Assembly (NCBI GenBank): GCA_004173475.1
Contig: SEBU01000001.1
Location: 1,426,001 to 1,490,000, forward strand
DNA length: 64,000 nt
From: Gammaproteobacteria bacterium
GTDB taxonomy: Bacteria > Pseudomonadota > Gammaproteobacteria > Pseudomonadales > Cellvibrionaceae
Direction: 5' to 3'
Position 1 is the stretch's first letter, and every line of letters starts with the position of its first letter. Under the pieces are notes generated by a model, which had not been told where the DNA came from, did no database searches, and saw only the letters and a program-made list of their open reading frames with translations. This document shows, piece by piece, positions 1-64,000 of this stretch. A program made the position numbers and the translations under genes.

Positions 1-1201
1 CCATATAGCAGGCTTCAGGAGCATTAACTTTTGTATAAACAGATTCATAAGTTAAGCTTTCAGAGGCACGTTGATTTATCACATCAACCAAATTGGCCTT
101 GGTAGCCATTGGTGAAATATTTTTGTCAGCCCATTCTTTTGGTGAGAATTTACTGTAGTTATTGGACACCCACAGCAAGGATTCTTCTAAATTAGCATCT
201 GGAACGAGGAGGCCAGTAAATTCATTAATGCATGATTTATCAACACCGATATTTTCACTAATACAAATCACTGGGATATTACAAAATATAGATTCAAACA
301 GGCTTCGATTACTACCTTCTTTGTAGGACAGTAAAATATTGCATTTACTCTTATTCAAATAGGTTGCCACCTCATTTCGCGGCAGAGAAAACTTCAAAGC
401 AATATTCTTTTCTATCCCCGCCTTTTTTATTAGTCCTTCGACTAATTCATTATCTCCACCCCATGAAGCGCAGACCAGGCAAGCTTTATAATCGGCAGCT
501 CCGCGCTCAACAATATTCTTGATAGCGGTGATATATCTATAAACCCTCTTGATGGGGTTATTGTTTGCAATGTAAATAGAATCAAATTCTTTTTCGACAG
601 CCTGAGGTTTGAAATCTCCTTGGGGAACCCAGCATCCGGAACCGAATCTAACAGGAATGAATGTATCTGCGAAACAATTCATTAAAATGCGATCTTGCTG
701 TTCACTAGATTCAATCACAATGTTGCCAGCCTTTCCTACCCAGCCCAAAATATCCGCGTCTGCATAACCAGACCAGCTTGGCTCAAGCACCAAATGGAAA
801 TATTGAGTCAGTGCCGAAATGTCGATATTTTTTAAATAATAGGAAAAGGTGCGAGTAAATTTGACCAGTAAAATACCTTTAGAGCACTCCGAACCGTTAA
901 ATGATGGCCACTTCAATACTATTGTTCTATCACTTGCCTCGCCGATTTGTACATTGGACGTTATTTTTTCCTCAATGAGTGAATTATCCTGACTTAAAGC
1001 ATTTTTAACTACGGTCAAGGCAACTGAATTAAAATTGTAACGCAGCGATCTAAGACTTAAATCAAGACCAATGTTTTTAAAACCTAAAGTCCATAGAATA
1101 TTCGCCGCTACGGCCATTGAGTTGGAGACGAGGTTATTTAAATAGCTAAACCATATCTCGTTGGTTAGATATTTAAAAAAATATTTAGATGAAACACTCA
1201 A
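1..1201 (-). CDS. glycosyltransferase (GT4-like), 3' end outside window
   Basis: I read this frame directly on the minus strand; it is open from position 1201 to the window edge (about 400 codons), so the C-terminus is missing. The proposed start is TTG at 1201-1199, chosen because a strong GGAGG lies five bases upstream (1211-1207). The C-terminal half has the shape of a retaining GT-B enzyme: a nucleotide-sugar fold entry (residues EFDSIYIANNNPIKR), then an E-x7-E-like stretch (KEGSNRSLFESIFCNIPVI) that normally holds the donor sugar nucleotide. The first ~200 residues match nothing I recognise. It is the last visible gene of the minus-strand operon with the O-antigen-ligase-like gene 65 bases upstream, so it most likely adds a sugar to the exopolysaccharide repeat. 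The glycosyltransferase call is fairly safe; the substrate is unknown. Confidence 0.75.
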   Translation of the reverse strand, partial: MSVSSKYFFKYLTNEIWFSYLNNLVSNSMAVAANILWTLGFKNIGLDLSLRSLRYNFNSVALTVVKNALSQDNSLIEEKITSNVQIGEASDRTIVLKWPSFNGSECSKGILLVKFTRTFSYYLKNIDISALTQYFHLVLEPSWSGYADADILGWVGKAGNIVIESSEQQDRILMNCFADTFIPVRFGSGCWVPQGDFKPQAVEKEFDSIYIANNNPIKRVYRYITAIKNIVERGAADYKACLVCASWGGDNELVEGLIKKAGIEKNIALKFSLPRNEVATYLNKSKCNILLSYKEGSNRSLFESIFCNIPVICISENIGVDKSCINEFTGLLVPDANLEESLLWVSNNYSKFSPKEWADKNISPMATKANLVDVINQRASESLTYESVYTKVNAPEACYM

Positions 1202-1266
1202 ACTAACCTCCAATAATTCATCCTAGTTATTTGCCGCCTATAGATCAGTGTATGCATCAAAGCTTG

Positions 1267-2547
1267 CTAATTTTTCGCAAGCTCTTTGGGCTGGACTTTC
1301 ACTTTTAGGGTATTGCTTAACGCGCAAATAAACGCGAGATGAATCCATAAAAACGGATAATAAGATACTGTTACAAACTGACCGGCGATAAAGAAACCTA
1401 ACACACCATACCCCAAACCGGCAGCAATATTTCTTTCTAGCTCGCTCGCATTTTTATTACGACTTATTTTTATACTCACAATAAAACAATAAAATATTAG
1501 ACCGGAAAACAGAAAAACCGCTAAAAATCCTGCATCAGTGCCCACCTGTACAAAAATATTGTGGGGTAACTCTGCATGAGGAAATAGCATATCTTCAGAA
1601 TAATAAGTTTCGTAATAAGTACTAAAATTAAAGAATCCTACTCCAGCCCAAGGGTGATCCTGCATCATATCCCATCCATGCTGCCAATATAGAAGTCGTT
1701 GCTGCGAGGTTTTGTCGTCCCCCGAGTTCGAAAAGCGTGCCTTTTGTTCTTCAGGCACAAGATAAAATAATGCAGTACATAAAAGAACTACACCAATGAA
1801 TGCTTTGGGCCGAACAACACTTTTCCTAAATATAATGAGAAGCTCACAGACCAGTGCGATTTGAGCACCCCTACTGCTGGCGCCAAGAATCGTCATTATC
1901 GGCGCGACCCAGAAAACAATAAGCATCCACTTTTCCCAAGACGCGATTTTTGTTTTCAAACACTGAAACAAGAAAAAGGCTAGTGGAAATATCATCAGCA
2001 TTAAAATTGCCAGCTCACCGGAATTTTGAAAGTAACCTTCCGGGCCCATCAAGCCCCATCCCTGAAATGTAAATCCTCGCATCACCCAGGCTTTGGTAGT
2101 GCCTATAGCAATTTTTGCCGCTGCAAACACATAGATGATCAGGAAAATATAAAACCGTTCTTTTGTATTAACGATATTTATTATAAGGAAGTAAATTAAA
2201 AACCAGCCGAAGAAATCCATAAAATGCTTTTTGGCTACAGCTGGATATAACGCAAAAAAGATGGAAATCAGAATCGTGATGAAAAATAAAATGATGAGTT
2301 TATTGGCCGCGGAAGACACCCATTTAACACTAGGGTCCATAAAAGCTCCCGCCATGGAACCTAATAAAAAAATTTGTGCGTAGGGCAATATATTAATAGC
2401 GGGAATGATTGCCTGAGGCCTAACAAATTCAAAAAACAAATAGCAGCAAATCATCCAGAAAGAAAAATGTTGGCCTTTGAAACAAGCCCACAATGCCCCA
2501 AATTTAAATGCGTATAACTCGTCAATCTGCGGCAGATTTTTTTTCAT
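1267..2547 (-). CDS. O-antigen ligase / polymerase family membrane protein (Wzy_C)
   Basis: A 426-residue polytopic inner-membrane protein with about ten hydrophobic segments. The Wzy_C signature region is recognisable around residues 285-345: a large periplasmic loop with RLLYWQHGWDMMQDHPWAGVG followed by HAELPHNIFVQVGTDAGF. In this family the loop Arg and His residues handle undecaprenyl-linked glycan, either polymerising repeat units (Wzy) or transferring glycan to an acceptor (WaaL-like or protein O-glycosylation). In XrtA loci a member of this family is common and is usually taken as the polymerase or O-ligase. The gene starts 7 bases after the tyrosine phosphatase stop, so the two are co-transcribed. 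Which of the two reactions it performs cannot be told from sequence alone. Confidence 0.85.
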   Translation of the reverse strand: MKKNLPQIDELYAFKFGALWACFKGQHFSFWMICCYLFFEFVRPQAIIPAINILPYAQIFLLGSMAGAFMDPSVKWVSSAANKLIILFFITILISIFFALYPAVAKKHFMDFFGWFLIYFLIINIVNTKERFYIFLIIYVFAAAKIAIGTTKAWVMRGFTFQGWGLMGPEGYFQNSGELAILMLMIFPLAFFLFQCLKTKIASWEKWMLIVFWVAPIMTILGASSRGAQIALVCELLIIFRKSVVRPKAFIGVVLLCTALFYLVPEEQKARFSNSGDDKTSQQRLLYWQHGWDMMQDHPWAGVGFFNFSTYYETYYSEDMLFPHAELPHNIFVQVGTDAGFLAVFLFSGLIFYCFIVSIKISRNKNASELERNIAAGLGYGVLGFFIAGQFVTVSYYPFLWIHLAFICALSNTLKVKVQPKELAKN

Positions 2548-2554
2548 AAAGCGT

Positions 2555-3106
2555 CTATTTGATTTTTGCAGCTAGGGCCTTGGCAGATTGTTTCACCAGT
2601 GACGAGCATGAATTAAAAAAATCGCTGTTAGTATTGTAAGGATCATGCAAATACACAGTGGGATTATCCAACCATAACCCGGCCAAGGTTACAGGGACTT
2701 GACCACGGTAGAGCAATTGTAATTTTTTAACATGCGTAGGCTCCATTCCGATGAGGAGATCGCCGTCACTTGGAGAGTACTCATTAATGTGCCTGGTTCG
2801 GTGGGCATTCAAATCAATCATATGTTCGGCAGCATATTTTATCGCACGCGGATCGGCGGGGTCTCCGCCGCGAGTATCAAGGCCAAACGATTCAGCAACA
2901 ACACCGTGATCTTTTGCAAAAGCCTCTCCCAGAGGACTACGACAAATATTTCCAGAACAGACGAAAATCAGACGTTTAACATTATGTAATTCAATTTGTT
3001 CGCATTTTTTATAAACGCCAAACAAATGCTTCGCCTCCGCGATAGCGGAATGCATTAAGCCCCTTCGCGACCCGAAGCGATTCTTTACATAAATTTGAAA
3101 CGACAC
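2555..3106 (-). CDS. low molecular weight protein-tyrosine phosphatase (Wzb-like)
   Basis: A 183-residue protein whose phosphatase fold begins near residue 45. The P-loop is C-S-G-N-I-C-R-S with nucleophile Cys50 and Arg56, and the general-acid loop is the DPYN motif near residue 155. These are the catalytic elements of LMW-PTPs such as Wzb/Etp, which dephosphorylate tyrosine autokinases that control capsule and EPS chain length. The family is usually about 140-160 residues; the extra N-terminal ~43 residues here are basic and unassigned, and a later in-frame ATG (Met18) exists. Its expected partner, a BY-kinase, is in this window only as a homologue lacking the P-loop lysine (13202-13975). 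Co-operonic with the glycosyltransferase upstream (56-base gap) and the ligase downstream. Confidence 0.9.
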   Translation of the reverse strand: MSFQIYVKNRFGSRRGLMHSAIAEAKHLFGVYKKCEQIELHNVKRLIFVCSGNICRSPLGEAFAKDHGVVAESFGLDTRGGDPADPRAIKYAAEHMIDLNAHRTRHINEYSPSDGDLLIGMEPTHVKKLQLLYRGQVPVTLAGLWLDNPTVYLHDPYNTNSDFFNSCSSLVKQSAKALAAKIK

Positions 3107-3162
3107 CAGAAACGCCCCTGTACCTTTTAATGAAAGTTAGTATTAACCGATTAACTACCCTA

Positions 3163-4290
3163 TTAACCCAATATGTTCACATATGCTTTTTTATAGGTGT
3201 CTAACATTGCCGCAAAGGAAAAAACCGATTCTACATGTTTTCTTCCGCAGCCAGCCAGTTCGTCTGATAAATGCTTGTTTTCAATAAGCATTTTCAAACC
3301 CATCGCGAGCGCTTGAGGTTCGTTTACCGACACCAGCAGGCCTGTCTTCTGATGTTCAATTATTTCTTCCGGGCCACCGCAGCGAGTAACAACAACCGGT
3401 AGGCCTGTCGCCATGGCTTCAATAGTCGCAATTGAAAACCCTTCTGACGAGGACGAAAGGGCAAAATAGTCTAACTGGCCAAGGAACTCAGCTGTGTTGT
3501 CATAAAAGCCGATGAAATGTACGTTATCCTCGATTCCATACTCTTGAATTAATTCCTGCAACATCGCCATCAAGTCAGGCTTTTGATGACCGGCTACAAT
3601 AAAATGCAACTCGCGTCTCAAATCGCCCTCTTTTAAAAGCATGCTGGCGGCACGAATCAATACATCATAACTTTTAGCGGGTCGCACGTTACCTAGGCTA
3701 CCGATAAGAATTGCATCACTGGTAATTCCCAGTCGTGTCCGTAGGGCCTGAGTGTTAATTTTCCCGTAGCGGGATTCTTCTATTCCGTTGTAGATAACCT
3801 GTATGTCTTTTTGCCTGAACAACTTGCGGGCAGCAATATAAGAAGCCAGATCGCGGCTCACCGCAACGAGCCTGGTCACGCCCAGTTTCATAATGCGATT
3901 TTTGATGGCAACAAAACGTTCATTGGGGTTTACATCGACCCTACCATGGAGGGTTGCAATCACCGGAATCCTAGCCACCAGCGCAAGTATTGAATAGGTG
4001 AGAGTTGAGCCTAGCAAGTGCGCATGGACCAAACGGGTATTGTGCCGACGAATGACCTTAAGCAGATCGAAGTAATAGGGAATTGATAAGAAGCCATGGG
4101 GTTTGAGAATTTGATAATCAATGCGCCGTCGCTTCAACTGATCTTCTACCCAACCCGGCCCCTTGATAACCGCATAATTTTTATAGCCATCGATTTGCAA
4201 TTTCTCGACCAAATCAAGGAAAACCGTCTCAGCGCCACCTGGCCCTGTAGTATCTATCGCGTGCAGGATACTTTTATGACTAACAGACAT
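3163..4290 (-). CDS. glycosyltransferase family 4 (GT-B fold)
   Basis: A 375-residue cytosolic or membrane-associated glycosyltransferase. The N-terminal domain opens with ILHAIDTTGPGGAETVFLDL, the glycine-rich acceptor-side loop typical of GT4 enzymes. The C-terminal donor domain has the GSLGNVRPAKSYDVLIRA region and the E-x7-E motif (SSEGFSIATIEAMATGLPVV) around residue 285. These enzymes transfer a sugar from a nucleotide donor to a lipid-linked oligosaccharide with retention. First gene of the left minus-strand operon, reading from the divergent intergenic region at 4291-4553. It is full length for the family. Acceptor and donor are not predictable here. Confidence 0.88.
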   Translation of the reverse strand: MSVSHKSILHAIDTTGPGGAETVFLDLVEKLQIDGYKNYAVIKGPGWVEDQLKRRRIDYQILKPHGFLSIPYYFDLLKVIRRHNTRLVHAHLLGSTLTYSILALVARIPVIATLHGRVDVNPNERFVAIKNRIMKLGVTRLVAVSRDLASYIAARKLFRQKDIQVIYNGIEESRYGKINTQALRTRLGITSDAILIGSLGNVRPAKSYDVLIRAASMLLKEGDLRRELHFIVAGHQKPDLMAMLQELIQEYGIEDNVHFIGFYDNTAEFLGQLDYFALSSSSEGFSIATIEAMATGLPVVVTRCGGPEEIIEHQKTGLLVSVNEPQALAMGLKMLIENKHLSDELAGCGRKHVESVFSFAAMLDTYKKAYVNILG

Positions 4291-4405
4291 TCACAATTCC
4301 CTAATTTGTAGCGACCAATACCGGCTCAACCATACCACAGCTTGATACATCGCGCGTCAACGAAGGCGCACAGAACAGCTACGCATTCTAACTGAAATTT
4401 GTTCA

Positions 4406-4421
4406 TTGATAGGGGTATCAA
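4406..4421. promoter_or_regulatory. inverted repeat in a divergent promoter region
   Basis: TTGATA-GGGG-TATCAA is a perfect 6-4-6 inverted repeat lying about 115 bases upstream of the minus-strand glycosyltransferase start and about 130 bases upstream of the plus-strand ATP-grasp start. The 263-base gap must hold promoters for both operons. The repeat could be an operator shared by them; no regulator can be named. A short repeat of this size can also occur by chance. Confidence 0.3.
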
Positions 4422-4553
4422 ACTGTAAAATTTGCGCGTTTTTGTAGGTTCGCACAGGCATGCACATAGACTGAAAACTAATACTCAGATCAAGCTGTAT
4501 CAGCTATTATTGCACCTTCGTAGCCCATCCCAAGAACCAGCCAAGCAGGGAAT

Positions 4554-5723
4554 ATGACCCATCACATTTTAGTTCTTGATGCAGGACAACGTAGTGCACT
4601 AGCGGTAACGCGATCCCTGGGCAGACTTCCAAACGTCCTGATCAGTACGGCGGACGCGACTCCGCAAGCACTGGCAGGCTGCTCCGCGTTTTCAAACATA
4701 TATCTCGTAAGCCCAAACCCTGTCGAAGCACCGGAAGCCTATGTCACCTGGATTAAAAACCTAACATCCAAAATAGAGTTTGCGTTGGTACTGCCAGTCA
4801 CTGAAGTAACCAGTCAGCTACTATTAATGAATGAAAAGCGTCTGCCTGATGTGCGCCTGGCTTTTACGTCCTACGAAAATGTCATGCAAATTGCTGACAA
4901 GGGAAATTTGGTTAAGCTTGCAAAGCAATTGAGTATGCCGGTTCCAAAGTCAGACTGGTTTGCGAATTGGCAAGCCGTGGATGTAGAAACTATTAGCTAT
5001 CCATGCGTTATCAAGCCCTGTTTGTCGAAGATCTACACTGAAGGCGGATGGATAAGTACTTGCGTGAGCATTCTCCACAACAAAGCAGATCTTGAAAAAA
5101 CGCTAACATCGTCGCCCTATTTAAAGACCTCGCCCTTCATGATCCAGGAGTTTATTCCGGGGTCAGGTGCTGGAATATTTTGTTTATTTGAACAAGGTAA
5201 GCCCGTGGTGTTCTTTGCACACAAGCGATTGCGGGAAAAACCTCCACAGGGCGGTGTGAGTGTCTTGAGTGAAAGTGTCGTACCCACCCCTAACCTGCGA
5301 GTATCCGCTGAAAAACTATTATCAGGTGCTAATTGGCACGGAGTGGCCATGGTTGAATTTCGCGTCGCAGAAGATGGCACAGCTTATCTAATGGAAGTGA
5401 ATACCAGGTTTTGGGGGTCGCTGCAGCTGGCTATTGATTCAGGCGTAGATTTCCCCGCGCTCATGGTTAGCAACGAACTCGGTCTCGGCCTTAGCGCACC
5501 TGAAGACTATAAAGTCGGCCAGCGATTGCGCTGGCTTCTTGGTGACCTTGATAGCCTATATATTTATTTAAAGTCGAATTATTCCAAGCGGCAAAAGCTG
5601 TTGCGGTGTTTGCAGTTTTGCATTCCGGATTTTTTACATACGCACCATGAAATCAATCGCTTCAATGACTTGAAGCCAGCGCTGTTTGAGTTTAAACAGT
5701 ATGCAAAACAATTTTTGCGATAA
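4554..5723 (+). CDS. ATP-grasp family carboxylate-amine ligase-like protein
   Basis: A 389-residue protein with the three-part ATP-grasp layout: an N-terminal Rossmann-like pre-ATP domain (starting HHILVLDAGQRSALAVTRSLG), a middle ATP-binding part (PCVIKPCLSK, then FMIQEFIPGSGAG) and a C-terminal metal-binding part with EFRVAEDGTAYLMEVNTRFWGS, whose E and N residues bind Mg-ATP. Family members join a carboxylate to an amine or thiol through an acyl-phosphate. Proteins of this type sit next to polysaccharide deacetylases in many XrtA-type EPS loci, so a role in putting an amino-acid or acyl group on the glycan is plausible but unproven. First gene of a four-gene plus-strand operon ending with the FemAB-like protein. 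Confidence 0.85.
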   Translation: MTHHILVLDAGQRSALAVTRSLGRLPNVLISTADATPQALAGCSAFSNIYLVSPNPVEAPEAYVTWIKNLTSKIEFALVLPVTEVTSQLLLMNEKRLPDVRLAFTSYENVMQIADKGNLVKLAKQLSMPVPKSDWFANWQAVDVETISYPCVIKPCLSKIYTEGGWISTCVSILHNKADLEKTLTSSPYLKTSPFMIQEFIPGSGAGIFCLFEQGKPVVFFAHKRLREKPPQGGVSVLSESVVPTPNLRVSAEKLLSGANWHGVAMVEFRVAEDGTAYLMEVNTRFWGSLQLAIDSGVDFPALMVSNELGLGLSAPEDYKVGQRLRWLLGDLDSLYIYLKSNYSKRQKLLRCLQFCIPDFLHTHHEINRFNDLKPALFEFKQYAKQFLR

Positions 5724-5771
5724 TATTTCGATAGATGAATAGATACTTTTGTAAATATTTGGATAGATGCG

Positions 5772-6782
5772 ATGGCAAATAAATTAAAACCGTTACTCAA
5801 AGCTGCCGCAACGGGGCTTGCGGATCAATTCGGCCCCCATAAAAGTCGCAGTACTAATCCAAAACTTTGGGTATTGATGTATCACAGAATTCTTCCTAAG
5901 GAAGATGAGCGCTTTAATCTTGAAGAGCCCGGGATGATTGTTACCCCTGATACCTTCGCAATGCATATGAATGATATAAAACGTCATTTCGATGTCATCT
6001 CTTTAAGTGATTGGGTAAATCTCAAACAACAAGAATTACCTTTACCAAAAAAGGCGTGCGCTGTTACGTTTGACGATGGATGGGCCGACAACTACGAATA
6101 CGCATTACCTGTATTAAAAGCAACCAATACGCCCGCGACATTATTTGCGGTGGCAGAAAAAATCGGTACAAACTTTCAATTCTGGCCCAACAGTGTCCTG
6201 GCACTTTTGCTAAACGGATTTACCACTGAGCTAAATCGCCATCCACTTTTCGCTAAGGTAAGCTCGCAGCCACCTGTGGAGGGACCGATTGATCGTGAGT
6301 ACGCGGCAGCTTATATCCATCAGCTTAAATCCTTTTCAGACGATGCGATTTTTTCCGCGCTTCACGATATCCGCAGTGCTGATTTGCTCGCAGGGCAACT
6401 TCCGAACGCACTTATGACATGGGAGCAACTAAACGCAATGCATGCCTCTGGCTTAGTAGTAATTGGCTCACATACATGCAACCATATGCGCCTATCTGTT
6501 GATTTGAATGCCCAACAGATGCAATATGAGATCGAAAATAGCAAAAGAATTTTAGACGAACGGCTAGGAGCTCCTGCAGATTTGTTTTGCTTTCCAAATG
6601 GCGATTACAACGAAGCAGCATTACACTTAGTAACGAAAACTTATAAAGCCGCAGTAACCACCCAACGGGGCATCAACGACGCAAACAAATGCGATCCCCA
6701 CGAATTAACAAGAATCGGTATACACGAAGAAGTTAGCAATAGCCCTCGCCTTTTTGGCGCCCGTTTATCAGGCTGGCTTTAA
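5772..6782 (+). CDS. polysaccharide deacetylase (NodB/CE4 family)
   Basis: A 336-residue protein of carbohydrate esterase family 4. NodB motif 1 is AVTFDDGWADNYEYALPVL (the DD pair gives the base and a metal ligand), and motif 2 is IGSHTCNHMRLS, with the two His metal ligands. The VMYHRI start of the domain and the late FCFPNGDYN segment also fit. There is no signal peptide, so it probably acts on cytosolic or lipid-linked precursors, or on the inner face of the membrane. About 80 residues are inserted between motifs 1 and 2 (residues ~125-215), as in the long subgroup found in EPS loci. The next gene encodes a distant paralogue and the two lie in one operon. Confidence 0.88.
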   Translation: MANKLKPLLKAAATGLADQFGPHKSRSTNPKLWVLMYHRILPKEDERFNLEEPGMIVTPDTFAMHMNDIKRHFDVISLSDWVNLKQQELPLPKKACAVTFDDGWADNYEYALPVLKATNTPATLFAVAEKIGTNFQFWPNSVLALLLNGFTTELNRHPLFAKVSSQPPVEGPIDREYAAAYIHQLKSFSDDAIFSALHDIRSADLLAGQLPNALMTWEQLNAMHASGLVVIGSHTCNHMRLSVDLNAQQMQYEIENSKRILDERLGAPADLFCFPNGDYNEAALHLVTKTYKAAVTTQRGINDANKCDPHELTRIGIHEEVSNSPRLFGARLSGWL

Positions 6783-6798
6783 CAGTAGAGTTCCGCTT

Positions 6799-7815
6799 AT
6801 GGAATTAACAATGGATAAAATAATTAAAAAAGCCGTTGAATTCAAACCGCTTACGTTTATGGCCAATCAGTTGATTGGTCATTACGTTACTATTTTCATG
6901 ATTCACAGACCACTCTCAAAAGAAAATAACTATCAAGGCCTAAACCCTCAGCTGTTGGATGAATGCCTAACCTACGCCAAACAACTTGGGTTTGTATTCG
7001 CCTCAATTGATGAAATATGGAATGACGCGCTCAATGGCGTAAAGGCCCAACGCCCAACACTTTGCTTTACAATTGACGATGGATTTGAAGATCAACTTAC
7101 AGATCTAGTTCCGGTGTTACTGAAGCACAATGCAAAACCGACTCTCTACGTTTTGGTGGATTTTGTAGATAATTTGAATTGGCCATGGGATTACAAGCTA
7201 ATATATCTCATCAACAAAACCAATATTGCTCAATTAAAGTTTACGCACCGCGATCAGGAATTCACTTTTAATCTTTCGACACCTGAAGAAAAAATTATTA
7301 GTCGTAGAGCCTTGGTGCGATACATGAAATATCTTCCACAAGCTGATTTCAAAATGCTTATGGATGAAATTACCGAAAAACTTCAAGTCGCGTTGCCCAC
7401 TAAAATTCCGGAACCTTATGTAGCGGCAAAATGGGATGACTTGCGTGAATATGAAAAAAAGGGGTTAAGAATTGGCTCGCACGCGTGCTCACATCGGGTG
7501 TTCAATTCGCTCTCGCTCGAAGAGGTAAACGAGGAACTCGTCCGCGCTAAAACAAGACTGGCGGAAGAACTGCAATCTCCTTCAAACATATTTTGTTATC
7601 CCTCGGGTACATCACTGGATTATTCCAGCGAGCACGCACCTCTATTGAAAGAGCTGGGATATTCAGGGGCGGTTAGTGCTACACCTGGAAATACAAATTA
7701 TGAATTTATAAAGAATGATCCTTATAATATCAGACGACATAGTTTCCCTGGCAGCCTTGATCGTTTTATACGTTATGCGTCCTGGTTCGAAGCCATGCGA
7801 AGTAAATTGAAATAA
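6799..7815 (+). CDS. second polysaccharide deacetylase (NodB/CE4 family)
   Basis: About 338 residues. The open frame extends upstream into the preceding gene, but the ATG at 6799 (or the one at 6811) fits better because it avoids overlap; neither has a clear ribosome site. NodB motif 1 is LCFTIDDGFEDQL and motif 2 is IGSHACSHRVFN, so both metal-ligand sets are present. It shares layout with the preceding gene (VMYHRI there, FMIHRP here; late FCYPSG), so the pair probably arose by duplication and then diverged strongly. Two tandem deacetylases suggest two different N-acetyl positions or sugars are trimmed. No signal peptide is visible. Confidence 0.85.
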   Translation: MELTMDKIIKKAVEFKPLTFMANQLIGHYVTIFMIHRPLSKENNYQGLNPQLLDECLTYAKQLGFVFASIDEIWNDALNGVKAQRPTLCFTIDDGFEDQLTDLVPVLLKHNAKPTLYVLVDFVDNLNWPWDYKLIYLINKTNIAQLKFTHRDQEFTFNLSTPEEKIISRRALVRYMKYLPQADFKMLMDEITEKLQVALPTKIPEPYVAAKWDDLREYEKKGLRIGSHACSHRVFNSLSLEEVNEELVRAKTRLAEELQSPSNIFCYPSGTSLDYSSEHAPLLKELGYSGAVSATPGNTNYEFIKNDPYNIRRHSFPGSLDRFIRYASWFEAMRSKLK

Positions 7816-7841
7816 TTCAAACGACTTTCTAGAAATGATTT

Positions 7842-9158
7842 ATGGCTGATGATCTCTATCTACTTCAAGAACAACTAAAAACTGCGAAAAACCTCAAAGG
7901 TGAAACATCTCGCCAATTTAAAAGTATTGAGAAAGGATCAGCGAACTATCAAAACTTGCTCTTAAAGATGCAAGATATTTCAGCCCAGATCAAAACGATA
8001 GAAGCGCAACTAAAGTCACTCGAAGCAAATACGAAATCTCTTTCCGAAAACGACCCTACTCCTCTCAATTCATCAGTTTTATTAAAACCACCCTTTTACC
8101 TCATTGATGAAAACAAGTGCTGGGGAAAAGATTTTTCCTGCAAAACTCTTACAGATGATCAGATTTTTTCCTGGGATAAATTTGTCAAGCAGCATCATGC
8201 ACCCGGTTATCACAATAGCGCCTGGTTTGCGCTAATTAAAAAAAGTTTTGGGCATGACACACGCATTCTTGTCGCTGAGGACGAGCAGGGAAACGTTCTT
8301 GGTGGATTACCTTTGACTTTCTTTTCCAGCAAATTATTCGGTAAATTTGCCATTTCAATTCCATACGTCAATTACGGCGGAGTTGTTAGTCATTACTTTG
8401 ATATTGCTCAAGCATTAATTCAGGCAGCTCAGGAAATTCGCGCAAAGGAAAACTTGTCTCACGTTGAAATTCGCACTATGCAAGCTGGTTTGGCAAAAAA
8501 CTCGCTTGATAAAAAAGTGTCTATGGTTTTGCAACTACCCAATACCGATGAAGAGCTCGACAAAGAGCTCGGCGCAAAAGTGCGTGCGCAATATAAAAAA
8601 GCAGAGAGTTATTTTCCAAGCGTTAAATTTGGAAAATTGGAGTTACTCGATGATTTCTACAAAGTTTTCGCACGTAACATGCGCGATCTCGGTACACCTG
8701 TGTACAGTAGAATCTGGTTTGAAAATATTCTAAAAGAAGAAGAAATCAAATCAACGCTGATTGTGGTTTATATGGAAAACAAACCTGTATCAACTGGGTT
8801 TTTAGTTGGGGGCCATAATATTTTGGAAATTCCCTGGGCATCAACTATCCAAAGTGCAAACGCAAAAAATGCCAATATGTGGATGTATCGACAAATACTT
8901 TCGTTCGCCATCAACGAGGGGTACCAATATTTTGATTTTGGCAGGTCAACGCTAGGGGCAGGAACTTACAAGTTTAAGAAACAATGGGGTGCGCTAGCTT
9001 ATGCGCATCATTGGTACTATATGTTGCCGGAGGGGGAAACAAAACCTGAATTAAACCCGGATAATCCAAAATATAAACTCGTTATTTTTCTTTGGAAATT
9101 AATGCCTGTCTGGTTAACGAAGATAATCGGCCCGCAAATCATTAAACATATTCCGTAG
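7842..9158 (+). CDS. FemAB-like acyltransferase, XrtA/PEP-CTERM-associated type
   Basis: A 438-residue protein. The first ~65 residues are Lys/Glu/Gln-rich and predicted to form a coiled coil; the rest is a double GNAT fold. Features matching the XrtA-associated FemAB family (TIGR03019 type) are the SKLFGKFAISIPYVNYGGVV segment and the C-terminal YFDFGRSTLGAGTYKFKKQWG. FemAB enzymes transfer amino acids from aminoacyl-tRNA to peptidoglycan precursors. The function of the EPS-linked branch is not established; amino-acyl transfer to a sugar amine exposed by the neighbouring deacetylases is a reasonable inference. Last gene of its operon; its stop codon lies in the loop of a long hairpin. Confidence 0.85.
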   Translation: MADDLYLLQEQLKTAKNLKGETSRQFKSIEKGSANYQNLLLKMQDISAQIKTIEAQLKSLEANTKSLSENDPTPLNSSVLLKPPFYLIDENKCWGKDFSCKTLTDDQIFSWDKFVKQHHAPGYHNSAWFALIKKSFGHDTRILVAEDEQGNVLGGLPLTFFSSKLFGKFAISIPYVNYGGVVSHYFDIAQALIQAAQEIRAKENLSHVEIRTMQAGLAKNSLDKKVSMVLQLPNTDEELDKELGAKVRAQYKKAESYFPSVKFGKLELLDDFYKVFARNMRDLGTPVYSRIWFENILKEEEIKSTLIVVYMENKPVSTGFLVGGHNILEIPWASTIQSANAKNANMWMYRQILSFAINEGYQYFDFGRSTLGAGTYKFKKQWGALAYAHHWYYMLPEGETKPELNPDNPKYKLVIFLWKLMPVWLTKIIGPQIIKHIP

Positions 9159-9176
9159 TGACGGAACATGTTTAAT
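9141..9176. terminator. hairpin between convergent operons
   Basis: A 15-base stem (9141-9155 with 9162-9176, 14 of 15 positions paired) encloses a 6-base loop that contains the stop codon of the FemAB-like gene. It lies between convergent genes (the TPR lipoprotein ends at 9203). There is no immediate long T tract on either side, only short ones, so it may act as a bidirectional attenuator or mRNA 3'-end protector rather than a classic terminator. Confidence 0.55.
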
Positions 9177-9202
9177 GCTAACAATGCATTTTACAAAGAT
9201 TT

Positions 9203-11839
9203 TTATTTAACGCGCTGCTTGGCCGTTTTGACATGATCTTGAATCTCTTTATTATTAGGCTCCAACGCTACCGCCTGGTTAAGAATTTCAAGACCTGCTT
9301 TAGCATCACCTCGCTCAACCAAAATCCAACCATAAGTATCTACAACTGACGCGGAATTCGGCGCAATATCGTAGGCCTTTTTAGCGGTCTCTATTGCGCG
9401 ACCATCATTTTGCAAGTAATACAGCCACGCCAAATTATTTAAAGCAATCAGGCTGTTTGGTGAAATAGATATCGCTTTTTCGTACCACTGAACAGCGAGC
9501 TCGTTATGATTCAAGTGCTGCTCTTTCATGGCTTTTAAGGTAGCGCCTCGGGCGCTGTTTGGTAATTTAACAACCCAGTCCTCATAAAATTCATTGAGCG
9601 CATCCGTCATATTATTTTTACCATAATAATCTGCGATACTGGCGGCAACTGTTTCAACAGGTTTAGCGGCCCATGATTTCAAATAAAATTTAATAGCTTC
9701 GTCGGCTTTACCTTCGTTAGCCTTAATAACACCTTGCAAAAAATAACGCACGTTAGCATTGCTTTCCGTTTGTGGAAAACTATCTAATAGCTTTTGCGCT
9801 TCTACGTAATTATGCGACGCTATTTCAACCTCAATTATCTTAACCAGATACTCTGGTTGGCCGGGCATTAGATTCACGGACTTCGAGTAGCTGGTACGCG
9901 CTTCATCCAATTTATTTCTAGCAACTGCATCTTGGCCCTGCATCTGATAAATATCAGCAGCAATTTTTGTAACGTTCGCAGCATTTGAGCTGCGTTTTAA
10001 CGCAGTTTCGATTGTCGTCGACGCTTCGGCCCATTGTTTTTGGTTGGCATAGACCTGCGCTAATACAACTGAAGGTTGCCATAACTCTGCTTGAGAGTTT
10101 TCAATGCTAGTTAGGAAGCTTATCGCTGCATCACGTTTATTATTCGCCAACATTAACTTAATCCAATGTCCGTAGGCGGCAGTAACGCTCGGGTCTGACG
10201 TTATAGCTTGCTGCCAACTATTGATGGCTTTAGGAATATCATTCTGTAATTCACCCAGTTCTGCGATACCAATCAAAGACAGGTATTTGTCGGGAGCGTC
10301 TTTTGCCGCTATCACGCGCTTAAACGCAGCTTCAGCGCCTGAATAATTTTTATTCTGCATTAGGAACCACGCCTCGATAAAATCGCCTCGAGGGTGCTCG
10401 GAAAATTTAGATTTGAACGCAGCTATTTCTTCTTTAACTTTGGAAGCTTGGTTATCGGCAATCAGCGCTTTAAAATAAGCTTGTTGGATGACCAAATCCG
10501 TTGGCTGTTCTTGATACGCTTTACGATATTGCGAAAGGGCCTGATCTTTTTCACCCAGTACCATGTGGCGCTTTGCAAGCGCCAATCGAATACGCTGATT
10601 CGCAGGGTTTAATGCCAGGCTTTTTTCCAGGGCCAGCGCTCCAGGTTCGCTCTTTTCATCACGCCCCAGAAGGGCCATACCATAGGTGGCCAAAATGGTG
10701 GCGTTTTTAGGCTGCTTTTCAGCCGCATCCTTCAAAAGTTTAATGGCATCATCAATTTCGTTATTTTTAAATTTAACTAAGGCGGCAACTTGCAAGACTG
10801 ATGGTGCGGAGGTTTCCGTATCAATAAATTCATTGAACAAAGACGCGGCTTTGTCAGTATCGCCTTTTTGAAATTCAACCATTCCCAATAAAGTAGCTGT
10901 ATTGGTGTCATCGGGAAATTGTTTACGTAACTCAACAAGAATTTTTTCAGCTTCTGAAAAATTTCCTTTTTGATAATGTGCGAGCGCATCATTAAATAAT
11001 TGTTGTGCGGCGTTACCCTCTGGATTAGCTTCAGCTAATTTTTTCTGGTACACCATTGCTTCACTGGTACGCCCTTGACGCACTAATACTTCGGTTAAGA
11101 GCGTAAATATTTTGATGCGATCAGCACTCATGATGTCTGTATCAGGTGCAAGGCTTAAGGCTTTAGTAAGGGATTGTTCAGCCGACGGATAATCCTGTTT
11201 AACCAGCGCTATCTGACCACGCAAAATTAACGCGTTCGTATTATCGGGGTTGGTTTGGACCAGCTTTTCTAATATTGCGTCTGCCTCATCTAATTGGCGA
11301 TGCGTAATTAAATAATTTACTTCGAGCATTTGACGCTCAAGTGGATCGCCTTTGGTTGCGGCAAGCTTGGTTGCTGCATCCTTATATTCTGCATCATTAC
11401 CTAAGTAAGCATTCGCTGTTGCCAATGCAATTAACCAGCGTGAATAATTTTTATCATCTAATGCATTGACGGGATGAGCTTTAAGCATGTCGATGGCTGA
11501 CTGGAATTTTTTATTTCCAGTGTATGCGTTGGCAAGCTCTATGGATACGCCCGGCATATCCTTGATTACACCTTCCAGTAAGGTTTGCGTTGTGCTGTAC
11601 GCCCCAATGCCATTAAATATTTTCGCAAGTTGCACATACCCCTGCGTATTTTTTGCATCCAACTGGATAGCCTTTTTTACTTCGAAAATTGCCGCCTTAA
11701 TTTGGCCCTGGTCAGCATACATTTGTGCGGTTTTCAAATGGCGTGCTGTTTCCGCATCAATATCATTTTTACTCTTGCTACAACTCACTGTAGCGAGCAA
11801 AAAGACAACCACCAATATATTAATTAATGTTCTCACCAT
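9203..11839 (-). CDS. prsT: TPR-repeat lipoprotein PrsT of XrtA/PEP-CTERM EPS loci
   Basis: An 878-residue lipoprotein. A hydrophobic signal (residues 5-19) ends in the lipobox LATVSC, with Cys20 as the lipidated residue. The rest is about twenty tetratricopeptide repeats, recognisable by A-x3-G-x2-A patterns such as AIFEVKKAIQLDAKNTQGYVQLAKIF and ALNNLAWLYYLQN. Length and layout match the PrsT family (TIGR02917), which is found only with exosortase-A-type EPS clusters. It is presumably an outer-membrane lipoprotein scaffold for EPS assembly or export; no biochemical function is established. Final gene of the six-gene minus-strand operon, 23 bases after the beta-barrel gene. Confidence 0.9.
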   Translation of the reverse strand: MVRTLINILVVVFLLATVSCSKSKNDIDAETARHLKTAQMYADQGQIKAAIFEVKKAIQLDAKNTQGYVQLAKIFNGIGAYSTTQTLLEGVIKDMPGVSIELANAYTGNKKFQSAIDMLKAHPVNALDDKNYSRWLIALATANAYLGNDAEYKDAATKLAATKGDPLERQMLEVNYLITHRQLDEADAILEKLVQTNPDNTNALILRGQIALVKQDYPSAEQSLTKALSLAPDTDIMSADRIKIFTLLTEVLVRQGRTSEAMVYQKKLAEANPEGNAAQQLFNDALAHYQKGNFSEAEKILVELRKQFPDDTNTATLLGMVEFQKGDTDKAASLFNEFIDTETSAPSVLQVAALVKFKNNEIDDAIKLLKDAAEKQPKNATILATYGMALLGRDEKSEPGALALEKSLALNPANQRIRLALAKRHMVLGEKDQALSQYRKAYQEQPTDLVIQQAYFKALIADNQASKVKEEIAAFKSKFSEHPRGDFIEAWFLMQNKNYSGAEAAFKRVIAAKDAPDKYLSLIGIAELGELQNDIPKAINSWQQAITSDPSVTAAYGHWIKLMLANNKRDAAISFLTSIENSQAELWQPSVVLAQVYANQKQWAEASTTIETALKRSSNAANVTKIAADIYQMQGQDAVARNKLDEARTSYSKSVNLMPGQPEYLVKIIEVEIASHNYVEAQKLLDSFPQTESNANVRYFLQGVIKANEGKADEAIKFYLKSWAAKPVETVAASIADYYGKNNMTDALNEFYEDWVVKLPNSARGATLKAMKEQHLNHNELAVQWYEKAISISPNSLIALNNLAWLYYLQNDGRAIETAKKAYDIAPNSASVVDTYGWILVERGDAKAGLEILNQAVALEPNNKEIQDHVKTAKQRVK

Positions 11840-11862
11840 GACACCTAAATATGTTGAGTGGA

Positions 11863-13152
11863 CTAAAACGAATAACCCAGGTTAATACCAGCCAATTTTT
11901 CGCGATAGCCGAAAAGCGAATTGTCGTCGGTGCGTTTTTCGTCACTGTAGGATGCTCTTATGCTAAAACTTTTACCAATTCTGTGGGTATAAGCTATAGC
12001 TGAAATTGTGCGCTTGTAATTTTCTCCCAGTAGCTCGCCAGGAAGATGATGATCAGATTGGGTGAAACTCAACGAAAGATTACTCGCTGTAGACAATAAA
12101 TAATCTGCAACTAAATTAACGCCGGTTTCACTAGCGTCTTTATCTATGGATAAATATTCATCTTGCGTCTTAAACAGGCTCGCCGTAACTGTACAACGTT
12201 TGCAGAAAGATGTTGTCGCCCAACGTACGTCCACTCGCTTGCGACTTATTTGACTTGAAAGGTCAATGCCGCCGTCACTGGTGTGGTTACCCATCATTGG
12301 ATTTTTGTTTCCACCACCGAATGATGTATCCGTGAGCTCTTGCGCTACATTAAGGTCGATCGTGTTAGCGCCGGTTTTATAAGTTATTGAAGCAAGATAA
12401 GTCGGATCTTTAAATTTTTCTCCCGCGTCAGTTTCACTTTCGCTCGCACCCGCTTTCAAACTATATGTAATCTGGCGCAAATGCACCGCGTACGTCAAAA
12501 AAGCTGAACGGAGCGTATAGTTAGCTTCCGGAAAAAATTCGAAATCCACATTAGTAGAACTAACATTCAAACCTAGGCTATCTACCTGAGTAATATTGTG
12601 AAGCACACCTAGCGTTCCGCTTGAGCGGGTCGAATTGTTGAACTCATTTTCAAGATACCGGATATCAGAAAAATTTCCTTGTAAAAACGCGGTATCTGCG
12701 GAAGTAAAATGCCAATTTAACTTAGGTGTGGCTGCAAGCACTTCACGCTCTTCCTGATTACTTGTTAGATCCAAGCTGTCAGGTTTATTTAGTAATGTCT
12801 GTCGTGAATGTTCAATTAATAATTCGGCAAACCCTGATGGATGACCCAACTGCAATGCTGAGTGCCCTTCAAGCGTCGATTTATTGGGCTGCGTTTCTTC
12901 CGAAAAGCGGCGGTGAGAAGCGCTGTAATCTGCCTCAAATTTTCCAATATAATTTTCATAGCTAGCGCCAAGGGTAAGATCGTATTGCTCTTGTACTTCT
13001 GAAATTTTATTATCGACTGATTTGTTACCGTTATCGCTGTGAAACGCTGAAGCAGAAATTGAACCAAAATATCCGTCCGCCATAAGCGGTGGCGCTATGA
13101 TAAAAGTAGATGCGAAACAGCCGATTGCTGGGCCAATAACTCTTTTTTTCAT
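11863..13152 (-). CDS. outer-membrane beta-barrel protein, XrtA/PEP-CTERM-associated
   Basis: About 429 residues from the ATG at 13152, preferred over an upstream ATG (13194 frame) because it follows an AGGGGAA ribosome site and begins a normal signal peptide (MKKRVIGPAIGCF...LMADG). The mature part consists of alternating amphipathic beta strands and ends in LGYSF, a C-terminal Phe typical of BamA-inserted barrels. This matches the TIGR03016-type outer-membrane protein found in XrtA EPS clusters. It probably forms the outer-membrane exit or anchor for the polymer; a pore role is inference. The 49-base gap from the kinase-like gene upstream and 23-base gap to prsT support one transcript. Confidence 0.85.
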   Translation of the reverse strand: MKKRVIGPAIGCFASTFIIAPPLMADGYFGSISASAFHSDNGNKSVDNKISEVQEQYDLTLGASYENYIGKFEADYSASHRRFSEETQPNKSTLEGHSALQLGHPSGFAELLIEHSRQTLLNKPDSLDLTSNQEEREVLAATPKLNWHFTSADTAFLQGNFSDIRYLENEFNNSTRSSGTLGVLHNITQVDSLGLNVSSTNVDFEFFPEANYTLRSAFLTYAVHLRQITYSLKAGASESETDAGEKFKDPTYLASITYKTGANTIDLNVAQELTDTSFGGGNKNPMMGNHTSDGGIDLSSQISRKRVDVRWATTSFCKRCTVTASLFKTQDEYLSIDKDASETGVNLVADYLLSTASNLSLSFTQSDHHLPGELLGENYKRTISAIAYTHRIGKSFSIRASYSDEKRTDDNSLFGYREKLAGINLGYSF

Positions 13153-13201
13153 CCCCATTCCCCTATCAGTTGTGGCCCGACTATTGATGCTCACTCAGGC
13201 A

Positions 13202-13975
13202 TCAATAATTGAATACTACGCCGGCGAATTTTTCTTTACCGACCGCATCAACGGCCGCTAAAACTTCGTCTGTTACCGCTTTACCAAAAGGCACAAGCAG
13301 AAGTGCGTGATCACAATAACGTGACAGAATGCGCGCTTCGGTTGACTGCTGTACGGACGGTACATCCAGTACGATAAAACGATCCGGGTAACGCTCTTTT
13401 ATCTCTGCAACAAACCGCTGCATGCGAGTTGAGTTAAAAATTTCTGCTGCAGATTCGCTTGCACCACCTGATGGAATTACGCGCAACCGCTCAACACCCG
13501 TTGCATAAATAATATTTTCGATACGGATGTTGTCATCGGTTAAATATTGGGTAAGGCCCGTATCTATTGGCGTTGCCACATAATTTTCGGCGCTTGGGTT
13601 GTATGGATTGCAATCCACAAAAAGCGCCGTTTTATGCGGGTCCAAAGCGAAAGTTGCGGCCAGGTTAAAACTGAAATTATTCGATGTGCTTGAATCAGTA
13701 ACTGAAGATACTAAAACCACCATGTTGTCGGTTTGGCTTTTCTTCAATAATTTAATTCTAACTTCACGATAAGCATTTAAAAGTTGACGCTGGCGCATAC
13801 CGGTAAAGACGACTTTCTTTTCATAGAACTCATCTTGAGACCATAGCGTGGGCACGGGCATATTTTTAATTTTTTCGAGTTTTTTATGACCCATGACGGC
13901 TTTTTTAACAAGCTCGTCACTTTGCTCAACTAATCCGTCGAAGTTATCTTGGAAGTACGGATCTTTCTTATCCAT
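13202..13975 (-). CDS. BY-kinase-like protein (CpsD/CapB fold) with degenerate P-loop
   Basis: A 257-residue member of the tyrosine-autokinase/ParA-like superfamily, in the position occupied by the XrtA-associated tyrosine autokinase. The fold is clear: a Walker A' aspartate in ALFVDCNPYNPS and a Walker B aspartate in FIVLDVPSV. But Walker A, expected as G-x-G-K-S/T, reads V-T-D-S-S-T-S-N-N-F here, with no lysine and no glycines, so normal ATP binding is unlikely. The C-terminus also lacks a tyrosine cluster; only the final residue is Tyr. It may therefore be a pseudokinase that regulates or docks to the chain-length protein encoded 18 bases upstream. The degeneration is not a frameshift; the frame is intact. 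Confidence 0.8.
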   Translation of the reverse strand: MDKKDPYFQDNFDGLVEQSDELVKKAVMGHKKLEKIKNMPVPTLWSQDEFYEKKVVFTGMRQRQLLNAYREVRIKLLKKSQTDNMVVLVSSVTDSSTSNNFSFNLAATFALDPHKTALFVDCNPYNPSAENYVATPIDTGLTQYLTDDNIRIENIIYATGVERLRVIPSGGASESAAEIFNSTRMQRFVAEIKERYPDRFIVLDVPSVQQSTEARILSRYCDHALLLVPFGKAVTDEVLAAVDAVGKEKFAGVVFNY

Positions 13976-13993
13976 ATGCTGCTCCGGTATCGT

Positions 13994-15511
13994 TTAGTTT
14001 TTTGTTAGTTGCCAAAAAACAACAATAGCCACATAGACCACCATTGCCAGGATTGAACTGCCTACTAAAAAAATCATATCTTTTTTCAACAGGCGATCAC
14101 CAATTGGTGTATTGAAATGCGGAATGCTACCGATCAATTCAACATCAGACGGCAATTGACTTTGCAGTGTTCTCGCCGAGCGCAAGTTGGGATCCAAAAC
14201 GACATAGGCAATCAATAATCCCAAAGGAAATAGCAAACCAATCAAAGGACCTAAAATAGCAAAATGAATAAATTTTAAACCAGATGGACTAAGCGGAAAC
14301 GAAGCTGGCTCTTGAATGCGATAGGTGATCCCTTGGCCCTCAATATCCAATGTCATTGATAAGCGAGCGGTTTCTTTGCGCTCCAGCATTTGTTCATATT
14401 GTTTTTTGGTAACGTCATAATCGCGAGTCAAGTCAGATAGTTGCGCCTGATTTTCTGCAATTCTTTTTTGGCGAAGACCTTCTTCAGCCAACAAATTTTT
14501 AAGTGATTCCATTCGACGGTTTTGCGTTCGCAATTCAACTTCGGCTCCCGACAATTGTTTACGCAATTCCTCGTACAACGGGTTTTGAACCTTATCGGAA
14601 CCGCTGTAAATATCGCCGGACAATTGAAGCTTATCAATCGCAACATCAAGATCAGAAATTTGGCTACGAATGGAAACTATATCCGGATAGCCTTCCTGGT
14701 AACTTAACAGTAATTGTTCGAGCTGCCCTTTCAAAGCCACGCGACGCGCCTTGAGTTCATCTAACTGACCCTTGGTTTGAAGGTACTGCCCTTCACTACC
14801 GATTTCTTTGCGTATGGTATTAATTCGCGCTTGCGACTCTTCGATCGATATTTTGAGAGTATCAATTTCCTGACGCAGATTTGAAATACGTGACGATACG
14901 GCGTCTTCAGTACCGTCCGTATTTTTAGCGTTGAAATTTTTTAATTTATCTTCCGCTGATTCCAACTGGCGCTTGTACATCTGCACCTGAGAGTCGATAA
15001 AGTTAAATGCGCCTACGCTTTCATCACGTTTTTTTCGCGCCGCATCTGTGACAAACACTTTCACAATAGAATTCAGAACTTCAAAAGCACGATCAGGATC
15101 GTTAGCTGTATAACGAACCATGAAGTGGCTGATTTTTCCTTCCTTTTGTACGGAGGTTCCGTTGCGCAATTGGCGAATCACACGATCTTGTTCGGCTTCA
15201 TCGGCTCCATCTTTTAGTAAGCCTGCACCTTTTGCAGCCGCCAACATAATACTACGGGTATAGATGATTTCACTGGCTTGCTCAGAGCGGTCGATTTTTG
15301 TAACTTCCGCCGTGCCTTTTAACAGAGGTTCAATAATGTTGGTTTCGTCGGCGTAAAGAACGACGCTGGTGGAATAGTGCTTGGGCCAAATCAAACCCAA
15401 GCCTAACAGTGAGAAAGATGTTAATAAAAATAAGAGCAAACACCAAAAGCGAAACCGGATAAGTTCTGCCTTTAGTGCAAACAATATGTCGCCCAGATAA
15501 CCTTTATCCAT
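13994..15511 (-). CDS. polysaccharide chain-length determinant (Wzz/GumC-like, XrtA type)
   Basis: A 505-residue polysaccharide co-polymerase. The layout is an N-terminal membrane segment (~residues 22-42, followed by IWPKHYSTSVVLYADE), a long periplasmic domain rich in heptad repeats (~residues 165-400), a Pro-containing second segment (FPLSPSGLKFIHFAILGPLIGLL) and a third hydrophobic segment at the C-terminus. This fits the XrtA-associated chain-length family (TIGR03007). It works with the Wza-like exporter encoded just upstream and the kinase-like protein just downstream to set polymer length across the periplasm. No kinase domain is fused, so the cytosolic partner must be separate. Confidence 0.9.
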   Translation of the reverse strand: MDKGYLGDILFALKAELIRFRFWCLLLFLLTSFSLLGLGLIWPKHYSTSVVLYADETNIIEPLLKGTAEVTKIDRSEQASEIIYTRSIMLAAAKGAGLLKDGADEAEQDRVIRQLRNGTSVQKEGKISHFMVRYTANDPDRAFEVLNSIVKVFVTDAARKKRDESVGAFNFIDSQVQMYKRQLESAEDKLKNFNAKNTDGTEDAVSSRISNLRQEIDTLKISIEESQARINTIRKEIGSEGQYLQTKGQLDELKARRVALKGQLEQLLLSYQEGYPDIVSIRSQISDLDVAIDKLQLSGDIYSGSDKVQNPLYEELRKQLSGAEVELRTQNRRMESLKNLLAEEGLRQKRIAENQAQLSDLTRDYDVTKKQYEQMLERKETARLSMTLDIEGQGITYRIQEPASFPLSPSGLKFIHFAILGPLIGLLFPLGLLIAYVVLDPNLRSARTLQSQLPSDVELIGSIPHFNTPIGDRLLKKDMIFLVGSSILAMVVYVAIVVFWQLTKN

Positions 15512-15559
15512 GAATACTCTCTATTTTACGACTGTGTCATCAAAAACTTGCTCGGTGCT

Positions 15560-16177
15560 TTAGAAAGCACGTTCAGGCACAGTGATGATATCAGAGGGTT
15601 GTAATGGGTAATTGGTCGAAACGTCACCATTGTTAATTAGGTCATCTAATTTAATCGGATATACCTTCACCTCACCATTCACCTTGCGATACAGCTTGGA
15701 TTTATTAGATGAAGCGAACTCATTTGGACCACCGGCAAGCAAAACCAAATCCAACACCGTCATTCCTTCGCGAAACGCTAGCGATTGTGGATTCTTGATA
15801 GCACCGGTGATTCTCACGCGCCGCTGGAAGTCCGAGCTGCTTGAGTTGACCACTATAACGGTAACTTGCGGACTTTTTACATAGCCTGACAAAGCGTTCG
15901 TAATATTTTGCGACAGTTGTACCGCTGTCAGATCGGCGGCAACTATATCGCCCACTAAAGGTAATGTAATTTTCCCGTCAGGCCTTATCTGTGCAGAGCG
16001 CGATAAATCCGCATTACGCCATACATTAATTTCTATGGAGTCACCTACGCCCAAGCGATATTCTTCGTGACTTCCGCCGTCGGAAACCGCTGGCGTGATA
16101 ACTTTGTTGCTTGAGCTGCATGCAACAAGTAGCAAACTGACGAATATCAGTTGTAAAAATTTACTGATGTATTGCAT
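15560..16177 (-). CDS. polysaccharide export lipoprotein (Wza-like)
   Basis: A 205-residue lipoprotein. The signal peptide ends in the lipobox LLVACS. The following ~70 residues (EYRLGVGDSIEINVWRNADLSRSAQIRPDGKITLPLVGDI) are the Poly_export domain, and residues ~125-200 (VRITGAIKNPQSLAFREGMTVLDLVLLAGG) form an SLBB domain. Wza-type proteins form the multimeric outer-membrane channel for group 1 capsule or EPS. It is shorter than E. coli Wza because it lacks extra SLBB copies and the C-terminal helix, as is usual in XrtA loci; the separate beta barrel at 11863-13152 may supply the membrane pore. Gaps to both neighbours are 48 bases. Confidence 0.9.
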   Translation of the reverse strand: MQYISKFLQLIFVSLLLVACSSSNKVITPAVSDGGSHEEYRLGVGDSIEINVWRNADLSRSAQIRPDGKITLPLVGDIVAADLTAVQLSQNITNALSGYVKSPQVTVIVVNSSSSDFQRRVRITGAIKNPQSLAFREGMTVLDLVLLAGGPNEFASSNKSKLYRKVNGEVKVYPIKLDDLINNGDVSTNYPLQPSDIITVPERAF

Positions 16178-16225
16178 AACGCCGTTCCTGTCATTAATAG
16201 TGAATGCGTGTCCTCGATATTGGAA

Positions 16226-17662
16226 TTAATGCACGCCTTTACCGAGCAAAACAATTTCTACCGTCTGAATCATAATTAGCATGTCCATAAAAAAACTATG
16301 ATTTTTCGTGTAATAGAGATCATATTGCAGTTTGTTTTTGGCATCTTCCACTGAGGCGCCGTAAGGGTACTTCAATTGTGCCCATCCCATCAAACCGGGT
16401 TTTACTTTATGCCGCGCTTCGTAAAACGGAATTTGTTGTGCCAAATCTTTTACAAACTCTGGGCGTTCCGGTCTTGGGCCCACAAAACTCATTTGCCCTA
16501 CCAGCACATTGTAAAGCTGGGGGAGTTCGTCGAGCCGCGTATTGCGGATGAAGGCCCCGACTCGCGTAACTCGCGCATCATTCTTTTTCGCCCACACAGC
16601 CTGACCGGCTTTTTCTGCGTCCTGACGCATACTTCTAAACTTATAAATCCTAAAGTGCCTGCCATTCAAACCCACACGCACTTGGTGATAAAGAATCGGG
16701 CCGGGACTCTCAAGCTTTACTGCAAGCGCGGTTAGTAACATGAAAGGCCATAAGACAAGGAAGAATAGGAAAGCGACCAATAAATCAAAAACACGCTTGC
16801 CGACCAATTCGCGTCGCGCATAGCGAAAACCGTCTGAAAATAACATCCAACTTGGTTGCAGCAAGCTGAGCTCAATTTTCCCGAGCTCACGCTCATAAAA
16901 ACTTAACCCATCGCAAGATGGAATCCCGGCCAATTTGCAGTCTAAAAACTGACTGAGAGGAAAAATATCGCCATTGGTATGTCTACGCTCGTCCGGTGAT
17001 ATCACTATTTCAGAAATTCGCTCTTTTTTAACAAAACCTACCCAATCCTTAGGCTCACCAATGACGAGCGCAGTATTCACAAGGATCTTGTCATTTGGAC
17101 TTGGAATACAACCTACAACGCAAACACCCAATGCCTCACCATTAGCGGTCAAATCATTGAGTAATTTTTGAGTGCGCTGACCTGCTCCGTAGATAACAAC
17201 CCGTCGGGTTAAGTTTGCCGTGTCGACAATAGCGATAAATATCAGGCGCGCTGGTAATACTAAAAGAGAGGCAATGATCACAGCCCAGAATCCGACGCGC
17301 TGATCAATCAGCGAATCACCGAATATCAAATTGACTGCAAAAAGAGTCAAACTGCCAAGCAGAAAAAAACTAACCAATGTGCGCAATACCATGCTTGAAA
17401 AGCCTTCGCGCACCATGGAGGTGTAAACCCCCATGGACAAGGTACAGCAGCTAAAGAGTACCGAAAAAAGAATAATCGGAATCCAATTGATTGGCGTACT
17501 GCCGGATAAATAACCGGCGCTACCATCGAAATGTAAGGTCAGATTTTCCGCGAGCCAAATGCTAACACCCAGCAATGCAGCCTCTGCGAGCCCTAGAAAT
17601 AGGTAAGGAAGATGCACATAGTGCTTACTGACACGAATGTAAGACAAACTCGGTTCCTTCAA
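16226..17662 (-). CDS. initiating sugar-phosphate transferase (polyprenyl glycosylphosphotransferase)
   Basis: A 478-residue inner-membrane enzyme that moves a sugar-1-phosphate from a nucleotide sugar to undecaprenyl phosphate, the first step of repeat-unit assembly. The N-terminal half has four to five membrane segments and a CoA-binding-like domain (VVIYGAGQRTQKLLNDL). The catalytic C-terminal domain starts at KRVFDLLVAFLFFLVLWP and contains SPGPILYHQVRVGLNG, KFRSMRQDAE, RNTRLDELPQLYNVL and FVGPRPERPEF, all standard PglC/WcaJ-family motifs. It resembles the XrtA-system type (TIGR03013). First gene of the operon that runs down to prsT. The sugar is not predictable. Confidence 0.9.
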   Translation of the reverse strand: MKEPSLSYIRVSKHYVHLPYLFLGLAEAALLGVSIWLAENLTLHFDGSAGYLSGSTPINWIPIILFSVLFSCCTLSMGVYTSMVREGFSSMVLRTLVSFFLLGSLTLFAVNLIFGDSLIDQRVGFWAVIIASLLVLPARLIFIAIVDTANLTRRVVIYGAGQRTQKLLNDLTANGEALGVCVVGCIPSPNDKILVNTALVIGEPKDWVGFVKKERISEIVISPDERRHTNGDIFPLSQFLDCKLAGIPSCDGLSFYERELGKIELSLLQPSWMLFSDGFRYARRELVGKRVFDLLVAFLFFLVLWPFMLLTALAVKLESPGPILYHQVRVGLNGRHFRIYKFRSMRQDAEKAGQAVWAKKNDARVTRVGAFIRNTRLDELPQLYNVLVGQMSFVGPRPERPEFVKDLAQQIPFYEARHKVKPGLMGWAQLKYPYGASVEDAKNKLQYDLYYTKNHSFFMDMLIMIQTVEIVLLGKGVH

Positions 17663-17713
17663 GCAGGTGATTATTGCTTACTGAACTCGTCCAGCAAGTG
17701 CGAAAAGCGTGTG

Positions 17714-17737
17714 ATTATAGCGAAATTTGTGACAAAT
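17714..17737 (-). promoter_or_regulatory. candidate promoter with palindromic operator for the EPS export operon
   Basis: On the minus strand a consensus TATAAT (17719-17714) lies about 50 bases upstream of the sugar transferase start. Immediately upstream is the 13-base perfect palindrome ATTTGT-G-ACAAAT (17725-17737), in the place where a -10/-35 spacer would be. The -35 element is weak. This arrangement would suit repression or activation of the whole export operon; no regulator gene is adjacent. Confidence 0.4.
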
Positions 17738-17890
17738 ACGCATGCATTCATCCACAGAAGCTATTGTGCTCAATTAAAATTCAAACACTCAAGTTAATAA
17801 GTCCGTTTAGCAGCGTCTTTTTTCAAAATTTTGCCTGACTATGGTAGCCTATGAACCCTCTGGATTTCATCGACTGCTAAGGAATCACCC

Positions 17891-19165
17891 ATGTTTGCCA
17901 GCAATCCCACGATTTGTATCATTGGTTTAGGCTACGTCGGCCTGCCGCTTGCCGTAGAGTTTGGAAAGAAAACAAAAACCATTGGGTTTGATATCAACCA
18001 ACAGCGTGTCAATGAACTCCTCAAAGGACATGACCATACGCTGGAACTCGATTCTGCCGAGTTGAGTGAAGCCACCCAGTTAAGTTATAGCACCAGCGAA
18101 GCCGATATCAAAAATGCTGATGTCTACATAGTCACCGTGCCCACCCCAATCAATTCCGGCAATCAACCTGATCTAAGTCCGCTGGAAAAGGCTTCTGCAC
18201 TGCTGGGCCGCGTGATCGGCAAAAACGCTATAGTGATTTACGAATCGACGGTTTATCCAGGCTGCACCGAAGAAGTTTGTGTTCCAATTATTGAGAAAAC
18301 TTCCGGATTTATCTTTAACAAAGATTTTTATGCGGGCTACAGCCCTGAACGCATCAACCCTGGCGATAAACTTCGTCGGGTCCACAACATTATCAAAATC
18401 ACATCCGGCTCCACACCGGAAGTTGCCGAATACGTTGATCAGCTTTATCGCAAAATTGTTGTTGTAGGCACGCATAAGGCAAGCAGTCTGAAAGTCGCGG
18501 AAGCCGCCAAAGTTATTGAAAACACGCAACGGGACTTAAATATCGCTCTCGTTAACGAGCTTGCATTAATTTTCCACAAGTTAGGAATAGATACACTTGA
18601 AGTATTGGAAGCTGCTGGAACCAAGTGGAATTTTTTACCCTTCCGCCCAGGTTTAGTAGGCGGGCATTGTATTAGCGTTGACCCCTACTATCTCACCTAC
18701 CGCGCACAACAGGCAGGCTATTATCCTGAAGTTATTCTTTCAGGCCGTCGCGTTAACAACAGTATAGGCGCTTTTGTTGCTGAATCCGTTGTAAAAATGA
18801 TGACAAAACGCAAAGTACATGTAGTCGACTCTAAAGTTCTTATCATGGGCCTTACTTTTAAAGAAAACTGCCCCGACCTGCGTAATACCGGCGTAGTAGA
18901 CATCATTGAAGAATTGCAAACATTTAATACCCACGTAGACATTTATGACCCTTGGGCCGATGCAGCCGAAGCACACCATGAGTATGGTGTAAGCCTAATA
19001 GACGCACCGGTGCCGGGAACCTACGACGCAATAATTATTTGCGTGGGCCACGATAAATTTAAAGAAATGGGCGCAGATGGCATCCGCGCACTCGGCAAGC
19101 CTGGGAATGTTTTATTTGACGTGAAGCATATTCTGCCTAAAGCCGCCGTTGATGCTCGTCTCTAA
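17891..19165 (+). CDS. tviB: UDP-N-acetylhexosamine 6-dehydrogenase (TviB/WbpA-like)
   Basis: A 424-residue nucleotide-sugar dehydrogenase that oxidises the C6 hydroxyl of UDP-GlcNAc or UDP-GalNAc twice, using NAD, to the uronic acid. The NAD-binding Rossmann motif is [12 protein letters not shown] at the N-terminus. The catalytic segment [16 protein letters not shown] has the thiohemiacetal Cys at residue 260. The middle [13 protein letters not shown] and the early HTLEL stretch favour the TviB/WbpO subgroup rather than UDP-glucose dehydrogenase. An AAGGA ribosome site lies 7 bases before the ATG. It starts a three-gene operon with the epimerase and a deacetylase. The exact substrate is inference from subgroup similarity. 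Confidence 0.88.
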
Positions 19166-19181
19166 ATTAGTATAGGTTTTT

Positions 19182-20189
19182 ATGAAAGTTTTAGTTACTG
19201 GATCTGCAGGTTTTATCGGTGCCGCACTGGCACAACGTTTGTTAGAACGCGGCGATGATGTTATCGGAATTGATAATCTCAACGATTACTACGATGTACA
19301 ACTTAAAAAAGATCGTCTTGCACTTTTAACACCGAACCCAAAATTTACCGATATTCGTTGCGGCCTTGAAGATAAAACTGCAGTGGATAATGTATTTAAA
19401 CAATACAAACCTGACCGCGTTGTGAATTTGGGGGCGCAGGCTGGAGTGCGTTATTCGCTCGTCAATCCCCAAGCGTATGTTGATTCAAACATCACCGGCT
19501 TTTTAAATATTCTTGAAGCTTGCAGAAATTTCGGTACCGAGAATTTGGTGTACGCATCAAGCAGTTCTGTTTACGGTGCGAATACGGCGATGCCATTTTC
19601 TACCGCGCACAATGTCGATCACCCCGTTAGTCTTTACGCTGCGACCAAAAAATCCAACGAATTAATGGCGCACACTTACAGCCATTTATTTAAAATACCA
19701 ACGACTGGTCTGCGATTTTTTACGGTATACGGCCCTTGGGGTCGCCCCGACATGGCGCCTATTTTATTTACCAAAAAGATTTTAGCGGGCGAATCGATTG
19801 ATGTATTTAATTATGGCAATCATCGCCGCGATTTTACTTATGTGGATGACATAGTTGAAGGTGTAATTCGCACGCTGGACCATGTTGCAGTGGGCAACTC
19901 TGATTGGAGTGGATTGAATCCTGATCCGGCTAGCTCGCAATCGCCTTATCGCATTTACAATATCGGCTCTAACAATCCTGTAGAACTATTACATTTCATT
20001 GAAGTGTTAGAAGATTGCCTGGGTAAAAAAGCCGTTAAAAATCTTCTTCCTATGCAGCAAGGCGATGTGCCGGATACTTATGCGAATGTTGATGCGTTAA
20101 TTAAAGATGTAAATTACAAACCGAGCACATCGGTTGAAGTCGGCGTGGAAAATTTTGCGCGCTGGTATCGCAATTACTACAAAGTTTAA
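19182..20189 (+). CDS. NAD-dependent sugar epimerase (UDP-uronate 4-epimerase-like)
   Basis: A 335-residue extended short-chain dehydrogenase. The NAD motif is [14 protein letters not shown]. Catalytic elements are the Ser in SSSSVYG and the YAATK (Y-x3-K) pair, and [15 protein letters not shown] is typical of UDP-glucuronate/galacturonate 4-epimerases such as CapI. The gene follows the 6-dehydrogenase by 16 bases, so it most likely inverts C4 of the uronic acid made by that enzyme, giving the galacto or gluco form for the EPS. Full length, no anomalies. Confidence 0.88.
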
Positions 20190-20203
20190 CTGGCAACTTA
20201 TTT

Positions 20204-21118
20204 ATGACCGCAACTCAAAATAACATCACTCACGCGATGACAGTGGATGTGGAAGATTATTTTCACGTTGCGGCATTTAATAAAGTTATTAACCCGGACG
20301 AATGGGAAAATTGGCCGTGTCGTGTTGAAGCCAACACAAATAAATTGCTGCAATTATTTGCCGACTCGAATATTAAAATTACGTTTTTTATTTTAGGCTG
20401 GGTTGCAGAACGTTATCCTGAACTGGTAAAAGCCATTCATGCGCAAGGCCATGAAATTGCCTCACACGGTTACAGTCACCAACTTATCTATAAACAAGAT
20501 CAAAACGTTTTTCGCGAAGAAACCGCAAAATCAAAACGCATACTAGAAGATCTCGCCCAAGTTCAAATTACTGGTTATCGCGCAGCAAGTTATTCAATTA
20601 CTCGTAAATCGCTTTGGGCACTAGATACCTTAGCTGAACTTGGCTTCACCTGGGATTCGTCAATTTTTCCAACTCGCCACGACAACTACGGCATTCCCGG
20701 CAGCCCCGAAGAGCCTTATAAAATTGTCACTACTAGTGGAAAAATATTAACGGAATTCCCGCTCACAACCGCCAAAGTATTTGGTCAATCAGTTCCAGCT
20801 GCAGGCGGTGGATATTTCCGTCAATATCCTTACGCACTATCGCGCTGGCTATTTGAACGCGCGAGCAACAACCAAACCAAACCGCAAATTTTCTATCTTC
20901 ACCCTTGGGAGATAGACCCAGATCAACCACGCGTTCCCAACGCTAGTTGGTTTAGTAACTTCCGTCATTACACAAATCTTTCTCGTTGCTTACCGCGATT
21001 GGAACGTATGATTGACGATTTCCAATTCGGAACTATTAGTCAGAGTTTGGGTTCAATAACTGTTACTAAAACTTTGAATATAGTGGAATTGGCGGAAGAG
21101 AAAACGCAGGCTGCGTAA
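20204..21118 (+). CDS. XrtA-system polysaccharide deacetylase (DUF3473 type)
   Basis: A 304-residue CE4 deacetylase of the kind found only in exosortase-A EPS loci (TIGR03006 type). It begins AMTVDVEDYFHVAAF, where the DVED segment replaces the usual TFDDG and supplies metal and base residues. Motif 2 is EIASHGYSHQLIY with its two His ligands. The C-terminal third (FYLHPWEIDPDQPRV, then SWFSNFRHYTNL) is the DUF3473 region. No signal peptide. Predicted to remove N-acetyl groups from the hexosamine-containing EPS. Third gene of the plus-strand operon; 14 bases after the epimerase. Confidence 0.9.
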   Translation: MTATQNNITHAMTVDVEDYFHVAAFNKVINPDEWENWPCRVEANTNKLLQLFADSNIKITFFILGWVAERYPELVKAIHAQGHEIASHGYSHQLIYKQDQNVFREETAKSKRILEDLAQVQITGYRAASYSITRKSLWALDTLAELGFTWDSSIFPTRHDNYGIPGSPEEPYKIVTTSGKILTEFPLTTAKVFGQSVPAAGGGYFRQYPYALSRWLFERASNNQTKPQIFYLHPWEIDPDQPRVPNASWFSNFRHYTNLSRCLPRLERMIDDFQFGTISQSLGSITVTKTLNIVELAEEKTQAA

Positions 21119-21130
21119 ACGCAAAAATTA

Positions 21131-21583
21131 TTATGTAGGCGCGGGGAAATTTTTAACAAAGTTGAATGCAAATTCCGTAGCGCCCTTGTCTTGAAAATGT
21201 TTTAGTCTTTCCTTCCCTTCGTCAATGCTTGGGGTGTGGGAAGCAGGAATCCACCAAAGCGTGTGATGTGCTTCATCCATTTTGTTAAACCAGGAACTTC
21301 TCTCTTTTAGCAGCTCTATGTGTACAGATCTGTAGACATAATTTTTTAGTGTCTCCAAGTCCTCCCACACACTCATATTCACAATAATGGCTGGATCTTC
21401 ATAAACACTTAGCGAGACTGCGTTGTCGCCATCTTTCAATCTCCAAACAAACCCAGGAGAAGTGTCGGCAAGTTGATTAATTTCGTCCAGACGATCAACG
21501 AAACCTCTCATTGTTTCGGAATCCATTGTGGATTTCGCCTTACCAATATTGATTTGAGCTAAATGAAATTTTTGCACGCGCAT
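21131..21583 (-). CDS. DUF3291 family protein
   Basis: A 150-residue protein. The start is ATG at 21583, which overlaps the TGA of the acyltransferase gene by one base (TGATG), pointing to translational coupling. The sequence FHLAQINIGKAK, then MSVWEDLETLKNYVYRSVH and a Trp-rich LWWIPASHTPS segment fit the DUF3291 family, a dimeric alpha/beta-barrel fold related to antibiotic-biosynthesis monooxygenase-like proteins. Biochemical function is unknown. Because it is the last gene of the hydrolase/acyltransferase operon, a link to EPS tailoring is possible, but such proteins occur in many contexts. Confidence 0.8.
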   Translation of the reverse strand: MRVQKFHLAQINIGKAKSTMDSETMRGFVDRLDEINQLADTSPGFVWRLKDGDNAVSLSVYEDPAIIVNMSVWEDLETLKNYVYRSVHIELLKERSSWFNKMDEAHHTLWWIPASHTPSIDEGKERLKHFQDKGATEFAFNFVKNFPAPT

Positions 21584-22704
21584 CAATCCTGAATTTTTAC
21601 CAGCCTATTCCGTAAAGGTGTTTCAACAAAGTGATAAAGCAATGGAGCAATGCAAAGTACGACCAGCGTTGCTCCGAAGAAAACACCGAATTCACCAGCG
21701 AGGCTTAAATTTTGCGGAAGCGGTTGGCCCGTAAAATACTGCGATCCCGCTCGCAGTATATTGAGCACTAACCAATGGAACATATAAACCGAGAAGGAGA
21801 TTTTTCCCAGATAGACCAAAGGCTTCCATGTGAGCAAATAGTTTTTCCCCGCTGGTATACGTGCGGCGCAAAGCACTAACCAAAAGAATCCTGCTACCGA
21901 AAAAACTCCGGGTATTGGCAAAGCGAGTAAACATAAATTAACCGCTAGCGCTATCAACGTCCATTTTGCCGCTGCAAGCTTTTGCCAATCGCCGTTGCGA
22001 TAACAATTGTATGCAATCACTCCCAACACGCATTCACCGAAACACCGCAGTAGCATAGGCCAGCCGGCGTAATCCAAACCTAAATTACCAAAATATGCTT
22101 CGACGGATGAAAGTACTGCAAAAATAATAATTGCACTGATCATCATCACCAACTTGCTTGCGTGATGAAGCCGTAAAATCAACCACGGTACTGTGAAATA
22201 AATTAACCACTCAGCACTAATGGACCAAGCCGGTTGATTCCAGAAGGCTTCCCAATGAAAAGTTTGTACTAAAAATAAATTGGTTACGAACGTAAGCGGC
22301 GTATCACTGCCGGTAAAGGGAGTATCGAGTCGTTCTGCGTTTGTAGCGTGAGTTGAGATCAGCCACCATTGAAACAATTCAAATAACAAAAACAATAACA
22401 ACATAAATAAATGCAGCGGATATACACGCGCAAAACGCGCCCACATAAATTTACGGTAATCCTGCTTGGATACTCTTGTTGCAAAGCGCGATTGATACAC
22501 ATACGCGAGCACAAAGCCGCTCAAAATAAAAAACAAATCCACCCAGAGGTAAGATTTATGAAATAAGTGCGAGGGAATTGCGCGCGGCAACTTTTCCAAC
22601 ATCACGTACATAAAGTGATGACTAAGAACAAACAGCGCCGCTATACCACGTAGAGATGTTAACGCGGGAAGTTCTGCTTGCCGCGGGTGAATGCTACTAA
22701 GCAT
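21583..22704 (-). CDS. acyltransferase 3 family membrane protein (OafA/ExoZ-like)
   Basis: About 373 residues from the ATG at 22704, preferred because GAAGG lies 9 bases upstream and the start overlaps the hydrolase stop by only 8 bases. Ten or so membrane segments; the signature SLRGIAALFVLSHHFMYVML near the N-terminus carries the two His of the active site, and WVDLFFILSGFVLAYVYQSRF follows. Proteins of this family transfer acetyl or other acyl groups across or at the inner membrane to sugars of O-antigen, EPS or peptidoglycan. Co-operonic with the two alpha/beta hydrolases, so EPS acylation is the natural reading. Confidence 0.88.
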   Translation of the reverse strand: MLSSIHPRQAELPALTSLRGIAALFVLSHHFMYVMLEKLPRAIPSHLFHKSYLWVDLFFILSGFVLAYVYQSRFATRVSKQDYRKFMWARFARVYPLHLFMLLLFLLFELFQWWLISTHATNAERLDTPFTGSDTPLTFVTNLFLVQTFHWEAFWNQPAWSISAEWLIYFTVPWLILRLHHASKLVMMISAIIIFAVLSSVEAYFGNLGLDYAGWPMLLRCFGECVLGVIAYNCYRNGDWQKLAAAKWTLIALAVNLCLLALPIPGVFSVAGFFWLVLCAARIPAGKNYLLTWKPLVYLGKISFSVYMFHWLVLNILRAGSQYFTGQPLPQNLSLAGEFGVFFGATLVVLCIAPLLYHFVETPLRNRLVKIQD

Positions 22705-23542
22705 TTGCCGTTGCCTTCGCCCATTTTGCCATTTCACTAACGACCAATTGCTGATCCTCTGGCTCCGCCAAAATATGAGAAGCTTGGGTTAAATAAATTA
22801 ATTTATGATTATCGCCAAATTTCGCCGATTTAAAACAATCGCGAAATTGCCCTTCATAGTTGTAATGGTCGCTGTGACAAAAAACGCTAAATAATTTTAA
22901 CCCTCGCTGTGCGAGTTGCGCCAAACCGGCTCCCACTTCGGGCTGCGGAGGAAAATCCGGAAATTGCGGCACTTCAAAAAATCGTTGTTCTACACCAGAC
23001 ACGTCCACACCTGATATTTTTTTCTGCAACCCAAGCATACGTTTGCACACACTCACCCAACGCTTCCAAGCAAACAGCCTTGGTACATAATGGTGAATGT
23101 AGCTTTTCCAACTCAAGTAACAATAACCATCAATTTGTGCGATACCGATTACGCGCGGATCTTTTATAGCAGTGCGATAAGATGCGTAAGCACCTGAACA
23201 AAGTCCGTAGAGAATAAATTGTTTGATATTTTTCTCGCGCGCCAAATAATCCATGGCTTCCTGAACTTCTTCAACGGCGGATTCTGACGCTGTGAGTGTA
23301 TTGCGGCGCGCTTCGCTGTCCCCAATACCGGAAAAATCAAATCGCAGTGTTAACAAACCAGCAGTTTCAACAATCGTCCGCGCTAAGGTCACTGACAGAC
23401 GGCAAGAACCGACACGGTGAATCACGCCGGAATTTAATAAAATAACAGCGACGGAAGGGTTAGTAATTTCCGAGGCTTCAGGTTGGCTGATGATTCCAAT
23501 TAATGGATTGATTTGTCCGATGCTGACAACGCGTTCGCGCAT
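22697..23542 (-). CDS. alpha/beta hydrolase, XrtA-system hydrolase 1 type
   Basis: About 281 residues from the ATG at 23542; the open frame extends to 23608 but would overlap the preceding gene by 58 bases. Alpha/beta-hydrolase features are LRFDFSGIGDSEARRNTL and the nucleophile elbow GLCSGA, with a Ser in place, and a late HSDHYNYEGQF segment that may supply the His. It matches the 'hydrolase 1, exosortase A system-associated' family (TIGR03100). Substrate unknown; an ester or thioester on EPS precursors is usually presumed. Starts 8 bases after the stop of hydrolase 2. Confidence 0.8.
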   Translation of the reverse strand: MRERVVSIGQINPLIGIISQPEASEITNPSVAVILLNSGVIHRVGSCRLSVTLARTIVETAGLLTLRFDFSGIGDSEARRNTLTASESAVEEVQEAMDYLAREKNIKQFILYGLCSGAYASYRTAIKDPRVIGIAQIDGYCYLSWKSYIHHYVPRLFAWKRWVSVCKRMLGLQKKISGVDVSGVEQRFFEVPQFPDFPPQPEVGAGLAQLAQRGLKLFSVFCHSDHYNYEGQFRDCFKSAKFGDNHKLIYLTQASHILAEPEDQQLVVSEMAKWAKATANA

Positions 23543-23550
23543 AAATAAAC

Positions 23551-24327
23551 CTAAAGTTGCGGTGCTGAAAAATAATTTTCGATAGCTTGTACGATTGGCT
23601 GCGGCCAAAGAATACCGCCTACATGATCAACATAATTCCAATCGTGAGGGGCTGGAGCAAGCTCATACACGAATCGCGGCAATGTATTTAAGCTCGCATA
23701 TAAATCCGTGAAACGCTGATTTTCATGCGACACAATTTGCGCTACCGCGGTATTTTGCAGGCCTGATAATTGACGTATATCCAAATTTGCCAAACTTTGT
23801 TGAAACGTGAGAGGCATTGAAAATCCATTGAAATGTAAGGTTCTATCAGTAGCAATAAAATTTGCGCGCGATTGGGCTGCACGTATTTCAGCGGTTAATT
23901 CATCAATATAAGCCTGTCCGCTTACTACAGGATCCCACATGACCAGACGCGATACATTTTGATGATTAGCAGCAACTTGCGCAGCCAAAAGCGCGCCGAT
24001 TCTCAATCCCAACAAGGACACTTTTGGAACAGCAGCAATATCAATTAGCTCTTGTACTGCGATGCGAATATCTTGTTGCCAATCATCCGCAGTGACGCTA
24101 TTTAAAGAACCTGCCGAATCGCCGGTGCCGCGATAGTCAAAACGCAGAACTGCATAACCCAGATTGGATAAATTAATAGCAAGACGGCGCAACGAACGGT
24201 GCGCGCGCATATTTTCCTGTCCAAACGGGCTGCATAAAACAATGCCTTCGCGTCGGTTGGACAGTTTCGGAGGATGGTAGGCGCCAAACAGATAGGTTGA
24301 AGATGGGCCGAAATAAAACGCTTCCAA
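23551..24327 (-). CDS. alpha/beta hydrolase-fold protein, XrtA-system hydrolase 2 type, no Ser nucleophile
   Basis: About 258 residues if translation starts at TTG 24327, which follows AGGAG by 8 bases and puts the family-typical EAFYFGPSSTYLFGAYHPP at the N-terminus; an upstream TTG at 24360 is also possible. Fold markers are VLCSPFGQENMRAHRSLR and VLRFDYRGTGDSAGSLNS. The nucleophile elbow reads G-L-R-I-G, with Arg where a serine hydrolase has Ser, so ordinary esterase chemistry is doubtful. This layout resembles 'hydrolase 2, exosortase A system-associated' (TIGR03101). It pairs with hydrolase 1 directly downstream, suggesting a two-subunit unit. Confidence 0.78.
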   Translation of the reverse strand: MEAFYFGPSSTYLFGAYHPPKLSNRREGIVLCSPFGQENMRAHRSLRRLAINLSNLGYAVLRFDYRGTGDSAGSLNSVTADDWQQDIRIAVQELIDIAAVPKVSLLGLRIGALLAAQVAANHQNVSRLVMWDPVVSGQAYIDELTAEIRAAQSRANFIATDRTLHFNGFSMPLTFQQSLANLDIRQLSGLQNTAVAQIVSHENQRFTDLYASLNTLPRFVYELAPAPHDWNYVDHVGGILWPQPIVQAIENYFSAPQL

Positions 24328-24451
24328 AAAACACGCTCCTACAATAATTTTACGACTCAACCTAATTCTTATTCGGCCAAGTTCCAGCGCACAGGTTACC
24401 TAAAACCAGGATTTTTACTAGCAGTCATCCCTCTGACTGGCGCTGAATATT

Positions 24452-24478
24452 ATGCGTTGGTAAACCTACCCAACGCAT
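24452..24478 (-). terminator. hairpin after the NRPS gene
   Basis: ATGCGTTGG (24452-24460) pairs perfectly with CCAACGCAT (24470-24478) around a 9-base loop. It starts 28 bases after the stop of the NRPS gene and lies before the hydrolase genes on the same strand. There is no strong U tract downstream in the minus direction, so it could be a weak terminator or a processing site. If it fails to stop transcription, the PKS/NRPS and hydrolase genes would be one transcript. Confidence 0.4.
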
Positions 24479-24506
24479 TCGACTTTTCTAACAATGAATT
24501 ATCGTG

Positions 24507-27500
24507 TTAATTGCCACCGAAAAGCCTACTCAGGAAACCCTTAGGTTTTTTCCCGGCAACAGTTGTTGGCTCTAAAACCTGATCAGCCGGAATTGCTGCA
24601 GGCTGACCATGGATGTCAGCTTGTATATCGGTTTGATTATTTCCTAAGGCGACATCAATGCGAGCAGCCAACTGCTCCAAGGTATTCACCCACATATCTT
24701 GCGGTGAAAAACGTACGCCAAAGATCGAATCGATTTCCAGGATGACTTCCAACGCTAACAAGGAATGCCCGCCAATATCAAAGAATTGCCCGTCGATACT
24801 GACCTGATCGCGTTTGAGTGCAGCTTTCCAAATATCCGCCAATTTAATTTGAGTAGCGGTGGTTGGTGGAACAATCTCGTTAGAGTTGGTTTGGACTACA
24901 ACAGGAGCAGACAGCGATTTGCGATTGACTTTACCCGATGGAAGCAGCGGCAACTGCGTTATCGCTGTAAATTGCTGCGGCAACATATAGTCGGGCAGAT
25001 ACTGACGCAAATGTTTACGCAATTCAGTATTGGTAGGTTCTTCATCGTCTTGATAAACAACGTAGGCCACCAAACGTTGATCGGTTTTATCGAAATATTG
25101 CAACACAACCGCAACATCTTTTATCGCCGCGTGGCGGCGTAACTGTATTTCAATTTCTTCCAACTCAATGCGGAAACCGCGCAACTTGATTTGGGAATCC
25201 AGGCGTCCTGAAAACTCAATATTGCCACTGCGAGTCCAACGCGCCCGGTCACCGGTGCGATATAGTCGTTCGCCCTGGGCATTTACGACGAAACGAGCAG
25301 CAGTTTGGTCAGGGTCACCAAGGTAACCCCTAGCCAAGCCTGCGCCACCAATCCATAATTCGCCGAAGACGCCAATCGGCAAGGTCCTACCAGCATCGTC
25401 GAGTACGTGGAGTTGAGTATTTGCGAGCGGGTGACCGATATAAATTTCGGTCGCTCCATCATCACCGGCAGGGCGAACACGATAAGCGCTCGTCCAAACC
25501 GTTGCTTCAGTGGGGCCGTAGAGGTTCCAAAGATCAATACCTTGCGCCAATAAATCAGCTGCAAGATCCGTCGTTAATAATTCGCCACCGCAGAAACCGC
25601 GGAAACCCGAAGGCACTTTCCAACCAGCGTTGAGCAGCAACCGCCAGGTAGCGGGGGTAGCTTGCAGAAGCGTAATTTGGTGTTCGTCCAACAAATGCCG
25701 CAATGCGATGTCGTCCTGACTTTGCTCTTCGCTGGCCAAAACCACGCTAGCGCCGCTGGTTAGCGGAAGGAAAAGCTCAAGCAATGAAATATCAAACGCT
25801 AAGGTTGTGAGGGCTAATAAACGGTCGTGGCTCCCAATACCTGGCTCGCGTTTTACTGCATGGATAAAGTTATGAAGTGCACCCTGCGTGACTTCTACAC
25901 CTTTCGGCACACCCGTCGAGCCGGATGTGAAGATGACATACGCAAGTTGTTCAGGTGTGATCAATAACTGTGGAAGCTTGTCCGAGGAGTGCGCAATGTC
26001 GTTTTCGGCAAGATCCACTCGCACTGCGGCCTCAGCAAAATCGCCAAGATTATTAATTAAATCGCTATCGCTAATGACGAGTTTCACAGCTGCTGCGCTG
26101 AGAATAGTATTGACCCGTGCGGATGGGTAGGAGGGATCGAGTGGCACATAAGCGGCACCCAATTTCCAAATTGCTATTATCAGTGCCGGTAAATCACAGG
26201 TGCGTTTAACCAAAACACCTGCCAAATCTCCCGCTTTTAAACCCTTAGCTTGCAGATAATGCGCGATCCGATTGGAGCGCTGTTCGAGCTGACCATAGGT
26301 GTAGCTGTTCGCTCCCGCCGTGACAGCATTTTTTTCTGCATGCCCAGCTGCAGTCGCGATCCAATCGCTAACCACACCTTGATTAAATGCAAAGTCTATA
26401 GCGGTGTTGTTCCATTGTTTCAGGGTTTCCTGTTCGTTTGCTCCGGCAGCAACCAACTCGCCCAACGTAAGGTCTGGCGTTTTGGCAACAAGTGATGCGG
26501 CCTCAACGAAGCTGGTTCCGATGGCCTGTACGGTCGCCTTGTTGAAGAGCTCAATGGGGAACTCCATACCACCGTCCATACCTTTGAGCTGACGTTTAAC
26601 CCAGACATCAAGATCGGTTTGCACGCCCATACGCTCGATATCAACTTGCGAACGTTGAATTCCATCCATTTGGTCGCCACGGTTGCGGACGTCCTGATAG
26701 CTAAACAAGGTTTGTACGAGCGGCGGACGTGCAGCATCGCGCGGTGGGTTTAGCGTATGCACCAGCGTTTCAAACTGGGTGTCCTGGTTATCCATGGCTT
26801 CCAGCACGGTTTTCTTTACATCTTGCAGAAAGCTCGCAAAAGTGCGTTGAGGTTTAAAGCGGAAGCGGCACACCAGACGGTTGATAAATGGTCCCATCAA
26901 ACCACTGATTTCCATTTGGTTACGTGCGGACACTGGCACACTCACCAGAATATCGTCCTGACGGCTGTAACGGTGCAGCGTCAATGCATATAGCCCAATA
27001 ATCACCATGAACAGAGTAGCTCCATGACGACTGCCGAGCTCTTCCAATTCTTGTAATAGCGGCTCATCGAAATGAAAGTTAATACCTTCCGCACGATGCG
27101 CTTGGTGGGCTGGACGCACCTTATCTAAGGGCAAATCCAGTACGGGAAGCTCACCGGATAATTGCTGCGACCAATAACTTAGCTGTTTCTTAACAGCATC
27201 GCTTTCGAGCCATGATTTCTGCCAAATCGCGTAATCGGCGTACTGTACGGGCAGTGGCGACAATGGATTAGGCAGGTTTTGGGCGTAGGCGTTATAAAGC
27301 GTGCACATCTCCTTTAACAATATATCGAAAGACCAACCATCAAACACCAAATGATGCATTAGCAAGAAAATCACATAATCGTCGGGTGCTAGTTCGATAA
27401 GGCGCACGGTGAACAAGGGGCCGCGCTCGGTATCGAAAGGCTTGGCTGCGTCTTTACGTAAAACCTGTTTCAAGTCATCCAGATTATCAACACCAAAGTC

Positions 27501-30500
27501 AGAAACCGGAATTGGCTTTAGATCCAGCCCTAGCGAATCGCGCAATTTCAGAACCAGCTTGCCACCTTCCGTTCGGAAACCTGCGCGCAGGAGTTCATGG
27601 CGTTGTTCGATAGTTTCAAACGCACGCTGCAAGGCGTCATGATTTAATTTGCCACGTAGACGGAACGGCGCTGGCAAGTTGTAAGCGAATGAATCTGGCT
27701 CGATCTGCTCCAGATACCAAACGCGTTGTTGCTGAGTAGATGCGATTGGCGTCTCGCCAGCAGCGCGTGGCAGCATTTTCGCCTGTACGTTACCGCTACT
27801 GGTCTCGTGGGCAATAATTTCGGCCAATTGGCGAATGGTCGGGGCTTCGAATAATTTGCGCAGGCCGATGTTAATGCTAAATAGACTTTTCACTCGCGCG
27901 AACATTTGCGTACCGAGAAGCGAATGGCCGCCCAGTTCGAAGAAATCGTTGGTAACGCCAACTTTTTCCAAACCGAGAATTTCTTTCCAAATGGCGACAA
28001 GCTGTTCTTCGATTGAATTTGAGGGAAGCGCAAAACTGCTTTCATCAACCTCTCCCAGCACAGGTGCTGGCAGGGCTTTGCGATCTACTTTGCCGCTGGA
28101 TGTAAGGGGGAATTTAGCGAGCACCACAAAATGCGAAGGCACCATATAATCGGGAAGCGCTGCACGCAGATGATCACGCATCGCCTGGGTTTCAGGCGCG
28201 GTACCGTTCTGAGTCATGAGATAGGCAACCAGTCGTTGATCGTTTTTGCGATCCTCCCTTGCGAGTACCACGCTTTGGGTAACACCGGGATATTGGCTTA
28301 TCACCGCTTCAATTTCGCCCAGCTCGATGCGTTGACCACGCAATTTAACCTGGAAGTCATTGCGACCTATGTACTCAACCACTCCATCGTCTCGCATGCG
28401 TACCAGATCTCCCGTTCGGTAAACGCGCCCCGGCTTGTGTAACAGCGGGTCTTGCACATACGGATCTGCAATAAAACGATCAGCAGTCAAATCAGGGCGG
28501 TTGACATAGCCGCGCGCGATTTGCACGCCAGCCAAAAGCAACTCGCCAGGCACGCCGGGAGGTTGCAGCTTGAGCGCATTATCCACAACATATAGCCGCG
28601 TGTTTGTGAGCGGATAGCCAATTGGCACACTGGCGCCTGAGTCTCCCTGACCGCACAACCAATAGGTTACATGGATTGCAGCCTCAGTTGGGCCGTATAA
28701 ATTCCACAACTCGACATCCGGAAATGCCTTAACAAAACGCTGCTCAAGATCTTTAGAAACCGCCTCACCACTAGCCAATACGCGAACAATACTCGGGCAT
28801 TTTTGGTGATCAGCTTCCTGCAAAAACAAATACAACATAGAAGGAACAAAATGCACGTAAGTCATTTGGTACTGATTGATCAGCTCTATCAAATAACCAG
28901 TTTCTTTGTGTCCGCCGGGTTTTGCCATAATCAATTGGCTACCGGAAATCAGCGGCAGGAATAATTCCCAAAGAGATACGTCGAAGGTGTAAGGCGTTTT
29001 TTGGAGAATCTTGTCGGATGTTTTGAGTTGGTAAACCTCATCCATCCACAGCATGTGATTGCAAACGGCTTGATGTTCATTCATCACGCCTTTCGGTTTG
29101 CCGGTAGAACCCGAAGTATAAATTACGTAAGCCAATTGGTCGGGTTTGATGTTTAAATTGGGACGTGTAACTGGATAGGCAGCAAGAGTTTCTTCTGCCA
29201 TATCGACTGCAAGACGCGGAGTTTTATTTGGCAAATTTCCATCAAAACGTTCTTGAATAAGAACTAGTTTTGCACCGGCTTCCGCCAGAATATATTCCAC
29301 GCGGTCCAGCGGATGCTCCGGGTCCAACGGCAAATAAGCTCCACCCGCTTTTAACACCGCATTAATCGCGATTACCATTTCCAGCGAGCGCTCCATCATG
29401 AGCGGCACCATAGTTTCGGCACCGACACCTTGCGCAATCAAGTAATGCGCTAAGCGATTAGCTTGAGCATCCAGCTCTGCATAAGTTAACTGTTCGCTTT
29501 CTGCAATAACTGCAATGTTGTTTGGAAATTTATCCACCGCAGCTTCAATCAATCCATGCAAACTACCCGCATGTTTGTAGTCGCGACGTGTATCGCCCCA
29601 GCGATTAACAATAGCTTCGCGGTCTGCATCGAGAATAAATTCAACATTGCTGAGTGACTGATCCACTTGCGAGTGCAAGCGTGCGTAAAAAACTTCCAGC
29701 TCGGTTAAGCGGCGCTCCATGGAACTTTTGCGCCACAGACTTGTGTTATAGGTACACTCCATTACCGCCGACTTGGCCGACAAAGTAATGTTCATGTTGA
29801 TATCGAAGTTTTCAAAAGTACGGGGATTGGAACCAAACTCCATCGCAAGATCGCGATAAGCTTCGCTCGGTTCGCCTTCCTGATCCACATTAAAAATCAC
29901 AGATACTAATGGTGGCTTGGACGGGTCGCGTTCTGCTTCAATAGTTTGCAGTAAAGTGCCGTAAGTTAAATATTGGTATTCAAAAGCATCCAACATTTTT
30001 TGCTGGGTCATCGCAATTAAATCGCGGAAACTTTCTTTACCTTCAAGTTTGAAATAGAGCGGAATAATATTCACGCAATGGCCGACAAGCGCGTGATCGC
30101 CCTTCGCCATTTGGCCAGCGAAAGGAACGCCTAATACAATTTCCTGGCTGCCTGATAAGCGGTATAAATAAGCAACAAAACCTGCCATTAGCGTACTAAT
30201 TAAAGTACTTTTATTTGTCGCTGCTAATTTTTTTAAATGCCCAATTACATCTATAGGAATTTCTTTGTCCATTCGTAACGCAGCAAAACTACGTTGCGCA
30301 GGGCGTGCATTGTCGTAGGGTAACTCCAAACTTGGAGCGCCTTTTTTGTATTGGTCCTGCCAGTATTTCAAACTATCGGCACGCAATTGCGCCGTTTCTT
30401 CGCTTCGTTCCCACACAGCGTATTCAGCAAAACTAGGAGCCGGTTCCAAATCAGCAACACTATTATCCAATCGTGCGGTGTACAAATGACCCAGCTCATC

Positions 30501-31004
30501 TGCAATTACATACAGGGACCAACCATCACACACCGAGTGGTGAAAAGTGAGCACTAAACTATATTGCTCTGGTGCGAATTTAATGAGATCGAAACGGGCC
30601 AGTGGACCATTAAATAAATCAAACGGCTGTTCTACCAAGTCGCTGCACAAACTTTTCAAACGCGATTGTGCTTCAGCTTCTGTCTGCGCTTGATAGTCAT
30701 AACGCTTCAGAGGAATTGTGCGATCTTTGTAAAACACCATTTGGTGTCCATCAGAACTGAAACAGCCGCGAATAGATTCATGACGCAACGCTAAATCAAC
30801 CAGCGCTGCTTCAAGCGCTTTCTCGTTCAGCTTGCCTTTGAGATGAATAAAAACCGATTCATTAAACGCGCAATTCGCATCATCACCAAACTGAGACGCC
30901 AGCCAAACTTCGCGTTGCGATTCAGTTGAATCGACCGCAGCAGCAAGTTCGCCAAATGCAAATGGGTTGTGAGAAAGTGCCCCGCTTTTCAAAGAACTAT
31001 TCAT
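24507..31004 (-). CDS. non-ribosomal peptide synthetase, C-A-T-C-A-T, no thioesterase
   Basis: About 2165 residues from ATG 31004 (a TTG at 31007 is also possible). Domains in order: condensation C1 (HHSVCDG, residues ~155-161), adenylation A1 (YTSGSTGKPKGV; LYGPTEAAIHV), carrier T1 (GGHSL, Ser ~1028), C2 (HHLVFDG), A2 (FTSGSTGVPKGV; LYGPTEATVWT) and T2 (GGHSL, Ser ~2081). Lining up by eye with GrsA, A1 reads D-V-W-H-L-S-L-I-H, close to the serine code, and A2 reads D-I-L-Q-F-G-L-V-W, close to the glycine code. No epimerase and no thioesterase or reductase follow T2; the last ~70 residues are linker ending in a basic KKPKGFLSRLFGGN tail. The gene begins 6 bases after the stop of the PKS gene, so the lines are co-translated. 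Needs a phosphopantetheinyl transferase from elsewhere. Confidence 0.93.
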   Translation of the reverse strand: MNSSLKSGALSHNPFAFGELAAAVDSTESQREVWLASQFGDDANCAFNESVFIHLKGKLNEKALEAALVDLALRHESIRGCFSSDGHQMVFYKDRTIPLKRYDYQAQTEAEAQSRLKSLCSDLVEQPFDLFNGPLARFDLIKFAPEQYSLVLTFHHSVCDGWSLYVIADELGHLYTARLDNSVADLEPAPSFAEYAVWERSEETAQLRADSLKYWQDQYKKGAPSLELPYDNARPAQRSFAALRMDKEIPIDVIGHLKKLAATNKSTLISTLMAGFVAYLYRLSGSQEIVLGVPFAGQMAKGDHALVGHCVNIIPLYFKLEGKESFRDLIAMTQQKMLDAFEYQYLTYGTLLQTIEAERDPSKPPLVSVIFNVDQEGEPSEAYRDLAMEFGSNPRTFENFDINMNITLSAKSAVMECTYNTSLWRKSSMERRLTELEVFYARLHSQVDQSLSNVEFILDADREAIVNRWGDTRRDYKHAGSLHGLIEAAVDKFPNNIAVIAESEQLTYAELDAQANRLAHYLIAQGVGAETMVPLMMERSLEMVIAINAVLKAGGAYLPLDPEHPLDRVEYILAEAGAKLVLIQERFDGNLPNKTPRLAVDMAEETLAAYPVTRPNLNIKPDQLAYVIYTSGSTGKPKGVMNEHQAVCNHMLWMDEVYQLKTSDKILQKTPYTFDVSLWELFLPLISGSQLIMAKPGGHKETGYLIELINQYQMTYVHFVPSMLYLFLQEADHQKCPSIVRVLASGEAVSKDLEQRFVKAFPDVELWNLYGPTEAAIHVTYWLCGQGDSGASVPIGYPLTNTRLYVVDNALKLQPPGVPGELLLAGVQIARGYVNRPDLTADRFIADPYVQDPLLHKPGRVYRTGDLVRMRDDGVVEYIGRNDFQVKLRGQRIELGEIEAVISQYPGVTQSVVLAREDRKNDQRLVAYLMTQNGTAPETQAMRDHLRAALPDYMVPSHFVVLAKFPLTSSGKVDRKALPAPVLGEVDESSFALPSNSIEEQLVAIWKEILGLEKVGVTNDFFELGGHSLLGTQMFARVKSLFSINIGLRKLFEAPTIRQLAEIIAHETSSGNVQAKMLPRAAGETPIASTQQQRVWYLEQIEPDSFAYNLPAPFRLRGKLNHDALQRAFETIEQRHELLRAGFRTEGGKLVLKLRDSLGLDLKPIPVSDFGVDNLDDLKQVLRKDAAKPFDTERGPLFTVRLIELAPDDYVIFLLMHHLVFDGWSFDILLKEMCTLYNAYAQNLPNPLSPLPVQYADYAIWQKSWLESDAVKKQLSYWSQQLSGELPVLDLPLDKVRPAHQAHRAEGINFHFDEPLLQELEELGSRHGATLFMVIIGLYALTLHRYSRQDDILVSVPVSARNQMEISGLMGPFINRLVCRFRFKPQRTFASFLQDVKKTVLEAMDNQDTQFETLVHTLNPPRDAARPPLVQTLFSYQDVRNRGDQMDGIQRSQVDIERMGVQTDLDVWVKRQLKGMDGGMEFPIELFNKATVQAIGTSFVEAASLVAKTPDLTLGELVAAGANEQETLKQWNNTAIDFAFNQGVVSDWIATAAGHAEKNAVTAGANSYTYGQLEQRSNRIAHYLQAKGLKAGDLAGVLVKRTCDLPALIIAIWKLGAAYVPLDPSYPSARVNTILSAAAVKLVISDSDLINNLGDFAEAAVRVDLAENDIAHSSDKLPQLLITPEQLAYVIFTSGSTGVPKGVEVTQGALHNFIHAVKREPGIGSHDRLLALTTLAFDISLLELFLPLTSGASVVLASEEQSQDDIALRHLLDEHQITLLQATPATWRLLLNAGWKVPSGFRGFCGGELLTTDLAADLLAQGIDLWNLYGPTEATVWTSAYRVRPAGDDGATEIYIGHPLANTQLHVLDDAGRTLPIGVFGELWIGGAGLARGYLGDPDQTAARFVVNAQGERLYRTGDRARWTRSGNIEFSGRLDSQIKLRGFRIELEEIEIQLRRHAAIKDVAVVLQYFDKTDQRLVAYVVYQDDEEPTNTELRKHLRQYLPDYMLPQQFTAITQLPLLPSGKVNRKSLSAPVVVQTNSNEIVPPTTATQIKLADIWKAALKRDQVSIDGQFFDIGGHSLLALEVILEIDSIFGVRFSPQDMWVNTLEQLAARIDVALGNNQTDIQADIHGQPAAIPADQVLEPTTVAGKKPKGFLSRLFGGN

Positions 31005-31010
31005 CAATCA

Positions 31011-34000
31011 TCAACCTTGCCATTTTTCAAATTGGCTTGGGTCTTTGGCAGAAGGAACGTACCAAACCGCACGTCCTTCCTCATCGCGACCCAATTTTGC
31101 GCCTGGAGCTGGTGGAGTGAAGTGTTGCTTCTGATAATCGCTTTCTACAGGCGACGCACTTTTATCTAAGGCACTCTGATCTATCTCAAGAAAACTTTCA
31201 GCGGATGCTGCGCGTGCTGTTGCGGCTTTGCCGTCAGCAGCGGGGAAAAATTCCATCACCAACATTTCATCCATTGCTGCTTTGAACGCGCTGATGATGA
31301 ATTCAATATCTTCATCGCTATGCGCGGTGGTAATAAATGTTGGGCGTGCATCCCACACGTGAATACCTTTTTCACGGAGCAATACATACATTAATTCTTC
31401 GTAAGGAATGTCCTGCGGAATTTTGATTTTGCACATGGAACCGCAGTTAGCAATTTTAACGGGCGCGCCTACTAATTTCGCGTAATTGTTAATCTCATTC
31501 ACCATTCGATCAGCGCGAGCGTTCAACCACAATTGCAAATCTGGTTCAGCTTTTAATTTATTTAATACTGCAACTGACGCTGCCAACACCAAAGGGTGGC
31601 GTACGAAAGTACCGGCGAAATAAGTCACCCCAACTTCCGGCGCGGAATTATCACCATACTGCCATTGGCCACCATCAAGCGCATCCATAAATTCGGCTTT
31701 ACCGGCGATAACACCAATTGGCAAACCGCCGCCGACAATTTTTCCGTAGGTGCAGATGTCCGCATCGATACCGTAAAAACCTTGCGCACCACGCTGATGA
31801 ATACGGAAGCCAGTAATAACTTCATCAAAAATAAAGGCGATATTTTTTTCGCTACAAATTTTTCGCGCTTTCTTTAGGAACTCGCGTGGTTGAATTTCAG
31901 GATAGCGACTTTGTACAGGCTCGATCAAAAGCGCAGCAATTTCATCCGCATGCTCGATGATGTAATCGAGAGATTTTTCATCGCCGTAATCGAGCATAAT
32001 GACGTGCTCAACGGCCGCTTCAGGAATACCGGCTGCAGCAGGCGTCGCGAAACCATTACTGCCACGCGTTACGATCACTTCATCATTAATTCCGTGATAA
32101 TCGTTTTCGAACATCACCACTTTATCTTTCAAGGTTACTGTGCGCGCTAAACGCAATGCACCAAGCACGGCTTCAGAGCCCGTGTTACAAAATGCAGCAC
32201 GTTGGTTGCCAGTTACTTCGCAAAACAATTTAGAGGCTTCAGCCATTAGTGGATGCTGCGGGCCAATCTCATAACCAATATCCAATTGTTTATGAATTGC
32301 TTCTTTAATAAAGGGAGCAGAATTTCCGAAAAAGTTAGAGCCGAAACCGCAGGTGATATCCACAAAGCGGAAGCCATCAATATCCCACAAATAAGCGCCT
32401 TCAGATCTGGCGACAACGATGGGGTAAATGATTTCTTTAAGCGGATTGCGGAAGCCAGAAACTACTCGAGGATCAGCAAGTTGTTTACGATTCTCTTGTG
32501 CGAATTTTTTTGAGCTCGCGAATTTTTTGTTGTAACGATCGGAAAGCGCATCAAGATTTGCTTTTTGTTTCGGTGTTAAATCGTTCGAGCGTTTAACGTT
32601 AATTCGTGTGCCCGCGCCGAAAGGTTTTATTGCGCGTTCAGTTGGCTTATCTACAGGTGCGCTTACAGGTGCCGCCGGTGGAGTCTGAACAGCATGCGAA
32701 GCAATTGGTGCAACACCCGCACTAATTCCACCGCTTATAAGAGCCAATTGGCTTTGCAGTAATTGCATTTGCTGTTGCATCAGCGCTATCACATTTCCGT
32801 CTGCAATATTTAATGCAGGCAACGACTGTGCGGAAAATTGTTGCGGTGCAAAAATCGGTGCTGCTGTCGCGACCGATTGTTGCGTTGTTGTAGCTATCGG
32901 CGATGATGCTGCCGCAGGAATTGGTGCGGCTATTGGCGCTGGTGCGGCCGGTACATCCACAGCTACACCGTTTTTCACCAAATAATCCGCCAATGCACCG
33001 AAATTATTACAATCATTCAGTAACTGCCTGAAAGTTACTTGCACCTTAAATTGTTTTTTGAGTTTCAAAGTGGACTGCGTAAGCAGTAACGAATCCAGAC
33101 CCAACTCAAAGAAACTCGCATTGCGATCCGCATTGTGCAAATCCATGCCAGAGAGATCTGAAAACAGGCTTTCCAATTGCGTAATTAAAGTGTCTTTCAT
33201 GGTAATAATTGCCGTCGGTTGAGCTGCACTGGTTGATGCAACAGGGTTTGTAGTTGTTTGTGTTGATGAGTCAGTTAAGGGGTCAAGAATAACCGCTGGC
33301 GCACTTGCCTGCACGCTCGGCTCAACCACATGAATTTTATGTTGGAACGGATAACTCGGTAGATTCTTAAATTGCTGACGATTTAAATCCGCCGATGGCC
33401 ATTGCAATTCAATGCCCAATTCCCAAAGCTTGCCGACCGCTTGACTAAAGTTGGCCAGTTCAAGGCCTGCTTGCCCTGGTGAGCCGAGTAGATGCTGCAA
33501 ATACAAATCAGTTTTGTCAGTCAAGGTTTGAAGAATCAATCCCGCAACGGTTCGCTGAGGGCCGCATTCAATCAAGAGTAAATTTGGCAAGGCCGCGATA
33601 GTTTCGATGCCTTGATAAAACTTCACTGGCTGACGTAATTGATCCGCCCAATAATGAATGTCGGTCGCCTGCTCAGGGCGAATCCAATCGCCGGTCACGC
33701 AAGATATAAACGGAAATTGCGGCGCGGAAAGTTTTACATCGGCGAGCTGCTTTGCAAATTCAATTTTCGCGGCATCCATATCCGGTGAATGGAAGGCGTG
33801 CGAAGTATCCAGTTTTTTAAATTTGATGTTATTCGCCGTTAGCTGTTCGCATAGCGCATCTATGCCGTTAAAACTACCGGATATGGTGCAAGACTCTGGC
33901 GTATTTTGCGCTGCAACAGCCACATCTTTATTGAGATAATTACCCAGCGCCGAAGCAGGTTCACGCACTGCAATCATGGCCCCGCGATTTTGCGCCTGCA

Positions 34001-37000
34001 TGACGGTGCCACGGGTAAGAACAATCCGCAGACCCGTCGCGAGGTCGAACACACCCGCTACTGCCGCCGCCGCAAGCTCACCAATACTGTGGCCAATCGC
34101 AGCTTGAGCTTGAATGCCTAAATCTGTAAGTGTTTGGGCAAGCGAATAACCTACGGAAAACAAAGCGATTTGGGTATTGCGAGTTTCACTCAGATTACCT
34201 TCACCCACTAACACCAAAGCTTTCAAATCAAATTGATGGTCGCGCAATAAAATTTCGCTGCAACTATCAAACGAAGTGCGGAAGCTTTCTACCGACGCAT
34301 AAAGTTCAGCGCCCATCCTGATCACCTGGCTACCTTGGCCGGGAAATGCGAATGCGATATTCTCGATAAATGGAACAGGTTCACTATCGCTTACGTCGAC
34401 ATCGAATGCTGCCGCAGGAGGTTTGGTGTTATCAACAACGAGTGATTTGCGATATTTGAGATGAGCGCGATGTTTGGCAAGGTAAAGCGCAAGACTGGAC
34501 GCATCAACTTGAGGATCTTTTGCAACATAGTCGCGGTAGCGTCCGAGATACGCTCCCAAAGCACTTGGCGATGCAGCACTTACACAAATCGGTAGCCACG
34601 CGGGAATATCCTTGGACGCATTTGCTGTTGAGTCCACGCCTTTAATAACAACATGCGCATTGGTACCGCCGATGCCAAATGAACTTATCCCGGCAACCCG
34701 TTCCTTGACGGGCTTGCCCCACGGCGCTGCTTTGTCAGCAATCGCAAAAGGAGTGTTATGGATATTCAAAGCTGGATTGGGCGAGTTGAAATTGATGGTT
34801 GGCGGAATTAAATCCTGCTCAACCGCTAGCGCAGATTTGATCAAGCCGACCACGCCAGCCGCTGCAGTTAGATGACCGAAATTACTTTTTACTGAACCTA
34901 TACGGCAAGTTTGTTTAGCGGCAGACGAACCGCCGAATGCCGCTGTCAAAGCAGCAATTTCGATAGGGTCGCCAATTGGCGTCGCAGTACCATGCGCTTC
35001 AACATAGCCTACGGATTGCGGCGTAACACCCGCGTTCTGTTGGGCTGCCCTAACAACATTTTTTTGCCCTTCAACACTCGGCGCTGAGAAACTACCTTTG
35101 TCCGCGCCATCATTATTAACAGCAACTCCACTTATGGCAGCGTAAACATGATCGCCATCAGTAAGCGCATAATCCAATCGTTTCAATACGACTAAACCTG
35201 CGCCATCACTAAATACTGTACCTGAGCTGTCTTTATCAAAGGTGCGCGTGTGACCATCACGGGAATAAATGCTGCCTTCTTGATACTCGTATGGCTGCTG
35301 TTGCGGAAAAGTAACCGAAGCACCGCCTGCAATCGCGATATCACATTGACCGCTACGAATAGCTTCAACCGCATTACATACCGCAACCAACGACGTCGAA
35401 CAGGCGGAATGAATGCTGAGCGCAGGCCCAACCAGGTTTAACTTATAAGCAATGCGCGTCGCACAATAATCCTTTTCATTGGCGATCATCGCGTTGAACG
35501 GGCTAAAACTTTCAAGCTGTTTGGGATTCTGCAAAACATTATTCAAGTAATAACTATTATTACCCGTACCGCAAAATATTCCGATGCGCCCCGGAAATTG
35601 GCTGGCGACGTAACCGGCGTTTTCCAACGCGTGCCACGTCAGCTCTAGCAATACCCGTTGCTGGGGATCAATAAAGCGCGCTTCCATGGGGGTGATGTCA
35701 AAAAAGCTTTCGTCAAAGCCGAGAGGTTCATCAATAATTCCACGCGCATTGACTTGGCCATCTGCAGTGGTAGGTGCAAAGAAACTTACCGTTTCGCGAC
35801 CGGTTGCGAGGTTTTCCCAGAATTCATCCAGACGATTTGCACCAGGAACCTTCAATGCCATACCTATAATGGCGACGTCAGCATCCACAGATTTATCACT
35901 AACTGAAGATAAGAAATTACCATCCCTTTGGCTGCTTTTATTTACATAATCAATAAACAATTTAATGCTGCGATGTTGGAACAACGCATAGGTTGGAACG
36001 GTGATATTCAGTTCATCGTAAAGCGCTGCAGCAATACGATTTGCTGCAAGCGAGTCCATGCCCTGATCAACCAAGTTATCTTGCAGCTTTGCCTCAGGGC
36101 GATGAATTTCACGGCGAATAATCGCAAGAATTTGCTGATTGGAATTTTGCGGTTTGGATACTGCAACAACCTCAACAGTAGCCAAATTTTCCAGCATGGT
36201 TTTTCGATCAATTTTACCGGTAGCGGTTTTAAGCAATTTCGGTAAAACTTGAAATTCACTCGGAATCATGTAATGCGGGAGGTCGAGTTCAAGCCGGGCT
36301 TTCAATCCAGCCAACGTAAAAACTTCAGCCGATTTAACACAAATAAATGCAACCAGAGTTTTATTGCCACGCACTTCACGCACAGCAACTGCAGCCTCCT
36401 CAATCTCACCCGTGTTAAGTAAATGCGCTTCAACTTCGCTCAATTCGACGCGGTAACCGCTGATTTTTACCTGGCTATCCACACGGCCTTTATAAAGGAT
36501 ATTTCCATCTGAATCACGTGCAGCCAAATCACCTGTGCGATAAGCGCGATTAATTTTCCCGTCGAGATTTAATTCAATAAAACGTTTTGCAGTCTCTTCC
36601 GTATTATTAATGTAGCCATTCGCTAATACCGGGCCACTGATATATAACTCGCCAACCTCACCTTCGGTAACGAATTGTTGTTTGTCATCCAGCAACAAAA
36701 TTTGGGCCTGCGGAATTGGTCTACCGATGGGAGGAATATTTTCCCAGTGTGCAATATCAACTGGCATTTTGTATTCGGTAACCACATGAGATTCCGAAGG
36801 GCCATATTGATTGTAAAGACGAGCGTTATTTAAATTTTTAAACGCTTTTTTAAGATCATCACTAATAACGAGCTGCTCACCAGCGGTAATAATTTCGCGT
36901 AGCGATTGCGGATAAAGCTGTAAACGATTAGCCCACTGCAACAACTGCAATAGCGCAATGTAGGGCAGGAAAATGCGTTCGATTTTGTGAGTATCAATAA

Positions 37001-37700
37001 ACGTTAAAAGTGCGCGAAAATCCTGTTTGGTTTGATTATTCACCAAAAATAAACAACCGCCTTGCGCGAAAGTCGCAAAAATTTCCTGGAAGGAAACATC
37101 AAAACTCAGGGAAGAAAATTGCAGGGTGCGATAATTTTCGTCAGCTTTATATTGCGCGTTTTGCCAGTGAATCAGGTTATTCAAAGTTCCGTGATTCATG
37201 CGCACGCCTTTGGGGCGACCCGTGGAACCGGAGGTGTAAATAATGTAGGCGTCGCTAGTACCATCTATCACAGGCGATGCGAATAGCGCATCGCCCTTAG
37301 CGCTAAAATCGATCTCGCGCAAATCAAGACGTGGGCAATGTTCTGGAATATATTCGTCGTTATCACTAATCACTACGCGAGTATCTGCGTTAGTCACCAT
37401 ATAGTTCAAACGCTCAGCGGGATAAACGGGATCAAGCGGAAGGTAAGCACAACCTGAACGTAAAACTGCAATCATGGAAGCAATAGCCAAGGGGCGCGAT
37501 TCGGTGTGAATTGCAACTACGGCACCGGAGCCAATGCTTAACCTGGACAAATGAGCGGCAATGAGCGATGCATTCTGATTGAGTTGCGCATAACTAACCG
37601 GCGCAGTGTCACCCGCCAAAGCGGTGCGCTCCGGCTGTGCCTGCACGATCTTAGCGAAGAGGCTTAAAAAGCTCGTATGAAGCAGAGTGCTCTTATCCAT
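31011..37700 (-). CDS. hybrid NRPS-PKS, A-T-KS-AT-T-aminotransferase
   Basis: About 2229 residues from ATG 37700. Domains: adenylation (~10-500; YTSGSTGRPKGVRM, YRTGDLAARDSDG), carrier T (GMDSL, Ser ~550), ketosynthase (~590-1020; active Cys ~767 in SACSTS, EAHGTATPIGD, SNFGHL), acyltransferase (~1120-1420; Ser ~1205 in GHSIGE; HAFHSP points to malonyl-CoA), second carrier (GLDSL, Ser ~1537) and a class-III PLP aminotransferase (~1740-2150; FDEVITGFR, PLP Lys ~1987 in YGKIVGGG). There is no ketoreductase. The order KS-AT-T-AMT resembles MycA/ItuA of mycosubtilin and iturin, where the aminotransferase turns the beta-ketone into a beta-amine. The starter here is an amino-acid-type A domain with a proline-like code (D-V-Q-I-I-A-Q-V-V) rather than a fatty-acyl ligase. 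A short C-terminal tail should dock to the next protein's C domain. Confidence 0.93.
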   Translation of the reverse strand: MDKSTLLHTSFLSLFAKIVQAQPERTALAGDTAPVSYAQLNQNASLIAAHLSRLSIGSGAVVAIHTESRPLAIASMIAVLRSGCAYLPLDPVYPAERLNYMVTNADTRVVISDNDEYIPEHCPRLDLREIDFSAKGDALFASPVIDGTSDAYIIYTSGSTGRPKGVRMNHGTLNNLIHWQNAQYKADENYRTLQFSSLSFDVSFQEIFATFAQGGCLFLVNNQTKQDFRALLTFIDTHKIERIFLPYIALLQLLQWANRLQLYPQSLREIITAGEQLVISDDLKKAFKNLNNARLYNQYGPSESHVVTEYKMPVDIAHWENIPPIGRPIPQAQILLLDDKQQFVTEGEVGELYISGPVLANGYINNTEETAKRFIELNLDGKINRAYRTGDLAARDSDGNILYKGRVDSQVKISGYRVELSEVEAHLLNTGEIEEAAVAVREVRGNKTLVAFICVKSAEVFTLAGLKARLELDLPHYMIPSEFQVLPKLLKTATGKIDRKTMLENLATVEVVAVSKPQNSNQQILAIIRREIHRPEAKLQDNLVDQGMDSLAANRIAAALYDELNITVPTYALFQHRSIKLFIDYVNKSSQRDGNFLSSVSDKSVDADVAIIGMALKVPGANRLDEFWENLATGRETVSFFAPTTADGQVNARGIIDEPLGFDESFFDITPMEARFIDPQQRVLLELTWHALENAGYVASQFPGRIGIFCGTGNNSYYLNNVLQNPKQLESFSPFNAMIANEKDYCATRIAYKLNLVGPALSIHSACSTSLVAVCNAVEAIRSGQCDIAIAGGASVTFPQQQPYEYQEGSIYSRDGHTRTFDKDSSGTVFSDGAGLVVLKRLDYALTDGDHVYAAISGVAVNNDGADKGSFSAPSVEGQKNVVRAAQQNAGVTPQSVGYVEAHGTATPIGDPIEIAALTAAFGGSSAAKQTCRIGSVKSNFGHLTAAAGVVGLIKSALAVEQDLIPPTINFNSPNPALNIHNTPFAIADKAAPWGKPVKERVAGISSFGIGGTNAHVVIKGVDSTANASKDIPAWLPICVSAASPSALGAYLGRYRDYVAKDPQVDASSLALYLAKHRAHLKYRKSLVVDNTKPPAAAFDVDVSDSEPVPFIENIAFAFPGQGSQVIRMGAELYASVESFRTSFDSCSEILLRDHQFDLKALVLVGEGNLSETRNTQIALFSVGYSLAQTLTDLGIQAQAAIGHSIGELAAAAVAGVFDLATGLRIVLTRGTVMQAQNRGAMIAVREPASALGNYLNKDVAVAAQNTPESCTISGSFNGIDALCEQLTANNIKFKKLDTSHAFHSPDMDAAKIEFAKQLADVKLSAPQFPFISCVTGDWIRPEQATDIHYWADQLRQPVKFYQGIETIAALPNLLLIECGPQRTVAGLILQTLTDKTDLYLQHLLGSPGQAGLELANFSQAVGKLWELGIELQWPSADLNRQQFKNLPSYPFQHKIHVVEPSVQASAPAVILDPLTDSSTQTTTNPVASTSAAQPTAIITMKDTLITQLESLFSDLSGMDLHNADRNASFFELGLDSLLLTQSTLKLKKQFKVQVTFRQLLNDCNNFGALADYLVKNGVAVDVPAAPAPIAAPIPAAASSPIATTTQQSVATAAPIFAPQQFSAQSLPALNIADGNVIALMQQQMQLLQSQLALISGGISAGVAPIASHAVQTPPAAPVSAPVDKPTERAIKPFGAGTRINVKRSNDLTPKQKANLDALSDRYNKKFASSKKFAQENRKQLADPRVVSGFRNPLKEIIYPIVVARSEGAYLWDIDGFRFVDITCGFGSNFFGNSAPFIKEAIHKQLDIGYEIGPQHPLMAEASKLFCEVTGNQRAAFCNTGSEAVLGALRLARTVTLKDKVVMFENDYHGINDEVIVTRGSNGFATPAAAGIPEAAVEHVIMLDYGDEKSLDYIIEHADEIAALLIEPVQSRYPEIQPREFLKKARKICSEKNIAFIFDEVITGFRIHQRGAQGFYGIDADICTYGKIVGGGLPIGVIAGKAEFMDALDGGQWQYGDNSAPEVGVTYFAGTFVRHPLVLAASVAVLNKLKAEPDLQLWLNARADRMVNEINNYAKLVGAPVKIANCGSMCKIKIPQDIPYEELMYVLLREKGIHVWDARPTFITTAHSDEDIEFIISAFKAAMDEMLVMEFFPAADGKAATARAASAESFLEIDQSALDKSASPVESDYQKQHFTPPAPGAKLGRDEEGRAVWYVPSAKDPSQFEKWQG

Positions 37701-38025
37701 AAACAAAGTCGTTCCGATATTGCGCGCCCAAGCATGGTCGCAAAAACTACAATTAAAAAGATGATGCGATTCTAACCTGTGAACTTGTCAATTTTCAAAA
37801 AAATGATTGAAACGCCGCCACGGTCGGCACTATTTCACAAACAACAGAGGATGTTATTCAGCATAGAGGGTAAATCGAGTTTTTATCTTTTTATTTATTT
37901 CCAGAGATTAGCGAGCCTAAGATGCCGACATGGTTAGACGATCAATATTGATGGCCCGCTACCATTAAGTCAAAGATCCACATAGACGCAGGGGCCAAAC
38001 GTCAGTAAAATCCCGCCCTCCAAAT
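37701..38025. other. 325-base intergenic region between the PKS gene and tRNA-Arg
   Basis: AT-rich, with the PKS/NRPS promoter near 37770-37800. The rest has no convincing open frame with a ribosome site and no clear repeat. The tRNA promoter presumably lies in the last ~60 bases, where I see no consensus hexamers. Confidence 0.5.
37769..37798 (-). promoter_or_regulatory. candidate sigma70 promoter of the PKS/NRPS operon
   Basis: On the minus strand TTGAAA (37798-37793) and TAGAAT (37774-37769) are separated by 18 bases, a reasonable sigma70 pair, about 70 bases upstream of the PKS start codon. Identified by eye. Confidence 0.42.
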
Positions 38026-38102
38026 GCACCCATAGCTCAGTTGGATAGAGTAGCGGCTTCCGAAGCCGTTGGTCGCAGGTTCGACTCCTGCTGGGTGCGC
38101 CA
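38026..38102 (+). tRNA. tRNA-Arg (anticodon CCG)
   Basis: A complete 77-base cloverleaf. The acceptor stem GCACCCA (38026-38032) pairs with TGGGTGC (38092-38098), the discriminator base is G, and CCA is encoded at 38100-38102. The D arm is AGCTCAGTTGGATAGAGT; the anticodon stem GCGGC/GCCGT closes the loop TTCCGAA, giving anticodon CCG for the CGG codon; the T arm carries GGTTCGACTCC. No att-like repeat of its 3' end was noticed elsewhere in the window. Confidence 0.96.
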
Positions 38103-38160
38103 TCAATTTGTTCAAATTCATTGAAACACTTCGACCTCGATTATTCGAGCCCAGCCTACA

Positions 38161-40122
38161 TCAAAAACTGTATTGCAAATCTATGTAAGTATTAATCCCT
38201 CGATCAGGTTTAATGTCCTCTGTGAGTGCGGTATTAGTGGCTTTAACCGATTTCGCTACCATGATGTTTCCCCGGAAATGATCGGTGTAGCCGAGCTTTA
38301 AGCCAACACCTATATCCGCAAGTTCTGCTTTCGTCGAATCATCAAGTGTGGCGCTCTGCTGAAATGAATGAACCTTGCCATAACCCGCATCAGCAAATAC
38401 AAAGGGTTGAAACATACTTTCCAGTTTTTCGCCAAAAATTTTATAACCATTGAAGCTCGGACCTTTAAAAATCCAATCGGCGCTAACATAACCAGCGTCA
38501 TCTGCATAATACTCATTGATTGCAAATCCACGCATACGAGTAGGGCCACCCATCGCCCATTGGTTTACGGAGCCTAGAGATTTGCCGGAGTACTGACCTG
38601 AAAAACGCAACACGAGACGAGTCTCATATTTTGTGAAAGGAATATTAATAAATGACAAACGTGAATAATCCGCAGTTAATATCGTAGGGTTCTTTTCCTG
38701 CCCCTCAAGCCCCCCGTCCACCAGATTACTGGAAATTACAGCAATGTTAGCCTGCTGCAATACGCGTTTTTTTTCATTCAACCGGTCGTAATCAAATGAC
38801 AGCACGTAGTTTTCAACAATGTTATCAAACTGATTAGACTTGGTATCTCCGATTTGCAGGTCGGAGGCAATACGCATAAATTTCAATTGCGCCGAATAGT
38901 TTGTTACACGACTTCGCTCTATTTGATAACGAAGCGATGAATCAAAAACCGTAGATTTTCCTTCTAGCGTCAAGGTATTCGATATTATCGCTGATTCCTT
39001 ATTGCCACTGCCTAATACGAAGTCGTTGGTTGATGCCCCCAAAGAAAATTTTAATCTCGGTGTCACAACAGGAATTGTGTATGCGAATGCACCATACGTT
39101 GAGTTTTGGGGCGAATAAGATTGCAGAATAGACAGATCGATTTGATCACCCAATGTTGTTGGGTTGTGAATTTGAAATTGAGCAAAGGCTCGATTTTTAC
39201 CTGATCTCTCTGCGCCATGGTTATCGAGACGTACGCTCGCGTCGTACCACTTCTCGCCAGTGACGTTGACGTTGAATTTCGTATCACCTACTTGCGAGCC
39301 GGGCTCAAAATACCCTTGCACAGAAAGGCCTGGAAGGTCATTTAATAAATATAATTTTTCTTCTACACCATCATTGGTAATAGGATTTCCATAATCATTT
39401 TTGAAAACACGTTTTATTGAATTGGAGGAGTAACGCTTATTATTGTGAACATCCACTTCACCCAACTCACCCAACAAAATGGTGAGAGTAACAATTCCAT
39501 CGCGGACTTGTTGTTTCGGAATGTAAGCTTTTGCCAATATAAAACCACGTTCGCGATAATAACGAGTGATCGTGTCTGCAACAGCTTCAATCATACCGAG
39601 AGTAATACCGCGCTGACGACGCTGCTCACGAATAAGAAAAACAAGCTTTTGTACTTCCAAGGGACCTACATGCTCCCCTTCCGTGCTCTGTTCGATTTCT
39701 GCGACGAGATCCGACACTTGTCCGATCTCGTCAATTGTATAACCCGAACTCAGCATCTTTCCTTCGCCCATTAAATCAAAACGAATTGCCTCTACCTGTT
39801 TGATAATTTTCTCGCGCGTGATGTCTGCCCTCGGGTATTCAATTAAACCCTGAATTCTGAATTCTTTAACGTTTAACCGAGGGCCAGCTTGCGGGTCTGG
39901 GTCACGATCGCGAACTGCAGGAATATCCAAATCAAGCAATAAACTATGACGTTCAAGCTCAGGAGCTTCCTTTGTATCCGGCATTTCTACAAAGCCCGCG
40001 TAAGCAAATTTTGCCCCCAGTGAAATTATTATCAATGCCACCGCGCGAATACTTAATTGCAATGCATTCTTAACAATAAAGTTCTCAAACGAAACACTCT
40101 TAAAAATATCCATTTGTAGCAT
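38161..40122 (-). CDS. two-partner secretion transporter (TpsB; ShlB/FhaC family)
   Basis: A 653-residue outer-membrane Omp85-superfamily transporter. The N-terminal ~45 residues include a long hydrophobic signal ending near KFAYAG. Residues ~70-290 hold a ShlB-type POTRA pair (NVKEFRIQGLIEYPR; GIVTLTILLGELGEVDVHNNKRYSSNSIKRVF), then a 16-strand-type barrel (~300-653) with the VRGF-like motif MRGFAINEYYADDAGYVSADW (residues ~555) and a C-terminal aromatic end LQYSF. It should bind the TPS domain of the adjacent TpsA and thread it across the outer membrane. The TpsA gene lies 59 bases upstream on the same strand, so the pair is an operon. The signal is longer than usual; a start at the second Met (40113) is possible. 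Confidence 0.93.
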   Translation of the reverse strand: MLQMDIFKSVSFENFIVKNALQLSIRAVALIIISLGAKFAYAGFVEMPDTKEAPELERHSLLLDLDIPAVRDRDPDPQAGPRLNVKEFRIQGLIEYPRADITREKIIKQVEAIRFDLMGEGKMLSSGYTIDEIGQVSDLVAEIEQSTEGEHVGPLEVQKLVFLIREQRRQRGITLGMIEAVADTITRYYRERGFILAKAYIPKQQVRDGIVTLTILLGELGEVDVHNNKRYSSNSIKRVFKNDYGNPITNDGVEEKLYLLNDLPGLSVQGYFEPGSQVGDTKFNVNVTGEKWYDASVRLDNHGAERSGKNRAFAQFQIHNPTTLGDQIDLSILQSYSPQNSTYGAFAYTIPVVTPRLKFSLGASTNDFVLGSGNKESAIISNTLTLEGKSTVFDSSLRYQIERSRVTNYSAQLKFMRIASDLQIGDTKSNQFDNIVENYVLSFDYDRLNEKKRVLQQANIAVISSNLVDGGLEGQEKNPTILTADYSRLSFINIPFTKYETRLVLRFSGQYSGKSLGSVNQWAMGGPTRMRGFAINEYYADDAGYVSADWIFKGPSFNGYKIFGEKLESMFQPFVFADAGYGKVHSFQQSATLDDSTKAELADIGVGLKLGYTDHFRGNIMVAKSVKATNTALTEDIKPDRGINTYIDLQYSF

Positions 40123-40181
40123 GTAAAAACCAATTACCTTATCAAAATAAATTTGTTAAATAATCTAGATGACCAATATGA

Positions 40182-43100
40182 TTAATATGCACTCGAAAGA
40201 CTATCGTCATCGTAACGCTGGTCAGCGGGAAGCATTATTGCAACATCATCGTAAACGTAATTTCGAACATTCGTAAAAATCGCAGGGTTAATTTCATTTA
40301 ACTCCTCAACTTCCACTAGCTGCTCGGCGCCAGCTGATAAGAAATCGGACAAGCTTCCTTGTAACGTAGATAAGTTTTCAACACGTTGCGGGCGCACATC
40401 GAAGCCCCAGAATGGATTCCAGCTTCGCGTTGCATTCAGGAAAAACGTCTCTTTAACATATACAGATAACGGACGTGTTATAGAACCGAACTCACCGCCA
40501 TCAATGAGTACTGTTGCATTCAACGCCGTTAGATCAGGATTTTTAATATCCAGTCTCGTGGAAGATTCAGCAACTAAATCCCCAGATTTAATATTGATGC
40601 TGAGATTACCAATCGTGTAGCCAGAATTGACGGTTCCACCAGCAAGCAACGCATCAGGCTCCGCAGAATTAAAATATGCGTTTTTTCTATTGTCTAAAGT
40701 TATCGTTCCAGTATTGCTGAAAAACACATTACCGTTAGTTCGGAGCCTATCAACCACCACTGCGCCAGTATTTACGACACGAACATCTCCAAGTTGGTTG
40801 CTCAGCGAAAGGCCTCCCACCGTAGTTTCAATATCGTCTAATGCTCCGATGCCAGACATTGAATTTACGATAAATCTAGTAGCTGTAATATTGTTTGCGG
40901 CGGCGTTGCCATCTATCACAGCCCCGCTTGCTCTAAATGCTACTTCACCCGATGCTGCACTCAACGCTGTTACAGTAAGATTTTTACCCGCATAACTAAT
41001 GTTGCCAGCAGTTGCGGTCGTTGACGAATTTGACCCCATAACCAAATCGCCTGACGTAACTAGGTTGATGTCACCATTTCCTGAAGCCAACAGTGCTTGC
41101 TGCTGTAAACTTCCGTTCGTGGCTTCGAGGTTAATTCCTCCTTGACCATTCACATCATTGTTTAATGTTATGTTTCTGCCAGCAAGTAGATCAATCTTTC
41201 CGCTCGCGGTAGTGACGGTACCGCCTACATTCAAATCATTTGTCGTTTTTAAAATCACATCGTTAGTGGCGGTGATATTTTTTGTTGATAAGTCGGATAG
41301 CGAATTAATTACTACGGACCCATTAGTGGCAGCGGTGGAACCTGAATTAGCGATATATCTACCCGCATTCAACTCCACATTTCCGCCTGAAATATTTGCG
41401 GACTGAGAGAATTCACCCGAGGTGGACGCCTTAATATTTGCTTTTGCTTCTAAGTTCCCAGCCACAACAATATTTTGTGCAGCAATATCAATATTTGTTT
41501 GCACGCTCACTGTGTTGGCGATATTGGCGCGGCCCCCACCACCATTAATACTTAAACTACCGCTGTTTACAGCGCCATTCAGAATAATTCCTTGGGATTG
41601 AGTTTTTATATCGCCAATCGCGCGCAGGGCTGAAAGTGTAAGTAGGTTACTATCAACCAGCGACACATTTTGCGCATTTGTTATAGAAACAGAATTAAAA
41701 TCATTTAACGCATTCTCGAAGGTAACATCAAGCCCTGAACCCAAAGTTGCGAGTCCAACAACCTTAACAACACCATTTCCTTGAATTGACCCTAAGGAGT
41801 CCACATTTAGTGTGTCAGCGTTAACATTGCCGAACATAGTTCCAGTGCTGTTTTTTACCGTAACGTTTCCGGGCGACTTCAAGCTGAGCAATCCTGTCAA
41901 TGCATTATTTTTATCTAAAACAATATTGCCGGTAGTTGTCTCTACCTTAAATTCCGCGATAGATGCCAGCCCAACGTCGCTCGTTAAATTTCCATCCAAG
42001 AATAAATCGAAATTGTTGTTACTATCGAATCCAGAAATATTAAGTCCATTTTTTTCTTGAATATAAATATCCCCAGCAGAAGTATTGATCGACAAATTTG
42101 CAACGTTTGTTTGCAATCTATTGTCAATTTTTCCAGCCGAAATTACACCATCAAGAGCCAAACCATTTGCTCTTATTTCACCGTTGCCAGTCGTTTCAAC
42201 CGAAGCGCTTTTAATAGTGAGAAAATTCGGAATGGTTACAGGGGCGGAGATGAGGACCTTATCATCTACCGCGCCAGCTACAATAAGATTATTCTTATTT
42301 TCGTATTTAATTGCAGTGAAACCATTAAGTGCATAGGAATTTTCAGCCAAAGAAAAAACGTCAGCAACATCAGTTCCATTTACAATTAAGGTGTCTACTA
42401 TCAATTTATCATTGACGTTTTCTACGTTTTGGTAGCTTATCTTATGCGCTGCACTTTTTACGTCATAACGCAGCAATCCGCCTTTATCAACAGCATTCGT
42501 GTGAGTTGCTGATGCGTTAGTAAGGCTCCCGGTAACGTATACGCTATCTGCCCCATCTCCCCCTCTGAAAGTGATAGTTTCCGCGGAAAGTTCCGAGATT
42601 ATTGCGTTTAAAATATCATCACCAATCTCACCGTCCATGGATTGTTCAACAATAGCTTTTTCGATTCTAAAAGTATCGTTACCTACACCGCCTGAAACAG
42701 AACCAAGCAATCTACCCTCAGTCAGGTTGAAGACATCATTACCAGCACCACCGACTAAGGATTTAAATATTGAATCATTCGGTTCGGTCTGTAATAAATT
42801 GAAGGTATCGTTACCCTCGCCGCCCACAAAGTCAGTGAAGTCAGCAAATAAGACTGTACCGTTTACGTTCCCGGAGTTAGCTCCCGTTAAATTCCAGACA
42901 TCTCCACTATTTCCGCCAATCAACGTACTATTCGTTTTATTTCCGATGAATCGTTCGATTGACCGATAACCCTTTAAGTTATCCAATGAAATTTTTACCG
43001 CACTCTGCTTACTTAAATCAACGACATCTTCCTTATCGTGGGCGCCGCCATCAATATAACCATCTAATTTGCCCGATTGAGAAAATTCAAACAGATCATC

Positions 43101-46100
43101 CTTTATGCCACCTACCAAAATTTCAAAATTAAAGAATTCAATTGGTGCTGCGGTACCATCAGCTTTTGTAGTTGACTCGTTACTTATTGAGCCTGAATTA
43201 AAATCTGTAATAGCCCATGTATTGATTTTGTCATTGGCAAAAAAAGTATTAGTTCCCGAAGTACTACCGGTAACTTTTTCCAAATTTAAAATATTGATTG
43301 CACCCACTTTCGGAGAGTTGCCATTAAGCATCGCGACATTGGCATCAAGTTCAAATAATGAAAGGTCGAGCTCATCCGTGTAACTTGTTCCATCTGTTAC
43401 AAAATATGTACTACCGTCAATCACACCAGAAATTTTTGCGTTTTTCCCTTTGAAAATAAATGTATCCGCGTATTGCCGACCCATCAGGTTTCCAAAACCT
43501 TCAAAACTGATTGTGTCTAGTGTTCCGGAGTCTGCGCCGATAATAGTAAAAATATTTCCATCAATATCATCTGCAATCAACGTATTGCGAATACCCGGGT
43601 TGGATTGAGCTTTCAACTGATTAATATTGGCAATTTTTACATTTGCAGGCGCTGACGCGCCAACGCCTACAGTCACACCTGTTGTGATACTGGTAACATC
43701 CAAAAGATTAAACCCGTTACCAGTGCCTCCATCAAGTAGGCCACTAATCTGATTCTTGTTTCTCACATAAAACTTATCTTCAAATGCACCACCGGTTAAG
43801 TTACTTATCCTGTTAAAGGTAATATAGTTACCTGTATTTCCTGCAACATAGAGCTTACTCGTACCATCTGCTTCAATGACCCAATCATTGTCACGCTCTT
43901 TACTAACTAAACTATCCGATGCATCCATCGAGTTAGCACCTCCGTCAATTTCGTCAATATCCCCAAGCACACCGACGTTGAACGCATCCGACCCTGAGCC
44001 GCCAATTATTTTTTTTATGCCAGAGAAATTTAGAGTATCGGTGGGTGTTGCACCGCTTTTACTAACACTTCCAACACCGCCATCGCTAAGTTGCCAGTTA
44101 TTATCTTGATTCATCCCTTGCAGGGTATCTGAATCACTGCCTTCAATTTTACCGATTTTTGAAAATCCAAATTTTTTGTTGCCGCCGAAACTTATGTTTC
44201 CAGCATTTGCATCAGTAATCACCCAGTCATGATTTGCGATCGTATTAATAACTGTATTGGTACCAGCACCACCTTCAATATTCTCAATACCTGAAAATTT
44301 AATATTGGAATTCGGGTTAGTAAAAAAGAATATACTTTCATTATTGTTTAGCTGCCAATTCTGCACTGTAGTGGAGTCACCGGAGACCAAGCCATATAAA
44401 GTATCAGTTTTACTTCCGCCAATTATCCTTTGGATATTTTGGAACTTAGCATATCGGTCAGGAATATCTATAGCCTTCACTTCGCCGGAATTTAGTGCTG
44501 TCATTTGCCATGAGTTAGCAGTGCCGTTTATTCCAGAAATTGTGTTGATTGCATTCGAATTTTCATTGGACCCACCACCAATTACATTTCCGCTAATAGC
44601 CCCGCCAGTGGAAAAACTGAATAGATCATCCTGATTTCCGCCTGTTAAATTTGCGAATCTTGAAAATTTTATCGTTTTAGTCCCTACCACGATTGTCCCA
44701 GAGTTTGGCCCAGTTATATTCCAAATACTATTTTGGTTAAAGCCAACTACAGTCGGACTTCCTGTAAGGCTACCTTTTATCTCACCTGACTCATCATAAT
44801 CCGTACTTAAATCGATGTACCCAGTCACGGTAACGTCGCCTGCTGCTTCGCGTTTCTGAATATTTTCAAATATTGGAATATATGGATTCGAATTGTTCTC
44901 TATCGTCAAACTTCCAGAATTGTTTCCAGTTAAGGTCCACTCGTCTGTGAAATTTACGTGCGACCTAATGGTATTGCTCTGTGCTTTAGTATCGCCTCCA
45001 TCAATCCCTATAGTTACAGCAGCATTATCAGCAGAAAAATCAAAATAATCCGATTCTGTGCCACCAATTAGTTTCCCTATACCTGAAAAATTAATCGTAT
45101 TGCTGTTATTAGATGCTGATAACGCGCCTTTATTTTGATCGGAGATAGTCCATCGATTATTTTGATCAATACCTTTAAGAGAGTCGACTTCACTTCCCAC
45201 GAGCGATTGAATTGACTCAAAAGAGGTGACGAGATTAGCATCACTAACATGAGTAACTGTGCCTTTATTTGCCGCCGTCAATATCCACGCACTTTTTAGA
45301 CTTTCCAATTTGGATGGATTTTGTGGGACGACTAGTTTATTTGTATCTCGTTCCCCATCGATAAGCGTGGCCTTACCGGTGGATGCCAAATTAAAAGTGT
45401 CGTCACCATTACCACCTAATACATTTTTAACAATCGTATTGATGTTAAAAACATCAGTGCCGTTGCCACCTTGGGCTGTCTCAATGCCTGCAAATTCGAT
45501 AAGATTTGTGTTGCCGTCGATTTGTAATTTATTGACCGAATCAAAAGTCCACGTACTGGTGGAATTTGTACCAGTTAATGTATCCGCTGTAGATCCGCCC
45601 GTGATTTTTTGAACATTAGAGAACGCTGCGTATCTGACAGGATTAACTGAAGAGCTATCAAACAATGCCCCGCTATTAGCACCGCTCATAGCAAAAATGC
45701 TCGCACTCGCTCTACCCGTTAAACTATTCTCACCGGTTCCGGAACCACCATTAAGCGTACCTGCCAATGAACCTGTCGCACCAATCGAAAAATCGTCAGC
45801 AAAAGCGGTCCCATTAAGATTATTCATTCCTCCGAAGGTAATCTTGTCAACCACTGTTGTATCAGTGGCTTGCACGGTGCCCGAACCCGCCCCGCTAATT
45901 ACCCAAGTATTTGCCTGTCCGCGACCAGTAAGTGCTCCCGAATTGCCTACAATCTCAGAAATATTAATAAATGTTTTACCGCTCACAGTACCTTTATAGG
46001 CGGTGGTAGAGTCTAAAGTCCAAGTTGCATTTGATGTGTTATTAGTAAGTTTATTTGTGCCACCTACACCGCCATTGATGATGCCGTCTACGGACGCTCC

Positions 46101-49100
46101 GCTAGCAATCAAAAAAGAATCGTTGAGCGCATTGCCCGTTAAATTTATCACTCCGGTAAAGAATATTAAGTCGGCGCTACTATTTACAAGTTGCACTGTA
46201 CCGGCATTTGCGGAAGTGATTTGCCAATCGTTGTTTTGATTTCTTCCAACCAAAGTGTCTGAACCACTACCAACAATGTCATGGATGTTTTGGAAAATTT
46301 GCAAATTTAATTTTCCTGACAAAGCGGCTAATTTATCCAACGCCCATGTAGCACCGGCAATTTCACTTGTTAATTTATTTTTTTCAGTGCCTGTTCCGCC
46401 GTCTATTTTCCCTGTGAGTGATCCTGTGGATTTCAATGTGAAATTATCTTTACCGCTCTGGCCAATGAGATTACTCATACCTGCGAAAGAAATTTGATCC
46501 GCTGCTGATGCTGAACTGCGCAAAGTGCCGGAATTAGGCCCGGAGATATTCCAATCATTATCCTGGTCGCGCCCAGTCAAAGAATCTAAACCACTCCCAG
46601 TAATCGAATTTATATTTGAAAAGAGAGTGGTACCCATACGCCCTGAATTAGCGGCATCCAAAATCCAGCTAATTCCTGTAGCACCTCCGTATGTCAATGT
46701 ATCCGTTCCATTAGTACCACCACTAATTGAACCTGTGACACTGCCTGAGCTGGTGACTACAAAGTTATCATTACCAGTTCCGCCGGTTAATATATTGAAT
46801 TTGTCGAAACTTATTGATCCAACAGTACCTTTATTTTCGCCTGTAATTTGCCAATTATTAGTTGGATTATTGGCCCCAACTATTTCTGCAGTTGGCCCAG
46901 CACTATCTACATAGTTACCAATAAACGAAGTGATAAATGAAGCACCGGAAACACCAGTACCTAGCTCGATTTTCACATTCCCTGTAAACGCAGAGAAATC
47001 CATTGTGTTTACGCCAGTATTTGAACCGATAAAGTTTTGAATATTGGCAAAATTATTAACATATTCTGTAGGTAGGTTTGCCGTTTCACCTAAAGAGCCA
47101 GAGGTATTACTCAACATAGCCCAAGTGTTCTCCACACCTACACGCCCTTTGATCGTGTTTGAACCGGAGCCACCGCTAATAACTCCACTCACACTTCCTG
47201 TATTACCTACAGGAGAAAAATCAAAAATATCCGCGCCTGCACCGCCAGTTAAATTTTTAAAATTTGTAAAAGTTACACCATCGACTAAACCACTATCAAC
47301 GCCTGAAATAGTCCAGGTTTTTGTGTTACCTGCTGCACTCGACACTAACAATGTCGAAGTTGTAGCGCTATTTGCAGTAATAGAATTTATTCCTGTTACG
47401 GTTAAGCTAGTGCTATTTACGGTTGATCCAACTTCAATAGTGCGATTGCCAGTAGCACCACTTAGATTGACTATATTGCTTGCACCTCCACCTCCATCAA
47501 CCAAGCCATTTATTGTCGCAGCATCTATAAAGGTGAACGTATCGTTGCCTGTGCCGCCAACCAAACTTGAGAAATCCAGAAATTTAATAGTTGTACCATT
47601 AAAAGTAATTTCGCCATCATTGATTCCATCAGCATCATTACCGACATCGAAATCCCAAATTTTCCAAGCGGAAGTTCCGGATGTGTTAATAGTGGTTAGC
47701 TTTATAGCGTCACCACCTATATTCTGAATAATTTCTGCGTTTTTAATTCCGTTGATATTTGCTTGAGTAAAATCAACAGTCATATCGCTATTGACAAGAA
47801 CGATGTCATCAAGCGAAACAATGCCCGCATCAATTACACCGCCTCTAGTGCCTGTTATTGTGAACGTATCTTTAAGATCGCCGCCATTCAGATTTTCAAT
47901 ACCGGAAAAACTTAACGTTGTATTAAGTGTTTCACTAGCACCACCCAAACTCCAAACATTCTCACGGTCATTCGACGCATTCAGTTCATCTGTACCATCA
48001 CCGCCAACTAAATTCGCCGTTAATGCAGTATCTATCTTGACATTAAAAACGTCATTGCCTGCCTTTCCATCGATAATTCCAGCGAATGAATTTGCGAGAT
48101 TAACTGCGTCCGCCTGCGAGCCGCCGGAGAGATTTTCAAAATTGCTGTAAGTAATAAAGGGAGCTACAACGGTGCCTGTTTTTTTAATTGTTTGGTTTGC
48201 TGCGCCGGTTATGTCCCAAGTATTCTCGATTGAATTACCGATTATAGTGTCAGTTCCAGCACTACCAGTAATTAGAAGAGAGGACGTGAACCCTGAAGCT
48301 AATGAGTATGAGCCCAAATCTACTTTGCCTGCGGTTACACCTGTACCAACAAGAGTTAATGCTGCGACTTTCGCACCTGAATTTATGTCACCTTTTATTG
48401 TTATAGAAGGAGTGCCAACTTCCGTTGCTCTAATTATGACATCGCCTGTCAAACCCGCTCCACTGCCGACCGTATTAACAGCAATATTATTTGCATTGCC
48501 CAATGTTATATCTGCACCATCAATAGTAACGTTACCGCCTGCCAGATGAGTAGAGCTTCCTTGAGCTGAAATTTCGTTAACCGTTACAGCATTCGTTCCT
48601 GTAAGAGTTACATCACCGCCAAGCGAATCGAGCACATTAGCTAAAATACTATTTGCGGTGAGATTAAAAGAAGTGGCATAGAATGAGCTATTACTGCCGA
48701 AATATTCAGTGGCATTTACTGTTAGCGCTCCTATACGATTGGTTGTGGCGTCGCCGACATTTCCGGAGAAGACAATAGCTTTTCCTGTGAGATTTAGAGT
48801 TTTATTTGAGGTAGAAGTTACAGCTCCACCGAACGAAATATCTCCGCGAGTGGTAGAACCGCTTGCATCAAAAGCTATATCATCATTCAGTATTACATTA
48901 TTTTTTAATTCGATACTCCCTCCAGCAGCATTAAGATTACCGTTTAAGTGAATCCCACTCGTAGCAGTGATATCGATTTTTCCTGCTGTATTAATGCTAC
49001 CAAGAGCCAAAGCATTTGCATCCGCGATTATTAGATCTGTAAAAGTACCTAAAAAATTGATTCGTGAAAAATCATTATTCTGTGAATCTAAAGTAACTGA

Positions 49101-52019
49101 ACGACTAGGCGCACCAATAGTCAAAATGCCAGCAATCTTTAAAACTCCAAAATCTTCAATATTCCCCGAAGACGTCAAACCAAACGTACCTTTAATATCT
49201 GATGCACCTAATTTTGTATCGGTATTATTTCTGATGTTCACATTACCAGCAGAAGTAAATAGAATATTTCCAGTAAAAATATTACCCGCGTTAGTCAAAT
49301 TGATAGCGCTAGCAGCATTATTTCCAGCATTGTTACTAAATAGATCGAAGGTCGTTGTACCGAAAACATTAAGGACTGAAGATGTGGTTTGTTTTACCTC
49401 GAGATTGTCGGATGCGTTTCTTTTTCCAATCTGTAACTTTCCTTGCACACTACCCTGATTACCTGTTGCGGATCTATCAGTTATAATTTGCAACAAATCA
49501 ACTGATTGACTTGCATTAATAATAATATTTCCACCATTTGACCACGTGGCATTTGGAGAGGTTAAGTTACCAAAGTCTGTTAAAGTTCCGTCATTAGCAT
49601 GATCTGTATCTATTAGTGCATTCGATTTAAAACTGTTACTTTCTGCCGCAAAGTTTCCGCCAGATGTATAGATTGCTCCGTAAATAGTAACGACACCTGC
49701 TGAACCGGTAGATTTTAATGAGATATCGAGAGCATCGCGAGCATCGCCATAAAGATCAAAAATGCTGCCGCCAATAGTGATATCACCAGCAGCTGTAATT
49801 TTTAACTCCGGATTTTCACCGGCAGAAACATTAGAAAATCTAGCTCCACTTGTTTTATTTCTTGCGCCAGTATTATTGAAATTTAAGTCCCTCCACAAAC
49901 TCACGCTTCCCTCCGAATTAACCTCAACAGATCCAACCCTGCTTAATGTCTGCGTCTCCCCGCTTGGAGGGGTATCTCCATAATTAAACTTCAGCACACC
50001 TAAATCTACATTATTGATGGCGCCAGTTGACGTTATGCTGATAACTCCTCCACCAACATGCCCAACAGAGGAAGTATCTATATTTGCATCCTTACCATTA
50101 AAACCGCTACTATTGGACGTAAAATTTCCGCCATTAGTTTTTATCGTCCCCGTCCCTAAATCAATAACACCGCCCGCTCCGCTATTATCGTTATTTGCAA
50201 TCAACTCAACATTCAAAATACCATTTGTATTTGTATCAATTGTTATTCCGTTTGTGATTTTTATATCATTGTGCGCTTCCAAGCGTAAGGTCGCAGCCTT
50301 AGAGGAATTAGGAGAATATCTTATATCGTCGGTAATTAAGATGTTGCCACTTGTATCTGTAGTGTTCCCCGCTACAAGATCATTAGTAGTTCTAATTAAT
50401 ACTTTCTTGTCTGTACCTAAGGATTCTAATACCGTCTTTATCGTACTGCTTTTTATTACGGCATTTCCTCCACTTGTCGCGAATATTTTGTCCCCGCTAT
50501 CATCTGTTGGATTAGTTATCTCACCACCACCACCACCACCACCACCAGCCTGAATCGTAATATTGTAGGGATCAATAAGCCAGGTGCCACCAAATCCATT
50601 TTGCGCTGAAATGTCCGGTGCATTCAAAATCTCAAAACCTTTTAAACCGGATGTTTCAATAAAACCGCCGCTACCGCTTTCAATTCCACCATGCGCAGAT
50701 AGGTTGCCATTGATACGTGCAGTATCTTGAGCAAAAGTAATTAATTTCCCACCGCTACCATTTAGCAACCCATCAGCGTTTACATTTGTGTTTACACCCA
50801 AATAAATAAAATTCGCACTATTAATATATTTATTCTTACCGGTTTCATCACCACCAATTAAAACTTGTCCACCGCCGTTTGCACCTGATGCATTTACACC
50901 TGCAGTGTCCATTAGGCCGACTTTATCGCCTAGGACTTTTACATCACCACCTTTACCAATTGTGGTCGATTGAGCGGAAACGCTCGCAGTTTGATTGAGA
51001 ATTGTTGTGTGTTTACTATTTAATTCTATATGGCCGCCGTTACCATTTTGTGAGTCCGCAGAGATAGCTCCGCTATTAGTAACCTTATCGCCCACTACAA
51101 CTATTTGACCAGCATCGCCATTTGCAACGCTTGTTGAAAGCTTTCCTGTATTAACAACATCTGCTCCGCCACCGAGCGTAAAACTTCCATCTTCATTAAC
51201 TACCACACTAGTAGTAGCATTCATTCCTTCGTGGTTTACAGCTTGACTGAAAATATCCTGACTGGTGCTGGCGGTTAATAAAATGCGCCCGCCTTCTGCA
51301 TTTATTTCTCCGCTGTTAATAAGCGCAGCATCGACGCCTAATTCGCTTTGCAAAACTTCTTTAGTAACCTTAACGCCCACTAAGCCATTCTTCTCGAAAG
51401 TTACAACGGCTTCTTTACCAACCGCTAAATTCACTGCACCGAGATTAGCGATAATCAAACCATCGTTAGTAACCTCCTTACCAAGCAAGGTAACAGAACC
51501 ACCGGTCGCGGCATTAATAATGCCAGAGTTAACGACTTTACCCGCAGCGCCCTCAACTTCACTCAACGTAAAGTTACCGTTCATAAAATCTGTAGGGTTA
51601 ATGCTTAAGCCACTGGCGAGAATCCCGCCCACGTTGATTTGTGAATCATTACCGAAAACTACACCGTTAGGATTCACCAGAAACACTTGGCCATTGGCGT
51701 CTATGCGGCCGAGAATCTCGGAACCCTTATTGCTAATAACTCGATTAAGTGCAATCGAAGATGCACCGGGCTGGATAAACTGCACATGCTCGTCAGCCTT
51801 CACATTAAAGCTCTGCCAATCAATAGCCATACGATCAGTTTGCTGATGGATAACCGTTTCCTTACCGGACTGATTAATGTTGCCCGCTCCGCCAACGACA
51901 TTGCCACCTTCTGGCGATGCATGCGCCTGGCCTGCCCACATAAGTTGAGTGGCGGTTACCATAGCAAGGTAGAGTTTACGGCGAGTTAAAGAGGGGGCTG
52001 GAGCAGAAATGTTGCGCAT
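40182..52019 (-). CDS. giant TpsA exoprotein (filamentous haemagglutinin-like) with RTX-like modules
   Basis: A 3945-residue secreted protein. An extended signal peptide (~1-34, cut after QAHA) precedes the TPS haemagglutinin domain (~35-300): GNINQSGKETVIHQQTDRMAIDWQSFNV, then NRVISNKGSEILGRIDANGQVFLVNPNGVVFG, the standard beta-helix start that TpsB recognises. Residues ~300-490 are haemagglutinin-type beta-helix repeats ending in WLIDPYNITI, followed by eight consecutive Gly. Residues ~1245-3140 hold about 26 imperfect modules with W-x-I-T-x-x-N-x-G-x-V, then a G-G-x-x-x-D-x-F turn reminiscent of RTX calcium-binding repeats. The C-terminal ~400 residues return to beta-helix and end without a toxin domain I recognise. 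Likely a surface adhesin or biofilm-matrix protein; that role is inference. No PEP-CTERM motif and no frameshift. Confidence 0.9.
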   Translation of the reverse strand: MRNISAPAPSLTRRKLYLAMVTATQLMWAGQAHASPEGGNVVGGAGNINQSGKETVIHQQTDRMAIDWQSFNVKADEHVQFIQPGASSIALNRVISNKGSEILGRIDANGQVFLVNPNGVVFGNDSQINVGGILASGLSINPTDFMNGNFTLSEVEGAAGKVVNSGIINAATGGSVTLLGKEVTNDGLIIANLGAVNLAVGKEAVVTFEKNGLVGVKVTKEVLQSELGVDAALINSGEINAEGGRILLTASTSQDIFSQAVNHEGMNATTSVVVNEDGSFTLGGGADVVNTGKLSTSVANGDAGQIVVVGDKVTNSGAISADSQNGNGGHIELNSKHTTILNQTASVSAQSTTIGKGGDVKVLGDKVGLMDTAGVNASGANGGGQVLIGGDETGKNKYINSANFIYLGVNTNVNADGLLNGSGGKLITFAQDTARINGNLSAHGGIESGSGGFIETSGLKGFEILNAPDISAQNGFGGTWLIDPYNITIQAGGGGGGGGEITNPTDDSGDKIFATSGGNAVIKSSTIKTVLESLGTDKKVLIRTTNDLVAGNTTDTSGNILITDDIRYSPNSSKAATLRLEAHNDIKITNGITIDTNTNGILNVELIANNDNSGAGGVIDLGTGTIKTNGGNFTSNSSGFNGKDANIDTSSVGHVGGGVISITSTGAINNVDLGVLKFNYGDTPPSGETQTLSRVGSVEVNSEGSVSLWRDLNFNNTGARNKTSGARFSNVSAGENPELKITAAGDITIGGSIFDLYGDARDALDISLKSTGSAGVVTIYGAIYTSGGNFAAESNSFKSNALIDTDHANDGTLTDFGNLTSPNATWSNGGNIIINASQSVDLLQIITDRSATGNQGSVQGKLQIGKRNASDNLEVKQTTSSVLNVFGTTTFDLFSNNAGNNAASAINLTNAGNIFTGNILFTSAGNVNIRNNTDTKLGASDIKGTFGLTSSGNIEDFGVLKIAGILTIGAPSRSVTLDSQNNDFSRINFLGTFTDLIIADANALALGSINTAGKIDITATSGIHLNGNLNAAGGSIELKNNVILNDDIAFDASGSTTRGDISFGGAVTSTSNKTLNLTGKAIVFSGNVGDATTNRIGALTVNATEYFGSNSSFYATSFNLTANSILANVLDSLGGDVTLTGTNAVTVNEISAQGSSTHLAGGNVTIDGADITLGNANNIAVNTVGSGAGLTGDVIIRATEVGTPSITIKGDINSGAKVAALTLVGTGVTAGKVDLGSYSLASGFTSSLLITGSAGTDTIIGNSIENTWDITGAANQTIKKTGTVVAPFITYSNFENLSGGSQADAVNLANSFAGIIDGKAGNDVFNVKIDTALTANLVGGDGTDELNASNDRENVWSLGGASETLNTTLSFSGIENLNGGDLKDTFTITGTRGGVIDAGIVSLDDIVLVNSDMTVDFTQANINGIKNAEIIQNIGGDAIKLTTINTSGTSAWKIWDFDVGNDADGINDGEITFNGTTIKFLDFSSLVGGTGNDTFTFIDAATINGLVDGGGGASNIVNLSGATGNRTIEVGSTVNSTSLTVTGINSITANSATTSTLLVSSAAGNTKTWTISGVDSGLVDGVTFTNFKNLTGGAGADIFDFSPVGNTGSVSGVISGGSGSNTIKGRVGVENTWAMLSNTSGSLGETANLPTEYVNNFANIQNFIGSNTGVNTMDFSAFTGNVKIELGTGVSGASFITSFIGNYVDSAGPTAEIVGANNPTNNWQITGENKGTVGSISFDKFNILTGGTGNDNFVVTSSGSVTGSISGGTNGTDTLTYGGATGISWILDAANSGRMGTTLFSNINSITGSGLDSLTGRDQDNDWNISGPNSGTLRSSASAADQISFAGMSNLIGQSGKDNFTLKSTGSLTGKIDGGTGTEKNKLTSEIAGATWALDKLAALSGKLNLQIFQNIHDIVGSGSDTLVGRNQNNDWQITSANAGTVQLVNSSADLIFFTGVINLTGNALNDSFLIASGASVDGIINGGVGGTNKLTNNTSNATWTLDSTTAYKGTVSGKTFINISEIVGNSGALTGRGQANTWVISGAGSGTVQATDTTVVDKITFGGMNNLNGTAFADDFSIGATGSLAGTLNGGSGTGENSLTGRASASIFAMSGANSGALFDSSSVNPVRYAAFSNVQKITGGSTADTLTGTNSTSTWTFDSVNKLQIDGNTNLIEFAGIETAQGGNGTDVFNINTIVKNVLGGNGDDTFNLASTGKATLIDGERDTNKLVVPQNPSKLESLKSAWILTAANKGTVTHVSDANLVTSFESIQSLVGSEVDSLKGIDQNNRWTISDQNKGALSASNNSNTINFSGIGKLIGGTESDYFDFSADNAAVTIGIDGGDTKAQSNTIRSHVNFTDEWTLTGNNSGSLTIENNSNPYIPIFENIQKREAAGDVTVTGYIDLSTDYDESGEIKGSLTGSPTVVGFNQNSIWNITGPNSGTIVVGTKTIKFSRFANLTGGNQDDLFSFSTGGAISGNVIGGGSNENSNAINTISGINGTANSWQMTALNSGEVKAIDIPDRYAKFQNIQRIIGGSKTDTLYGLVSGDSTTVQNWQLNNNESIFFFTNPNSNIKFSGIENIEGGAGTNTVINTIANHDWVITDANAGNISFGGNKKFGFSKIGKIEGSDSDTLQGMNQDNNWQLSDGGVGSVSKSGATPTDTLNFSGIKKIIGGSGSDAFNVGVLGDIDEIDGGANSMDASDSLVSKERDNDWVIEADGTSKLYVAGNTGNYITFNRISNLTGGAFEDKFYVRNKNQISGLLDGGTGNGFNLLDVTSITTGVTVGVGASAPANVKIANINQLKAQSNPGIRNTLIADDIDGNIFTIIGADSGTLDTISFEGFGNLMGRQYADTFIFKGKNAKISGVIDGSTYFVTDGTSYTDELDLSLFELDANVAMLNGNSPKVGAINILNLEKVTGSTSGTNTFFANDKINTWAITDFNSGSISNESTTKADGTAAPIEFFNFEILVGGIKDDLFEFSQSGKLDGYIDGGAHDKEDVVDLSKQSAVKISLDNLKGYRSIERFIGNKTNSTLIGGNSGDVWNLTGANSGNVNGTVLFADFTDFVGGEGNDTFNLLQTEPNDSIFKSLVGGAGNDVFNLTEGRLLGSVSGGVGNDTFRIEKAIVEQSMDGEIGDDILNAIISELSAETITFRGGDGADSVYVTGSLTNASATHTNAVDKGGLLRYDVKSAAHKISYQNVENVNDKLIVDTLIVNGTDVADVFSLAENSYALNGFTAIKYENKNNLIVAGAVDDKVLISAPVTIPNFLTIKSASVETTGNGEIRANGLALDGVISAGKIDNRLQTNVANLSINTSAGDIYIQEKNGLNISGFDSNNNFDLFLDGNLTSDVGLASIAEFKVETTTGNIVLDKNNALTGLLSLKSPGNVTVKNSTGTMFGNVNADTLNVDSLGSIQGNGVVKVVGLATLGSGLDVTFENALNDFNSVSITNAQNVSLVDSNLLTLSALRAIGDIKTQSQGIILNGAVNSGSLSINGGGGRANIANTVSVQTNIDIAAQNIVVAGNLEAKANIKASTSGEFSQSANISGGNVELNAGRYIANSGSTAATNGSVVINSLSDLSTKNITATNDVILKTTNDLNVGGTVTTASGKIDLLAGRNITLNNDVNGQGGINLEATNGSLQQQALLASGNGDINLVTSGDLVMGSNSSTTATAGNISYAGKNLTVTALSAASGEVAFRASGAVIDGNAAANNITATRFIVNSMSGIGALDDIETTVGGLSLSNQLGDVRVVNTGAVVVDRLRTNGNVFFSNTGTITLDNRKNAYFNSAEPDALLAGGTVNSGYTIGNLSINIKSGDLVAESSTRLDIKNPDLTALNATVLIDGGEFGSITRPLSVYVKETFFLNATRSWNPFWGFDVRPQRVENLSTLQGSLSDFLSAGAEQLVEVEELNEINPAIFTNVRNYVYDDVAIMLPADQRYDDDSLSSAY
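42600..48290 (-). repeat. about 26 degenerate protein modules inside TpsA
   Basis: Within TpsA residues ~1245-3140 I counted about 26 occurrences of a Trp-centred segment (examples: NTWDITGAANQTI, NDWQITSANAGTV, NIFTIIGADSGTL, DVWNLTGANSGNV), each followed by an F-x-x-F/I segment, a G-G turn with D-x-F, and often a second G-G-x-G-x-N. Spacing is about 55-95 residues. DNA identity is low, so the array is old and unlikely to recombine easily. Boundaries are approximate. Confidence 0.75.
50523..50546 (-). repeat. (GGT)8 trinucleotide tract coding polyglycine in TpsA
   Basis: Eight tandem GGT codons encode Gly492-499, directly after the WLIDPYNITIQA end of the N-terminal beta-helix. Slippage would change the linker by whole codons without breaking the frame. 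It probably acts as a flexible hinge. Confidence 0.85.
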
Positions 52020-52670
52020 GAATCAGTCCTGGATGGAAACAATTGTAAACATTGATTCTTGGGTATATGTTGGGAACTACCATCGACAAAAGAACCATAA
52101 CCTAAGCAAAAAGCCGGTAATGGTTGCAGCGGGGAGATTTTACGCGAGAGAAGCTAATTTGGCTGTAGGAGAATGCCTATAGTTGACGCTTTTTTCAGCA
52201 GATTTTAACTTGATCAAGTTTTGTAATAAAATCTTATACGGAGAGAGTTGTAGTTTAGACGCATCTAAAAATCCATCATTCCCGAGTCAAACCCTACTAA
52301 CGTTTATTTAATGGATAATGATAAATATCAATCGCTCAACAATCTAAGTTTTTCTTACGTACAATTATTGGTACTGGTACTCACACCAAAATTTTTTAAA
52401 AAACCAAAAAGTCGCTCAATCAGTGAAACTTTTAGTTTAAACAAAATGCAATTTTCGATTAAACAAGCGTTTATTATCCGAAAAGTTCAACGGATGCAAC
52501 CGAATTCCTATTACCAGGCTTGGGTGTGACTCACATATTAAAAGACAACTATATGAAAGCACTTTAGTGTAAGACAACTGAAGGCGACATTTCCACAATA
52601 ATCTTTTCGTTTTGAAGTCAACCTCCTGAATAAATTCTTCAAATTGAACATCCTTGTCATAATTTAAAAT
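52020..52670. other. 651-base non-coding region upstream of tpsA
   Basis: AT-rich region between the tpsA start and the end of the lipoprotein gene, which reads in the same direction. It holds the tpsA leader (AGGA 8 bases before the ATG) and the nested palindrome at 52201-52233, and probably the 3' end of the lipoprotein transcript. A 72-codon plus-strand frame at 52311-52529 has no ribosome site and looks random. No RNA gene recognised. Confidence 0.5.
52201..52233. promoter_or_regulatory. nested palindrome upstream of tpsA
   Basis: The perfect 14-base palindrome AACTTGATCAAGTT (52207-52220) lies between GATTTTA (52201-52207) and its complement TAAAATC (52227-52233). It is about 190 bases upstream of the tpsA start. 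It could be an operator, or the stem of a transcript end for the gene upstream on the same strand; I cannot separate these from sequence. Confidence 0.4.
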
Positions 52671-54608
52671 TTAATGTACTTCAGACGTGTATTTGCTAAA
52701 CACCACGCGATGACCTGTCACTAAATCCACTGCAAAAACTGCGTTATCACCCCAAGTTGCAACAAATGCATAACCGTTAGGACTAGCAATTTTGATATCA
52801 GAGCTTGAATACATTGAATTAAAAGGATTACTCTCTGAAGTGCTTGTTAGCAAGGACCTATTCCCCGAGGCCAAATCAATCGAAAATATTTTAGCGCTGT
52901 AGTAGTGTTCGACCGCTAGCGCACGATTATTTACTTCATCCACTGCAATACCAGTCAAGTAACCATTGTACGGCTCAGCAAAAGCCTCACCTGTGCCCTT
53001 AGCGTTACTTGAAAATATGCTGCGCACACCGGTGCTTACGTCTACAGAAAAAATGGTTTGTTGAAAATCATCAGTCACTAAAAAGCGATCAGCAGCTTTA
53101 TCTAAAGCCATTCCAACTAAGTCCTGTATTGGGTTAATGGCGTCGGGAATCGACTTTTCTGCACTGGAAAAAATGTTGAATTGCGTCAGAGCTGAGTCAG
53201 CAGCAAAGAGCTCGGCCCGGTATGGTGCATACTTAACATAGCTAATAATATATTTTGCGACATTATCCTTCACGTAAAGCAAAGAAGAATATGAGTCAAC
53301 GACTTCATAATTCGGGTTGAAATTCGGAATTGTATGGATTTGATACTCAGAAGGGTTTGTTAAATCTATATTAACAACCGTACCTTCTTTTCCTGCATTA
53401 CAGGGAGCATAAGCATGTTTGTTGATAGGGTTAATAACGATTGAAGATGGAGAACAATCTGAAAGGCGGACAAATAAACTACGCTTGCCGGTTCCAAGGT
53501 CAACACTATAAATTTCCCTACCACCGCCAGTAACCAGTAAACGATTCCTTCCATCTAATTTATCGAATTCCATCCCGGCTGGATATATATAGCCATCTGC
53601 ATCCGGGAAAGGACTTGTTAATGGCGCCTGCCTAATTGCTACATGTGCTGCGTCGGTTGATTTATTGCCAACAGCGTCTTCTGTAGTGACTTTTAAGGTA
53701 TTTTCTGTAGTTGAGGTAACAAATTTTGTGGTATCCGTTAATGGAACCGTAACCTGCCAATTTTTAAAACCGTCAGTTGTGGTCGCTGCAACCCCATTCA
53801 CTTTTACACCAGCAATCGCACTAAACTCATCACTCGCTGAACCGCGAACTAAAATGGTGTTGCCTTCAGTCATTGATACTGGTGGAGGGAATAATATTTG
53901 TGCGGTAGGTGCTACATCATCTGCGTAGGTTGTGACTTTGTAATTTGCATTACCGCCACCAATAGTGAGTACCGCTATCACGTCTGCTGAAGGTTGGGCA
54001 GATGCCGTTACGCGCACAGTAACTTTTTGATTTTTGCTTACAGTACCTGCTGCGTTGGTATATGTGCCGCCGTTAATCGAATATTCACCGTTAGTGATAC
54101 TGATTGGTACCGCCACATCAATTCCGGAAACGGTGTATTCGTTGGACGTGTTTACGCTGCTAGCTCCAACATTCGGAGAATCCGTGAAGCTAAATGAATC
54201 CGGCGTAGTGTCCGGAGCCGTAGTTACAGTGAATACACCGCTAACACCCCCAACGGTCAGTGTTGCTGAAACAGCTGTGTTGGTTTGAGCAGAGGCAGTG
54301 ACTTTTACAGTCACCGTTTGACCCGAGGTAATAGTTGCCGCAGTGCTGGTATAGGTTGAACCACCAATAGAGTATGTCCCGCCAGAGATACTAATACTTA
54401 CGGTTTGATTAAAACCACTTAGCGTAACAGGAGCAGATGTTACTTCTGTAGCGACCGCTGCATTAGTGACTGGCGTCAATGTAAATGCGTCCGGAGTGGA
54501 ATCTTTTTTAGGGCCACTGCTACCGCCGCCGCAACCTGCGAGAAAGGAAACAAAACTAATTGCGATCAGTATTTTAAAAATATGTTTTGATGCTGCGTGT
54601 ATCGTCAT
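52671..54608 (-). CDS. lipoprotein with Ig-like repeats and probable beta-propeller
   Basis: About 645 residues from ATG 54608, chosen because it begins a lipoprotein signal with lipobox FLAGC followed by GGGSSG; the longer open frame to 54734 would place the signal internally. Residues ~35-230 contain two related ~95-residue beta-sandwich units (SISISGGTYSIGGSTYTSTAATITSGQTV and PISITNGEYSINGGTYTNAAGTVSKNQKV), followed by an Ig-like unit (PTAQILFPPPVSMTEGNTILVRGSASD). Residues ~330-645 have repeated Y-S-V-D-L-G-T-G-K/R-R-S-L/I-F segments, typical of beta-propeller blades. Function unknown; a surface-exposed binding protein is likely. It reads toward tpsA but is separated by 651 bases, so a link is only positional. 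Confidence 0.78.
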   Translation of the reverse strand: MTIHAASKHIFKILIAISFVSFLAGCGGGSSGPKKDSTPDAFTLTPVTNAAVATEVTSAPVTLSGFNQTVSISISGGTYSIGGSTYTSTAATITSGQTVTVKVTASAQTNTAVSATLTVGGVSGVFTVTTAPDTTPDSFSFTDSPNVGASSVNTSNEYTVSGIDVAVPISITNGEYSINGGTYTNAAGTVSKNQKVTVRVTASAQPSADVIAVLTIGGGNANYKVTTYADDVAPTAQILFPPPVSMTEGNTILVRGSASDEFSAIAGVKVNGVAATTTDGFKNWQVTVPLTDTTKFVTSTTENTLKVTTEDAVGNKSTDAAHVAIRQAPLTSPFPDADGYIYPAGMEFDKLDGRNRLLVTGGGREIYSVDLGTGKRSLFVRLSDCSPSSIVINPINKHAYAPCNAGKEGTVVNIDLTNPSEYQIHTIPNFNPNYEVVDSYSSLLYVKDNVAKYIISYVKYAPYRAELFAADSALTQFNIFSSAEKSIPDAINPIQDLVGMALDKAADRFLVTDDFQQTIFSVDVSTGVRSIFSSNAKGTGEAFAEPYNGYLTGIAVDEVNNRALAVEHYYSAKIFSIDLASGNRSLLTSTSESNPFNSMYSSSDIKIASPNGYAFVATWGDNAVFAVDLVTGHRVVFSKYTSEVH

Positions 54609-54953
54609 GATGACAATGACTCCTTGAACGTAAATGCGTAAGCATGAAAAAAGAAAATTCGCGCGGATTATGCCAGAGAAGTATTCAGATGAGTGTGATT
54701 GGGTTAGTGCATGGCTAAAAATTGCGGCGCGCAAAACCTCAAGAGTTATAAGCAGTCAAGAACAACGAGGTTTTCAATTGCAATTTTAAGAAACGCATGG
54801 CGTCATTTTCATTATTTTCGCAAAACCAAACATAGCTCACTTTTCGCACTGAATTGCACCATGCTAAGCTAGCGCCCTGATAAAGCCGGAGTTTTATCAC
54901 TGGAAATTAATTATTATGCAGCTTCGAGCAGGACTACATATTAAGGATCTAAA
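54609..54953. other. 345-base divergent intergenic region
   Basis: Separates the minus-strand lipoprotein from the plus-strand hydrolase. It should hold both promoters, but I see no convincing hexamer pair. AAGGA at 54943-54947 is the ribosome site for the hydrolase. The repeat CTGATAAAGCCGGAGTTTTATCA near 54878-54900 has short complementary ends (TGATAAA/TTTTATCA) and could form a hairpin in the leader. Confidence 0.4.
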
Positions 54954-55952
54954 ATGGCGATGGTAATACGTAAAGGCGACAAGGGCAAAGCTGTTCGCGA
55001 AATTCAAGGTTTACTCAATTCAAGAGCCGGTAAAATTGTACTAAACCCGGATGGGGACTTTGGTGGAAAAACCGAAACTTTTGTAAAAGAGTTTCAAACC
55101 AAAATGAAACTGAAGGCCGATGGTGTAGTGGGCCCCAAGACGTGGCAGGCATTACATAATGAGGCACTCAAATCCCAGTTTGACAATTGTTTTACTGTTC
55201 ATGATTGGTTTTCGCTAACTGACCTTCAAAAATTCTTTAATGGTTTAGCGCCAAACTCCTCTCAAAATAAAAACTCGCAAAATCCGAAGCCATCTACTCC
55301 GAAAGCTCAGCTCGGGAAAACATCCGATACTCCAAAAAGTACAGATATAATTTCTGCACCAGCAATTGTAAAGCAGACCGATTTTAAGAATTACCGACGC
55401 ATAAGCTTTCATGGTTACATCGGCCAAGGTTATGTCATAAAAGATTTTAGGAAGTTTGAAGGAGGCGCTATTCAACTGATTCCTGAAATAAAAATCATTC
55501 AATCCGACGACCGTCTTCCAGGCGGATTTAGAAATGAATGCGCATCATACGTTCAGTATTTTGGAGTGCCTAATACTAAAACTTGGTTGCGAGGGCCCAG
55601 AGTATGTGATTTCAAACCTGGAGAATTACCCGAAGGTATTGTGGTTGCCACATTAAGGGATGGAAAATATTACAGTGACTATTCTGGCAGATCACATGTT
55701 GGTATTTATTTAAGTCATGATGATTATTCAACATATCTAGAAACCAAAAGCAAAATAAGTGGCGTAAACTTATTGGATCAATGGAACGGGGTCAAGATAG
55801 CAAAACGAGGTAAAGCATATTCTGTGGAGGCAGATGAACTTGGTAGCAATTTGACCAAACCTTGGTCTGACTCAAAAGGTGTAGGTCGGAATAAGAGAGT
55901 TAAATGGGGTTCAGATGGTGAAGAATATTACGTTCTGTTAACAACGTGCTAA
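54954..55952 (+). CDS. probable T6SS peptidoglycan hydrolase effector (PG-binding + BPSL0067-like)
   Basis: A 332-residue protein. Residues ~4-65 (IRKGDKGKAVREIQGLLNS...FQTKMKLKADGVVGPKTWQAL) are a PG_binding_1 domain. A Ser/Lys/Pro-rich linker (~100-140) leads to a C-terminal domain resembling the BPSL0067 family of NlpC/P60-related amidases: NECASYVQYFGVPNTKTWLRGP with candidate nucleophile Cys196, HVGIYL with His248, and the family-typical DQWNG. Such proteins cleave the peptide part of peptidoglycan and are commonly delivered by type VI secretion. No signal peptide, as expected for a T6SS cargo. A ribosome site AAGGA precedes the ATG. The lipoprotein gene directly downstream is the likely immunity gene. 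T6SS genes lie 3.6 kb away. Confidence 0.8.
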   Translation: MAMVIRKGDKGKAVREIQGLLNSRAGKIVLNPDGDFGGKTETFVKEFQTKMKLKADGVVGPKTWQALHNEALKSQFDNCFTVHDWFSLTDLQKFFNGLAPNSSQNKNSQNPKPSTPKAQLGKTSDTPKSTDIISAPAIVKQTDFKNYRRISFHGYIGQGYVIKDFRKFEGGAIQLIPEIKIIQSDDRLPGGFRNECASYVQYFGVPNTKTWLRGPRVCDFKPGELPEGIVVATLRDGKYYSDYSGRSHVGIYLSHDDYSTYLETKSKISGVNLLDQWNGVKIAKRGKAYSVEADELGSNLTKPWSDSKGVGRNKRVKWGSDGEEYYVLLTTC

Positions 55953-55975
55953 ATAAAATCAGAATGAGATAAATT

Positions 55976-56449
55976 ATGAATTTTTTAAAATATTGGTTGT
56001 GTTTAACTATTGTTTTTTATTCAGGATGTTCGGGTGCTTCTTCAAAAGACACCCAAACATTGGCTTGTCCCAATTTTTTATCTAGCGAAAAATCGTTACC
56101 TTCTAGCTGGATTACCGTGGGGAAAATCCCTAATGAAAAGTTTCTATTGAGAACAATTGGACTTATATATCCCGAATTTTCGGATTTAGATAAGAGAAAC
56201 TTTAGTGAAGAAATGATAGATGAATGGGAGGAGTTGGAGGGACGGTCCCAGTCGATCGCGGAATACGACAAGGACCACAAAAGCATGATGATGAAGTGTG
56301 TGTACGCCAGATCTTTTGCTGAGGATTCGGACAGTGATTCGCGAAATGTAGTGTTGTTAATACCGCTTCCACAAGAAAAGCCCGTGAAATGCGTTCTAGT
56401 GCGCCGAGATATTGATCCCACTCACGAAATATCTTGCAAAGTAAAATAG
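55976..56449 (+). CDS. STY0301-like lipoprotein, probable immunity protein
   Basis: A 157-residue protein with a lipoprotein signal (MNFLKYWLCLTIVFYSGC, lipobox FYSGC) that would place it in the periplasm. The mature part starts ACPNFLSSEK, then W-I-T and the closing pattern MKCVYAR...VVLLIPLP...KCVLVRRD, which is the spacing of C-P...W...C-x-Y...L-P...C-x-V seen in STY0301-type proteins found next to cell-wall amidase effectors. Four Cys could form two disulfides. It starts 23 bases after the hydrolase stop. Periplasmic inhibition of the sibling enzyme is inferred from position and this pattern. Confidence 0.68.
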   Translation: MNFLKYWLCLTIVFYSGCSGASSKDTQTLACPNFLSSEKSLPSSWITVGKIPNEKFLLRTIGLIYPEFSDLDKRNFSEEMIDEWEELEGRSQSIAEYDKDHKSMMMKCVYARSFAEDSDSDSRNVVLLIPLPQEKPVKCVLVRRDIDPTHEISCKVK

Positions 56450-56456
56450 GCTGACG

Positions 56457-56510
56457 CGAACAGATTTGTTCGGCCATATAAATTCTGCTTGTCGACACAA
56501 ACAGAATTTA
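56457..56510. terminator. two hairpins between convergent transcripts
   Basis: CGAACA-GATT-TGTTCG (56457-56472) and a 14-base stem with one mismatch (56479-56492 with 56497-56510, loop CGAC) lie between the immunity gene and the end of the TonB-like gene. The double hairpin suits termination from both sides, although long T tracts are absent. Confidence 0.6.
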
Positions 56511-56580
56511 CATGTTGCCAACTAGAACTGTAAATCTGGATGCTATGAAAATCATCTACGCAAGCAGTACTCTTAAAAAT

Positions 56581-57555
56581 CTACGACGGCAAAAACTCAA
56601 TTGGGTAGTTGAGTGTTATAGATTTATCGCCACCGATATTGAATTTAAACGTCCGGACGCGATTCACGATTTTTGATTCGAGCTCTGGGCTGTTTAATTC
56701 ACTTGATACTATTTTTATATCCGTTACGTCACCAGTGGGTGAAATGGTAATTTGCAAAACAATTTTACCTTGTATGCCTTGTGTGACTCGGCGTTCACGT
56801 TCGTACAATGAATAAAGGCTTCCTTTGTTTTTGTCGAAAACCATGGTGACGTTTTCTTCAACGCTTCCGCCTCCGCCACCACTCGCCTTTTTAGCGGCGG
56901 CCTTGGCCTCAGCCTGATTTTTACGCTCGGTAAAATCTTTTCCTACATTTCTAGTGTCCAGATCTGTTCTGGAAATATTGCCAGCATATTGTTTTCCGTC
57001 CACCCCACCACCAGATTGCGCAACTGAACCTGATATAGCATCAGTGCCGTGACCTGCGATTAAATTTGCACCGCCGGAGTCACCGGGCTTTTCGGATAGA
57101 TTTTTCGCCAGATTATTGTTGAGGTCCTTAGTATCAATCAAATCATTCAATTCATTAGCCAAGGCAAGTAAGCCACTCTTTTCGGCGGTCTTACGCGCTT
57201 TAATTTCAGCCTCGGTAAGAGGCTTACGCTCTTTGTCACGCTCACGAGTAACTTCCTGTACGACTTCCGGCTTCTCAACCGGCTTGACTTCTTCAGGTTT
57301 TGGCGGTGGTGGAAGCGGCTTTTTTTCAGGTTTCGGAATTACCTTGGGCTTATCTTTCTTTGAAATAAAATTTGCAATGCGATCAGGAACAGCGGCGCGC
57401 TGCTGTTTTTTTTCAGGAACTTTAATTACCGATAAAGCCACCATTAACAACGCAGTTATTACTAACGCAATAATTAATATTCGATTAAAATCGCGCGAGC
57501 TTTTGGCGTCAGGTTGCCAATCGAGCGCTATATGTTTGTAGTTTATTGCTGTCAT
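56581..57555 (-). CDS. TonB-like protein with AgmX/PglI-type C-terminal domain
   Basis: A 324-residue inner-membrane protein: cytosolic start, one membrane segment (~25-45), then a Pro/Lys/Glu-rich stretch (KPKVIPKPEKKPLPPPPKPEEVKP), a Gly/Ser/Ala-rich linker with SGGGGGSVEENV, and a C-terminal domain (~235-324) reading SLYERERRVTQGIQGKIVLQITISPTGDVTDIKIVSSEL. The last part resembles the AgmX/PglI C-terminal and TonB family, which link proton-motive force to outer-membrane or envelope structures. Final gene of the exbB-exbD-exbD-tonB set; 41 bases after the second exbD. No TonB-dependent receptor is in the window, so its target may be the T6SS or envelope. Confidence 0.82.
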   Translation of the reverse strand: MTAINYKHIALDWQPDAKSSRDFNRILIIALVITALLMVALSVIKVPEKKQQRAAVPDRIANFISKKDKPKVIPKPEKKPLPPPPKPEEVKPVEKPEVVQEVTRERDKERKPLTEAEIKARKTAEKSGLLALANELNDLIDTKDLNNNLAKNLSEKPGDSGGANLIAGHGTDAISGSVAQSGGGVDGKQYAGNISRTDLDTRNVGKDFTERKNQAEAKAAAKKASGGGGGSVEENVTMVFDKNKGSLYSLYERERRVTQGIQGKIVLQITISPTGDVTDIKIVSSELNSPELESKIVNRVRTFKFNIGGDKSITLNYPIEFLPS

Positions 57556-57596
57556 CCCGAACCTATTGTTAACCGATTTATATTTCTATCTAGAAA

Positions 57597-58097
57597 TTAA
57601 AGCGTTTTTGCTTTTGTACTTTGCACGGCAGCAAATGCAATTTTTGTATAATTTGCTTCTTGGCATGTCGTTAATATTTTTCTTATTAACTCATAGGAAA
57701 TATTTTCATCACCCATCACAGTTACCTTAAAATCTTTGGCTCCCTCGTTAAGTTGAGAGCTTCTCGGTGCTAACGCTACTAATTCATTTTTCAGCTTAGG
57801 AATGGTTGCATCTTTGCTCTTGCTCACCTCATCAATTGTTCCGACGTTCACACCTTGAACCAAGATTGCGCTACGGGTGATTTGGATAACTAATGTGTCT
57901 TCCGGTGTTACCTTTGAAACTGATACAGGAAGAGTTAGCTCTTTGCGGGAGGGAATACGTTGCGTAGTGGAGGAATTAACCAAAAGAAAGAAAACTAAAA
58001 TGGTTAGAATATCCATAAATGCGACTAAATTTATGCCCGGCGTTTTAGCTCTCTGGTGATTGCGCTCCATGCGCTTCGCTCTGCGCGACTTAATCAT
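57597..58097 (-). CDS. ExbD/TolR family protein (second copy)
   Basis: A 166-residue protein with a basic cytosolic start, one membrane segment (INLVAFMDILTILVFFLLVNSS) carrying the Asp that takes part in proton flow (LVAFMD), and a periplasmic TolR-like domain (LVIQITRSAILVQGVNVGTI; KVTVMGDENISYELIRKIL). It overlaps the first exbD by four bases (ATGA), showing translational coupling. Together with the first copy it probably forms the mixed dimer that threads the ExbB pentamer. Confidence 0.88.
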   Translation of the reverse strand: MIKSRRAKRMERNHQRAKTPGINLVAFMDILTILVFFLLVNSSTTQRIPSRKELTLPVSVSKVTPEDTLVIQITRSAILVQGVNVGTIDEVSKSKDATIPKLKNELVALAPRSSQLNEGAKDFKVTVMGDENISYELIRKILTTCQEANYTKIAFAAVQSTKAKTL

Positions 58098-58654
58098 TTC
58101 TTTTCCTCCACCGAGGTTTGTCCTTCCGGCTCAACTAATCCAGTTGCGACTGGCTCGATGGCAGCCACTTCGGGCGCATCACCCACAGAAATGTTCGGAA
58201 ACAATTCTACTTCTTCGACAGTTCCTGCATTGACCACATTCGTTGTACGCACATGATCCATTACTTCAATCATGGTTTTATAGCTAATGCCAGGCTCAAG
58301 CAAAAGAGAAATATTCTGCTCTTCAGGGAATCGATATTTAATTTCTAGCAATGTTTTGTCGAATAATTTCCAATCGGTTTTTTCAGGGTTGCGCTCAATT
58401 TGTTTAATTGAACCTAAATTTTCGTCGCGTATATCAAATGAATTCGAATGTACTACCAGCTGTAAAGATAATTTTATTTCCTGATCAGGTTTAGCTTTCG
58501 CATTCAGCTGAGGCAAATTAAGTTCGACAACACTCATGCGCGAAAAGACTGCAGTGATAAGCAAAAAACAAACAAGCGAAACCATCAGATCCATAAAGGC
58601 CGTGATATTTAGCTCGACTACCTCTTCTATTCGCTTCTTACGACGAAGTTTCAT
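58094..58654 (-). CDS. ExbD/TolR family protein (first copy)
   Basis: About 186 residues from ATG 58654 (MKLRRKKRIEEVV), four bases after the exbB stop; an ATG at 58666 overlapping exbB is also possible. The membrane segment is ELNITAFMDLMVSLVCFLLITAVF with the conserved Asp in AFMD. The periplasmic domain is longer than in the second copy, with an acidic, Glu-rich tail after residue 150 (VEEVELFPNISVGDAPEVAAIEPVATG). Stator-type partner of ExbB. Confidence 0.86.
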   Translation of the reverse strand: MKLRRKKRIEEVVELNITAFMDLMVSLVCFLLITAVFSRMSVVELNLPQLNAKAKPDQEIKLSLQLVVHSNSFDIRDENLGSIKQIERNPEKTDWKLFDKTLLEIKYRFPEEQNISLLLEPGISYKTMIEVMDHVRTTNVVNAGTVEEVELFPNISVGDAPEVAAIEPVATGLVEPEGQTSVEEKK

Positions 58655-58658
58655 GAAG

Positions 58659-59276
58659 TTATTCATCCAACATAAGGTTTGAGCACTTAACTGCGGCCAT
58701 CTCGATTGAATCGAGTAATTTGCTTGCCTTAGTTGCAAGATAAGAATGAATTACCAGAAATGGAATTGCTGCAGACAGACCAAGAGCGGTAGCGTTCATT
58801 GCAAGTGAAATACTCGCTGATAATAGCTCAGCTTTTTCTGTTGGATCAGCACCTGCCACGGCACCGAAGGCTTCGATAAGGCCGATAACGGTTCCAAACA
58901 AACCCATGAGGGTGGCGACGTTAGCCAATGTAGCGAGGTAGTGTGTACGAGCTTCAATTTCCGCCGTAACTTCCATTACACCTTCTTCCATAGCGGCTTC
59001 AATGCGTTCACGTTTTGCGTTGGGTTTGTAACGGGCAAAACCGTAATTCAATACGCGCGCCAAAGGTGAATTGATACTTGCTAAAGCTTGTTGGGCACGC
59101 TGAAAATCATTCGCCTTCAGCATGGGATTAATTTGCTTCCAGATTTTATTGGTTTTATTCGTTAGCGCCGTTAAATATATAAATCGCTCCACAGCAATTG
59201 CGGCACCCACCGCCATCACAATGAGGATTGGATACATAAACATACCGCTCGATTGGAAAAACTTAACTAAATCCAT
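58659..59276 (-). CDS. ExbB/TolQ/MotA family proton-channel protein
   Basis: About 205 residues. The start is ATG 59276 because AAAGG lies 7 bases upstream; the frame opens earlier at a GTG (59297). Three membrane segments: MFMYPILIVMAVGAAIAVERFIYL, then TLANVATLMGLFGTVIGLIEAFGAV, then ISLAMNATALGLSAAIPFLVIHSYL. The second and third carry the small and Thr residues that line the ion path in ExbB/TolQ. It forms a pentameric motor with ExbD. First motor gene after ppkA and the small 48-codon gene. Confidence 0.9.
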   Translation of the reverse strand: MDLVKFFQSSGMFMYPILIVMAVGAAIAVERFIYLTALTNKTNKIWKQINPMLKANDFQRAQQALASINSPLARVLNYGFARYKPNAKRERIEAAMEEGVMEVTAEIEARTHYLATLANVATLMGLFGTVIGLIEAFGAVAGADPTEKAELLSASISLAMNATALGLSAAIPFLVIHSYLATKASKLLDSIEMAAVKCSNLMLDE

Positions 59277-59337
59277 ATTTCTACCTTTAATTTTCACTAA
59301 ATATGATTACCGAGTCTTTACCCACATATATCAGGAA

Positions 59338-59484
59338 TCAAGAACCCATACTGATACCGTTATATTCACGGTCCATTTGATCGATTAATTTATCTCTTTG
59401 ACGCCGATACTCTTCCAACGACAAACTTCTGTTGTAGTAGTCTTGCGCCAGTTTTTTAATTTCGTCCGAATATTGTTGCTCCAT
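59338..59484 (-). CDS. 48-residue conserved-looking small protein
   Basis: A short frame I read by hand: ATG 59484, preceded by AGAGA at 8 bases, and TGA at 59338. The product starts MEQQYSDEIKKL and continues with helical, charged residues (EEYRRQRDKLIDQMDREY); it ends NGISMGS. It sits tightly between ppkA (55 bases before) and exbB (61 bases after) on the same strand, so it is part of the operon. No signal or membrane segment. I do not recognise the family; a small cytosolic adaptor is possible. Confidence 0.6.
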   Translation of the reverse strand: MEQQYSDEIKKLAQDYYNRSLSLEEYRRQRDKLIDQMDREYNGISMGS

Positions 59485-59539
59485 AGTTTAAATCTCTGTA
59501 TAGAAAGTAGTTGATATGGGCTCACACATTCAAAAAAAT

Positions 59540-62296
59540 TTATTCTACCAACTCACGAACAATTCTAAAGCCGGTAACTTCATCTGCAGAACCTGAATGT
59601 GACTGATGATTATTCAAATCGCATTCTTCGATAGGTGTGTCATAACTACCACCTACGGCTGAAACACCGCCGTCGCGTTCAATAACCCATTCTCGCGCAT
59701 TCCCAACATAATTCACTAGCCCCCAATCATTTTGCTGACCAAGGGACGACTTAATAAGCGTTCCGCCTTTCTGAATACCGCGCGAATTTAATTTGCAATT
59801 TCGGTTTTGATCTATTTTCCCGCTGGTTCCCTTCGCAGCATATTGCCACTCGTTAAACGTAGGCAGGCGATATTTTCGATTTGATTTTTCGCTCAACCAT
59901 TTTGTATAAGCAACAGCGCTTGCGTAACTTATATTCGTCGCAGGGATTGATGAATCGTCAACTGAAACAGCTGTGCACGATTTTGTTTGCTTGCAAAAAT
60001 CGTTAAACTCATCCGTCGAAACTTCGTATTTTCCTATCGCAAATCCTTTTATCCCAGCCTTGGCAGGAATGACTACCAATACTGGAACTCTACTAACACC
60101 GCTCATTTTATCTTTGCAGCTTGCACCTAAACCCCGTGCACCTATACCCGCCAACGAGCTACTGCAGGGATCTTTTTGCAAGATGGTGATGGCTGCAATA
60201 ATTGGGTTATTCACAAAAATACGTAACGCGTATGTTTTATCAGCTTCTGCGCGTTCAGGAAATGACCCGCCTATATACTGAATGCATTGAGCTAACGAGC
60301 GAATTATGCGTGGTTCTTCTTTTTGGTATTGCTGTAAGTTCAATGACCTCAATTTTGTAATAGCAATTTCAAAATCTTTCATGTCCAGATTGTTTTTGCA
60401 TTCTAATTGCTTGTCCACGCTACCAAGCGCCACTGAAAAGGAATTATTGCGTACTGCAATTGCTTCAGATTCTTTGTCAGCTTGTTGCTTCTCCTGAGCG
60501 ACCACCTTCTGCTGCTTTTGCTGTTCTCCCTCACGAGCCAAGCGCTCGGCATCAGCTTGTTTTTTTGCCTCTAATAGCGCAGCAATAGACGCTTCATACT
60601 CACGCAGTTTGGCGGTATCCGTAGCATAGCGGTAGGCATTTTTAACCAGCATCTGAGCGCGAGTTAAATCGCCATTTGCGATTGCGACATCAATTTCTTT
60701 TACATAACGTTTATAAATCTCTGCTTCCTGCTTTACAAGCCACTCATGAGTTTTCCCCATTAGCTGGCGCAACTCTTGGATCTGCTCCCAAAGCTGCGCC
60801 TCAACAGCTGAAGAAAAATCAGTTGCTTTGAGCGTTTCAATAAGCCTATTCATTTTTAATTCAAGACGAAGCTTTTGTTCCAACTCATCCCGAAACTGGG
60901 CCTCTGTTAGACCAGCAGGTTTGACTGGGCGATATTTGTAATACGTTAAGCCACCCACAACCATCCCAACGATAAGCGCGATAACAATAAAGAGTGTGTA
61001 GCTGGTCTTCTTATTAAATTCACGCCAAAATTCTTCGACAGATTCTGTTCTATTTTCGCGCTCAAAAGCGATTGCTCTTTCTATGGCCAGCCATTGATGT
61101 TTTTTAATGCCTGGAATTTTTTTGGGTTTTAACTTTCGCCTTTTAGCTTCGTCAGCATGCACGCGATTGTACGGATGCTCGCCAGTAAACAATTCGTAGG
61201 CTATGCAACCCAGCGCATAAACATCATCTCTTACATCCGGTGTTTTTCCTTCGAGCATTTCAAGGCTTGCATAAGCGGGTGTTAATGCTCCCAACTTGCC
61301 CGCATCGAAGACTGTTTTATCATCCAGGCTTTCTTCACGGTTTTCTGCTTTAGCAACTGCTCGAGCGATACCAAAGTCAAAAACCTTCGCAACACCATTC
61401 AAGCCAACAAAAATATTTCCCGGTTTAAAATCTGAGTGGATAATCTTTTGCGCGTGCGCATAGGTTAGCGCTGCGCAAATACCACTTAATATTTTCAACA
61501 CGTCTTCAAGAGGTAATCCAATTCCGCGATACTGACTAATCAATTTGTCGAGCGGTTTACCTTCCATGTATTCCATGGTCATAAAAACCGTATCACCGTC
61601 GCGATCGAAATCGTGCACGTTTACGATGTTGGGGTGTGCTATTTTTTGGCTTTTACGAGACTCACGCTGCAACGCCATGAAGGCTTCAGGGTGAGATTTA
61701 AATTCGTCACTCAATACTTTAATAGCAACGTAAGGTTCACGATCCTGCGCTTCAATTTTTAACAAATCTTTTGCTTTATAGACCGCTCCCATTCCGCCCG
61801 AACCTAATAGCTCTTCAAATACAAAGCGATTTTTCAGTATGGGAAACGCCTGCTGGCCAGGATCCAAATAACCCGGCGCATCAGCATCCAAAGCGCCTGG
61901 ATTTACGGTGATGACTGTAGCGTCCGATACGACAGGTTTGGCATTTTTACTTGGTGCAACAAAACGAGTTTTATCACTCGATTCAGATGGCGGGGTTTGG
62001 GGCAGCACAGGTTTACGCGCAGCAGTGCGAGTTTTTCCATCGTCATCAATAGCTTTGCGCGGAGCCATTCGTGTTTTTTCATCATCCACCGGAACGTCCG
62101 AGCGGGCAGAATTTGACACGCGTGGCGCGCCATCATTTACCGGTTTACGTGGCGGCATGCGAGTTTTTTCGTCGTCAGAGGCGCTGGAGTTCGCTTGAGT
62201 TGGCGGAGTCGGGCGTTTTGCTACCCGAGTGCGCCCATCATCTGCAGGTGGTGTCGGCTTAATAGTTGTCTTGTCACCATCTTTTGAATCTGTCAT
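59540..62296 (-). CDS. ppkA: T6SS-type Ser/Thr protein kinase PpkA with FGE-like domain
   Basis: About 918 residues from ATG 62296, chosen because CGGGAAA precedes it and the longer frame would overlap pppA. Residues 1-130 are disordered with five D-x-x-T-R motifs (DDGRTRV, DDEKTRM twice, DDGKTRT, SDKTRF). The kinase domain (~150-410) has the P-loop GSGGMGAVYKAKD, VAIKVL, the catalytic loop HSDFKPGN (Asp ~289; HSD, not HRD) and DFGIA. One membrane segment (~425-450) leads to a periplasmic coiled coil rich in Lys/Glu/Gln (~480-640) and a C-terminal formylglycine-enzyme-like domain (~745-915; YEVSTDEFNDFCKQTKSC, WGLVNYVGNAREWV, GFRIVRE). PpkA starts the threonine phosphorylation pathway that activates the H1-type T6SS through Fha. 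Operon: tssM-tagF-pppA-ppkA. Confidence 0.9.
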   Translation of the reverse strand: MTDSKDGDKTTIKPTPPADDGRTRVAKRPTPPTQANSSASDDEKTRMPPRKPVNDGAPRVSNSARSDVPVDDEKTRMAPRKAIDDDGKTRTAARKPVLPQTPPSESSDKTRFVAPSKNAKPVVSDATVITVNPGALDADAPGYLDPGQQAFPILKNRFVFEELLGSGGMGAVYKAKDLLKIEAQDREPYVAIKVLSDEFKSHPEAFMALQRESRKSQKIAHPNIVNVHDFDRDGDTVFMTMEYMEGKPLDKLISQYRGIGLPLEDVLKILSGICAALTYAHAQKIIHSDFKPGNIFVGLNGVAKVFDFGIARAVAKAENREESLDDKTVFDAGKLGALTPAYASLEMLEGKTPDVRDDVYALGCIAYELFTGEHPYNRVHADEAKRRKLKPKKIPGIKKHQWLAIERAIAFERENRTESVEEFWREFNKKTSYTLFIVIALIVGMVVGGLTYYKYRPVKPAGLTEAQFRDELEQKLRLELKMNRLIETLKATDFSSAVEAQLWEQIQELRQLMGKTHEWLVKQEAEIYKRYVKEIDVAIANGDLTRAQMLVKNAYRYATDTAKLREYEASIAALLEAKKQADAERLAREGEQQKQQKVVAQEKQQADKESEAIAVRNNSFSVALGSVDKQLECKNNLDMKDFEIAITKLRSLNLQQYQKEEPRIIRSLAQCIQYIGGSFPERAEADKTYALRIFVNNPIIAAITILQKDPCSSSLAGIGARGLGASCKDKMSGVSRVPVLVVIPAKAGIKGFAIGKYEVSTDEFNDFCKQTKSCTAVSVDDSSIPATNISYASAVAYTKWLSEKSNRKYRLPTFNEWQYAAKGTSGKIDQNRNCKLNSRGIQKGGTLIKSSLGQQNDWGLVNYVGNAREWVIERDGGVSAVGGSYDTPIEECDLNNHQSHSGSADEVTGFRIVRELVE

Positions 62297-62315
62297 AAAT
62301 TTGATTTCCCGCGTT

Positions 62316-63092
62316 TCATCCCTGTGCAGTGTCAACTGCCTGCACTTTACCAGCACTGCCTTGCACTACCACAACCGATACATTGTCTGGCGCGCCTTGC
62401 TGGATAGCTTTGTGAATTAATTCTTGCGCGATAGTGTCAACATTTCGCGACAAAAATGTATCTATCAATTCTTGTTCGCTGACAACATTGTATAGACCAT
62501 CGCTACACAAAATAAAAATATCACCGATTTGCGTGGTGAAAATATTTACATCAAGATACAGCGGCGACTCAACACCAATTGCGCGAGTGATAACATTTTT
62601 CTGCGAGTAAGTTGCTGCATTCTCGCGCGACAATAAACCAAACTCTATCATGTCCTCCAACTGACTATGATCGCGAGTAAGTTGAATTAATTTTTGATTG
62701 CGATAACGATATAAACGCGAATCACCCGTCCATAAACAGACGCCGATTCTGTCTTTGATGATAAGGCTTACCACAGTGCTGCCCATGGTTCCTTCATCAA
62801 ACATAACTTGCGCGTACTCAATCATTTTTTCGTTTGCATCAAGCAGTGCATCTTCAACTTTATTGACATAGCGACTTAATACATTATCTGCTTCAACCAC
62901 GTCTAAGGCTGCAACGATCTTACCGCTGGCCACATCGCCAACTAAATGTCCGCCCATTCCATCGGCTACGGCCCATAAACCGATTTCAGGTCGCTGCAAA
63001 ATAGCATCTTCATTAACATCCCTAACAACACCGACATCTGTTTTTGCAGCGCTGGTCCATAGAATGGGTCGTCTGAATGTTTTATCAATCAT
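62316..63092 (-). CDS. pppA: T6SS PP2C-type Ser/Thr phosphatase PppA
   Basis: A 258-residue PPM/PP2C phosphatase. Metal-binding motifs are in place: DVNEDAI, WAVADGMGGHLVGDVAS, LCSDGLYNVVS and GAPDNVSVVVV. It would remove the phosphates PpkA adds, shutting off T6SS assembly. It lies between tagF (41 bases upstream) and ppkA (19 bases downstream), the standard order for the T6SS threonine phosphorylation module. Cytosolic; no signal. Confidence 0.93.
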   Translation of the reverse strand: MIDKTFRRPILWTSAAKTDVGVVRDVNEDAILQRPEIGLWAVADGMGGHLVGDVASGKIVAALDVVEADNVLSRYVNKVEDALLDANEKMIEYAQVMFDEGTMGSTVVSLIIKDRIGVCLWTGDSRLYRYRNQKLIQLTRDHSQLEDMIEFGLLSRENAATYSQKNVITRAIGVESPLYLDVNIFTTQIGDIFILCSDGLYNVVSEQELIDTFLSRNVDTIAQELIHKAIQQGAPDNVSVVVVQGSAGKVQAVDTAQG

Positions 63093-63133
63093 TCGAGTTT
63101 CCGCCAGTGATCATATTTACACTCACAATATTG

Positions 63134-63856
63134 TTACACCGACGTTAACCGGCATGGCTGATTCCAACCTCTCGCCACCCACTGGCCATCCAACATAGCA
63201 GCAAGATTTTGCAGAGAGGGTAAACCCGCGCAATAAAATAAACAGGGCTCAACCAACTCGGAACCTTGCGTGGTCCATACACTATAGCTGGACAAATTTT
63301 CTTTCAGCATAGAATGAAATAAGGGTGCGAGCACGGAGCTTGGTGAATTCACTTCATAGTCCATCGCAATGACTGCACCTTTTTGATAGGAATTGGATGG
63401 CCCGCAATTATAAATTGCGGTTTGATCAAGTGAGAGACCATTTAAATCGTTAATCAAATCGTCAATAGCGACTTGTCCGTCAAGCGCCCTTAACGCCAGG
63501 GCTTCGATTGATTCAAACCAGGCAGTTTGAGACATAAGATCCAAGGGATTTAACTCTGACGAAACACGTGCTGCAATAGAAAAAGGAAAATAACGTCCCA
63601 CACGGTCCACACTGGGCAGTACGATACCTACCCATCCGTATTGATCAACAACACCTTCTGATAATGCGAAGCGCCAGATAGGGCTGGTTAGATAGATGTC
63701 CAACCATGCTTCATTAAGCTGCTCTTGCGAACATTTAACAAAACCCTGCAACCACTCATCCCAAATATTAATGAAATTAGTAGGTAGTCCGCGGTAAATA
63801 AAATCTCCGTGGGCCGGTAATTTTCCAAAAAAACCAACAGGGTTATTCGGGTGCAT
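63134..63856 (-). CDS. tagF: T6SS-associated protein TagF
   Basis: About 240 residues from ATG 63856, which follows GGAG by 8 bases and overlaps the upstream TAA by one base; an earlier in-frame ATG at 63874 is less likely. The start NNPVGFFGKLPAHGDFIYRGLP and FINIWDEWLQGFV, and later PIWRFALSEGVV...GVVLPSVDRVGRYFPFSI, are the TagF (DUF2094) signature. TagF is a negative post-translational regulator of T6SS; it is coupled by TAATG overlap to the tssM end. Confidence 0.9.
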   Translation of the reverse strand: MHPNNPVGFFGKLPAHGDFIYRGLPTNFINIWDEWLQGFVKCSQEQLNEAWLDIYLTSPIWRFALSEGVVDQYGWVGIVLPSVDRVGRYFPFSIAARVSSELNPLDLMSQTAWFESIEALALRALDGQVAIDDLINDLNGLSLDQTAIYNCGPSNSYQKGAVIAMDYEVNSPSSVLAPLFHSMLKENLSSYSVWTTQGSELVEPCLFYCAGLPSLQNLAAMLDGQWVARGWNQPCRLTSV

Positions 63857-64000
63857 TAGAGAGACTCCGGGCATCTGAATGAACTTAACAAATCCCTTCT
63901 GAAAGGATTGTTAACGCTATTTGCACGCCCTTCATAGACAATTTTATGTGTCGTTTTAGGATCATCCGCCGCACCACCTACACTAAAGACAATTGAATAT
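63856..64000 (-). CDS. tssM: TssM/IcmF C-terminal end (5' part outside window)
   Basis: An open minus-strand frame from the window edge to TAA at 63858-63856, 47 codons. It reads ...YSIVFSVGGAADDPKTTHK, then IVYEGRANSVNNPFRRDLLSS and FRCPESL at the end. The segment E-x-R-A-N-S-V-x-N-P-F and a final F-R-C-P-x-x-L is the typical C-terminus of TssM (IcmF), the T6SS inner-membrane ATPase-like core protein. tagF following tssM is a common order. Only the tail is visible. Confidence 0.68.
   Translation of the reverse strand, partial: YSIVFSVGGAADDPKTTHKIVYEGRANSVNNPFRRDLLSSFRCPESL

Follow-up and report, generated by a model that had tools for sequence, protein, structure and literature searches.

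The window (the whole 64,000-nucleotide stretch of DNA analysed) carries an XrtA-type exopolysaccharide (EPS) locus and, beside it, a cassette of 16.9 kb: six genes in a minus-strand run headed by a PKS and an NRPS and continued by hydrolase 2, hydrolase 1, an AT3 acyltransferase and a DUF3291 protein (Table 1). The type of the EPS locus follows from its EpsB2, chain-length, export, deacetylase, FemAB and PrsT proteins, all of which score over the curated cut-offs; an XrtA-family match lies at G000:C1:1410313 (E=1.3e-43, 150 bits against a cut-off of 208).

Table 1. Features of the cassette and the adjoining EPS locus, by position in the window
Feature	Position	Strand	Basis
ATP-grasp-like, two deacetylase-like and FemAB proteins	4554..9158	+	occur in relatives lacking the line too
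PrsT TPR protein	9203..11839	-	profile match
XrtA EPS core: tyrosine kinase, chain-length protein, export protein, EpsB2 priming transferase	13202..17662	-	
TviB-like UDP-sugar dehydrogenase and epimerase	17891..20189	+	profile match
XrtA polysaccharide deacetylase, near cassette border	20204..21118	+	TIGR03006, 396 bits
DUF3291 protein, final cassette gene	21131..21586	-	profile match
AT3-type acyltransferase	21583..22737	-	Pfam PF01757; companion genes
Hydrolase 1, alpha/beta-hydrolase, Cys nucleophile elbow C137, H278	22697..23608	-	TIGR03100 below cut-off
Hydrolase 2, alpha/beta-hydrolase homologue, Arg at nucleophile position	23551..24360	-	TIGR03101 below cut-off
NRPS, C-A-T-C-A-T	24507..31007	-	Pfam, motifs
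NRPS C-terminal basic amphipathic tail KKPKGFLSRLFGGN, possible docking tail	24510..24557	-	sequence motif
PKS, 2231 aa, A-T-KS-AT-T-AMT	31011..37706	-	Pfam, motifs, homologues
AMT, class III aminotransferase, PLP-lysine site	31323..32423	-	Pfam; PDB comparison; tree
Second carrier (T) domain	32979..33179	-	Pfam, motifs
AT domain, GHSIG and HAFH	33465..34352	-	Pfam, motifs
KS domain, C769, H905, H945	34422..35879	-	Pfam, motifs
PKS A domain, code DVQFIAQVVK	36213..37652	-	Pfam, motifs
tRNA gene, far cassette border (tRNA-Arg CCG in relatives)	38026..38099	+	relatives compared

The PKS/NRPS pair is best read as an optional cassette of the XrtA-type exopolysaccharide locus. The deacetylase and tRNA-Arg genes are separated by only about 80-420 bp in 7 of 9 same-genus genomes, the cassette being missing as a block, and a whole-PKS match occurs in 1 of 20 same-genus relatives, an XrtA match in 18 of 20. 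A classical tRNA island was rejected: no integrase is present among the six cassette genes, and the cassette sits 5' of the tRNA. The preliminary description had correctly noted FemAB-like and ATP-grasp neighbours, both present by profile match. Together with the two deacetylases they also occur in the four same-genus loci lacking the line in which that part of the locus was covered (G001, G004, G011, G019), so they were rejected as partners peculiar to the line. Specific to the cassette are the hydrolase pair, the DUF3291 protein and the AT3 acyltransferase, whose PF01757 match agrees with the glycan acyltransferase named earlier.

Domain content of the PKS/NRPS line

Both PKS and NRPS are real; the PKS ends at 37706, not at 37700 as first given. 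Its Pfam matches comprise AMP-binding (19-365), two PP-binding domains, ketoacyl-synt (610-845 and 855-973), Acyl_transf_1 (1119-1414) and Aminotran_3 (1762-2128), and those of the NRPS two each of Condensation, AMP-binding and PP-binding, with the named domains of both proteins scoring far over the curated cut-offs. By motif check the KS has its Cys and both His, carrier serines are present in the line, HHxxxDG is kept in both C domains, and the HAFH of the AT domain is presumably of the malonyl type. The domain order proposed from the sequence, A-T-KS-AT-T-AMT followed by C-A-T-C-A-T, is thus borne out by Pfam and intact motifs. The A10 lysine pattern was matched in two of the three A domains, that of the PKS and the first of the NRPS; it missed the second NRPS A domain, whose aligned code nevertheless ends in K. 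Tyrocidine synthase 2 is the top single-stretch PDB match of the PKS A domain, the code of which we take to be Pro-like; the NRPS codes, DVWHLSLIHK and DILQFGLVWK, read by adenylation code tables as Ser-like (departing at one place) and Gly-like, respectively.

The AMT has the PLP-lysine site YGK, and in the PDB it is closest to the aminotransferase of mycosubtilin synthase (369 bits, with the next family at 196). With KS, AT, carrier and class III AMT present together with their motifs, the PKS belongs to the beta-aminotransferase modules of the MycA type, and it resembles the mycosubtilin/iturin synthetase both in the KS-AT-T-AMT order found in MycA and in handing its chain to an NRPS. Unlike MycA, however, the window PKS starts with an NRPS-type A domain and has no fatty-acid loading unit, and the line is placed in an EPS locus without a thioesterase, which was absent from the NRPS by Pfam and, as PF00975, in a separate check of its C-terminal 600 aa. 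The A-T at the PKS N-terminus therefore excludes an iturin-family lipopeptide synthetase and upholds the earlier view that an amino-acid-type A domain starts the chain without lipid loading. That such an A domain ahead of KS-AT-T-AMT is unusual did not hold, as the architecture is common in many phyla (best 80 loci kept, 34-44 % identity). Lines of this kind in Bacteroidota, Nostoc, Corallococcus and Rhizobiales often share a Gly-like next code but, unlike the window line, mostly carry a thioesterase and are without detected EPS markers. The tail at the NRPS C-terminus has a motif found in 12 of 16 against 14 of 135 sequences, a comparison whose p-value is descriptive only because the motif was picked after the sequences had been viewed; the set of 16 includes G099 and G102, whose hydrolase pair is on another contig.

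The hydrolase pair and its relation to thioesterases

The two proteins first described as XrtA hydrolases are indeed XrtA-type homologues, but hydrolase 1 scores 72 bits against TIGR03100 (curated cut-off 168) and hydrolase 2 114 bits against TIGR03101 (cut-off 203), so that by NCBI's rule they are homologues and not members of these families. The nucleophile site is occupied by Cys in 26 of 26 hydrolase-1 homologues and by Arg in 26 of 28 hydrolase-2 homologues (Ser or Cys in none of the 28), which suggests that hydrolase 2 is a non-catalytic partner of hydrolase 1, the holder of the elbow cysteine. Ordinary serine thioesterases were rejected for both on the basis of these residues, and PF00975 (type II / NRPS thioesterase) has no match in either window protein. 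A fold search with hydrolase 1 returned esterases, lipases and other alpha/beta-hydrolases at TM-scores of 0.48-0.57 of the query (50 matches listed), values low enough that only the fold class is gained. Natural fusions of hydrolases 2 and 1 exist among the homologues, and in L053 hydrolase 1 and an AMT PKS are encoded by a single ORF. Of 45 hydrolase ORFs, many of which come from loci chosen for their PKS (the hydrolase 2 of G091:C78 was left out), 38 have an A-domain ORF no more than 10 kb away. Literature searches found no functional study of the XrtA 'hydrolases'.

The arrangement resembles the canonical XrtA aminoacyl cassette (TIGR03098/TIGR03099/TIGR03100/TIGR03101), both having homologues of hydrolases 1 and 2 next to an adenylating enzyme within an XrtA locus; in the canonical locus G075, ligase_PEP_1, decarboxylase and hydrolase 1 occur together. 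It differs in the low hydrolase scores and in having a PKS/NRPS line instead of ligase and decarboxylase: TIGR03098 (ligase_PEP_1) reaches only 222 and 428 bits in the PKS/NRPS against a cut-off of 592, and TIGR03099 (decarboxylase) is not among the matches listed for the 30 window proteins scanned. N-acyl amino acid synthases, single acyltransferases that make a lipid product, are unlike the megasynthase of the window. One paper (PMC4897644) ties them to PEP-CTERM/exosortase loci, a likeness to the present line in that small-molecule biosynthesis is linked to the exosortase system.

Thioesterase and hydrolase pair exclude each other among 79 AMT rows, of which 56 have the former, 9 the latter, none both and 14 neither (p=4e-6, relatedness ignored). 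The thioesterase profile was iterated from three seed sequences. Of 92 rows, the 13 truncated at a locus end were removed; L080 and L125 were counted twice, and G082, G102 and G139, cut by contig ends, were entered as 'neither'. The thioesterase of L091 is a separate gene, and only hydrolase 2 (G024) or hydrolase 1 (L053) lies nearby in two further cases. Even if the product is free, this mutual exclusion offers a directly testable role for two annotated families.

Linkage to EPS loci

Conserved linkage to XrtA loci in related genomes, proposed earlier as a check, was found within the order. Of the 8 genera that could be judged, 7 have an AMT line no more than 50 kb from an XrtA-type EPS locus, compared with 3 of 27 other KS places (p=1.3e-4), the latter being KS-bearing non-AMT places of XrtA-positive genomes with at most 20 contigs, tabulated by hand, with few places listed per genome, some sharing one cluster and distance measured to XrtA only. 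Three such places each came from G011, G012, G018, G025, G026, G042 and G063, two from G013 and one each from G001, G051, G098 and G104. By XrtA alone linkage is 6/8 (p=0.0012), and with distant AMT lines of exosortase-free genomes counted 7/10 (p=0.0011), rising to p=0.0026 if one G011 control place, 45 kb from PrsT and 72 kb from XrtA, is also scored as linked. AMT line and chain-length gene share a genome in 9/13 versus 111/377 cases (p=0.004; 390 genomes of two surveys treated as one draw). Linked AMT lines recur in other families with differing gene orders, and on the AMT tree, built by a quick method, the linked label needs four changes, at least two of them forced. In Marinobacter algicola DG893 the line is 4.6 kb away from the XrtA gene, and its starter code is Val-like. 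Single cases vary: in G024 the line and hydrolase 2 have glycosyltransferases, a flippase and a pyruvyl transferase as neighbours; in G098 the line is linked to XrtA but comes with a thioesterase, the hydrolase pair being absent nearby; and G091 has two pair-bearing lines on contigs without an XrtA gene.

Family-wide, homologues do lie mostly away from EPS loci, the outcome named earlier as contrary to the proposal: most have an ordinary thioesterase and no EPS genes detected nearby. At least two EPS-type neighbours within about 10 kb accompany 11 of 77 lines in named genomes, and none of the 20 control stretches taken from other genomes, a difference that is not significant (p=0.067; flanks of at most 10 kb, with G082, G099 and G401 dropped from the 80). 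In a hand count over 10-kb flanks, EPS markers accompany 4/9 pair-bearing and 10/56 thioesterase-bearing lines (p=0.09, not significant).

Predicted product and rival explanations

From its domains, the PKS would load an amino acid, carry out one malonyl extension and have the beta-keto group aminated, and the NRPS would add two amino acids, with no thioesterase for release; the A codes would make the chain about Pro-C2(beta-amine)-Ser-Gly. The hydrolase pair would then take the chain off the last carrier, a step with fair genomic support. Less surely, the pair, alone or with the AT3 acyltransferase, may transfer the acyl group rather than hydrolyse it, the acceptor being the exopolysaccharide or a lipid-linked precursor. 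The PKS/NRPS-EPS pairing recurs in several bacterial families, a sign that the line may be producing its peptide for use with the polysaccharide, and attachment to the glycan is given about even odds. The preliminary interpretation is partly supported. The whole reading, an EPS cassette that makes a beta-amino peptide, offloads it by the Cys/Arg pair and transfers it to exopolysaccharide, is judged on sequence grounds to fall just short of an even chance; should it be correct, nonribosomal peptide groups would be present on a bacterial surface polysaccharide. No publication on such a PKS/NRPS system in an EPS locus was found in the open-access literature.

The main rival to glycan attachment is a free metabolite, in which the line makes a small secreted peptide (a signal, metal binder or antibiotic), proximity to EPS genes reflects co-expression in biofilms and the pair merely releases the product. 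We regard this as a real though tentative possibility, in keeping with how common thioesterase-bearing lines of the same PKS architecture are without detected EPS genes. The AT3 homologue also occurs in PKS/NRPS operons of four Nostoc and one Chamaesiphon, with EPS markers only in the last, so that AT3 may acylate the peptide. A free peptide fits less well with the repeated placement of the line in EPS loci and with a cassette in which none of the six genes is an exporter, resistance or regulator gene, and Cys in place of Ser may favour acyl transfer over hydrolysis, for which PHA synthases are a precedent.

It is improbable that the EPS-locus end at tRNA-Arg is a mere recombination hotspot and the neighbourhood devoid of functional meaning. 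The rarity of the PKS within the genus and the absence of the cassette as a block would suit a hotspot, as would the other PKS lines near XrtA in G025, G042 and G063, but the recurrence of linkage in other families, the label changes on the AMT tree and the companion genes that recur together with the line all count against it. More improbable still is that the peptide serves as an amine acceptor for exosortase attachment of PEP-CTERM proteins, by analogy with sortase A, which attaches proteins to pentaglycine. The product would bear free amines, XrtA and 17 PEP-CTERM matches are present in G000, and the canonical locus holds an aminoacyl cassette too; this idea is weakened by the G024 line, with neither exosortase nor PEP-CTERM match, by G102, with no PEP-CTERM match, and by the far wider occurrence of XrtA than of the whole PKS among same-genus relatives.

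Returning to transfer onto the glycan, a broader and rather doubtful proposal is that the Cys/Arg alpha/beta-hydrolase pair could be a new type of carrier-protein-to-glycan acyltransferase that decorates XrtA EPS with amino acids or peptides. In canonical loci the donor would come from one aminoacyl ligase together with a decarboxylase, and in this and several other lineages from a PKS/NRPS beta-amino-peptide line; the XrtA 'hydrolases' would then gain a function in off-loading and transferring carrier-bound aminoacyl groups. Between G000 and G003, dN/dS is 0.04-0.06 for PKS, NRPS and hydrolase 1, with dS near saturation.

The PKS/NRPS cassette of the exopolysaccharide locus

Both megaenzymes claimed by the preliminary description are real: Pfam gives the domain orders A-T-KS-AT-T-AMT (AMT, class III aminotransferase domain) and C-A-T-C-A-T, and a motif check found the catalytic motifs in each. 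The closest PDB match of the AMT domain is the mycosubtilin synthase aminotransferase (369 bits vs 196 for the next family), and no thioesterase was found in the NRPS by Pfam. In the source genome (G000, 4.73 Mb in 60 contigs; window, G000:C1:1426001-1490000), the two genes are followed by four others, overlapping or separated by short gaps, that encode two XrtA-type alpha/beta-hydrolase homologues (the pair), an AT3 acyltransferase and a DUF3291 protein.

Genes of the cassette (window positions)
Feature	Position	Strand	Remark
PKS A-T-KS-AT-T-AMT, 2231 aa	31011-37706	-	Pfam
NRPS C-A-T-C-A-T	24507-31007	-	Pfam
Hydrolase 2	23551-24360	-	after NRPS
Hydrolase 1	22697-23608	-	after hydrolase 2
AT3 acyltransferase	21583-22737	-	after hydrolase 1
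DUF3291 protein	21131-21586	-	after AT3

The cassette is bounded by a deacetylase gene and a tRNA gene 16.9 kb apart, and past it lies the XrtA exopolysaccharide (EPS) core, coding for the deacetylase, a TviB-like dehydrogenase, epimerase, EpsB2, export, chain-length, kinase, PrsT and FemAB proteins. An XrtA-family exosortase match lies at G000:C1:1410313 (150 bits; curated cut-off 208). PEP-CTERM matches number 17 in this genome.

Within this EPS locus the PKS/NRPS line forms a block that is optional yet conserved, because the corresponding gap is short in relatives that lack it and, where the cassette recurs, it is complete and its PKS and NRPS are under purifying selection. Among nine line-free genomes of the genus with the locus fetched, the deacetylase and tRNA-Arg are ~80-420 bp apart in seven (G001, G004, G008, G014, G016, G018, G019) and 1.3 kb apart in G006, the gap in G011 being not judgeable; none of the nine has homologues of hydrolase 1, hydrolase 2, AT3 or DUF3291 within the fetched stretches. 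A whole-length PKS match occurs in only one of 20 same-genus relatives, G003 (84 % identity), which carries the complete cassette at the same location, with dN/dS values of 0.059 for the PKS and 0.044 for the NRPS at near-saturated dS. The XrtA match of G003 (G003:C18:55133-55904) is split into two pieces that overlap and differ in frame, one of them containing a stop, and is perhaps broken or an assembly error. Immediately beyond the tRNA, the gene for a 653-aa transporter of the ShlB/FhaC type and an ORF of 3945 aa with DUF5649 repeats (38161-52019, minus strand) apparently form a two-partner secretion pair, with no match in the fetched G003 region; consecutive TolQ/ExbB-, two TolR/ExbD- and TonB-like genes occupy 56581-59297 (minus strand).

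Linkage to XrtA loci in the order and beyond

An AMT domain at E<=1e-100 was found in 13 of 390 genomes of the order, to which G003 and G024 were added from the relatives search. A line was scored as linked if its contig also carried XrtA or the XrtA chain-length gene at a distance of up to 50 kb. By this measure G000/G003, G024, G098, G099, G151, G239 and G401 are linked and G091 is not, while G082, G102, G139 and G101 (its AMT cut) lie on short contigs and were not judgeable. Linkage thus holds in 7/8 judgeable genera vs 3/27 of the other KS places, which were taken from XrtA-positive genomes with no more than 20 contigs (p=1.3e-4). It persists when distant AMT lines of two genera without exosortase matches (G227, G248, G352) are included (7/10, p=0.0011) and when XrtA alone is counted (6/8, p=0.0012). 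Across the 390 genomes, the chain-length gene is present in 9/13 with an AMT line vs 111/377 without (p=0.004). In a tree built from 92 AMT rows, linkage as a character requires four changes, at least two forced by well-supported forks; the linkage is therefore either old and retained or repeatedly gained.

G024, linked via the chain-length gene only, helps to tie the line to the glycan rather than to protein sorting, since the neighbours of the line include glycosyltransferases, a flippase and a pyruvyl transferase, and the genome shows neither exosortase nor PEP-CTERM matches. The stretch G024:C1:138-184 kb (L204) is an XrtA-type EPS locus carrying a PKS/NRPS. Other PKS lines also lie near XrtA (L198-L203; G042:C1:300-360 kb, G025:C1:6650-6710 kb; by position, also G063).

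The A-T-KS-AT-T-AMT architecture is widespread. Among at least 581 relatives, the best 80 loci belong to Bacteroidota, Cyanobacteria, Myxococcota, Planctomycetota, Acidobacteriota, Alphaproteobacteria and further groups. After removal of three that duplicate G082, G099 and G401, two or more EPS-type neighbours within 10-kb flanks accompany 11 of 77 lines vs 0/20 control stretches (p=0.067). Judged by these 10-kb flanks, homologous lines in the family at large therefore lie mostly away from EPS genes, the outcome that the preliminary description named as refuting its reading; within the order of the window this is not so.

The hydrolase pair and off-loading

Three findings bear on release of the chain: the residues at the nucleophile site of the pair, the distribution of thioesterases, and an ORF that unites hydrolase 1 with the PKS. 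Hydrolase 1 has a nucleophile-elbow Cys in all 26 distinct homologues (His kept in 25), and its predicted structure is an alpha/beta-hydrolase fold (mean pLDDT 80) with C137 between strand and helix. At this site 26/28 homologues of hydrolase 2 carry Arg, and none carries Ser or Cys. Several genomes encode natural hydrolase 2-1 fusions; in an alignment of six of them the Arg, Cys and His are invariant.

Among 79 AMT rows not cut by the locus end, 56 have a thioesterase only, nine a hydrolase homologue only, none both and 14 neither, a mutual exclusion with p=4e-6 by a statistic that ignores relatedness. One ORF joins hydrolase 1 to an AMT PKS (L053), and in this Oligoflexaceae MAG the hydrolase 1 domain precedes the PKS in a 2627-aa protein (L053:1466-9346, plus strand). 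Most end ORFs of thioesterase-less, pair-associated lines carry a basic amphipathic tail (e.g. KPKGFLSRLF, KRPFWRRLFQ); the motif, chosen after seeing the sequences, occurs in 12/16 such ORFs vs 14/135 other A-domain ORFs. The G151, G401 and G091 lines end in an extra C domain, in which HHxxxDG was not found.

The pair seems to follow an adenylating enzyme, not the exosortase: 38 of 45 hydrolase ORFs have an A-domain ORF within 10 kb, and in the window's genus hydrolase 2 profile matches occur in 4/20 relatives vs 18/20 for XrtA. The canonical G075 locus combines ligase_PEP_1 (765 bits), XrtA decarboxylase (620) and hydrolase 1 (324). An 862-aa ORF in L186 (G044:C12:622341-624926, minus strand) matches an A domain plus hydrolase 2, with hydrolase 1 adjoining. 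Another cassette, L184 (G017:C1:126-134 kb), encodes an acyl-CoA dehydrogenase-like protein, DUF1839, a GH2-like protein, a hydrolase 2-1 fusion and a single A domain; G005 and G065 resemble it in gene sizes only.

The peptide and its fate

By alignment, the A-domain codes of the window's line are what we take to be Pro-like, Ser-like and Gly-like. A Gly-like code immediately follows the AMT in G024, G091, G098, G099, G151, G239 and G401 and in many unlinked lines, and the starter code is Pro-like or Val-like. On these code assignments, the product would hence be a small beta-amino peptide of variable start.

In our best reading of its fate, which keeps the attachment to EPS suggested in the preliminary description, the Cys/Arg pair would transfer the peptide to the exopolysaccharide, perhaps assisted by the AT3 protein. 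Several loci speak against such transfer: the linked line of G098 comes with a thioesterase and lacks the pair in its vicinity; G091 carries two copies of the pair, neither of them near XrtA; and AT3 homologues lie in four Nostoc operons and one Chamaesiphon operon, with EPS markers only in the latter. EPS markers within 10-kb flanks accompany 4/9 pair-bearing vs 10/56 thioesterase-bearing lines, a difference that is not significant (p=0.09). The line may instead yield a free peptide. Among the open-access papers listed, none dealt, by its title or the opening of its abstract, with PKS/NRPS genes at an XrtA locus or with what the XrtA hydrolases do. A passage of PMC4897644 cites a link between N-acyl amino acid synthases and exosortase systems, so that small-molecule genes have a precedent in this setting. 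Cupin/JmjC-type proteins, possible product hydroxylases, adjoin the line in G151 (L143:5902-6966) and G024 (L204:18202-19284).
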